A DNA stretch of 39,242 nt, from IMG/VR virus record IMGVR_UViG_3300001737_000092, positions 4,939 to 44,180 of that record. One strand, given 5' to 3'. Each line of letters starts with the position of its first letter. Within the stretch, counting starts at the first letter, position 1. Shown one piece after another: positions 1 through 39,242 of this stretch. Made by a program: the position numbers and the translations under genes. The notes below the pieces were generated by a model. That model was given only the letters and a program-made list of their open reading frames with translations. It ran no database searches and was not told the origin of the DNA. The stretch comes from a virus.

Positions 1-623
1 CAAATAGTAAATTATTAATGATAAATACTGATGGTGGAGAAATTATTATACCATCAAATGAAATTAATAAGTTTTATGATATTTGTAAATCATGGGAAAA
101 ATTAACAAAACTTCAATTAGAATATAATACGTATAGTAAAATATTAATTTCTAATTGTAATTCATATATAGCAATATATGAAGATGGTAAAGTTAAACAA
201 AAAGGTCCTTATACAATAGAAAGAGAATTATACAAAGATCATTCTAGATTAATAGTTCCAAAAGCTGTAGAAGCATATTATCTTTATAATATTCCAATTG
301 AAGATTTTATTAAAAATCACAATGATATATTTGATTTCTTTTTAAGAACAAAACTTAATAAAGATTCAAGTTTAATTGGTATTAATGGTGATGATATTAT
401 TCAATTACCAAGATTAACAAGATATTTAGTTACTAATACTGGATATACTTTGTTAAAAATAATGAATAAACGTCAATTCAATATACAGAAGGATTATTTA
501 TGTACTCCTTGTAATTATTTAAATGATGAAATTAAAAGTGAATTATTTAAAAATATAAATTATGATTTTTACATAGATAAAGCTAATAAACTGTTAATTG
601 GAGAAGACAATGAAGAAAACTAA
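1..623 (+). CDS. Family B DNA polymerase, C-terminal part (5' end outside window)
   Basis: The frame is open to the window edge (first full codon at base 3), so the ATG at 18 is internal and the N-terminal exonuclease and most of the palm domain are missing. The visible part begins at the palm motif C region, seen as INTDG near the start, which in family B polymerases holds a catalytic aspartate. It then runs into the thumb: a stretch like SNCNSYIAIYEDGKVKQKG followed by DIFDFFLRTKL matches my recollection of crAss-like phage replicative polymerases. The classical YxDTDS motif is reduced to NTDG, so only one Asp is kept here. It is the first gene of the + strand replication block and overlaps the helicase start by 14 bases. 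Family assignment rests on recognised motifs, not a search. Confidence 0.72.
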   Translation, partial: NSKLLMINTDGGEIIIPSNEINKFYDICKSWEKLTKLQLEYNTYSKILISNCNSYIAIYEDGKVKQKGPYTIERELYKDHSRLIVPKAVEAYYLYNIPIEDFIKNHNDIFDFFLRTKLNKDSSLIGINGDDIIQLPRLTRYLVTNTGYTLLKIMNKRQFNIQKDYLCTPCNYLNDEIKSELFKNINYDFYIDKANKLLIGEDNEEN

Positions 624-1761
624 AAAAGAAATACAAAGTGAAATTGTTAATAATTTAATAATGTCACCTAGTACAAATAATCTTGTAATAGCAGCTACAG
701 GTGTAGGTAAATCTAAAATTGCTATTGATTATTTAAAAACTTTTTTTGTTAAAAAAAAAGCTAATATTTTAATTGTAATTCCAACTATTGAATTACGAGA
801 TATTGATTGGCCTAATGAATTAAAAAAATGGAACATAACAAATACTATGTTAAAAAACATTAGAATTGAATGTTATGCTTCATTGACAAAAATTAAAAAC
901 ATGACTTTTGATCTTGTAATATTTGATGAAATTCATCGAACTACAGAATTCAATTCGATTGTCTTTGAAAACAACATAATCAAACATGCATTGGGGTTGA
1001 CAGCAACTTTTCCTAAAGATCCTATGAAACAATATTTATTAAAAGTTTATAACTTTAATACTATTGCTAATATTCCATTAGATGAAGCTGTCAAATTAGG
1101 TCTTATTTCTCCTTATGAAATTAAGATTATACCTGTTTGGTTGAATAACACAATAAAAGATATACCCGCTGGTAATAGTAGTAAAAGATTTTATGTAACT
1201 GAAAGAGGTCAATATGATTATATTACTAATACAATTGATGTTCTCAAAGAAAAAATAGATAATTCTGTATATTGTAATCATTATGATGTACAAAAATTAA
1301 AATTTCTTAGGTTAATGAGAGCAAAATTTTTATCTAATTTAAATAGTAAAATAATCATAGGAAAAGAAACTTTGCTTAAAATAGATCAGAAAAATGAACG
1401 TACATTGATTTTTGCAAATAGCATAGCTACAGCTGAAGCAATGCATTTTCATACTTATCACTCTGGTAAAAAAAGTAAAGAAAAAGGACTTCATTTACAA
1501 AAATTTAGAGATGGTGAAATTAATACACTTGCTTGTGTTAATGGTTTAAATGAAGGTGTTAATATATCTGATGTAGATAATGCAATTATAATGCAAGTAA
1601 ATGCATCTGATTTAATACTTACACAAAGGATAGGTAGAACCTTAAGATTGAAGGAAGGTAAAGACTGTTTAAGTAAAATATTTATCTTATGTGCTCAAAA
1701 CACAGTAGATGAAGATTGGGTAAATAGTGTAACCAAAAATCTAAACGTTATTTGTGACTAA
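610..1761 (+). CDS. Superfamily 2 DEAD/SNF2-like DNA helicase
   Basis: A 383-residue ATP-dependent helicase. Walker A is ATGVGKS at residues 29-35, motif II is DEIH at 106-109, motif III TAT follows in GLTATF, and motif VI is QRIGRTLR near the C terminus. Both RecA-like lobes are therefore present. The ATG at 610 is chosen over the in-frame TTG at 598 because GGAGAAG at 600-606 sits just upstream. It overlaps the polymerase end and shares 8 bases with the next gene, so it is co-transcribed with the replication genes. An SF2 (SNF2-type) helicase is a regular member of crAss-like replication modules. Its specific role (fork remodelling, recombination, or UvsW-like branch migration) cannot be read from the sequence. 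Confidence 0.85.
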   Translation: MKKTKKEIQSEIVNNLIMSPSTNNLVIAATGVGKSKIAIDYLKTFFVKKKANILIVIPTIELRDIDWPNELKKWNITNTMLKNIRIECYASLTKIKNMTFDLVIFDEIHRTTEFNSIVFENNIIKHALGLTATFPKDPMKQYLLKVYNFNTIANIPLDEAVKLGLISPYEIKIIPVWLNNTIKDIPAGNSSKRFYVTERGQYDYITNTIDVLKEKIDNSVYCNHYDVQKLKFLRLMRAKFLSNLNSKIIIGKETLLKIDQKNERTLIFANSIATAEAMHFHTYHSGKKSKEKGLHLQKFRDGEINTLACVNGLNEGVNISDVDNAIIMQVNASDLILTQRIGRTLRLKEGKDCLSKIFILCAQNTVDEDWVNSVTKNLNVICD

Positions 1762-2296
1762 TATTAATGAAAAAATTATACAAACATTGGAAGAACAAAA
1801 TATAGGTCTGAATACAGGCCTATTATGTCTCCTGGGTATATATCACAATGTTGATTTTGAACCTTTATATGATGCTTGTAATATAATAACAGTAGCAGTT
1901 AAGCAATTAAATGCATCTGGTATTTATGAATATGACATGAAAACAAATTCAATAAAGTGGCATATACCCTTGTTTGATAATGATGATATTAAAGATGATG
2001 GTTGGGAATGGGTATATGAGTATCAAAATCTATTTAGATTAATGAGAAAAGATGCTGCAAGTACTTTTGATAATGTAAAAAAGAAAATGATAAAGTTCTT
2101 TCAAGAAAACCCTTCAGTAAGAGCTGATGATGTTATGAAAGCAACTAAAGCATATCTTGATACAATAAATGATGTAAGATATTTACAAAGAGCAGATTAT
2201 TTTATTAAGAAAAATGGTCCTGATCCTCAATCCAGACTTAAAGAATATCTTGAATTAAGTAAAACCAAATCTTCGAAAACTTATGATATGATGTAA
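1754..2296 (+). CDS. Unknown replication-module protein
   Basis: A 180-residue acidic, mainly helical protein that I do not assign to a family. It starts with GTG at 1754, overlapping the helicase by 8 bases; no in-frame ATG occurs until about residue 62, and that would leave a much shorter protein. The C-terminal third (MKATKAYLDT, then YLQRADYFIKK) resembles segments I have seen in unannotated replication proteins of Bacteroidota phages. Its stop and the DnaB-like helicase start overlap as TAATG. The position directly before the replicative helicase would suit a helicase loader or adaptor, but that is inference from context only. Confidence 0.6.
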   Translation: MTNINEKIIQTLEEQNIGLNTGLLCLLGIYHNVDFEPLYDACNIITVAVKQLNASGIYEYDMKTNSIKWHIPLFDNDDIKDDGWEWVYEYQNLFRLMRKDAASTFDNVKKKMIKFFQENPSVRADDVMKATKAYLDTINDVRYLQRADYFIKKNGPDPQSRLKEYLELSKTKSSKTYDMM

Positions 2297-3405
2297 TGAA
2301 TTTTGAAAGAAAATTTCTTGAAGGACAAGCAGGAAAAAATATTGGTCTTACTACTGGTTTAGCAGGACTTGATAAAGCAATAGATGGTATACAAAGAAGA
2401 AGTAATTATTGTATTGCTAGTGAAGCTAAAACTGGAAAAACTACCTTTGTTGATTTTTGTTTTTTATTAAAACCATATGAAGAAATGATGCTTAAAGGAG
2501 CTTCAAATGTTCATTGGATTTATTACTCATTAGAAATACCAAGAGTTGAAAAAGAATTTAAATTTGCGGCTTATTATATGTATGAATTGTATAAAATATT
2601 CAATTTTAGATATAATGATAAAATATACCAAATGTCTCCCAGATATTTAGCTGGTAGATTAATGGATGACAATAATAATTTAATTCCTATTTCTGCTGAT
2701 CATAAAGAAAAACTGTTCAAAATATATCATGAAAAGTTAATTCCTTTATTTGGTGAATATAATGAGAAAGGTATAAAGATAAAAGAAGGTGTTGTAGATT
2801 TTGTTGAAGAAAATAATAATCCCACTGGTATAAGAAGTTATCTTTATACTTATGCTCAAAAAAATGGTCAACTTATATATGAAGATTATACAATAAGAGA
2901 AGGAAATTTAGATATTCCGAAAAAAAGAATATCAGGTTATACACCAAATGATCCTAATAAGTATACAATCATAATAACAGATCATGTTAGAAGAATAAAT
3001 AGAGAACGTGGATATAGTATGAAAGAAAATGTTGATAAAATGTCTTCTTATCAAGTTGAAATGAGAAACTTGTTTGGATTTACATTTGTTAATGTTATTC
3101 ATATTAATAGAAATATTGCTGCTATAGATAGAATAAAATATAATAAAGAAATGTTGTATCCTACAGCAGAAGATATTAAGGATACTTCAAATATAGGTGA
3201 AGATACAAATTATTTAATTACTTTGTTTAATCCTAGAAATGAAAAATATAATTTGGATAATCATTTTGGTATTGATTTATCACAATATCCAAATTATAGA
3301 AGTATTCATTTAGTATTTAGTAGAGATACAGAATGTCCAAAACATATGTGTACTGAAATGGCAGGTAATATTAATTACTTTAAGACAATAAATAAAAAAG
3401 AATGA
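2296..3405 (+). CDS. DnaB-like replicative helicase (RecA-fold ATPase)
   Basis: A 369-residue protein with the core of the SF4/DnaB ATPase and a short N-terminal part in place of a full DnaB N-terminal domain. Walker A is SEAKTGKT at residues 42-49, a YSLE-type motif follows strand 2 (WIYYSLEIP), and a Walker B-like TIIITDH sits near residue 225, followed by the long helix and the VIHINRN strand typical of DnaB. It probably unwinds the fork at phage origins, working with the primase at 6089-7057. The start overlaps the upstream stop by one base (TAATG) and its own stop overlaps the next start as ATGA, so the genes are translationally coupled. Confidence 0.75.
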   Translation: MNFERKFLEGQAGKNIGLTTGLAGLDKAIDGIQRRSNYCIASEAKTGKTTFVDFCFLLKPYEEMMLKGASNVHWIYYSLEIPRVEKEFKFAAYYMYELYKIFNFRYNDKIYQMSPRYLAGRLMDDNNNLIPISADHKEKLFKIYHEKLIPLFGEYNEKGIKIKEGVVDFVEENNNPTGIRSYLYTYAQKNGQLIYEDYTIREGNLDIPKKRISGYTPNDPNKYTIIITDHVRRINRERGYSMKENVDKMSSYQVEMRNLFGFTFVNVIHINRNIAAIDRIKYNKEMLYPTAEDIKDTSNIGEDTNYLITLFNPRNEKYNLDNHFGIDLSQYPNYRSIHLVFSRDTECPKHMCTEMAGNINYFKTINKKE

Positions 3406-5064
3406 TAAAAATTCTTATATTAGGTGAGAGTGGTTTTGGTAAAACTGCTTCTTTACTTAAAAATGAAAAATTAGGTATTAAAGGTATTGATCCAAAAGAA
3501 ACTTTTTTAATTAGTTGTGTTGCCAAATGGACACCTAATTATAAAGTTACAACACCTGATAATTTAAAAGATGGTAATAGAATCATCACAAGTAATGCAA
3601 AAGTTATTGTACAAGTATTAAAAAACCTATTGAACTCACCATTTAATATTATAGTTATAGATGATTTTAACTATATTATGCAAGATTTTTACATGGCTAA
3701 TGCTATGAAAAATGGTTGGGATACGCCAAAACAAATTGGTTATGATATGGGTTTGATATTTACTGCATTAGATGAATTAGCTAAAACAAAAATTATTATT
3801 TGTTTAGCTCATTCAGAAGATTATAAAGTAAATAATAGTGGTGATATTAGTTATCGTATGAAGACTACAGGTAAGATGGTCATCTTGGGCCATTACTCAT
3901 TTAATTGACTGGAACACCCTTAGAGTCTTACACACTCCCTATAACAGTAATGATTATAGTATAGTAAAAGAGGTAAGAATTGGGCAATCAGCAGCCAAGA
4001 TTCCTTAAAGGAATAAGGTTCACAGACTATCTCCTGTTGTGGGAGAGTACAAATTAAACTAATTACTTAATTTGGAAACAGTGAGTATTTTTTACTATTT
4101 TTATTATAATATTAACTATTAAAGTAAAAATAATGACCAAAATATATAAATTAATAGATCCTGAAACCAATGATATAAAATATATTGGTAAAACAAAAGA
4201 ATCTTTAAAAAAGAGACTTTCAGGACATATTACAAAAGCAAAAAAATCAAGAACATCTCATGTTTCTTGTTGGATATATTCTCTTTTAGAAAAAAATAAA
4301 AAACCATTAATTGAATTAATTGAAGAATGTGAAAATTGGATAGAAAGAGAACAATATTTTATTTCTATATATCCAAATTTATGTAATCATTCTATTGGTG
4401 GTGAATCTGGGACATTAGGCTATAAAATGTCATTAGAACACAAAGAAAAAATATCTAATTCTTTAAAAGGTAAATCTAGAACTGAAATTACAAAGTTAAA
4501 AATTTCTAATTCTCACAAAGGAAAAATACTTAGTGATAGTACAAAAGAGAAAATAAAACAATGTAATATTGGTAAAAAATTGAGTATGGAAACTAGAATT
4601 AAAAAATCTAAGTATCTTATATTACAATTTAGTAGAGAAAATGAACTAATAAAAGAATGGTTTACATTAGGACAAATAGAAGAGGAATTAGGTTATTTAA
4701 AATCTAATATATGGTCTTGTTGTTCTGGTAGATTAAAAACTGCTTATGGTTTTGTTTGGTCATATAAAAATAAAGATATAGTCGAATCTTAATAGAAATA
4801 TTAAGTTATAATGTGTTGAAATAATTACTCAACTTAAAAGCATTATATAATATTTGTCAAGAATATTTGACGCCTGAAGGAAAATTTGATCTAATGTTAT
4901 TTGGTAAATCACAATATAATGAATCTCTTAAAAAAGTAGAGAAATTTTTTGTAACTGAGAATGATGGTCAATATCCATCTAAATCTCAGGGTTTATTTGA
5001 TGATCTTTATATCAAAAATGATATGGGATTAGTAGTAGATGCAGTAAGAAATTATGGTAAATAA
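3402..5064 (+). CDS. Sak4/RecA-like recombination ATPase, split by a group I intron
   Basis: Exons 3402-3880 and 4857-5064 join to 687 bases, giving 228 residues. Walker A is GESGFGKT (residues 8-15) and Walker B is IIVIDD (83-88), followed by the FNYIM segment and an AH.E motif typical of phage Sak4-like single-strand annealing ATPases. Splicing restores the conserved block KTTGKMV-QEYLTPEGKF, which matches the KTIGKM...TPEG block of that family; Val160 is built from GT of exon 1 and T of exon 2. Without splicing the reading frame stops at 3908 after 15 or so intron-coded residues. The start overlaps the helicase stop (ATGA). The likely role is recombination or annealing at the replication fork. 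Confidence 0.8.
3881..4856 (+). ncRNA. Group I self-splicing intron, 976 nt, in the Sak4-like gene
   Basis: P1 is ATGGT at the exon end (3876-3880) paired with GCCAT at 3889-3893, with the required U-G wobble at the splice site. P10 is TCAAG of exon 2 (4857-4861) paired with CTTGG at 3884-3888. The intron ends in G4856. Conserved core elements are visible: P near 3979 (AATTGGGCA), Q near 3986 (AATCAGCAGCC), R at 4018-4029 (GTTCACAGACTA) and S at 4773-4783 (AAGATATAGTC). P7 is GACTAT 4025-4030 with ATAGTC 4778-4783. The endonuclease ORF lies between R and S, that is in the P8 region. Base pairing was checked by hand, not by covariance model. Confidence 0.93.
4133..4792 (+). CDS. Intron-encoded GIY-YIG homing endonuclease
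   Basis: A 219-residue endonuclease. The N-terminal GIY-YIG nuclease shows IYKL at residues 4-7, YIG at 17-19, a conserved Arg in KKRLSGH and the Glu-containing WIEREQYF near residue 80. It is followed by three NUMOD3-type DNA-binding repeats (SLEHKEKISNSLKGK and two more) and an IENR1/NUMOD1-like end (LGQIEEELGYLKSNI). It should cut the intron-less allele of the Sak4-like gene to spread the intron. Its last codons, KNKDIVES, are also the S strand of the ribozyme helix P7, so the same bases serve as coding sequence and catalytic RNA. Confidence 0.92.
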   Translation: MTKIYKLIDPETNDIKYIGKTKESLKKRLSGHITKAKKSRTSHVSCWIYSLLEKNKKPLIELIEECENWIEREQYFISIYPNLCNHSIGGESGTLGYKMSLEHKEKISNSLKGKSRTEITKLKISNSHKGKILSDSTKEKIKQCNIGKKLSMETRIKKSKYLILQFSRENELIKEWFTLGQIEEELGYLKSNIWSCCSGRLKTAYGFVWSYKNKDIVES

Positions 5065-5076
5065 ATATAAAAGAAT

Positions 5077-5382
5077 ATGGCAAAACAAATAAAGTTAAGT
5101 GATATTTTTGATGCTGTTGCTAAAGGTGCAAAGAGAGCTGATATCAAAAGAGATTTTGAATTAACTGGTGCACAAATGAAAGCAATCTTTTCTCATCAAA
5201 AATTAAAAGGAATTAGAGCACCCAAATCACCAATTGACATCGTTGATGATTTAGAAAATACACAAATAAACACCTTTGATGAAGAAATTCCTGCTATAGA
5301 AATTTCTGAAAATCAAATTAGTATATTTGAAAAAGATCCAGATGTCAATCAACAAATTTTATTAACAGAAGAATCATATTAA
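5077..5382 (+). CDS. Small putative helix-turn-helix protein
   Basis: A 101-residue protein of unknown function. Residues about 5-45 look like a helical DNA-binding unit (AKGAKRADIKRDF, then LTGAQMKAIFSHQKLKG) with the spacing of a helix-turn-helix. The rest is acidic and probably disordered. It lies 12 bases after the Sak4-like gene and one base before the ssDNA-binding candidate, within the replication operon. A local regulator or a replication accessory factor are both possible; nothing in the sequence decides. Confidence 0.6.
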   Translation: MAKQIKLSDIFDAVAKGAKRADIKRDFELTGAQMKAIFSHQKLKGIRAPKSPIDIVDDLENTQINTFDEEIPAIEISENQISIFEKDPDVNQQILLTEESY

Positions 5383-5383
5383 T

Positions 5384-6070
5384 ATGGGATACGGATTTAG
5401 CGAAGATACAGTAAGATCAACAAAACAGTTTGGTCTTAATACTGGTAAAATTACAAAAATTGAATGGGTTAATGATCCTGTTGAAGCATTGAATGTAGAA
5501 ATTCTTATTGATGGAGATACTAATCCAATGAAATATAAGAAGTTTCCTGTCAATAAAGTATTCTCAGGAAATGTAGAAATTGTTGCAGGAGATGAATCTT
5601 TTTCTTTGGAATTAGCAAAGCAAGAGAGAGAACTCAGTGGTGTTTTAACACATATCATGAAACCTTTTGTAACAACTGATGCTATTAAAGCTGCTGTTGG
5701 TACAAACAAAGTTAGTTTTGGTGAATATGTTAAAATTCTTATTTCACTTCTACCTAAAGATTATATGAAAGTTCCTCTTGATATTTTTCTTCAATATCAG
5801 TGGAATATTCCTGATGGTAAAGAAAATAGTTTTCTTGAGATTCCTAAAAATCTGAAGCATGGTAATTTTATTCATGCTCATGTAGCACCTGTTGGCTCAT
5901 GGAAGAAAGATGTTACTAGTGGTCTCAAGTACATTGATGATAATAATAATATTCATCCATTTACTAGAACTAGTTGGTTTCTTGGTAGTAATTTTGCTAA
6001 ATTACAGAAAAGTGGTTTTCAAGGTTCAGAAGGTACTGATGGTGTAACTTCTGAAGTTTTGTGGAACTAA
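5384..6070 (+). CDS. Probable single-stranded DNA-binding protein
   Basis: A 228-residue protein with a strand-rich N-terminal half and the blocks PLDIFLQYQW, then LEIPKNLKHGNFIHAH, and HPFTRTSWFLGSNFAKLQ near the end. These blocks recall a conserved protein of crAss-like replication modules that has been described as the phage SSB; I rely on memory of that pattern. A C-terminal acidic tail, common in SSBs, is short here (GSEGTDGVTSE). It sits between the recombination ATPase and the primase, as expected for an SSB. No enzymatic motif is visible. Confidence 0.5.
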   Translation: MGYGFSEDTVRSTKQFGLNTGKITKIEWVNDPVEALNVEILIDGDTNPMKYKKFPVNKVFSGNVEIVAGDESFSLELAKQERELSGVLTHIMKPFVTTDAIKAAVGTNKVSFGEYVKILISLLPKDYMKVPLDIFLQYQWNIPDGKENSFLEIPKNLKHGNFIHAHVAPVGSWKKDVTSGLKYIDDNNNIHPFTRTSWFLGSNFAKLQKSGFQGSEGTDGVTSEVLWN

Positions 6071-6088
6071 ATAAGTAAATAAAATCCT

Positions 6089-7057
6089 ATGTACTATCAG
6101 CCCGATGTTTATATACCAAATACTATAGATGGTATATATTCTTATTATTCAGAAGAAGATATATTTAAACTTGTATTTGGAGAATATCCAAATTATGATA
6201 AAAAATATGTTAGTCCTTTTAGAAACGATAATTATCCAAATTGTTATTTTATAAAAAAAGATAACCATATTTATTTTGTAGATTGGGCAGATAGTACAAT
6301 AGGTGCTGTTGGTTCTATAGTAAAAATGTATGATTTAAGTTTAAAAGATGCTATCTCTTATATTAAAAATAATATAGCTATAAGAGATATTAATTTAAAA
6401 CCAAAGATTATACAAAATTTTAATAAACCTATAAAAACACCAACTCTTATAATACCAAAAAAAAGAGATTGGGAAAAAAGAGACAGTATTTATTGGACAG
6501 AAAGATATGGTATTACTATAGCTAATTTAGAAGAAGATAAAACTATTCCAATTTCCTTTTATTCATGGAGAAAAAATAATATATGGAAACATACATCTTT
6601 GAAAGAAATTGGTTATGCTATATCTACTAATGATAATAAATATAAAATTTACAGACCATTAGATTCTAAAAATTCAAAATGGTTATCAAATATACCTAAA
6701 AATTATATTTTAGGTAAATATACAAATAATGGAAATTTGATAATCACAAAGAGTTATAAAGATTATAGAGTAATTTATAATCTCATAGAAGATAATGTTA
6801 TATGGTTACAAAGTGAAGGTTCAATACCAGATAATATAAATAATTTTGTTGAAAACTATGATAACATAACAATATTTTATGATAATGATAATGCTGGTAT
6901 AAATGCTAGTAATAAGTTAGCTAAAATAATTACCAAACCAACAAATTTAATTTATACTCCTGAAAAACACCTAAAAGATATTTCGGAAATGTACTGTTTT
7001 AAGGGTAGACAGTTTACAGAAAAATGGTTAAAAAATACCCTTAATTTAAAAAAATAA
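6089..7057 (+). CDS. DnaG-like primase with TOPRIM domain
   Basis: A 322-residue primase. The N-terminal part has YVSPFRNDNYPNCYF and FVDWAD, a degenerate version of the DnaG N-terminal fold in which zinc-binding cysteines are mostly lost. The C-terminal TOPRIM domain shows ILIITKSYKD near residue 217 and the metal-binding YDNDNAG near 262, then KDISEMY. It makes RNA primers for lagging-strand synthesis, partnered with the DnaB-like helicase. The absence of clear CxxC pairs suggests reduced template recognition compared with bacterial DnaG. Confidence 0.83.
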   Translation: MYYQPDVYIPNTIDGIYSYYSEEDIFKLVFGEYPNYDKKYVSPFRNDNYPNCYFIKKDNHIYFVDWADSTIGAVGSIVKMYDLSLKDAISYIKNNIAIRDINLKPKIIQNFNKPIKTPTLIIPKKRDWEKRDSIYWTERYGITIANLEEDKTIPISFYSWRKNNIWKHTSLKEIGYAISTNDNKYKIYRPLDSKNSKWLSNIPKNYILGKYTNNGNLIITKSYKDYRVIYNLIEDNVIWLQSEGSIPDNINNFVENYDNITIFYDNDNAGINASNKLAKIITKPTNLIYTPEKHLKDISEMYCFKGRQFTEKWLKNTLNLKK

Positions 7058-7087
7058 TTATTTTAATAAATTTTTGATATAAAAAAA

Positions 7088-7681
7088 ATGAAAGTTACAA
7101 TTTATAGTACAGCTGGTATCAACGGTAATGTTGTTGATCTTCTTTCTACTGTTACAACTTATGGTCAGCTGAAAGCTGCTGTTGGTAATAGTTATCCTTG
7201 GTCAACTTCTAATGTTGCTGATGAATCTGAGAAAGAATATATTTCAGATTCTGATACTATTCCTTCAGAAGATTTCTGTCTTTTTGTTTATCCTAGACAG
7301 ACAAAATCTGGTGCAACAATGAGTAAGCTTCCTTATAATGCAGTTAAGCGTACTATTAACAACATTATTGATGATAATGAAGGAGCAGAAGATTTTTTCG
7401 GTAATTTTGAAATGCTCAGTACCCTTGAACTCAATGAGATGCTTACCAAGTGGTATGATTATGAAGAAAAGATGAAATCAGAAGAAGATTTTCTTGATAA
7501 CACAATCAGTCTTGAAGATATTTGTAAGTTTATTGATTATAAATATATAGTATACACTTCTGATGGAATGGATAGAGTAACTGTTGAGACTATTGTTAAC
7601 TCAATTGTTAATCATTTTGCAATGCCTGATCTTTGTCAAATTAAATACAAAGAAATTGCAGAAAAGAAGGGTTGGGTTTAA
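7088..7681 (+). CDS. Ubiquitin-like protein of a phage conjugation cassette (PRTRC-C-like)
   Basis: A 197-residue protein. Residues 1-75 look like a beta-grasp: MKVTIYS strand, TTYGQLKAAVG helix, and a last strand FCLFVYPRQTKSG. This pattern resembles the Ub-like PRTRC protein C/Prok_Ub families. About 120 helical residues follow and the native C terminus is KKGWV, not GG, so if it is conjugated it may need processing; Gly75 lies exactly after the last strand, where a ubiquitin tail would be. It is followed by a strong terminator and then by E2-, JAMM- and E1-like genes, which is the main support for the call. Codon choice has more C and G than its neighbours (CTTGAACTC, GCTTACCAAG), which may point to high expression. 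Confidence 0.62.
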   Translation: MKVTIYSTAGINGNVVDLLSTVTTYGQLKAAVGNSYPWSTSNVADESEKEYISDSDTIPSEDFCLFVYPRQTKSGATMSKLPYNAVKRTINNIIDDNEGAEDFFGNFEMLSTLELNEMLTKWYDYEEKMKSEEDFLDNTISLEDICKFIDYKYIVYTSDGMDRVTVETIVNSIVNHFAMPDLCQIKYKEIAEKKGWV

Positions 7682-7703
7682 TTACTTAACTTTTAATTAA
7701 TTT

Positions 7704-7741
7704 AAAGGGAATAGACAATATATTTGTTTATTCCCTTTTTT
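7704..7741 (+). terminator. Intrinsic terminator after the Ub-like gene
   Basis: AAAGGGAATAGACAA (7704-7718) pairs with TTGTTTATTCCCTTT (7724-7738) over 15 bp with a single G-U, a 5-nt loop TATAT, and a run of T immediately after. It lies 23 bases past the Ub-like stop and just before the E2-like gene, so transcripts can end with the Ub-like gene and read-through would give the enzymes at lower level. Confidence 0.88.
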
Positions 7742-7754
7742 TATTTATTGTAAC

Positions 7755-8963
7755 ATGGAAAGAATAATATATAACAATGATTTTGATTTTAAAGAATTAA
7801 ATCTTAAACATAATTTTAAACTTTCTGATACATCAATTGATATAATGAATATCATATTGATTGCATTAAGAAAAACATATCCAGATGAATTTGAAATTAT
7901 ACCTGAAATGTCTTTTAAAACAGGTAAATTTTTTATTATAATTCATTTTCCAACAATTAATATTACAAATATGAGATATGAAAAACATGTTATTCATGAC
8001 ATATTTGTAAAATTAACAATTTATAAAGATAAATCTGTTAACAGATTGCAATTATGTAATATGAGTGGAATGAGAACTTCATATACTAAAAGAGAAATTA
8101 TTGCAGGTTATTCTCATAGTCATTTAAGTGGTGCAGTTCGTAATTCATTTGGTCCTTGGAGAGAATTTGTAGAAACAGGTAGATATTATAGTTTATCAGA
8201 AATAAATAATGTATTAAGATTTCAACAATATGAAACTTTATTTTCAGATTTTTGTCTTGGTAACGGTGGTATTAATAAAATAATCAATGTCATAAATAGC
8301 CAAAATGAATTTCAAAAAAACATCAATAATTGGATACTTTTCTTTAGATCTATAAAAGCATATTTAGAATACGAAAGTATTGAAGGTGGACCCTATAGAA
8401 GAATAGGAGATATTGGTAAAAATAATGGTAGAACAGGTGATATATTAAGTAATACTAATATTTATTCCAATATTTATATGGAAAGAACAATATATTCTCA
8501 TTCACAAGATATTCTAAATATTCTAAATGATTTAGTTAGAGACAAACAAATAGAATTATTTTTAAATGAAAATAATAAAATAGAATTTAATTATAATTCT
8601 AATTTAGAACCACTTTTTTATGACAAACTTAAATCTTGTTTTTCTGATACTTTTTATATGTTAAGACAAGGAACAGAACCTAATTTTTGTTATGTATATG
8701 CTAAAGATGTTTTAAAATATTCTTTTTCTGAAGAAAAAATTAAATATTTAGAAGAATATTATTTTCCATTTAGAGATAAAACTTTTCAAGCCAATTTAAT
8801 TGATAAAAATGTAGCATTTGATGAAAGAAAAACAGTTGAAGAGGTATTTCATCCTTCAACAATAAAATTAATTTTAAAATATTATACAAATGTCTGTAAT
8901 ATCAAAAAAAACAGTATTACCAATAGTAAACAGCTTTGCTCGCCCATTGCTTCTGATTTCTGA
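7755..8963 (+). CDS. E2-like conjugating protein (PRTRC-B-like)
   Basis: A 402-residue protein. The stretch FFIIIHFPTINITN, then HDIFVKLTIY, GMRTSYT, GYSHSHLS (His121, His123) and FSDFCLGNG (Cys167) reproduces the layout of prokaryotic E2-like domains: strands, a His-containing turn, then the candidate catalytic Cys followed by LG. I recall the same blocks in PRTRC system protein B/Prok-E2_D proteins. The C-terminal 230 residues are helical and unassigned. It would accept an activated Ub-like protein from the E1-like enzyme at 10191-10985. The end overlaps the JAMM gene by 74 bases in another frame, which is long for this genome. Confidence 0.65.
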   Translation: MERIIYNNDFDFKELNLKHNFKLSDTSIDIMNIILIALRKTYPDEFEIIPEMSFKTGKFFIIIHFPTINITNMRYEKHVIHDIFVKLTIYKDKSVNRLQLCNMSGMRTSYTKREIIAGYSHSHLSGAVRNSFGPWREFVETGRYYSLSEINNVLRFQQYETLFSDFCLGNGGINKIINVINSQNEFQKNINNWILFFRSIKAYLEYESIEGGPYRRIGDIGKNNGRTGDILSNTNIYSNIYMERTIYSHSQDILNILNDLVRDKQIELFLNENNKIEFNYNSNLEPLFYDKLKSCFSDTFYMLRQGTEPNFCYVYAKDVLKYSFSEEKIKYLEEYYFPFRDKTFQANLIDKNVAFDERKTVEEVFHPSTIKLILKYYTNVCNIKKNSITNSKQLCSPIASDF

Positions 8964-10194
8964 TGAATTTTATAAACAAGCAGATATACTTTGTAAAAAT
9001 ATCTCCAATGTAGAATGGAGTGGTATTGTTATTTATAAAATAACTGGTTCTATACTTTCATTATTTAATGCAAGTAAAGCTAAAGTACCCAAAGAAAGTA
9101 TATTCATTGAAGCACTGGACATTATTCCTATGGATAAAGGAACAGCAGGTTATACTGATTATAAATTTGGTCCCAAAGTTCAAAAGTATATGAAAAACCT
9201 TGCTGAAGAAAGAGGTATTGATCCTAAAACATTATATAGTTCAAGACTTGGTCATGTACATTCACATGTAAATATGGCTACCGGATTTAGTGGTACAGAT
9301 ATGGATGAACTAGATGATAATGTTCGTAATCATAATGGATATCTCTCTATTATTACTAATAATAGAAAAGAATATAATGCAAAATTTGTTGTAGCAGCAT
9401 CTTTAAAATCAAAAAATGAAGGTGTATTTACTGATATTGATGGTCAAACAGCTACTTATACAAAAGAATATCCAGAAAAAATGTCAATGGTAGTATTTGA
9501 ACCAGAGATTATTTTTGAAGACAAAGAAATTTTCTTTAATAAAACCTTTCTGGAATCTATGGAAAGTATTAAAGCACCTAAAGTTCCAAAAATCTTAGTT
9601 TCACCACATAATTATCATCAATATCATAATAGATATTCTGAGCTTGATGATTTATTTGCAGAAATAGATAGTAAAGATTATAGTTCACCAAAATTAGATG
9701 AAATTGTTAGACAATTTGATCATAATAATGGTAGAAGTCAAGTTTTAGTATCAGGGAATGTCAATACAAATAATACAAATAATACTAAAAATGTTAAAGA
9801 AATTGAAAATGTATTTATGAATTTTATTACTATTGCTTTAGTAGAAGCACATTATTCTGAAGAAATAAAACATAAAGCTGAATTATATTCTTTAACAAGA
9901 ATCTTACATGATTTGACAAAATCTTATGTTACAGAGGATGATAAAATAATCTTCAAAACAAATTTAGAAGATACAATTCCAGAAGCATATACTAGTATTC
10001 TTGGTACTTTTGATACTATGAAAGATCTTGAATCATATGTAAATACATTACGTGAAACAATGTCATTCTTTAGTACAAGTATGTATGTAAAAAATTATAC
10101 TGAAATATGTAAACTTATCCAGTCTACTTGTAACCATATCATTAATGATATGAAAAAGAAAATGAAATCAACTAAAAAATTAATAACAACATGA
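8890..10194 (+). CDS. JAMM/MPN (JAB) metalloprotease
   Basis: A 434-residue protein with a complete JAMM zinc-binding motif, HxHx7SxxD: His124, His126, Ser134 and Asp137 in HSHVNMATGFSGTD, with the upstream catalytic Glu42 in VEWSGIV. In ubiquitin-like systems this family trims the Ub-like precursor or removes it from targets. The C-terminal 200 residues are helical (possible partner-binding region), with an Asn/Thr-rich linker NTNNTNNTKN near residue 295. Upstream of ATG 8890 the frame closes with TAA within 15 bases, so the start is near-certain and the overlap with the E2-like gene is real in this sequence. Its stop overlaps the E1 start as ATGA. Confidence 0.88.
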   Translation: MSVISKKTVLPIVNSFARPLLLISDEFYKQADILCKNISNVEWSGIVIYKITGSILSLFNASKAKVPKESIFIEALDIIPMDKGTAGYTDYKFGPKVQKYMKNLAEERGIDPKTLYSSRLGHVHSHVNMATGFSGTDMDELDDNVRNHNGYLSIITNNRKEYNAKFVVAASLKSKNEGVFTDIDGQTATYTKEYPEKMSMVVFEPEIIFEDKEIFFNKTFLESMESIKAPKVPKILVSPHNYHQYHNRYSELDDLFAEIDSKDYSSPKLDEIVRQFDHNNGRSQVLVSGNVNTNNTNNTKNVKEIENVFMNFITIALVEAHYSEEIKHKAELYSLTRILHDLTKSYVTEDDKIIFKTNLEDTIPEAYTSILGTFDTMKDLESYVNTLRETMSFFSTSMYVKNYTEICKLIQSTCNHIINDMKKKMKSTKKLITT

Positions 10195-10985
10195 GTGATC
10201 TATCTGATTCTGTAGATACAAAAATTGTTCCAAATAAATATACAAGATTTAAAGATGCATCTTGGTTTGAAACAATTCAAAATCAAGAATTATTTATTGG
10301 TGGAGCTGGTGGGATTTCTTCATGGTTGGCACTAGCGATTGCTAGTGCTGGTTGTGAAAATATAACAATTGTAGATTTTGATACAGTAGAAGAAGTAAAT
10401 CTTGCTGGTCAATTTTTTAAAAAATCTCAAATCAATACCAGTAAAGTAAGAGCTGTATATGATAATATTATAGATTTTTGTGATTTGTCTATTAATATGT
10501 CAAATTCAAAAATAGAAAAAGATACAGTATTACCATTTACTCACATTCTTACTGGTTTTGATAAAATGTTACCAAGAGAATTAACATTTAAACAATGGTG
10601 TAAAACTGTAGATACTATATGTCTTACAGAAAAAGAAAAAAGAAATTGTATTTATATGGATGGAAGATTGACAGCCGAGCAAATTCAAATATTTACCATT
10701 ATTGGAACAGATGAAATTGCAAAAGAAGAATATCTTACTAATCATATATTTTCAGATAATACAATAGAAGACGCACCATGTACATTTAAACAGACAAGAT
10801 TTTTAGCAATGAAAATTGCTGGTATAATGACTGAAATATATACCAATTATCTTGCAAATATTTCAACAGAGGTTTATGGACCTAAACAAGTTCCATTTTT
10901 CTTTCAAACATATACACCTCTAATGAATACTGTTAAAATTAATAAACTAATTAAAAATGACGACAGTAGTACAAGAACAACCTAA
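10191..10985 (+). CDS. ThiF/E1-like adenylating enzyme
   Basis: A 264-residue single-domain E1-like protein. The nucleotide-binding loop GGAGGIS lies at residues 37-43, acidic DFD at 62-64, VNLAGQ (Asn70, Gln74, like the NLxRQ motif of ThiF) and Lys85 follow. A candidate catalytic Cys is in DAPCTFKQ near residue 197. Such enzymes adenylate the C terminus of a Ub-like protein and pass it on to a Cys. The CxxC zinc pairs of ThiF/MoeB are not visible. Overlaps of 4 bases with the JAMM gene and 29 bases with the next gene place it in one transcription unit with the E2-like gene. Confidence 0.87.
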   Translation: MSDLSDSVDTKIVPNKYTRFKDASWFETIQNQELFIGGAGGISSWLALAIASAGCENITIVDFDTVEEVNLAGQFFKKSQINTSKVRAVYDNIIDFCDLSINMSNSKIEKDTVLPFTHILTGFDKMLPRELTFKQWCKTVDTICLTEKEKRNCIYMDGRLTAEQIQIFTIIGTDEIAKEEYLTNHIFSDNTIEDAPCTFKQTRFLAMKIAGIMTEIYTNYLANISTEVYGPKQVPFFFQTYTPLMNTVKINKLIKNDDSSTRTT

Positions 10986-11760
10986 TTCTAGAGTTGCTAT
11001 CAATGTAATACCAAATTTTGTAAATCCAGATACATATTCATCTGATCGTACTATTCAATTTTCATCTATTTATGAAAATAATCAAAAATATGTTCTAAAT
11101 ATTAAAGATGCAGATGAAAAAACATTAGGTATAGTAATGAATAATATATTACCTTCTAAATATATAATTTCATTAAAAAATAGTAAATTAATTCCTTATT
11201 TTGCATGGCAATGTTTTAATCATATAAATTTTTCAAATATATCTATAGATGGAAATATGATATCATTACCTACAAATTATATTAATTCACGTCATATGCC
11301 GTTGTCTTCACTTAAATATGTATTATCTGGACAAAGTGGTAGATATAGAACTATTAATATGATAACCCCAACATTTTATCTAAATATTAATGGTGTAAGA
11401 CATCGTATTCGTGCAAGAGAACATTTTATGTATAGTTCTGAATATCCTAATATATTAGAAAATAATGTAGTTGATGATATAGAACCAATTATAATGATTG
11501 CTTTATGTTCAAGTAGAGATCAAAATAAAATGGAACCTTTTAATGTAAATAAAAGCATACTTGTTGTAAATATAAATCAAGAATATGCACCATTAATGAA
11601 ACCTATTAATAAATATATAAAGCTTTATAAAGAAAATGGTATTAAAAATATATTATATACAGATAATCCTAATTATTATATTTTTGATCAAAATGTAGAA
11701 AAAATAGATCTCATGAGAAAAAGTGACAAAGAAGAATATTTACTACAATTTTTACCATGA
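10957..11760 (+). CDS. Unknown fifth protein of the ubiquitin-like cassette
   Basis: A 267-residue protein with no motif I recognise. It looks mixed alpha/beta, has few charged clusters, and contains HRIRAREHFM near residue 150 and an acidic DDIEPI segment after it. It overlaps the E1-like gene by 29 bases and the nuclease gene by 4 (ATGA), so it is translated as part of the cassette. Options are a target, an adaptor that selects targets, or a structural partner. It could also belong functionally to the following nuclease. No function is assigned. Confidence 0.6.
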   Translation: MTTVVQEQPNSRVAINVIPNFVNPDTYSSDRTIQFSSIYENNQKYVLNIKDADEKTLGIVMNNILPSKYIISLKNSKLIPYFAWQCFNHINFSNISIDGNMISLPTNYINSRHMPLSSLKYVLSGQSGRYRTINMITPTFYLNINGVRHRIRAREHFMYSSEYPNILENNVVDDIEPIIMIALCSSRDQNKMEPFNVNKSILVVNINQEYAPLMKPINKYIKLYKENGIKNILYTDNPNYYIFDQNVEKIDLMRKSDKEEYLLQFLP

Positions 11761-12152
11761 ATACTAGAAAAGTTTCAAATAACAGAGTTAGGGGACATAA
11801 TTTTGAAAGAGCTATAGCAAAATTATTTAGAACTTTAGGTTTTGACAAAACTAAAACATCAAGACAAGCTTCTAGATTGCTTGATAATAGCAAAGTTGAT
11901 TTGTGGGGATTACCATTTAATATTCAATGTAAAGATGGTATTCAAAAAGGTTTATCTTATAGCAAAGTTCTCTCAGAAATGAGAGAACTTCTTGCTATTA
12001 ATTATCCAGAAACTGATCCTCAAATAACATATCCAAAAATTATAATACATAAGAAACTTCCATTTGGTAAAAAAAGAGTTGAAGAAGATACTCTTGTTGT
12101 TACTACTTTAGAAGATTTTATTAAAATTATAACTAGTCAATATGGAAATTAA
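11757..12152 (+). CDS. PD-(D/E)XK nuclease, Holliday-junction-resolvase type
   Basis: A 131-residue nuclease. The fold signature is RGHNFERAIAK (Glu17 in the first helix), a TSRQASR segment, Asp48 in KVDLWGLPF, and QCK (Gln57, Lys59) as the (D/E/Q)xK pair. This is the arrangement of archaeal-type and phage Holliday junction resolvases. It probably resolves recombination or replication branches before packaging. The start overlaps the cassette gene stop as ATGA and its own end overlaps the next gene by 11 bases. Confidence 0.75.
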   Translation: MNTRKVSNNRVRGHNFERAIAKLFRTLGFDKTKTSRQASRLLDNSKVDLWGLPFNIQCKDGIQKGLSYSKVLSEMRELLAINYPETDPQITYPKIIIHKKLPFGKKRVEEDTLVVTTLEDFIKIITSQYGN

Positions 12153-12765
12153 AAAAGATAGTTTAATTATAAATAAAACTAAAAAATATCTTTATCCTAT
12201 AATTAATTATTATGGTGATAAATTTGTTAGTATAATGAACAGTCTTAATAAGGCTGGGATAGGTATTGGAGATATGATTTTAGAAAGATCTGGAATTACA
12301 CATGAAAGACATTTATTTATATTAATAAATCTTAAAAAAACACATTTGAGTGGTGTTAATTTTCCAGAAGTATTAAATTTATTAAGAGAACATCATAGTT
12401 ATGAAGATGATTATAGATATGATCTAACAGGAGAATATCATATGATTGTTATAAGAATTCCTGATAAATATATTTCATCTTTTGAAAAATTTAAACAATC
12501 TCAGTTTAGTAAAATGTTTTCAAAAAAAGAGATTGATTTACTTTTTAAAAGTAAAATAAAAAATGATGACTATCAAAAACATATCAATGATATAAAAAGT
12601 ATTTTAAAAAAAGATGTTGAATATCAAAAAGAATTTCGTAAATTGATTTCCCAAGAATTTAAAATGAAATTAGAAGAAATTCATCCTGACGCTTTAACTG
12701 GTGAACTTGATTTTAATATCAAAAACAAAGAAGAAAAATTTAATTATAAAATAGTTGGTGAGTAA
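12142..12765 (+). CDS. Unknown conserved-looking phage protein
   Basis: A 207-residue protein, lysine-rich, with an alpha/beta N-terminal part (HLFILINLKK, then HMIVIRIPDKY) and a charged helical C-terminal half that looks coiled. The block IPDKYISSFEKFKQSQFSKM recalls proteins common in crAss-like phage genomes without assigned function. It starts inside the nuclease gene (11-base overlap) and its stop lies in the stem of a terminator, so it ends this transcription unit. Confidence 0.65.
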   Translation: MEIKKDSLIINKTKKYLYPIINYYGDKFVSIMNSLNKAGIGIGDMILERSGITHERHLFILINLKKTHLSGVNFPEVLNLLREHHSYEDDYRYDLTGEYHMIVIRIPDKYISSFEKFKQSQFSKMFSKKEIDLLFKSKIKNDDYQKHINDIKSILKKDVEYQKEFRKLISQEFKMKLEEIHPDALTGELDFNIKNKEEKFNYKIVGE

Positions 12766-12792
12766 TTTTTATAAAAATGCTCATCTTTTTTT
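12757..12792 (+). terminator. Intrinsic terminator after the 207-residue unknown gene
   Basis: GGTGAG (12757-12762) pairs with CTCATC (12780-12785) including one G-U. After a small internal loop, ATTTT (12765-12769) pairs with AAAAT (12774-12778). Seven T follow from 12786. The stop codon TAA of the upstream gene lies in the hairpin. Confidence 0.72.
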
Positions 12793-12808
12793 AATCAAAA
12801 ATTGATTA
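12792..12808. repeat. Short perfect inverted repeat just before a start codon
   Basis: TAATCAA, a 3-base AAA loop, then TTGATTA, ending two bases before ATG 12811 and directly after the T-run of the terminator. It could be an operator, a hairpin covering the start, or chance in AT-rich DNA. Confidence 0.4.
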
Positions 12809-12810
12809 TT

Positions 12811-13092
12811 ATGTCAAAATTAAATCCAGTAATTACAGATCAACTTGTTGCAGATGCATTTTTAACAGATCTTGAAATACTACAAGCTGATGAAATGGCT
12901 TCATATGATATTGATGCTATATATGTAAATCAAAAACAAAATAAAATTATAGTTGAAATTAAATATGTAATAGGTGAAGAAGGATTACCTTTATTTTCAT
13001 TTATAGACTTTGAAAAATCTGATTATAATGAATTAGATATTGATAATTATGAAGATACAACATCTTTATATTGTGGGAGAGATTCAGAATGA
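12811..13092 (+). CDS. Small acidic protein of unknown function
   Basis: A 93-residue protein, strongly acidic in its C-terminal half (many Asp/Glu after residue 60). ATG 12811 is preferred to the in-frame TTG at 12802, which lies inside the inverted repeat. The segment NKIIVEIKYVIGEEG suggests a beta hairpin. It opens the nucleotide-metabolism unit after the terminator and overlaps the next gene by 4 bases (ATGA). Confidence 0.6.
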   Translation: MSKLNPVITDQLVADAFLTDLEILQADEMASYDIDAIYVNQKQNKIIVEIKYVIGEEGLPLFSFIDFEKSDYNELDIDNYEDTTSLYCGRDSE

Positions 13093-13457
13093 TAAAAGCT
13101 CCTCCTTATGGACTTTATAATCCAATAACTAAAACTACTAGTATAGCTAGTAGTCCTATTGGTAAGAAAGATGATTCAGATAAACTTCGTTATGATCTTT
13201 TACCACCAAATGCAATTGAAAAAATAGTTAAAATTCTTACTTTTGGAGCAAAAAAATATGCTCCTGATAATTGGAAATTTGTAAATGATTGGAAACCAAG
13301 ATATATAGCAGCTTTAATGCGTCATTTAGAAGCATATCGTAAAGGTGAATTAATTGATCCTGAATCAGGTGAATCACATCTTTCTCATATGTTATGTTGT
13401 GGTATATTTTTATTAGAAAAAGAAATAGAAGAGTCAAACAATCATGAAATTAATTGA
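13089..13457 (+). CDS. DUF5664-type dNTP diphosphohydrolase (MazG/HisE-like superfamily)
   Basis: A 122-residue helical protein. The blocks DKLRYDLLPPNAIEKI, TFGAKKYAPDNW, ALMRHLEAYRKGE, DPESGESHLSHMLC and the final helix FLLEKEIEE match the DUF5664 family, annotated in phages as dATP/dGTP diphosphohydrolase. The Glu/His/Asp residues in these helices form the metal site in relatives. ATG 13089 is chosen because GGGAGAG lies upstream at 13075-13081 and because it overlaps the previous stop as ATGA. It sits next to ThyX, ribonucleotide reductase and dUTPase, consistent with dNTP pool control. Whether it serves modified-base metabolism cannot be told; no PurZ-like gene is in the window. Confidence 0.75.
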   Translation: MIKAPPYGLYNPITKTTSIASSPIGKKDDSDKLRYDLLPPNAIEKIVKILTFGAKKYAPDNWKFVNDWKPRYIAALMRHLEAYRKGELIDPESGESHLSHMLCCGIFLLEKEIEESNNHEIN

Positions 13458-14365
13458 ACAAAGTTACGAAATTTATAGATCTCAAGGTGTTCTTAAAGAT
13501 ATTGAAATTGCAGCAAGAACATGTTATAATTCACAAGATAAAATAAGTGAGAATAATGATTCCGCTATAAAATTAGTAAAAAATCTTGTTGAAAGAAAAC
13601 ATTATGCTATGATTGAATTTGGAGAAAATATTATTTTTGAAGTATTTAATCATGAAGATTTTATTCTTTCAATGTTAAGTTTAGGCTTAGCTCATGAATT
13701 AAAATTTATAAACATATCTATGGATGGTAGACTTGTTATTTCAATGAATCCAAGAACTGCTATTGAAATATATAATAAAGTTCCAATAGATTTTTCTGGT
13801 TTTGGTAATGCTTTGTTATCAGATATTGAATATTATTATGGAGAATTAATTTTTAATGATGAAAAAATAAGTAAATTTGTTACCGGAATTACTTTATTTA
13901 TCAAATTAAATGAAAAAGATCTAACTGAAATTGAAAAAAATATTCATAAAACTGTTACTATTAAGATAATTACAGACAGAGGAATATCACATGAATTAGT
14001 GAGACATAGACTTTGTTCATTTGCCCAAAGATCGACCAGATATGTTGGACAAAAACGATATTCAATTTATTTCACCACCTTGGTTTAATAAGATGAGTAA
14101 ATTTGGTAAAACTCTTTTTGAATTAACATTAAAATTTATTGAAGAGAATTATAAAGATTTTAGAAATATTCATAATTGGCAAAAACAAGAAGCAAGAGCT
14201 ATTTTACCTAATGCATTGGCTACTGAAATTTTAATTAAAGCCACATTACAAGAATGGAAACATATTTTTGATTTACGTTGTGCAACAGATGCACATCCTC
14301 AAATAGTAAATTTAATGTCAGATATTAGAGACGATTTTATTGAAAGAAAATTAATCAAAATATAA
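13444..14365 (+). CDS. thyX: Flavin-dependent thymidylate synthase ThyX, with a +1 frameshift
   Basis: The two frames, 13444-14088 and the open frame ending at 14365, together encode one ThyX. The first holds residues 1-203, with the signature RHRxxSxxxxSxRY (Arg187-Tyr200). The second supplies NDIQFISPPWF and the C-terminal block WQKQEARAILPN through EWKHIFDLRCATDAHPQI, which carries flavin- and dUMP-binding residues. The change of frame must fall near the A5 run at 14051-14055; removing one A gives a continuous protein of about 306 residues. The enzyme methylates dUMP using folate and FAD, next to a class II reductase and a dUTPase. Either the base count is wrong, or ThyX is broken, or the ribosome shifts here. 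Confidence 0.85.
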
Positions 14366-14366
14366 A

Positions 14367-14573
14367 ATGAAAGATTTAATTATTAAAGAAAATAAAGCAA
14401 AGTGTAATTTATGTGGTGAAATAATTGAATCAAAATATAGACATGATTTTGTTTGTTGCAAATGTGGTAGTATTTGTGTAGATGGAGGCCATGATTATAT
14501 TAAAAGATCAGGTGAACCAGAAAATATAACTGAGCTATCAACTTTTAATGAAGAAAACAAAGAAACAACATGA
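14367..14573 (+). CDS. Small zinc-binding protein
   Basis: A 68-residue protein with CNLCGEIIESKYRHDF and then CCKCGSICVDGG, that is two CxxC pairs forming a single zinc ribbon. I recall the same pattern (CxxCGxxIES, then FVxCxCG, then VDGG) in small phage proteins without known function. It begins one base after the ThyX stop and overlaps the next gene as ATGA. Confidence 0.68.
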   Translation: MKDLIIKENKAKCNLCGEIIESKYRHDFVCCKCGSICVDGGHDYIKRSGEPENITELSTFNEENKETT

Positions 14574-14818
14574 AATTAAAAGAAATAACAGGTTCTTTTG
14601 TTGACACAAAATTTGATTTAAAACCATTAAAACCTTATGTATCTGAAGGTATTTTTTTCGATGAAGGTTATATAGTAAGTACTTGGAATAAAGGATTGTG
14701 GATTAAATCTGAATTAAATACAACAAAAATTCATCCTTATTGTCTTGATTGTGAATTTGATGAAATAAAAGATATTGTTCTTAATCTTGACACAATAGAT
14801 AATAATATAAAAATTTGA
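14570..14818 (+). CDS. Small protein of unknown function
   Basis: An 82-residue protein with alternating hydrophobic residues suggesting a small beta domain (GIFFDEGYIVSTWNKGLWIK), two Cys near the end (CLDCEF) and no recognised family. It overlaps the zinc-ribbon gene by 4 bases and lies 18 bases before the ribonucleotide reductase gene, so it is probably co-transcribed with it. Confidence 0.55.
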   Translation: MKLKEITGSFVDTKFDLKPLKPYVSEGIFFDEGYIVSTWNKGLWIKSELNTTKIHPYCLDCEFDEIKDIVLNLDTIDNNIKI

Positions 14819-14836
14819 ACAATTTAAAATTTAAAC

Positions 14837-17170
14837 ATGAATAAAGAACTAATTGATTATTTTAATGGTGATGAATTGGCTGCTAAAGTGTGGATAAATA
14901 AGTATAAATGGGGAGATGAACGTCTCCCTGATGATTCTTATTTGAGATGTGCTAATGAATTTTGGAGAATTGAAGAAAAATATATTAGAGAAGAAAAAGA
15001 TTTTAAATTAATATATGGTAAAGATATTACTCCAATAACAAAAGAATGGATTCTTGATTCTTTTAAAAACAAAAAGATATGTTTAGCGGGTTCTGTATTT
15101 GCAAATCTTGGTAATAAAAACTATATCGGTTCATTATCAAATTGTTTTGTAATGGGTGAACCACATGATAGTTATTCTGGTATTATGGCTAAAGATGAAC
15201 AGTTAGTACAAGTAATGAAAAGAAGAGGTGGTGCTGGTTTATCTTTATCTAGTCTTAGACCCAAGAATACTAAAGTTAACAATGCCGCTAAAACCTCTAC
15301 AGGTGCTGTATCATTTGCTAATAGATATTCTAATAGTACAAATGAAGTTGCACAATCAGGAAGAAGAGGTGCCTTAATATTGACAATGGAAATGAGACAT
15401 CCAGATAGTCTTGAATTTATTAGTAGTAAACAAGATTTGACTAAATTAACTGGTGCTAATATATCAGTTGGTATAAGAAACGATTTTATGAAATCACTTG
15501 ATACTACTAATGAATATGATTTATGTTATCCTGTTGATGAAGTAAGTAGTGATACTTATTATAAAACTATTAAATCAAGTGAATATTGGGATAAACTTGT
15601 TGAGTGTGCTTGGAAAACAGGTGAACCTGGTATCTTATTTTTAGATCATCATTGGAATAATTCTCCTGATTCAATGTATCCTAAACATAGAGGTACAGCA
15701 ACTAATCCATGTGGTGAAATATTTATGTCAGAATATGATAGTTGTAGATTAATTCATCTTAATATTTTTGCATTTATAGTCAATCCATTTACATCAGAAG
15801 CATATTTTGATGATAAAGAATTCTATGAATATGCATATAAAATGCAAAGATTAGCAGATGATTTAATTGATCTTGAAATTGAAGCCATAAATAGAATTAT
15901 TAAACATATTGCTGATAATTATAATACTATCAATGATAGAGAATTAATTATGTGGCAAAGAATTAAAGCTAAAGCTTTAGGTGGAAGAAGAACAGGTAGT
16001 GGAAGTCTTGGATGGGCTGATGCTATAGCTGCTCTTGGTCATGAATATGGTAGCGAGGAATCTCTTAAAATAATTGATAATATTGCTAAATTAAAAGATG
16101 AAGCTGAATCAGATTCAACTATGAATATGGGATTTTCTAGAGAACCTTTTTCAGATTATAATTCTAATGTAGATGAAATGCTACGAAGAAATATTAGTTG
16201 GAATACTGTTGCTCCAACAGGTACTACAGCTATTATAGCACAAGTATCAGCAGGAATTGAACCGATTTTTGCATTATCTTATACTAGAAATGTTAAAGTA
16301 GAAAATGATAAAGATTATGATTTTGAAGATATTGTTGGTAATAAATTCAAAAAATATATTGTATATCATCCTACAGTAAAAACTTGGTTAGAATTAAATC
16401 CAGATAAAACAATTGAAGATTCTCCTTGGTATAACTGTACTGCGGATAAAATTGATTGGAAAACTAGAGTTGACATTCAAGCTATTATACAAAAATATAC
16501 AACTCATAGCATAAGTTCTACTATAAATTTACCTAAAAATACAACTAAACAAACTATATCTGACATTTATAAATATGCTTGGATAAAACAACTTAAAGGT
16601 TTAACTGTATATGTAGATGGTAGTAGAAGTGGTATTTTAGTTACAGACAATAATGCAAATAAAGAAAATGGTAATATTGGATATAACCTTAATGCGCCTA
16701 AAAGACCAAAAGAACTTGTAGCACATTTCTATCCTATTACGGTAAAAGGTAATAAATTTGGAGTTATTGTTGGTTTACTTGAAGGGAAACCTTATGAAAT
16801 ATTTTGTATGCCAGAACCACTTAGAGTAAAAGAATGTACTGGTACTATTACAAAAATATCAAAAGGTTCTTATACTTTTAAATCTAATAATATTGAAATT
16901 AGAAATCTTCATATTTCTGGTGAATTAGAAAGAGCAATTACAATTTTAACTTCTCAATTATTGAGACACGGAGTAGCAATTAAACATATTATTGCTGCTA
17001 TTGGAAAAGTTGGAATAAGTGTTGTTGATTTTAGTTCAGCAATTAAAAGGGTTTTAACTAAATATTTACCTAAAGATATAAAAATAGAATGTCCTGAATG
17101 TGGTCAACAAATGGTTTTTGAAAATGGATGTGCACATTGTAATTCATGTGGTTATTCTCGTTGTGAATAA
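14837..17170 (+). CDS. nrdJ: Class II (B12-dependent) ribonucleotide reductase
   Basis: A 777-residue NrdJ-type enzyme that reduces ribonucleotides with adenosylcobalamin and needs no oxygen or partner radical subunit. Visible are the first redox Cys (SNCFV near 105), RRGGAGLSLSSLRP, the active-site loop NPCGEI (about 289-294), NTVAPTGTTA and GIEPIFALSYTR, a TSCPD-like region near 640-740, and a C-terminal zinc ribbon with CPECG, CAHC and SCGYSRC (about 750-776). That C-terminal zinc ribbon is typical of the class II NrdJ type. No NrdB-like or glycyl-radical partner follows. Cofactor use suits an anaerobic, B12-rich gut niche. It lies between ThyX and dUTPase. Confidence 0.9.
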   Translation: MNKELIDYFNGDELAAKVWINKYKWGDERLPDDSYLRCANEFWRIEEKYIREEKDFKLIYGKDITPITKEWILDSFKNKKICLAGSVFANLGNKNYIGSLSNCFVMGEPHDSYSGIMAKDEQLVQVMKRRGGAGLSLSSLRPKNTKVNNAAKTSTGAVSFANRYSNSTNEVAQSGRRGALILTMEMRHPDSLEFISSKQDLTKLTGANISVGIRNDFMKSLDTTNEYDLCYPVDEVSSDTYYKTIKSSEYWDKLVECAWKTGEPGILFLDHHWNNSPDSMYPKHRGTATNPCGEIFMSEYDSCRLIHLNIFAFIVNPFTSEAYFDDKEFYEYAYKMQRLADDLIDLEIEAINRIIKHIADNYNTINDRELIMWQRIKAKALGGRRTGSGSLGWADAIAALGHEYGSEESLKIIDNIAKLKDEAESDSTMNMGFSREPFSDYNSNVDEMLRRNISWNTVAPTGTTAIIAQVSAGIEPIFALSYTRNVKVENDKDYDFEDIVGNKFKKYIVYHPTVKTWLELNPDKTIEDSPWYNCTADKIDWKTRVDIQAIIQKYTTHSISSTINLPKNTTKQTISDIYKYAWIKQLKGLTVYVDGSRSGILVTDNNANKENGNIGYNLNAPKRPKELVAHFYPITVKGNKFGVIVGLLEGKPYEIFCMPEPLRVKECTGTITKISKGSYTFKSNNIEIRNLHISGELERAITILTSQLLRHGVAIKHIIAAIGKVGISVVDFSSAIKRVLTKYLPKDIKIECPECGQQMVFENGCAHCNSCGYSRCE

Positions 17171-17187
17171 ATGTAAATAAATTTAAA

Positions 17188-17487
17188 ATGCCAACAGATA
17201 ATAAAGAAGTAGATATTATATTAAAACATATGTGTGAAATAATCAATGTTGATTATGATACAATTAATATAAAAGAAGAAGATTGGTATCTAAAACATTC
17301 TTGGACTCTTGAACAAGAAAAAAACTTTGTTAATTGGTTAGCTAATTATTTATATACAAACAAAGAAGCTAGATTAGCACTTTATAAAGTATCACATAAA
17401 TTTACTAAAACACAGTGTGAAAAAAAAGCAGGTTTCTTTGCATTTAATTATGGTTGGAAACTTTTAGATAAACAAATATGTAAATAA
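17188..17487 (+). CDS. Small protein of unknown function
   Basis: A 99-residue, mostly helical protein with a conserved-looking end (KKAGFFAFNYGWKLL) and a WTLEQEKNFVNWL helix. I have seen similar short proteins in phage genomes without a known role. It starts 17 bases after the reductase and is directly followed by the dUTPase start, so it belongs to the nucleotide-metabolism unit. Confidence 0.6.
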   Translation: MPTDNKEVDIILKHMCEIINVDYDTINIKEEDWYLKHSWTLEQEKNFVNWLANYLYTNKEARLALYKVSHKFTKTQCEKKAGFFAFNYGWKLLDKQICK

Positions 17488-18922
17488 ATGACTATAACAA
17501 TAGAAAGATTAAATACTGAGGTTTCTTCACCAAAATATGCTTTTGATACAGGTACAAGTGGTTTTGATTTATATCCATTTGATATATTAAAAATATATAA
17601 TGGTAGTCGTGAATTATCTTATGAAGAAATTCAATTGAGATATAATTTAATAGATAACACTGTAAAATTATGTTCAGCTGAAAGAGCATTGTTTTCTACT
17701 AAACAACATTTTAATATACCAAATGGTTATGAAATACAAATAAGACCTAAAAGTGGAGTTACACTTAAAACTGGTATAATTGTACAATTGGGTACTATTG
17801 ACTCTAAATAAAATTTGTTTATTTCTAAATAATTTGGTACATTTGATTCTTATTTAATTCTAAATCAAATGTATTATGTTTATATGTAAAAATTGTGGAA
17901 AAGAATTTGAAGAAAAATCTTTATTAAATTCAAGTAAGTTTTGTTGTTATAATTGTTATGAAACATATCAAAAATTTAATAAAGAATCAAATTGTGAATG
18001 TGTTGTATGTAAAAAGAAAATGTATTTAAAACCTTATAGATTAAAAAGATTAAAAAATGGAATTACTTGTTCTAAAGAATGCAATCGTATTTTTAGAAAA
18101 ACATATTGTTTAGGTGAAAAAAATCATCAATATGGTTTAAAAGGACATTTAAATTCATCATTTATTGATAAAAAAATTATTACTAATTATGGATATAATT
18201 TGATATATTTACCTGAACATCCTTTTTCTAATAAAAATGGTCGTTTTTGGGAACATAGATATATTATAGAACAATATTCTAATTATGATAGTAGTTATTT
18301 TGAAATAATAAATGGATATAAAGTTTTAAAAAAAGAATTTCACGTACATCATATTAATGAAAATAAATTAGATAATCGAATTGAAAATCTAACTATTTTT
18401 ACAAAATCACAACATCAAAAATTACATTCAAAACAAAATTCAATTATTAAAAATAAAGAGAATGGGAGAATAGTTGGAGTCGTTAAAAAGGATGAATTCA
18501 GGGAAAGTCTTGAAGAAGATAATCCTGAGCCAAGCATTGAGAATGAATTTATAAGTATCAATGAAGGTGCAGAGCATAGTAATTGAGGATATTCTACCAA
18601 TAATATTACCACGAGCGTCCTTCTTTATTATTTTATATAATAAATGATGATATATGCCGAACTATACATATAACTTAAAAATAAAAGTATAGAAGTAAAA
18701 GATAAAAAACTTTTACGATAACAAATGAACTATCAAGGAGATTGTTCTATTTCAGTACTTAATTCTAACAATGAAGATGCTTATATTCAAATTGATAAAG
18801 CATTAGCACAAGGTGTTGTTGTTAAAGTAGAACGAGCAACATTTAATACAACATTAGAGGAACAATTTTATGCAAACACGACTGAACGAGGTCATGGTGG
18901 GTTTGGCAGTACTAATAAGTAA
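17488..18922 (+). CDS. dut: dUTPase, split by a group I intron
   Basis: Exons 17488-17805 and 18728-18922 join to a 170-residue trimeric-type dUTPase. Motif 1 is DTGTSGFDLYP (about 20-30), motif 2 IRPKSG, motif 3 GTIDS-NYQGD is rebuilt exactly across the junction, and motif 5 is ERGHGGFGST near the C terminus. A shorter N-terminal insertion (KIYNGSRELSYEEIQL) is unusual compared with minimal dUTPases. The enzyme turns dUTP into dUMP, the substrate of the neighbouring ThyX. Unspliced mRNA would give 107 residues lacking motifs 4-5, so splicing decides activity. The start ATG follows the upstream stop with no gap. Confidence 0.93.
17806..18727 (+). ncRNA. Group I self-splicing intron, 922 nt, in the dUTPase gene
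   Basis: The internal guide sequence ATAGTTGGAGTC (18470-18481) is complementary to both exons: GGAGTC pairs with exon-1 end GACTCT (P1, with the U-G at the splice site), and ATAGTT pairs with exon-2 start AACTAT (P10, 6 bp perfect). The intron ends in G18727. Core elements follow: Q-like AATCCTGAGCCAAG near 18520, R-like GGTGCAGAGCATAG near 18566, and S-like GATATATGCC near 18648, with P7 GCATA/TATGC. The whole region between the 5' splice site and the guide, about 660 nt with most of the HNH gene, is the P1 loop. Pairings were found by hand. Confidence 0.93.
17876..18586 (+). CDS. Intron-encoded HNH homing endonuclease
   Basis: A 236-residue endonuclease. Two zinc-binding modules lead (CKNCGKEF with FCCYNCY; CVVCKKKM with CSKEC), then an HNH_3-like nuclease: EHRYIIEQ, HVHHINENKLDNRIENL and QHQKLHSKQ, which hold the catalytic His/Asn/His. 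It should cut intron-less dUTPase genes. The last 40 or so residues (from about GRIVGVVKKDE) are translated from the ribozyme's guide sequence and core, so they are probably shaped by RNA, not protein function. The stop TGA at 18584-18586 lies just past the R element. Confidence 0.92.
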   Translation: MFICKNCGKEFEEKSLLNSSKFCCYNCYETYQKFNKESNCECVVCKKKMYLKPYRLKRLKNGITCSKECNRIFRKTYCLGEKNHQYGLKGHLNSSFIDKKIITNYGYNLIYLPEHPFSNKNGRFWEHRYIIEQYSNYDSSYFEIINGYKVLKKEFHVHHINENKLDNRIENLTIFTKSQHQKLHSKQNSIIKNKENGRIVGVVKKDEFRESLEEDNPEPSIENEFISINEGAEHSN

Positions 18923-19577
18923 AATTTTTAGTTTTATTGGTAAAAATTTTCAAACAATAATTACAATAATTGGTATTTATTTGACAATTAATTTTGTACA
19001 ATCAGTTATAAAATCGTTTGAAAAACCTGTTTATACTCAAGAATTTGTAAATGCTTTACAAGATACATTGACTGTTGTAAAAAATAAAAACGGTGAATTA
19101 ATTACTTCAATTAATGTTTTAAGAGCTGATAATTATAAAGATGTATTATCTATTCAAACTAAAGATAAAGCTTTACTACGTCTTCAGAATGAATTAAAAC
19201 AAATTAAAAATAGTAATACTACAATAGCAACTGTTAATACTTCTATAAATAATATTCTTAATGTAGATAGTTCTAAAACTAAATTTCAATTTGAAGATAA
19301 ATGGACTTCACTTAAAGGTGAAACATATCCAAATCCTCATTTTAAACTTATAGTAATAAATGAACCTACAATTACGCAATATATCAAAGATAGTAAAATG
19401 GTTGCGGAATATAAAGACAATAATCCTTATACTACAGTTAAAGAATTAAAATCTTATTCTCCACTTCCCAAAGTAACTATTTTTGATAAAATTAAAATTG
19501 GTCCTAGTATTAGTTGGACACCTTTAAGTGGTGGTGGATTTCAACCTGGGATTTCTGTAATCTATTCAATATATTAA
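18870..19577 (+). CDS. Membrane-anchored coiled-coil protein, spanin-like
   Basis: Up to 235 residues. One or two hydrophobic N-terminal segments (VGLAVLISKIFSFIG and TIITIIGIYLTINFVQSVI) are followed by a periplasm-style coiled region (LRADNYKDVLSIQTKDK, LRLQNELKQIKN) and a strand-rich end, IGPSISWTPLSGGGF. This layout is like i-spanins or envelope-spanning lysis proteins of Bacteroidota phages, but there is no lipobox and no endolysin next door. The start may be ATG 18870 or ATG 18894; both overlap the dUTPase end (53 or 29 bases). Confidence 0.55.
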   Translation: MQTRLNEVMVGLAVLISKIFSFIGKNFQTIITIIGIYLTINFVQSVIKSFEKPVYTQEFVNALQDTLTVVKNKNGELITSINVLRADNYKDVLSIQTKDKALLRLQNELKQIKNSNTTIATVNTSINNILNVDSSKTKFQFEDKWTSLKGETYPNPHFKLIVINEPTITQYIKDSKMVAEYKDNNPYTTVKELKSYSPLPKVTIFDKIKIGPSISWTPLSGGGFQPGISVIYSIY

Positions 19578-19578
19578 T

Positions 19579-19776
19579 ATGAAAATTCCAGAAATTACTT
19601 TTAAAGGAAATGATATATTAGTATCAAGTTTTTTAAGAAGATATCTTGATAAAGCAAGAAGAGTTCCTGGTTATGAAAATCAAGTAAAATATATTGAGAG
19701 TATTTTACTTGAAATTCAAGAAGCATCTAGTAATGGTATGTTACCAGAAATTCCTTTAAAAAGAGAGGAGCCTTAA
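19579..19776 (+). CDS. Small protein of unknown function
   Basis: A 65-residue protein, last gene of the + strand unit, one base after the spanin-like gene. It has a strand-helix-helix look (ISFLRRYLDKARRV type segment, then KYIESILLEIQEA) and ends in basic residues. The terminator stem includes its final codons. No family recognised. Confidence 0.55.
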   Translation: MKIPEITFKGNDILVSSFLRRYLDKARRVPGYENQVKYIESILLEIQEASSNGMLPEIPLKREEP

Positions 19777-19801
19777 TTGGCTCCTTTCTTTTTATTTTTT
19801 T
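19761..19801. terminator. Terminator between convergent transcription units
   Basis: AAGAGAGGAGCC (19761-19772) pairs with GGCTCCTTTCTT (19779-19790), 12 bp with one G-U, loop TTAATT, then a T-rich tract on the + strand. Read on the - strand the hairpin is followed by a short T run too, so it probably stops both units. Confidence 0.9.
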
Positions 19802-22800
19802 TTACTCTTCATTTTTTAGTCTCTTTAATTCTTTATCTCCAGAAGTATTAGAAGGGAATATTTTATTCAACATTTTAGTTAATTCTTTTGGAGTTATATC
19901 TGGATAACGTTCTCTTATTATTCGACTAGCTATTGATCGGTTTTGCATTCTCCTTTTTCTAAGTATATTTTCTGAAGGCATTTTAAAACGTTCTATAGTT
20001 GGTGTACCCAAAGTTTGATTTGGATTATATTCTCTATGTGTTTCACCATAAATACCAAATCCACCATGTGTAAAATCTTTAAATGGAGTAGGCAACACAA
20101 CTTTATTAAAACTTCTAACTACTCTATGTTGACCTCTATAAGGACCATTTAAATAAATATCATCACCATTTATAAATTTACCTATATCACCAATTAATGT
20201 ACCTACATCATCTAATGTTCTTTTTACAGCACCTTCCATTACTAATTCATAAAATTCTTTGGGATTAGCATATAAAGATAAATCATTTATTACAGCTATT
20301 AATCTATTTGAAAGAAGATTATAAATTCTTCTCCTAGCACTATCTTTTTCATCATCAGGATCCCACAGTAAACCTTTAACAACCATTATTAATAATAATG
20401 CATAACTTTGAATAGCAATTTTTTGCATTATCTGAGTAAGATTTTGAGCATCGTTTTCTGTAAAACCCAAATTTTGATATTGTTCAATAGCATCTTGTTT
20501 TAAAATCATTTTACCAGAAATTAGGTTTGCTGGTAAACCAATCATTTTTTGTAGATATACTTTACCATGAACAACTAATTCTTGCAAAACTTTTAAATTT
20601 TGTATTTCACTGTTAGCATCTAAACTTTGTATACCAAATGACATTATACCACCTGCAATAGCTCCACCTATAGCACCTGGTAAAGCAGCTATACTTCCAC
20701 CAGTACTAAAACCAATTAATGCTCCTGTAATAGGTGTGGCAGAACGTAAAATACCTTTTTCATGCTTAATACCACCTTCAAGATTCATATGCTCTTCACC
20801 CCAATATTTATATATTGTCTCAGGTAACCAGCTTTTAAAAACCATAAATGCTCTACCACCACTACTTCTTCTATATAAAAGATTACCTAATGCACCATAA
20901 TCACCATGTACTTTTAAAGCAGATATAATTTTACCTTTTAGTAAGTCAAATTCTTTTCCTTTAGTTTTTTCCCAATTATTAATATTTTCATCAGTTCTAA
21001 ATTCTTCTTTTAACATACCATTTTCATCAAGTGCATCCCAAATATTAGAAGTAGTAATACTATCTTTGCCAACAATTTCATTGTCAATTAAGAAAGCACC
21101 CATTAATGGGGTTTGTATTGCTTCTTCAACAACTCTTCTTAATGCATAAGGTTTTATATATTTACCTAATTTAGTAAGAGAAAAATCTGTTGATAAACCA
21201 ATTTCTTGATATTCATTAGTTGCATCTTGAAAAACATCTAATCTATTCAAAAGAATTTTAAATTTTTTATGATTTTTAGGATTTCGATATAATGCTTCTG
21301 CTCTATAATATGATTCATGTTTAAAATATTTACCTGATGCAGCTAAAATTTCATTTGCAATTTTACCTTGTATATAGTTATTTGCTTCACTTTTAGGACT
21401 TAATCCTAATATTTTCAATCTAATTAATTCTATAAGTGTTTTTAAAATCTGATTAGCACTTATATTTCTACCAATATTTTTCAATTCTTCTTTTAAAAAA
21501 TTTTTATCTTCTTTAGAAACAGTATTAGATTTTAAAAGAGTTTCAATCTCATCAATTCTTTTTTTATCCTCTTTTGAATAAACTTTTGTTTGTAATACTT
21601 TACCTTTTTCTTTTGTATTATATAAGCCAAGAACTTTATTATTAAATTGATCTTCAAAAGCTTCTACAGCTTTAGTTCTTTCTTTACCATCAAGCGTTTT
21701 AACAGTTTTGTGTAAATCTTTTAAATGATTTAACATAGGTAATACTTCAGATCTACCATTATATTCAGCTGTTAATTTAGAAAAATAACCTAATGTTTTA
21801 GGTAAATTAAAAGAACTCATTTCAACAACTTCATTAATGACATAGTTTTTTATAATTCTGCCAACTGGTATATCTGAACTTTCTGAGCTAACAAACATTA
21901 CTCTTTTTATTTCATTAATATCATCTTTTACATTAAGCATAAATGCTAATTTTTCTAATACAATACCTGTAATATCTTCCACAGATAATGAAGTATCTTC
22001 ATCTATTGTTGTTATTGATAGAAAATTATTTATTTCAGAATTATCTTCATTAGATGAAGAAAAAAATTCTTTTTTAATATCATCAACAATTTCCATTGCT
22101 TTGATTTTAAACTTGCTCCTTATTAAATTTTTATTAGCATTAATAAAAGAATTATTTGCACTATAATCTGTTAAACCAGTTTTTTTACTTAAAGTAGATG
22201 TTTGTTGGTCACCAATTGCATATGTACTAATGCTTTCTTTTATATCAGAAACTAATTTGTTTCCCACACCCCATATACCAAGATCAACCATTGTTTCAGC
22301 ATAATTTTTATGATGCATTGGTAAAGAGTTAGCAATAAAATTATCATATACATTTTTAGGTAAACTATCACTCATATATTTAAATATCTTTTCAGCAGTA
22401 TTTCTGAAATTATATAATGAATCATGTTTTTCTATAATATCAAAATCTTTATCATAATAATTAGTATTTTCACCTTTACTATTTAATTTTTTAGGTATTA
22501 GATGATTGTAAGTAAAATTACCATAATACCCAATACTACTTGTTTTATTAAAATGGTTAATTGCAATTAATGGTGAATTTATAAAATTCCACATTTCTAA
22601 ATTAGATTTGTTTTTGTCAGATATATCATCAAAAATATTTATTCCTTCTTCATCTTTATATCTTTCTATTTTAGTATAATATTGAATTTTATATTCTTTT
22701 AACATTTCAATTTGTTGAGCAACTAATTCATCAAAATGTTTATCTGTTATATTAAAATCTTTAGCAGTAAAATTTTCTTTACTATCTATAACAATAAGTT

Positions 22801-24184
22801 TATTTAATTCTGTATCTGAATTAATAAAATCTCTTATCGCAGCTACCTTTGTAAAATCAAAAATATTAGTATTATTTTTATACCAACCAAGTAATCCTTC
22901 TTTATAAGTTTTAATTAAATCAGATTTATTAGATTTATCATTTTTATATGCTTTTCTGATTAATCCATTAAAATGTTTTTGAATATGATTTAATTCTTGA
23001 TTATAATGATGAGAATATCGTTGTATTAATTGAGTTGTAAAACCACCTGTTTCATTTTTTTGATAAAACAATTTATAAGAAGCACCTTTAATTACTCCAC
23101 CTAAACCATATGATTCTCCTAATTCAATAAGTGTTTTTTCAACAGCAGGTACTTGAGCCATTAATTCAAGATTTTGTTGTTGTTGTAATACAAGATGTTC
23201 ATTAATACTATTTCTTAAAAGATGTATAACTATTTCAGGAATTTTATTTTTATCAACTCTATTTGGACTTAAAGTATAAGCACTAAATAAATCAGTATCT
23301 GCAATTGCTTCAGTCAAACTTTCTATAGTAAATCCTTCAAAATCTTTTAAATTTTTAATAATATCTAATTCATTAATAATATTAATAACACTTTTATCAA
23401 GACTTAATTTAGCTCTAATATTAGCTGTTTTAGCTTCACTTACCCATCCTTCTAATTGTTTCAAAGAAATAGACGTACTTCCAGCATTATCTTTTAAAAT
23501 ATCATTTAGTTGTTCATGAGTAAACAAAGGATTATTCTGAAGATCTAAAATTCTCATATAAAATCTACTTATATCAAGTGCTTCTAACAAATTATCGTAA
23601 TTAAGATTACCAATAATTGTAGTATCAAGTAATGATTGCATTTTATCAAGATCTTTTTTGACATAATCTATTAAATCAATAGATTCTCTCACTTTTGTAA
23701 GATTATCAATCTCTTGTTCCATACTTAATTTATCAACACCATTACCATAAATTTCTTCAGCTAATTTTTGATGAACAATTTGTAATTTACCTTTTTCTAT
23801 AGGATCACTTGTTAATTTTATTTTTTTAGTTAAAACATTGAGTCTATTATGATAATATTTCAAAATATTTTTTCTAAATTCTATATAATCTTTTGGATAA
23901 TATTTATCTTCTCCAATAAAATCTTCTTCATTATTAATTACAACTTCAGGTTCATTAGGAATATCTTCTAGTGGATTATTTTCAAAAATAGATGAAGCAA
24001 ATTCTTTAGGTTTATCTATTTCAATATTACTAACAGTTATATCTTCTATTGATGGCCATTTATTAGTATTATTAGCATCTTGCCAATCACCAATTCTAGC
24101 AGCTATAATTATAGGATTAAGATTTAATTGTTTAGCTAATTCTTGTACATCAGCATGATTTATATTTATACATTTATTTTTCAT
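19802..24184 (-). CDS. Giant virion-type protein (1460 residues) with hydrophobic C-terminal segments
   Basis: A large, mostly helical protein, last gene of the minus-strand block. The first 1100 residues are charged helices without recognised enzyme motifs. Around residues 1145-1185 there is a Gly/Ala-rich hydrophobic stretch (ITGALIGFSTGG, LPGAIGGAIAGGIMSFG) and near 1250-1272 a second one (IQSYALLLIMVVKGLLW); both could enter membranes. The end (FKDFTHGGFGIYGETHREY, then a basic tail RKRRMQNRS) resembles the C termini of giant crAss-like cargo proteins as I recall them. It may be ejected with the genome and help form a channel. The ATG overlaps the upstream stop by one base (TAATG). Function is inferred from position and size. 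Confidence 0.6.
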   Translation of the reverse strand: MKNKCININHADVQELAKQLNLNPIIIAARIGDWQDANNTNKWPSIEDITVSNIEIDKPKEFASSIFENNPLEDIPNEPEVVINNEEDFIGEDKYYPKDYIEFRKNILKYYHNRLNVLTKKIKLTSDPIEKGKLQIVHQKLAEEIYGNGVDKLSMEQEIDNLTKVRESIDLIDYVKKDLDKMQSLLDTTIIGNLNYDNLLEALDISRFYMRILDLQNNPLFTHEQLNDILKDNAGSTSISLKQLEGWVSEAKTANIRAKLSLDKSVINIINELDIIKNLKDFEGFTIESLTEAIADTDLFSAYTLSPNRVDKNKIPEIVIHLLRNSINEHLVLQQQQNLELMAQVPAVEKTLIELGESYGLGGVIKGASYKLFYQKNETGGFTTQLIQRYSHHYNQELNHIQKHFNGLIRKAYKNDKSNKSDLIKTYKEGLLGWYKNNTNIFDFTKVAAIRDFINSDTELNKLIVIDSKENFTAKDFNITDKHFDELVAQQIEMLKEYKIQYYTKIERYKDEEGINIFDDISDKNKSNLEMWNFINSPLIAINHFNKTSSIGYYGNFTYNHLIPKKLNSKGENTNYYDKDFDIIEKHDSLYNFRNTAEKIFKYMSDSLPKNVYDNFIANSLPMHHKNYAETMVDLGIWGVGNKLVSDIKESISTYAIGDQQTSTLSKKTGLTDYSANNSFINANKNLIRSKFKIKAMEIVDDIKKEFFSSSNEDNSEINNFLSITTIDEDTSLSVEDITGIVLEKLAFMLNVKDDINEIKRVMFVSSESSDIPVGRIIKNYVINEVVEMSSFNLPKTLGYFSKLTAEYNGRSEVLPMLNHLKDLHKTVKTLDGKERTKAVEAFEDQFNNKVLGLYNTKEKGKVLQTKVYSKEDKKRIDEIETLLKSNTVSKEDKNFLKEELKNIGRNISANQILKTLIELIRLKILGLSPKSEANNYIQGKIANEILAASGKYFKHESYYRAEALYRNPKNHKKFKILLNRLDVFQDATNEYQEIGLSTDFSLTKLGKYIKPYALRRVVEEAIQTPLMGAFLIDNEIVGKDSITTSNIWDALDENGMLKEEFRTDENINNWEKTKGKEFDLLKGKIISALKVHGDYGALGNLLYRRSSGGRAFMVFKSWLPETIYKYWGEEHMNLEGGIKHEKGILRSATPITGALIGFSTGGSIAALPGAIGGAIAGGIMSFGIQSLDANSEIQNLKVLQELVVHGKVYLQKMIGLPANLISGKMILKQDAIEQYQNLGFTENDAQNLTQIMQKIAIQSYALLLIMVVKGLLWDPDDEKDSARRRIYNLLSNRLIAVINDLSLYANPKEFYELVMEGAVKRTLDDVGTLIGDIGKFINGDDIYLNGPYRGQHRVVRSFNKVVLPTPFKDFTHGGFGIYGETHREYNPNQTLGTPTIERFKMPSENILRKRRMQNRSIASRIIRERYPDITPKELTKMLNKIFPSNTSGDKELKRLKNEE

Positions 24185-24537
24185 TAATGACTTAAGAATT
24201 TGAGTTTATAACAAGTAGTATTTATTAATTCAAGTACATCATCTACAATTGCTTGTAAATATCCATCTTTATATGTGAGTCTATGTTCAGTATATTCTTC
24301 AGATAAATTTTGAAGATATTTGAGTGGATCTAAACCTTCACTAAAAGATATACTATATCCTTTTAATAAACCATATTTACCTTGATATGATTCAATAAAT
24401 CTATCAGCTAGATCTTCTACACCTTCATAAAATTCTTGTAAAATTATATGAATAGAATGTTTTGATGTTTGTAAATGTGCTACATGCATATCAGTTCTTG
24501 CTGTTAATAAAGATGATACAAATTCTATTGTTTTCAT
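24184..24537 (-). CDS. DUF5856-like ferritin-fold small protein
   Basis: A 117-residue helical protein. The block HVAHLQTSKHSIHIIL, EFYEGVEDLADRFIESYQGKYG matches DUF5856, a Dps/ferritin-like phage family I recall. His and Glu residues suitable for metal binding are present, but I cannot show that a ferroxidase site is complete. It is the only small gene between giant virion proteins, one base after the 882-residue gene and coupled to the 1460-residue gene. Its placement suggests a virion or host-takeover role. Confidence 0.65.
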   Translation of the reverse strand: MKTIEFVSSLLTARTDMHVAHLQTSKHSIHIILQEFYEGVEDLADRFIESYQGKYGLLKGYSISFSEGLDPLKYLQNLSEEYTEHRLTYKDGYLQAIVDDVLELINTTCYKLKFLSH

Positions 24538-24538
24538 G

Positions 24539-27187
24539 TTATATACAATTAATTATTTTTTGTTGTACAGATTCGCTTTCTCTACTAAATTCTTCTTTGG
24601 TTAAAGTAGGATATGCTTCTTGTAATTTTTCTTTATTTGTTTCCCAAAGTTTACTTGTAATAGGTGATGCAAAATTATTTTTAGATGCAAATTTTTCAGC
24701 AGCTAATGTTAATATTTCTTGTCTAACTCCATTATTTTCTTCCCATTTCATAATATTGCCTGTTTTAACAGACATTATTTGATTTTTATTATTTACTACA
24801 TAATTATCACCTTTTAAACTCACAACAACAGCTCTACCTTCTTGAACAGCTAAGTTAGCAAATATTTTATTTCTATCTTTGCTATCTTTGGTAAATACTT
24901 CTTTACCACTTTTATTGAAAATTTGGTTACCTTTAATAGTATAAGTTTGTGTAGTTTTACCTGTTGGAGTATATGTTATAACTTGATCTTCAGTTTTTAT
25001 TTCTGCAATACTTTGTTGTGGAGTTATTTGAAATGTTGAAGATATTACATTGTTAGGAATAAAGTTCGCATAATCTAATAAGTCTTTTGCTCTACCGTAT
25101 TTTAATTTTTCAGTAAAAGAAGATAACCAATTAGATAATAATACATTTACTTCTCCTACACTTATATTATAAGGTTCATATTTTAAATTTTCTTTATTTT
25201 GAAAAAAATCTACAGATACCGCTTCTAAATTTTTATCAACATTTTTAAGGCCCTCGTTGTAAACTTCTCTATTTTCTACTACTTTACCAGATTCTTTTAC
25301 ATCATAATATCTTCTGTAATTAGATATAATATTTCCATTTTTATCTAATACATCATAAGAAGCTATATATTTTCTTTCTCCATAAATTTCTGGTTTAAAA
25401 AATGTAAGATTAGAAATTGTATATCCTTTAGGTGGTACTATATAAGTTTGAGTATAATAACTTGGAGAATCAAATTGTCTAACTAATGTTGCTCCTGGAA
25501 AAGTATCTTTTAATTTTTTATTAAAATCTTTTCTAAACCCTTTTGGCACAACCCAGTCTATATCATGTAAAAGTTTTCCTGTTTTTCTAAATACAGAACC
25601 TTGTTCAGCAGCACTAATACTACCTGTAAGTATTAATCCAAAATCCCCAAAAGTCTTAATAATATCTTTACCATGAGTTGTTTCTTCTAATGCTTTAGCT
25701 AAAGTTACTCTTTCTTTATTTTGTAAATCTTTAGAATTAATAATAACCTCTTTTTGATTCATTAATACTTGTTGTATTAAAGAGTCAGTAACTTCTTTTA
25801 AATTTTTAGCATTAGTGAATAAATCTTTAAACCATTTTAAAAAATCATTAATTACTTTATGTAATTTAGTAGAATTATTATTATCTAATAATGACTCTTT
25901 AATGTATTTTTCAAGAACTTCGTTTTTAATTTTATTATAGTCTTTTATATAAGATACCCATTCTTCCATAGGTATTCTATTACCGTCTTTTAAAAACTTG
26001 TGTGTAGTTTTTAAATAATCAGAAGAATTACTAAGTAATTTTTTAAATTCAGAAGTGTCTTCTATTAAACTTTCTAATTTACGAAAGTCTATATTAGTAT
26101 TAGCTAATAATAATTGAGATATTGCTTTAGTTGAATTATTTATAAATACAGAAGAATCTTCCCTGCTTGTATAAATTATTTTATGAAGTAAGTCAGTTGA
26201 TGAATCTCCTTCTTCAAACTTAAATCCAAAATTATTAAAAAAAGTTTTTAATTTACTTTCCAAAGTAGCACCTATAGTATTTAATTCTTTTTGTGCAAGT
26301 TGTAACCCTTCTAAAAATGCTTTATCTATTAGTTCATTAGTATTATGAGTAAAGTTTTCATATTGTAAAAGTTTAGTAGCTGCTTCTGAATTAGGATTTT
26401 GTCTAAAACTTTCTACTACAAGTTTTTTCATTAATCCTAAACTATCAGCAGCTTTCATTTCCGCAACAGTTCCTTTACCTCTTATTTTTTTACCATAGGC
26501 AAAATTGTCTACAATCTCAAACTCAATAGCTGCTGCACCATCTTTAAATCTATCAATTATATTGCTATATTCTTTCCCCCATCCTTCTTTTTCCCAAGTA
26601 TCTTTCCAACCTTTGCTATTTTTTGGATGTATAGCTGTTACTACCGCATATACAGTCTTAGTAGTCCCATCAGCAGATTTACCGAAATGTTTAATAGTAT
26701 CTCCTACTTTAATAGCATATTTGTCCATTTCAGATTTACTTCTTGTAGTTCTCGTTCTTAATCCTGCTTCTATCATATCAATAGAATGTGGATTATTTCC
26801 AAGAAGTTTTTTAACCTCATCATTAGCTTCTACTAAAAAGCCATAGGATTCTGTTCCAGATACTTTATTTTGAGGAATATTTGCTGATACTTGTGGTGTT
26901 TTATTATAAGCATCATAAGTAGCTTTATCAAAAGTACCTGATTTATTAGATTGATATGCGTGTTCTACACTTCCGTATTCTCTACCTTCCCAAGTAAATT
27001 TTCTTGGAGCTAAGTTAGATAATATTCTTGTAGAAGTAGATGATTCAGCTTTATCCCAATAAACATTAATTGTTCCTTTAGGAGTAATTTCATATTCATT
27101 GACAACAGGAGCTTGACCAAGAAAATCATCTATTTTTTCAATAGTTTTTTTATACTCTGATATTGGAGTAATAGGTATAATTAGCAC
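24539..27187 (-). CDS. Giant-block protein with NADAR, ASCH-like and nucleotidyltransferase-like domains
   Basis: An 882-residue multidomain protein. Residues about 38-135 are a NADAR (YbiA/DUF1768-like) domain: ILSNLAP (55-61), FTWEGREYGSVEHAYQ (64-79) with the Glu-His pair. Residues 135-225 look like an ASCH/PUA-type domain (RTRTTR, KVGDTIKHFG, EGWGKEY). Residues about 505-620 look like a pol-beta nucleotidyltransferase (LTGSISAAEQGS, then HDIDWVVP with the DxD). NADAR proteins act on ADP-ribose derivatives, including N-glycosidic ADP-ribose on guanine. The GTG at 27187 is the only plausible start before a TAG at 27197-27199 and overlaps the upstream giant by 38 bases; a fusion through +1 shift is possible. 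Confidence 0.68.
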   Translation of the reverse strand: MLIIPITPISEYKKTIEKIDDFLGQAPVVNEYEITPKGTINVYWDKAESSTSTRILSNLAPRKFTWEGREYGSVEHAYQSNKSGTFDKATYDAYNKTPQVSANIPQNKVSGTESYGFLVEANDEVKKLLGNNPHSIDMIEAGLRTRTTRSKSEMDKYAIKVGDTIKHFGKSADGTTKTVYAVVTAIHPKNSKGWKDTWEKEGWGKEYSNIIDRFKDGAAAIEFEIVDNFAYGKKIRGKGTVAEMKAADSLGLMKKLVVESFRQNPNSEAATKLLQYENFTHNTNELIDKAFLEGLQLAQKELNTIGATLESKLKTFFNNFGFKFEEGDSSTDLLHKIIYTSREDSSVFINNSTKAISQLLLANTNIDFRKLESLIEDTSEFKKLLSNSSDYLKTTHKFLKDGNRIPMEEWVSYIKDYNKIKNEVLEKYIKESLLDNNNSTKLHKVINDFLKWFKDLFTNAKNLKEVTDSLIQQVLMNQKEVIINSKDLQNKERVTLAKALEETTHGKDIIKTFGDFGLILTGSISAAEQGSVFRKTGKLLHDIDWVVPKGFRKDFNKKLKDTFPGATLVRQFDSPSYYTQTYIVPPKGYTISNLTFFKPEIYGERKYIASYDVLDKNGNIISNYRRYYDVKESGKVVENREVYNEGLKNVDKNLEAVSVDFFQNKENLKYEPYNISVGEVNVLLSNWLSSFTEKLKYGRAKDLLDYANFIPNNVISSTFQITPQQSIAEIKTEDQVITYTPTGKTTQTYTIKGNQIFNKSGKEVFTKDSKDRNKIFANLAVQEGRAVVVSLKGDNYVVNNKNQIMSVKTGNIMKWEENNGVRQEILTLAAEKFASKNNFASPITSKLWETNKEKLQEAYPTLTKEEFSRESESVQQKIINCI

Positions 27188-30100
27188 TATTAGTTTCTAA
27201 ATTAGATTCTTCAACTTTAATTCTAGGTTTATCTCCTGTATGATAAATAGTAAATTTAGCTCCTATTTCTTGTAAATAATCTATAAATTGAGAATCTACA
27301 TTTGGCATATCACCTACTATAAATTCAGCCCCATTTATGTTATTATGATAAATATCTGTTTTTGTATTTTCACTTAATGGTTTGCCTCTTAATTCAGAAT
27401 TTCTAGCTAACATTACTATCTTAGCGTCTTCATTGCCTGATGTTCTATATGCTTCTATAGCTCCATACTCTGTAGGAGAACCATGTTTAATACCTATTTC
27501 TTTAAAAGAAGTATCAGTAGAACTTTTAGGAATAAAATTATGTAAAGAAGAATTTATATTTAATGATATTGGTGTAATAGATTCACCAATAAACGCATCA
27601 GCAACAGCTCTCATTGCTTTATCTTTACTATCACCTTGTGGAGTACCTTTACCCTTGTTTTCAAATCCTCCTTTATAACCTTGAAAACCTGATTTAGGTT
27701 TATTATTTTGCAATAGTTTATATTCTATTTGCCAAGCTTCATTTAATTTAGGTCTAACTTTAGAATTAAAATATTCAGTAGACCAACCTTCTAATTTGCT
27801 CCATTGTTCAACATTTTTTCCACTACCTACTAATTTATGCAAAGGTTTAGTAACTTCGACTAATATTTTTTCTCCAGTAGCACTTTCCCATTCTATAATA
27901 TCTCCTTCTTTTAATTTCTTCCAATAATCTATATGATTATCTGATTCATATCTTGTTGTAGCGGTTCTCTCACCATTTTTAATCGCTTCAAAAGTAGTAG
28001 TAGAAATTATATCATTTCTTTTATTATTACCATAAGAAAAAGTCATTTTACCTTTAGCAGAAATAACTTTATTTTTAATTTCCTTTTTAGTTGTAGCAGA
28101 CGAACTATCTTCCTTTACTTCTTTTACAGGTTCAATAGTAACTAATTCTTTTTCAAATTTAATCATTGACAATACAACATTGATAGATTCATCAGTAATA
28201 TTATCGCCAACATAATTAGGATCGTCTTTAAAGAAATTTTTAATTGCTTTTATAAATTTTTCCCAAAGTGAAAGTTGACTAGTATACGGTATTTTACGAA
28301 GTTGATTTTGTAAATCAAAATCACTCATTAATTCTGAATAAAATTCATGAATATCTTTGAATACATTTTCAGATCTAGATTCTTTTTTAACTTTTAAATT
28401 CTTTTTAGCTACTTTGTATATATTAATTAATTCTCTAATATGAAGAGGTGTATCTTCAGTTATTTCAAGATTAGTATAATTCTCTAATTCTCTAGAAAGA
28501 AAGGCATGCATCATTTCATGCAAATATATTCTGGCACCATCAATGCCATTTATATTAATATACTGATTATTTAAGACAATAGTGTTATTTAAAGCAAAAT
28601 ATTTTCCTTCTACTATTTCTCCATTTACTGTAACATTATCAGCTATATCTAATATAATACTATTTAATTTATTTTTATCAGAAACAGAAATAGTTCGAAT
28701 GACTTCAGCTATAGTTTTTATAGTAGGACTTATATCAGGATGATCTATTATACTAGTTAAAATACTATGATGATCTTTGGTACTAAATGCAAGAGGTTCA
28801 TTCTTTATTGCACCTTCTTTTTGTTTTTCTTGAATAGTAGGTTCTTCAGAAGATCTTTTTACAGGTTGTTCACCAAAAAGTGTTTCTACAAAAGGATCCA
28901 CTTTATTAGTATGAATATTAACAATAGATCTAACTATACCTTTTACAGTCATATCATATTCAGTCATATTTGAATGACCAAGTGTAGGTATTCTAAAATA
29001 CTCATTTTCTTTTATAGGATTTTTAATAAAAACATAATATGAATTATTTTTATTCATACTAATCATTTCAGGAATCATATCATCTTCTGTGTTTTTTACT
29101 AACCATTCTTTATTTACTTTTATAGACAAAAGATCTTCTATAACAATTATTTTATTATCATCTTTGACTAAATCAGAAATACTAACTTGTTTTAAATCTT
29201 GAGGATTATGTTGTGCTTGTTGAATAGCAAAATTACTCAGATTTATTTTATCATTAATAGCAAAAATTTTTTCATTGTTGTCTAATAACGCAGTATGTAT
29301 TGCTCTCATTGTACTAGCAAAAGATGTTTCTTCTAATAATACAAAAGGTATATATTTAACAAATTGATTTGCTTCTTGTATACCACCTTCTAAATAAGCA
29401 TATCTTATCAAGTCATTTAATAATTTATGAGTATCATATTCTTTACCATTATAAGAAGGTAATTTAACAGGATTAACAACACTACTTTGAATACCATTTT
29501 CATCTGTTATAGTTTTAACACCTAACAAATTAGTAAAAGCCATATGTAATACTTGTTCATCAAGAGAATCATGTTGTGAATTATTATATTTAATAATAGA
29601 AGGTTCACCGTTATTCTTAATATCAAAAGTTATATTAGCAAACAAAGGATTTTTTTTGATAATATCAAGTTCTGTAGTAGACCAAAGATCTTTCAAATAA
29701 GATGCTAATGATTGATTTTCATCGCTATCTATAAACAATTCTTTTCTTTGTGTTTGCAAAGTTTCATTTTTATTATATATACCAGAATATTTATTAGCAT
29801 AAAAGAATCTTTTGATATTAGCAAATACTTTTTGTTTTTGTTCAACAGTTAAATTTCTACCACTTCTTGAAAGAAAAATAGTTTCATTCATTCTGTGTTT
29901 TATTAAATCGGTATCATAAGGAAAATAATCTCCCCACAATCTAAGACTTGTTTGTAAACCATATGTATTATAAATTGATGGTAAAGTATTGTTTACTAAA
30001 ACATATGTTCTATTTTTTACAATATATATACCTTTATTAGTACCATTTATTTTATCAATTTTTTCTTGTAAATCAATACTGTCAAATAAACTTTTTCCTA

Positions 30101-33100
30101 CACCTTTACTATCAAGACTAGTAGTAGATTGTACTGTTCTAATTGCTTCATTGAATTTTTTAAGATCCAAAAATAAATCTAAAACTTCTTTTTGTAAGAA
30201 AGAATCTGTTGTTCCTTCTTTTGAATGATTTTCAATAGCAAAAGCTAGTTGTTCACTAGTAAACTTATATTTAGTTTTTACTACGTTAGAATCTTCTTCT
30301 TTTATTTTATATTTTTTTAATAAAATATCTTTAATATGTTTGTCTTTATCTTCAATAAAAAAAGCAGTATTAGATAATATTTTTGCCATCTCAATAACAT
30401 AATCTCTGATAATAGGTTGATTAAGTATTAAGAAAGAAATACTATCTATTCTTTGACCACCTAATTCAGCTCCTTTACCTTTATCAAGTCCTAATAAACA
30501 CATTGTTGTGTCGGCACCAAATGTATAATCATTTAAATTGATTTTACCAAGTACACCAGCAGTAGCATTATCAACAGAAATATTCTGTCTTTCTCCAATT
30601 ACAACTGCTATTGGTCTAGATTCTTCATTAAGAATTGATTTACCAAGTTTGTTATCAAATGTTATACCATCAATAATGATTTCAAGAGGTTCATATATTG
30701 CTTTTTCACCAATAGGACTTACTCTTTTCCTTAAAGATAATTGATTAACACTATTGTTTATAGCTATCTGTTCTATTAAAGCATTAAATGTAGCTAATGA
30801 ACTATAAACACCTATACCTGCTTTACCACTAGCACCAGATATCATTGTTTGTTTCTGATATTCATCAGATATAAAACTTAAAGTTTCATTACTAGTTTTG
30901 CTTATAACACTATCAAATATATTAGCTTGATATTTAGCATCATCAATTGACAGAATATTTAATGTTTTTTTCTGTACTTCTTCATGTGATAATATAGATT
31001 GATAAAGATTTATCATTTTATTATTGATAAGTTTTTCTTTTAATATATTTAACTCATCAATTTTATCTTTATCAATAGCAGTTTTAAGTTGTTTATTAAT
31101 GTCTTCAATTTTTACAACATCTTCTAATGGTACAAGTTTACCTTCTTTGTTTTTTACTGTCCAAAGATGATATGTATTTTCTTTATCAACATCAAAATCA
31201 AGGCCTTTCTGCATTGTTTTACTAGCAGATACTAACATTAAATCACCAACTTCAGTAGGTAGAAAACCTTTGATATTATCAAGTGACATTGAACTATGAT
31301 TAGAAGTAGGAATACGGAAACTAATAATTTTCAATAATCTTTCATCTATTTTATCTTTATCTAACTGATAATATTCTGCACCATCACTATTTTTAACAAG
31401 TTTTACATATTTTTTAGTCCCATCTTTATTTGTATCTGAAACAAGATCAATAAGATTACCTTTATTATCTCTAAATTTAGAAGGAATTAATATATCATTG
31501 TGTCCAAGTTTTTTTATAGGTTCATCTATCCAAACAATTCTCGATTGATTAATATCATGAATATTACTTGTAGTATGAAAACCAGCACTACTACCTGCTA
31601 CATAAGAGTAACCAGGCATCTTAAATTTAATAATGTGTTTATTTATAATGGATTGTAACAATGCTTCGTATCTATAAGCATTTGGTGAAGCCCATATAGG
31701 ATTAGCAAATTCTCCATTTTCATTTAAAGTGAGTGCAGCAATATCCTGAATACCATTTTTCTTTGCTTCACTATTAATGGTTTCTTGTAATTTTTCTATA
31801 CTATTAAACTTACTTAAAAGAATTTCTCTTCTATGTTCTAAAAGTTCTCTAAATGTATTGTTAAAAGTTGTATAAAGTTCTTTACCATCAATTGTTTTAT
31901 CATTATATTCAAAGTTATCTAATAATAAAACACCATTAGCAAGAATAAGTTTATTCATCTGGGTACCATTTGATATAACATCTTCTGAATGATAACCAGA
32001 TTTATATGGTACATCCTGTTGAATTCTAAAATTCTCTCTATTTAATTCAAGTGTGTGTTCTGATATAATAGTATCAAGTAAATTTTCATCAGTTAATTCT
32101 CTATTAGAATTGTCATTTACATATACAAATTTACCAGAGCCATCTTTTGAAAACATATTTAAAGCATTTCTTGCACTACCAACTTTATTAGCAGATTGGA
32201 AAGAAGCTCTAACATTTTTATTCTTTTTAGCTTGTATATTTTCCATTAACAATCTGAGTTTGTCAATTTCCAAACTAGCTGTTAATTGTGGAATTAATGG
32301 GAACGAAGATGATTTAATATAGACAGGTCTCATTATACCATTAACTTCATCAAATTTATCACCGCTATATACAGGTTTAATAGGCTGTAATACTTTTTTC
32401 ACAAGAACTCTTTCTTTTTCAGTAAGTAAATCAATACTTTTATAATAACTAAATAATTTTCTAGCATCTTCTAAATCTTGAATAGTAAAATCAACAGCAC
32501 TATCTGGTGTTTTACCAAGTCTATAAAGAATCTCAATATGTTCTTGCCAAGTAGTATATTCTTGTGCATCAGTTTCATTTACTTTTACATAATTTTTAGC
32601 ACCTTCTTCACCAAGTGCTTTTAAAAGCATTTGATAAGAAGAAGCTTGTGGTTCATTATCATCTAAAAATAATTGTATATAACTATCATCAGTACTATTT
32701 GCAATTTGTTGACCTGGTGCAATTAATCTCGCAAGTCGTTTTGTAATATTCTCATAAGTAGCTTTAATATCAGCATTTAAGTCATAAGTATTATCTGTAA
32801 TTTTTAATTTTCTGTTAATATTTGATTGTTTGTAATAAAAAGCTGGATCCATAGCATAAAGCTTTAACATATCTGAATAATGAATCAGATAATTAATAAC
32901 TTGGTCATGTGCAATTAAACTATAAAGTTCTTCTTTAGTTTCAGTAGCACTCCATTTTGATAAATATTTAGTATCAAATAAACCAATAATATTATTATTT
33001 TTCCATGATTCTAATTTTTCATTAACAAGATTTTTAACAAAGTTATCTAATACAATATTAGCTTTTTCTTTGATTTGATTTTCTATTTTGCTAATATCAA

Positions 33101-35561
33101 CATTTTTCTGTGCTAAATAATGAATAAGTTTTATTTTATTACCTTTAATATCTAATTCAATATCATTGAGTTGAGGTATTTGATAAAAAATACCACCATT
33201 ATATTTAATATTATATTTACCATGTTGATGAAAATTAATAATTCTTTGTAATTCAGGATTAACAATTTGTTTATAAAGGTATTCTCTTATACCTTCATTC
33301 ATTGTAACTACACCATTTTCTATATTAAAATCTTTATTGGTAAAATTTAATATTGCTGTAATAAAACCTTTTACACTAGTTTTATCAGAAGATGTTAATC
33401 CCAACATATGAGCAATTCTTCTTTGAAAACTATATTCTTTATCACCAACTGTAATTTTTACAGGATGATCAGCTAATATTCCATTACTTGTGTTTTGAAA
33501 GAATCCTACTTTTGTTGTTTCATGATCAGCATCAGATAAATCAGTCATTGAATTTTTTAAAGGAACCTTTTTACCTTTGATTTTAAATGAATTGTTACCT
33601 ATTGTAAATAGATTATATCTATCTCTAAACTCATCAGATTCTTTTAGTAAAGTAATTATATCTGAATCTCTACTAAAAACATCTTTAGATAAATTATCTT
33701 GTATAGCTTTGGTTTTAAGACCATTGATTCTGTCATAAATGAGACTACCTGTAACAAATCCATAGAATGTTTTTCCATTATCTCTAAATGAAACAACCAT
33801 TCTTGCTTGTGTATATCTTGCTTCTGCTCTAGCTATATTAGAAATAATATTATCTGCAAATCCAAAAGTACCACTTGTTTCTAATTTAATTGGTGTATCA
33901 CTATTTGCTATAATCTTCAATCTAGCTGCTAAATAACCAAAAATACCTTTATTATTTTCCTTTACATAAAACATATCTTCAAACGGTATTTTTTTACCAT
34001 TAACTCGATAAGTATTATTAATAAATTGATCTAATAATTTAGATGATATTTTAATACCAATATCATTTAACCATGCAATATATTTCTCTTTATTTTCAAC
34101 ATCATATTTAGTATATACTTTAAACTTATAACCAGTTTTAGTCTTTTCTAATATATATTTATCTGTATTTCTATTTTTTGAATAGAATAATATATTTGTT
34201 TCAGCAAATAATTTATTTAATATTTTATCATTAATTTGAAATTCTTGACCATCATCAAGATGTTCTGTAATACCAATCTTTTCTAAATATGAATTTACAT
34301 CTGTATTTGATACAAATTTTTCACGTGCAAAATCATTAAATCTATCTAATAAATCTTGTGCTTTTTTACGATCAAATATACTATCATTACCATTTGATAA
34401 TGTCAGATTTTTTCTAATATTATCTCTCCAATCAGACATGTGACTAGCTGCAACACTTGAAGAATTACTATCGTATACATTTAATGATACATTTGTACCA
34501 ATAATACGATTATGATCATCATATGTATGATTTTTAACTAAATAAACAAACTTAGCTAAAAACTTATGATTATTCATAACTACAGAGAAATTGCTCTGAA
34601 GATTATTAGGTTTAGATAGATCTTTGTTATCAGCAAGTAATCTTCCTACTAAAGTATTAGCTTGTTTTTTTACATATTCTTCATCATAAACATCTTTGTC
34701 TTCAAGCCACATCCAAGGGTGCACAGAAGCATTAGCTTTTAACTCAGCTATCATTGTTTCAAGATTACTACCCATGTTAGCTAATACAGCAATAGTATTA
34801 TCAAAAGCAAAATCCTTTGATACAAATTTTGGTAAACCAAGAAAACCAGTTTTTTGATTACCATTTGTATCTATATCAGGTTGATTAAATAATAAATTAC
34901 GAACTAATGTACCTGCTTTTTCATGAAAATCTTTTTCTTCTGAATTTTTATCATAGGTAACATTTTCGTCAATTTCTTCTGATTCAATATCAATTTCTTC
35001 TGATTCAATGTCATCCTCTTTTATTTTAATAGCATTGATAACTTTATTTTCAACTAATTCATCAATAATTTTATCTGCAATTAAATTTGTGTTATCCTGT
35101 ATTTGTTTAATTTTATTGAAGAAAGTATAATAGTCAGATAACAATAAATTTAAATTAGAATAAATTCCTTTTTTATTAAGAGTTTCAAGTTCATTTAAAT
35201 TTTCTTCAAGAGGTTTAATAATTTTATCAATATGATCAAGAATCATATTTTCAATATTATCTTTGATATTATCTAAGCTAACATCACTATTTTTAATAAT
35301 ATCACTATATATAGAAGCAAAACTACTTGTGATTTCAGATAATTCATAAGGAGTTATACCTTCAATTGATTTAAGAACAGATTTAATTCTTTCAATTGAT
35401 TCTATACCAAGTACAGGTGAAGCTTGTTCTTTCCTTAAAAGTTCATTTAATGATTTACCAATTCTTTCATCTAATGAATATAATCCATTGATTGCATTAT
35501 AAGCTTTTGTTATAATTTCTTCATCTGGTGTTAGTTTTTCAACATCTACAATATCTTGTGA
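27150..35561 (-). CDS. Giant virion RNA polymerase-like protein with HExxH, ASCH-like and SLOG-like domains
   Basis: About 2800 codons open from 35561; the first ATG is 35246 (2698 residues). The RNA polymerase call rests on KGLDFDVDK (residue about 1349 from that ATG), the DxDxD metal-binding motif, preceded by NIKGFLPTEVGDLMLV and followed near 1480 by GKAGIGVYSS, the second barrel motif with its Lys. Further on: a zincin motif LHEMMHAF (about 2240) with a later HEFYSEL, an ASCH-like domain (about 2390-2470; GERTATTRYES, KEGDIIEW), and a SLOG-like end (about 2520-2690; FIVGDMPNVDSQF). It would be packaged and injected to transcribe early genes. The 105 codons before 35246 are coding-like yet have no ATG, GTG or TTG, so it is probably continuous with the upstream giant. 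Confidence 0.78.
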   Translation of the reverse strand, partial: SQDIVDVEKLTPDEEIITKAYNAINGLYSLDERIGKSLNELLRKEQASPVLGIESIERIKSVLKSIEGITPYELSEITSSFASIYSDIIKNSDVSLDNIKDNIENMILDHIDKIIKPLEENLNELETLNKKGIYSNLNLLLSDYYTFFNKIKQIQDNTNLIADKIIDELVENKVINAIKIKEDDIESEEIDIESEEIDENVTYDKNSEEKDFHEKAGTLVRNLLFNQPDIDTNGNQKTGFLGLPKFVSKDFAFDNTIAVLANMGSNLETMIAELKANASVHPWMWLEDKDVYDEEYVKKQANTLVGRLLADNKDLSKPNNLQSNFSVVMNNHKFLAKFVYLVKNHTYDDHNRIIGTNVSLNVYDSNSSSVAASHMSDWRDNIRKNLTLSNGNDSIFDRKKAQDLLDRFNDFAREKFVSNTDVNSYLEKIGITEHLDDGQEFQINDKILNKLFAETNILFYSKNRNTDKYILEKTKTGYKFKVYTKYDVENKEKYIAWLNDIGIKISSKLLDQFINNTYRVNGKKIPFEDMFYVKENNKGIFGYLAARLKIIANSDTPIKLETSGTFGFADNIISNIARAEARYTQARMVVSFRDNGKTFYGFVTGSLIYDRINGLKTKAIQDNLSKDVFSRDSDIITLLKESDEFRDRYNLFTIGNNSFKIKGKKVPLKNSMTDLSDADHETTKVGFFQNTSNGILADHPVKITVGDKEYSFQRRIAHMLGLTSSDKTSVKGFITAILNFTNKDFNIENGVVTMNEGIREYLYKQIVNPELQRIINFHQHGKYNIKYNGGIFYQIPQLNDIELDIKGNKIKLIHYLAQKNVDISKIENQIKEKANIVLDNFVKNLVNEKLESWKNNNIIGLFDTKYLSKWSATETKEELYSLIAHDQVINYLIHYSDMLKLYAMDPAFYYKQSNINRKLKITDNTYDLNADIKATYENITKRLARLIAPGQQIANSTDDSYIQLFLDDNEPQASSYQMLLKALGEEGAKNYVKVNETDAQEYTTWQEHIEILYRLGKTPDSAVDFTIQDLEDARKLFSYYKSIDLLTEKERVLVKKVLQPIKPVYSGDKFDEVNGIMRPVYIKSSSFPLIPQLTASLEIDKLRLLMENIQAKKNKNVRASFQSANKVGSARNALNMFSKDGSGKFVYVNDNSNRELTDENLLDTIISEHTLELNRENFRIQQDVPYKSGYHSEDVISNGTQMNKLILANGVLLLDNFEYNDKTIDGKELYTTFNNTFRELLEHRREILLSKFNSIEKLQETINSEAKKNGIQDIAALTLNENGEFANPIWASPNAYRYEALLQSIINKHIIKFKMPGYSYVAGSSAGFHTTSNIHDINQSRIVWIDEPIKKLGHNDILIPSKFRDNKGNLIDLVSDTNKDGTKKYVKLVKNSDGAEYYQLDKDKIDERLLKIISFRIPTSNHSSMSLDNIKGFLPTEVGDLMLVSASKTMQKGLDFDVDKENTYHLWTVKNKEGKLVPLEDVVKIEDINKQLKTAIDKDKIDELNILKEKLINNKMINLYQSILSHEEVQKKTLNILSIDDAKYQANIFDSVISKTSNETLSFISDEYQKQTMISGASGKAGIGVYSSLATFNALIEQIAINNSVNQLSLRKRVSPIGEKAIYEPLEIIIDGITFDNKLGKSILNEESRPIAVVIGERQNISVDNATAGVLGKINLNDYTFGADTTMCLLGLDKGKGAELGGQRIDSISFLILNQPIIRDYVIEMAKILSNTAFFIEDKDKHIKDILLKKYKIKEEDSNVVKTKYKFTSEQLAFAIENHSKEGTTDSFLQKEVLDLFLDLKKFNEAIRTVQSTTSLDSKGVGKSLFDSIDLQEKIDKINGTNKGIYIVKNRTYVLVNNTLPSIYNTYGLQTSLRLWGDYFPYDTDLIKHRMNETIFLSRSGRNLTVEQKQKVFANIKRFFYANKYSGIYNKNETLQTQRKELFIDSDENQSLASYLKDLWSTTELDIIKKNPLFANITFDIKNNGEPSIIKYNNSQHDSLDEQVLHMAFTNLLGVKTITDENGIQSSVVNPVKLPSYNGKEYDTHKLLNDLIRYAYLEGGIQEANQFVKYIPFVLLEETSFASTMRAIHTALLDNNEKIFAINDKINLSNFAIQQAQHNPQDLKQVSISDLVKDDNKIIVIEDLLSIKVNKEWLVKNTEDDMIPEMISMNKNNSYYVFIKNPIKENEYFRIPTLGHSNMTEYDMTVKGIVRSIVNIHTNKVDPFVETLFGEQPVKRSSEEPTIQEKQKEGAIKNEPLAFSTKDHHSILTSIIDHPDISPTIKTIAEVIRTISVSDKNKLNSIILDIADNVTVNGEIVEGKYFALNNTIVLNNQYININGIDGARIYLHEMMHAFLSRELENYTNLEITEDTPLHIRELINIYKVAKKNLKVKKESRSENVFKDIHEFYSELMSDFDLQNQLRKIPYTSQLSLWEKFIKAIKNFFKDDPNYVGDNITDESINVVLSMIKFEKELVTIEPVKEVKEDSSSATTKKEIKNKVISAKGKMTFSYGNNKRNDIISTTTFEAIKNGERTATTRYESDNHIDYWKKLKEGDIIEWESATGEKILVEVTKPLHKLVGSGKNVEQWSKLEGWSTEYFNSKVRPKLNEAWQIEYKLLQNNKPKSGFQGYKGGFENKGKGTPQGDSKDKAMRAVADAFIGESITPISLNINSSLHNFIPKSSTDTSFKEIGIKHGSPTEYGAIEAYRTSGNEDAKIVMLARNSELRGKPLSENTKTDIYHNNINGAEFIVGDMPNVDSQFIDYLQEIGAKFTIYHTGDKPRIKVEESNLETNSANYTYYSNIRV
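34969..35010 (-). repeat. Two-copy 21-bp tandem repeat in the giant gene
   Basis: Copies at 34969-34989 and 34990-35010 differ at one base and encode the repeated acidic heptad IESEEID in a linker near residue 80 of the giant protein. It looks like a recent slippage duplication in a disordered region. Confidence 0.85.
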
Positions 35562-38500
35562 TTACTGTTGGAATATTAGGTTTAACATCTAATGATTTTT
35601 CTACTTCAGGTTTTATTTCTTCTTCTGTGACAACTTCTTTTCTAGCTTGTGCTTCTGGTAATCCGACAGTTATTAAAGGTTGTATAGAAGGAGTCCATAC
35701 AGGATTTTCTTTGGTACCAACATTATAATTTTTAAGATTTGTTTTTAAGGTGTTAATGATATAATCATAATATGAAGAAAATTCAGTACTTTCTATGGTA
35801 TGAAAATTATCATCTAATAAAAATATTGGTTGTTTAATATCCTCGTTTTGTAATGAAAGAATACCAACATTTTTTGTTGCATTATTGATAATATTAGTTA
35901 CTGGTTTTAATTCGCTATCAAATATGATAAAAGCAAGTTTATTATATTTATATGACTTAAATGTATTTTGATGAATTTTAAAGTTTTTAGCTCCAGCAGA
36001 AATTATAATTTCATTACCATTCATTTTAATGAATGGAGAATATATAAACTTTTTAAGATATTGATATATACCTTCCTTTGAACCAATATCAATACCAGAA
36101 TGTTTTTCAAATTCTTTAATTAACTTTACTGCTGTAGGATCATTTTTTGAACTACCATATAACCGTAATGCTTTTATTATAGATGTAACTACTTCTTGAG
36201 ATGGATTTTCTTTCGAATCAAATACAAATCCAATAGCATAATCATTGGTTTTATCTTCATTAGTACCTATTCTTCTAATATCAATAATGTTATCACCAAC
36301 AAAATTATCAACATTTGTAGTAGTACCTTCAAGATTTTCACGTTTACCAGTTTCTAAATTATATATAGATAATTCATCTTTTATTTTTAAACCAATAACA
36401 AAACTATTTGCTTCTTTTAAAGTAATAGCAGTATCTAATTTACTAGGTTCAAGAACTCTGGTATTTTTTTCTTTTATTTCTAGAGAAATACTTTTATTTT
36501 TTTTAACTAATTGTCTAAGAGCATGTGTATTTCTTTTTCCTTCTTTTCTCTTAATATCATCTTCTACATTTGTTTCATTATACCAATTTAAATCATGTAA
36601 AAGTGCAGAACCATCTTCTAATCTTTTACCTTTTTCATAAACTACAATTGGTACAACATCCCAATATTCATCTGAACCTTCTTTTAATTGATAAAAAGAT
36701 GGTTCTAATATATTACCTTCTTCATCAATAGTACTAATCATAACACCATCTAAAACTTCTTGGTAAGTAGGAATATGACCACTGATTTTCCACGGACTAT
36801 ATTTGATTTCCATAGAAAGATATTCAGGATGTACTTCTGCAATCATTTTAGTACCAACATTGAGTCTATCTGGATCAGAAAATTTGACAGCTAGAGGATC
36901 TACTGTTCTACCTTCTACCCAACGTTTTTCAATTTCACCTGTTATAGGATTAACAATCTCTTCTAATATAGAACCAGTACTTATAGCTAATGTGACATTA
37001 CCTGATTCAATGGTATTACCTGTTTCAGGAATAAGACCAGATGATGTTTCTATATATTTTTTATCATTTAATTCTTTTAAATTTTCATTTTGTAATTCTA
37101 TTTTTTCTTCTTCAGATATATTTTCTTCATATAATCTTTGAAATTTATCTAATGCAACTTGCATCTTGAAAAGTTCATTGTAAACAGTATTATAATTTAC
37201 ATCAGCTTTTTTACCTGTAGTATCAAATATGTATTTTTCCCAACCTTCTACAAAAAGATTATACATTCTTTCTATATTAGCACCTTTATCATTACTAATC
37301 TCAATTGCTTTCTGTATTAACTCTTTAAAAGTAGGATTTTCAACATCCATGCCTTCTATAAAATCTTGAATAAGCAATGATGCTAAAGTAGATCTTTCTT
37401 CTGTAGAAGGAGTCAAAATAACAGGAGATGCTTTTTCAAACATACTTAGATACTCATCCTCACTAATTTCTTTACTAATTTCTTCACTAGTTTTTTTACT
37501 AGTTTCAGGAGTTACTATATTATCATTAACCAGATTTTTTATATTACCAAGTACATCTAACAACTCTTGATTTTCATTTTCTGATATTGCTGCTTCTGAA
37601 AGTTTATCATTAATTGAATCAACATCTTCTTCTGATTCAACAGATGTTTCTTTTTCAATAACTGATTTATCAGTATCAGGATCTTCTGTTTTAACATCTT
37701 CTTCAGTAATTCTAGCTTTTTGTTTTTCTGCTTCTTTTTCAACAGATTCAATATTAATTTCAGGATCTTCTTTAGCTGTTTCAATAACTGTATCTACATC
37801 ATCTGTAGTTTTAGTTGTTTCAACAGCATTTTCAGCAGCTTTTTGGTTTAATTTTTTCTGATTTTCTGGATCTCTATATTCAATTATTGTATTTTCAAGT
37901 GTTTTTGCTCTAGCTTCAAGTGATAAATTCTGAAGTTCAATTTGTCTAACTTTATTTTGTGAACCTATTATACCAAGTATTCTATTATCCTCTTCTCTTT
38001 GTTCTTTGGTAATAGTTTCACCATTATATTCAGTTTCTGTTACAGATAAAAGATCTTTTAATTTTTTTTCTTTATTTTTTAAAAATTTTATTTGATTTAA
38101 AATATTTTTTCTAATTGTATTTCTATTATTAGTTTTAACATTTTTTAAAGATTCCTGAAGATTATTTATAACTAAAGAAATACTATCAAGTGAGGTTTTA
38201 ATTTCAAATATAGTTTTACCTAATTCAGTTATTTTATTATTATTAAGTAATTTATTATTGTTGTCAATAAATACTTGATTTGAAACAATGCTATCATTTA
38301 CTCCATCTAATTGTAATCTAGCTTGTACTAATGGAATTAAAACATGATAAGGTGTTTCATTTGTAACTTCTTCTTCAAAAATTTCAGCAGTCTTTTTTGC
38401 ATTTTGTATTAATAAAGGATATGTTTGTCTAATTAAAGCATGATCTTCAGTATCATCTGTAGCTTCTGCTAATGTTTTTTCCAGAAAATTAAGATGTGCT

Positions 38501-39242
38501 TCATATAATGAATCATCAGCATCTGATATTCTATCAACTAATAATCCATTTAATGATTTGTGTTCACTAAGTTGAGCAATATAATTATTAGCTAATGCTG
38601 TATTTCCATCATTTAATGCTTCAGATATCTTTTTAACATATTCAAGTTCAATACCTTGATTAACTTCTTTCATCAAATTACTATGCATCTTAATCCACTT
38701 ATCTTTACCTGTGTATTTATTAAGACCTAATTTAGCAACAGATCCAAATGCAGGTAAAAACGCACCACCCATAACACCTCCAGCAACCTGATTCCATACA
38801 TCAGATCTTTGTAAATAATCAGGTAATCTATCTGTAAAGAAATTATTATCTGTTTTTAAACCAGCTGCAATTTCTGCATTATGTTGTGCTTCATAACCAT
38901 ATACTGCCTGACGACCTTCTTCTTCACCTTCTATAAGACTACCAGTTAAAGATTGTACTCCACCTCTAACAAATTTATTTGGTATTTTATCAAATATTTT
39001 TTCAATAGGATTTCTATTAACATCAGTTATTAATTTTCCTTTTAAAGGACTATATGTTAACATTGATGCTTCTAAAACACCTAATGCTGTACCTGTAATA
39101 AAATCTCTTCTGAACATATAAGTAGCTGCTTCAGAAGCAAGTTTATTAGCTTCTTCATCAGAAATACCTCTTTCTTTTAAAGAATTATATGTTGTATTAT
39201 ATATTTCAGCACCATTCATCAAAGCTTCTCTACCTCTACCAT
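35539..39242 (-). CDS. Giant virion-type protein, N-terminal part missing (window edge), frameshift at its end
   Basis: The frame is open through 39242, so the TTG-initiated 1227 residues are an internal piece; 1233 residues are visible. Near residue 140-165 a Gly/Ala hydrophobic segment (VAGGVMGGAFLPAFGSVAKLG) may insert in a membrane. Coiled helices follow, then a long disordered Glu/Lys/Thr-rich region (about 455-560), then a mixed region of unknown fold. The end runs through an acidic linker (VTEEEIKPEVEKSLDVKPN) and stops abruptly as TRYCRC. The sequence continues smoothly in the +1 frame as DIVDVEKLTPDEE, so it is likely the N-terminal part of the RNA polymerase-like giant. No catalytic motif was seen. 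Confidence 0.65.
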   Translation of the reverse strand, partial: GRGREALMNGAEIYNTTYNSLKERGISDEEANKLASEAATYMFRRDFITGTALGVLEASMLTYSPLKGKLITDVNRNPIEKIFDKIPNKFVRGGVQSLTGSLIEGEEEGRQAVYGYEAQHNAEIAAGLKTDNNFFTDRLPDYLQRSDVWNQVAGGVMGGAFLPAFGSVAKLGLNKYTGKDKWIKMHSNLMKEVNQGIELEYVKKISEALNDGNTALANNYIAQLSEHKSLNGLLVDRISDADDSLYEAHLNFLEKTLAEATDDTEDHALIRQTYPLLIQNAKKTAEIFEEEVTNETPYHVLIPLVQARLQLDGVNDSIVSNQVFIDNNNKLLNNNKITELGKTIFEIKTSLDSISLVINNLQESLKNVKTNNRNTIRKNILNQIKFLKNKEKKLKDLLSVTETEYNGETITKEQREEDNRILGIIGSQNKVRQIELQNLSLEARAKTLENTIIEYRDPENQKKLNQKAAENAVETTKTTDDVDTVIETAKEDPEINIESVEKEAEKQKARITEEDVKTEDPDTDKSVIEKETSVESEEDVDSINDKLSEAAISENENQELLDVLGNIKNLVNDNIVTPETSKKTSEEISKEISEDEYLSMFEKASPVILTPSTEERSTLASLLIQDFIEGMDVENPTFKELIQKAIEISNDKGANIERMYNLFVEGWEKYIFDTTGKKADVNYNTVYNELFKMQVALDKFQRLYEENISEEEKIELQNENLKELNDKKYIETSSGLIPETGNTIESGNVTLAISTGSILEEIVNPITGEIEKRWVEGRTVDPLAVKFSDPDRLNVGTKMIAEVHPEYLSMEIKYSPWKISGHIPTYQEVLDGVMISTIDEEGNILEPSFYQLKEGSDEYWDVVPIVVYEKGKRLEDGSALLHDLNWYNETNVEDDIKRKEGKRNTHALRQLVKKNKSISLEIKEKNTRVLEPSKLDTAITLKEANSFVIGLKIKDELSIYNLETGKRENLEGTTTNVDNFVGDNIIDIRRIGTNEDKTNDYAIGFVFDSKENPSQEVVTSIIKALRLYGSSKNDPTAVKLIKEFEKHSGIDIGSKEGIYQYLKKFIYSPFIKMNGNEIIISAGAKNFKIHQNTFKSYKYNKLAFIIFDSELKPVTNIINNATKNVGILSLQNEDIKQPIFLLDDNFHTIESTEFSSYYDYIINTLKTNLKNYNVGTKENPVWTPSIQPLITVGLPEAQARKEVVTEEEIKPEVEKSLDVKPNIPTVITRYCRC

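Follow-up and report, generated by a model that had tools for sequence, protein, structure and literature searches.

The window, i.e. the whole stretch of 39,242 nucleotides analyzed here, contains five adjacent genes at positions 7088-11760, in a slot bordered by a primase and a resolvase. In order, they encode a ubiquitin-like protein (Ubl) precursor, an E2-like protein, a JAMM/JAB metalloprotease, a ThiF/E1-like enzyme, and a protein without assigned function. The genes, their borders and the residues of interest are:

6089..7057 (+), Toprim DNA primase, bordering the slot on the left; Pfam Toprim_2 2e-05, PHROG 12622 DNA primase 2.3e-31
7088..7681 (+), Ubl precursor, 197 aa, beta-grasp domain (aa 1-75) plus helical tail; AF2 model, PDB fold match, 89 orthologues
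7310..7312 (+), Gly75 codon, proposed processing/conjugation site (...QTKSG/ATMSK..., the slash marking the junction); conservation, AF2, short relatives
7313..7678 (+), helical tail of the Ubl precursor; tail profile matches free proteins of sister phages
7755..8963 (+), E2-like (UBC-topology) putative conjugating protein, 402 aa, long C-terminal extension; AF2 element order, 90 orthologues
8115..8123 (+), H121-S122-H123 motif of the E2-like protein; S122 and H123 in 90/90, H121 in 73/90
8253..8255 (+), Cys167 of the E2-like protein, proposed catalytic cysteine (C-x-G); C167 and G169 in 90/90
8890..10194 (+), JAMM/JAB metalloprotease, 434 aa, proposed Ubl processing and deconjugating enzyme; Prok-JAB and PRTRC_A profiles
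9013-9015 (+), Glu42 codon of JAB; kept in 87/91 sequences
9259..9300 (+), JAMM motif H124-x-H126-x7-S134-x2-D137; 88-89/91 sequences
10191..10985 (+), E1-like (ThiF/UBA) Ubl-activating enzyme, 264 aa; Pfam ThiF, PDB UBA5, PRTRC_ThiF profile
10302..10322 (+), E1 nucleotide-binding loop G38-A-G40-G41-I-S-S44; G38, G40, G41 and S44 in 93/93
10779..10781 (+), E1 Cys197 (C-T-x-K-Q-T), proposed catalytic cysteine; 92/93
10957..11760 (+), fifth gene, 267 aa, no assigned function, accessory and fast-diverging; in 71/94 sequences searched
11757..12152 (+), RusA-like Holliday-junction resolvase, bordering the slot on the right in the present phage; PHROG 244 2.9e-09

A preliminary description, made from the sequence alone, had placed these five genes between primase and resolvase. 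The ORF coordinates were as given there, every residue it named was present and conserved beyond chance, and the family matches of the flanking genes agree with the placement. The right border is a UDG gene in most relatives and the RusA-like resolvase here, and the 74-nt overlap of the E2-like and JAB ORFs recurs in relatives.

The E1-like enzyme was identified by matches to Pfam ThiF (7.9e-15), UBA5 in the PDB (3.9e-12) and the PRTRC_ThiF profile (98.5%). Further PDB matches were MccB, MoeB, UBA6, Cap2 and BubCD, and the NCBIfam matches included the ThiF and MoeB equivalogs. With its GxGGxxS loop, the D, N, Q, K motif and the ThiF profile it meets the test for the E1/ThiF superfamily, and D62 and D64 are, like the loop glycines, found in 93/93 sequences. 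An E1-like enzyme with nucleotide loop and DFD motif thus stands as first described, save that the position of GGAGGIS is corrected to G37-G-A-G-G-I-S43. The enzyme consists of one domain only and has no separate Cys domain such as that of BilD, a point against the conjugation reading.

The third protein meets the test for JAB/JAMM metalloproteases by its E...HxHx7SxxD residues and the Prok-JAB profile. The JAMM motif noted earlier is indeed intact, with H124 and H126 kept in 88/91 sequences and S134 and D137 in 89/91; Glu42 had not been listed. The Prok-JAB profile matched 51 of the 56 JAB members (best 1.1e-06), the window protein alone reaching only 0.063, and the match probability to PRTRC_A was 94%.

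The 7088 product had been called a beta-grasp protein, which holds for its first ~75 residues but not for the tail. Ubiquitin was the closest PDB fold to its AF2 model (mean pLDDT 80; AlphaFold/Foldseek), and the top folds were mostly ubiquitin, SUMO and NEDD8 (TM 0.6-0.7 over ~77 aa; Foldseek probability 0.9-1.0 for most). The E value was only about 0.01 because just 75 of the 197 residues match. Searched alone, the protein yielded nothing useful from Pfam, NCBIfam or PADLOC. Nevertheless, the ubiquitin fold and the conserved Gly ending the domain satisfy the test for ubiquitin-like beta-grasp modifiers.

Judged from its sequence, the Ubl is a fusion protein, a presumed precursor with a separable tail domain. 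Gly75 is invariant (89/89 orthologues; Ser74 87/89, Lys/Arg73 84/89), most orthologues extend 24-252 residues beyond it, several ORFs stop 1-3 aa after it, and the tail profile matches free-standing proteins of rII-type sister phages (2.4e-20 to 3.6e-13). For these reasons the precursor is very probably processed at Ser-Gly75, exposing the glycine used for conjugation, albeit cleavage itself is inferred. AF2 confidence is low at residues 73-77, and just downstream of Gly75 Met is commoner than expected (24/73 against 9%, p=2e-8, uncorrected for shared ancestry). A Ubl profile match in rII-type loci, which could have meant a lone Ubl there, was rejected, as only the tail domain matched. The conjugating end is a single Gly rather than Gly-Gly, which we counted against conjugation, although Atg8-type Ubls likewise end in a single Gly (PMC10097602).

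The E2-like protein is the weakest assignment of the set, since no significant fold or sequence match was obtained despite the right topology and the invariant Cys167; the fold is suggestive, not proven. The AF2 model has the UBC-type element order alpha-4beta-[HSH...Cys]-alpha-alpha, and the E2s Cdc34 and Atg10 are within its top 50 Foldseek folds, as are cystatins in the same list. The best E2 had E=0.11, however, and no PDB match reached E<=0.001. The UBC domain of the window protein carries an insertion that other members lack, e.g. DAC15 gp049. Pfam E2 families did not match any of 63 members, searches with the protein alone gave nothing useful in Pfam, NCBIfam or PADLOC, and hhalign found no match to PRTRC_B (P=0.07), albeit this non-significant alignment pairs both C-x-G motifs. 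A PDB profile match to BamA (0.003) was judged to be chance. Of the original E2 claim, the HSH motif and Cys167 remain, now joined by an E2-type topology. Among near-identical phages the E2 gene had a dN/dS of 0.7-1.2, compared with 0.25-0.48 for E1/JAB, but this rapid evolution is inferred from only ~35 changes spread along E2.

The fifth gene, with its 71 of 94, compares with 89-93 sequences for each other cassette gene. Its protein had no family match, Pfam, PHROG, NCBIfam and PADLOC included, and the prophage ps3 protein 3g8w (PDB profile match, 0.001) was dismissed as chance.

The cassette occurs in the same gene order in ~90 related loci, among them crAss001 (gp79-gp75, gp79 being the Ubl precursor and gp77 the JAB), DAC15 and Flavobacterium phages. 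A single-protein viral scan returned only two near-identical contigs, the relatives being found with alignment queries, and blastn against phages gave no match at the DNA level, the sequences being too divergent. Loss of Cys167 or of the E1 nucleotide loop in relatives would have spoken against the cassette as first proposed, as would the absence of both a beta-grasp and an E2 fold; neither was the case. A survey of the slot in 59 loci centered on the primase revealed E2, JAB and E1 all together in 24 and none of the three in the others. Elsewhere the same slot holds rIIA/rIIB (11 loci) or an amidoligase cassette (6 loci), never two modules together. A bacterial defence island was rejected as a reading, since only two bacterial-genome contigs carried an E1 relative and the neighbouring genes are those of phage replication.

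The set had been related to PRTRC and Bil-type systems; the resemblance stands in parts and, for PRTRC, in order, but membership in either is not supported. PRTRC of plasmids and ICEs (Iyer 2006 type 6d) has the order Ubl(C)-[F]-E2(B)-JAB(A)-E1(ThiF), shares the C-x-G cysteine motif and the E1 and JAB profile matches, and often lies among replication/partition genes. On the other hand, the phage Ubl and E2 could not be aligned above chance (hhalign P 0.2 for PRTRC_C, 0.07 for PRTRC_B), the E1 scored 14.6 bits against the TIGR03736 (PRTRC_ThiF) cut-off of 144.75, and the PRTRC Ubl is usually short and free, whereas that of the phages is usually a long fusion precursor. PRTRC membership was not accepted on these profile comparisons; PRTRC_B (TIGR03737) was not matched in this record, but the control genomes gave no match either. 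Among the family matches of the neighbouring genes, none was to ParB, a family linked to PRTRC systems. Bil (BilABCD) and Bub also combine Ubl, E1, E2 and JAB, and BilC, a JAB, processes a Ubl precursor to expose its Gly (PMC11354881). The phage cassette, in contrast, is virus-borne rather than a defence operon, has a single Ubl domain, and its E1 is not built of two domains plus a Cys domain, as BilD is described to be. No Bil, Bub or CBASS-II specific protein exceeded the PADLOC or NCBIfam cut-offs, PADLOC giving only generic E1-E2 matches on the E1. Type II CBASS (Cap2/Cap3) shares E1/E2-type conjugation, a JAB and a single C-terminal Gly, but no cGAS-like enzyme was found with the phage cassette, and E1 and E2 are separate proteins. 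Lambda-type tail assembly TAPI/TAPK (Ubl plus JAB/NlpC) likewise has a phage Ubl whose conserved Gly, the predicted cutting site of a phage JAB, precedes a C-terminal domain (PMC1779556). Those are tail genes, whereas the present cassette includes an E1 and an E2 and lies in the replication region.

We put the probability at roughly 70% that the five genes encode machinery, carried by the phage, for attaching and removing a Ubl in the infected cell. Conservation, the identity of the Ubl, E1 and JAB domains, the junction at the Gly and co-inheritance are computational observations; cleavage, thioester relay and conjugation are inferred. A full conjugation and removal set in a crAss-like replication region, as originally proposed, is supported by E1/JAB homology, the ubiquitin fold, the E2 topology with its invariant Cys, and all-or-none co-occurrence. 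The modifier would be made as an inactive fusion (beta-grasp-KSG75-tail), which JAB would cut after Gly75, releasing both a Ubl with Lys-Ser-Gly at its end and the tail as a small helical protein. Eukaryotic ubiquitin is likewise cut from ubiquitin-ribosomal-protein fusions. Gly75 would then be adenylated by E1 and probably held as a thioester on Cys197, and the E2-like protein would take over the Ubl on Cys167 and attach it to target proteins, guided by its C-terminal extension and perhaps by the fifth protein too. JAB could also remove attached Ubl.

Another possibility, with a small but real chance of being right, is that the 7755 product is some other alpha/beta-meander enzyme, the E1 passing the Ubl straight to targets or modifying only a Ubl tail or peptide in the manner of MccB. 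The lack of a significant E2 match, the cystatins and the rank of MccB among the best E1 matches would fit this, while the element order with its invariant Cys and the PRTRC-like gene order argue against it. It is also unlikely that the Ubl is a sulfur carrier, with E1 making a ThiS/MoaD/CysO-style thiocarboxylate used to thiolate nucleotides, tRNA or cofactors, JAB releasing the carrier and the 7755 product accepting sulfur. The ThiF and MoeB equivalogs and the invariant Cys/His of the 7755 product would suit such chemistry, and a link to sulfur metabolism exists for bacterial JAB-E1-Ubl sets that lack an E2 (PMC1779556). Here, however, the protein with E2 topology and invariant Cys is always co-inherited, the E1 retains the C-T-x-K-Q-T cysteine, and none of the neighbouring genes was identified as a rhodanese, as SirA or as part of sulfur metabolism.

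Unlikely too, in our judgement, is a decoy without an independent pathway, in which the phage proteins mimic or disturb host Ubl immunity (CBASS Cap2/Cap3, Bil, Bub), e.g. by JAB stripping host tags or by competition from E1, E2 and Ubl. Such a use has been proposed for de-SAMPylases of Borg elements (PMC12660748), and the slot is shared with rIIAB, regarded as counter-defence (PMC7824862). We favor a self-contained pathway over a decoy because each of the four parts has kept all its catalytic residues and E1, E2 and JAB always occur together.

As for what the self-contained pathway would modify, host or phage replication, defence or virion proteins had been suggested. Support is weaker for a role in replication than for host takeover or counter-defence, which we prefer given that rIIAB or amidoligases occupy the slot in sister phages; this role is inferred at a little under even odds, with no target identified and no expression data. 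More tentatively still, Steigviridae crAss-like lytic phages and their Flavobacterium relatives may run a complete Ubl pathway, its modifier freed from a phage-protein fusion, that is interchangeable with rIIAB and amidoligase cassettes in one host-takeover/counter-defence slot, i.e. offensive protein tagging against bacteria. No published description of the cassette was found in the open-access literature, preprints and most subscription papers being outside the scope of the search.

For proteomics, a single exact cleavage site and a single exact remnant (...KSG) follow as predictions from the fusion junction, and cultured models exist in crAss001 (gp75-79), DAC15 and Flavobacterium phage Fpv1. 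Three unrelated modules (Ubl tagging, amidoligase, rIIAB) in one slot also make the long-standing puzzle of rIIAB-type function newly testable. Bacterial ubiquitin-like conjugation is known mainly as anti-phage defence; if the present reading is true, a conserved, complete pathway in abundant gut phages would reverse this picture.

The window covers 39 kb of an IMG/VR virus record that is 49 kb long, and carries five genes which we read, with a probability of about 0.7, as a phage-borne machine for conjugation and deconjugation of a ubiquitin-like protein (Ubl). The cassette coordinates and motif residues of the preliminary description were correct.

Window 7088-11760, plus strand: five-gene cassette, after Toprim primase and before RusA-like resolvase

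The genes encode a Ubl precursor (7088-7681), an E2-like protein (7755-8963), a JAMM/JAB metalloprotease (JAB, 8890-10194), a ThiF/E1-like enzyme (E1, 10191-10985) and a fifth protein (10957-11760). The E2-like and JAB frames differ and overlap by 74 nt (8890-8963), and a comparable overlap occurs in crAss001 and other relatives. The closest relatives of the window helicase, E1 and JAB are in Flavobacterium psychrophilum phages (Fpv1, FpV4 group), followed by Steigviridae crAss-like phages. Elsewhere, a group I intron-type endonuclease (4133-4792) lies downstream of a Sak4-like gene matching only part of the Sak4 profile, and no Rfam intron was found. A ribonucleotide reductase of the B12-dependent (class II) type is encoded at 14837-17170 (NrdJ_Z 397.4 bits, slightly below cut-off). 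The very large minus-strand ORFs at 19802-39222 (1460, 882, 2698 and 1227 aa) may encode RNA polymerase and cargo proteins of the crAss type; the two compared with known phages gave only weak matches.

An alignment-based scan for E1 relatives gave 211 stretches in viral contigs, of which 80 were retained, and tblastn matched 74 annotated phage records. Conservation was assessed in 93 loci plus the window: the 80 viral-contig loci, of which two are near-identical to it, along with 12-13 regions from annotated phages. Ubl was present in 89, E2 in 90, JAB in 91 and E1 in 93, always in the same order and orientation, and the gaps inspected were mostly at contig ends; the fifth gene was present in 71. 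In crAss001 the cassette corresponds to gp79-gp75, annotated in order as hypothetical, hypothetical, metalloprotease domain, thiamine biosynthesis ThiF and hypothetical. Since a genome collection yielded just two contigs with an E1 relative, the family seems to be essentially viral, though distant relatives could escape the one peptide pattern on which the scan relied.

E1 matched Pfam ThiF (7.9e-15) and profiles of UBA5 (3.9e-12), MccB, MoeB, UBA6, UBA3, Cap2 and BubCD. Its nucleotide-loop glycines are conserved in 93/93 sequences and the cysteine of its C-[ST]-x-K-Q-T motif in 92/93. The JAB motif (E42, H124, H126, S134, D137) is almost invariant, and Prok-JAB was the sole recurrent Pfam match (51/56 members).

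The E2-like product is probably an E2. Its AlphaFold model has a helix, a four-strand meander, a loop with HSH and Cys167, and two helices, which in the model is the element order of the UBC fold. Cys167, Gly169, Glu207, Ser122 and His123 are invariant (90/90). Foldseek against PDB gave nothing at E<=0.001, with the Cdc34 and Atg10 E2s among the top 50 (E 0.1-1.3); structural matches that reached significance were to further phage proteins, including those of cr128_1 and of a crAss-like virus. Comparison of the window with near-identical loci L016 and L017 gave dN/dS of 0.7-1.2 for this gene and 0.25-0.48 for E1 and JAB, from small numbers.

Residues 1-70 of the Ubl were modeled by AlphaFold with a beta-grasp-like element order (pLDDT 85-96 in most blocks), followed by low confidence at 73-77 and helices thereafter. 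The best PDB matches were predominantly ubiquitin, plus SUMO, NEDD8 and archaeal ubiquitin, mostly with TM (target) of ~0.6-0.7 and rmsd of ~2.6-3 A. Gly75, directly preceded by Lys/Arg-Ser, is the one invariant residue (89/89), and 1 to 252 residues follow it. The Ubl ends one residue past Gly in loci L062, L072/L073, L074 and L089, two in phage cr106_1 (L011, same phage as L076) and three in L045, loci drawn from different data sets; in L062/L072/L073 an overlapping TAATG starts a new small ORF where the Ubl stops. In two highly divergent cassettes (L231, L234) the profile detected no Ubl, and the candidate at the same position has ...SG at a similar site; L231 retains the E1 and E2 cysteines.

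The simplest reading is that a small phage protein is joined to the Ubl and that Gly marks where the two are cut apart, although cleavage has not been shown. The tail profile matches free proteins of ~80-125 aa next to primase in rIIAB sister phages without the cassette (E 2e-20 to 4e-13), and the alignment begins at their own start Met. Met is enriched within six residues past Gly of fused Ubls (24/73 versus 9% expected, p=2e-8, uncorrected for shared ancestry). In cr106_1 (L011 3725-4928) a Ubl ending KSGKF is followed by an HNH endonuclease gene and then the tail as a separate ORF. Either the fused or the split form may be ancestral. Ubiquitin-ribosomal-protein fusions offer a parallel for a Ubl joined to another protein through a Gly cut site. 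Precursor cutting is done by BilC in Bil systems (PMC11354881), and cutting at Gly was predicted for lambda TAPI/TAPK by Iyer et al. 2006 (PMC1779556).

The place between primase and UDG (RusA-like resolvase in the window phage) was surveyed in loci centred on primase or UDG, hence without bias toward the cassette.

L111 4638-13611, L112 15972-23371, L113 4139-11438 and survey loci L114-L272: alternative modules of the primase-UDG slot, one of three, never two

Among 59 non-duplicate loci with enough downstream sequence, E2, JAB and E1 were complete in 24 and never represented by only one or two, rIIA/rIIB occurred in 11, a set of ATP-grasp, COOH-NH2 ligase, glutamine amidotransferase and amidoligase in 6, and none of these modules in 18. 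No locus held two modules; for the conjugation and rII sets, zero overlap has a chance of ~0.0015 if loci are assumed independent, which they are not. Complete genomes concur, with the amidoligase set in cr108_1 and Cellulophaga phi14:2 and rIIA/rIIB in cr116_1, all in the same interval. Orthologues of rIIA are described as a counter-defence system that is poorly understood (PMC7824862). Because of the shared slot, which is the main evidence and circumstantial, a role in host takeover or counter-defence is conceivable at a little under even odds. As cargo proteins, the text of the crAss001 virion atlas lists gp45, gp46, gp47, gp49 and gp50; neither gp76 nor gp79 appears in it (PMC10172136), which is consistent with an intracellular role.

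Bacterial PRTRC cassettes have the same parts in the same order and related E1 and JAB proteins (JAB against PRTRC_A, 94% in profile comparison, pairing HSH...FFSGTD with HSH...YFSPTD), whereas Ubl and E2 alignments were no better than chance and the phage cassette falls far below curated PRTRC cut-offs. Bil and Bub share its logic, but not its membership. The cassette is therefore classed as a new, viral form of prokaryotic Ubl conjugation systems; no paper retrieved from open-access literature mentions it, and prior notice elsewhere cannot be excluded. Tentatively, and with slightly less confidence than for the takeover or counter-defence role, Steigviridae and Flavobacterium phages may possess their own complete Ubl pathway, with a modifier freed from a fusion and swappable with rIIAB or amidoligase modules in a takeover/counter-defence slot.
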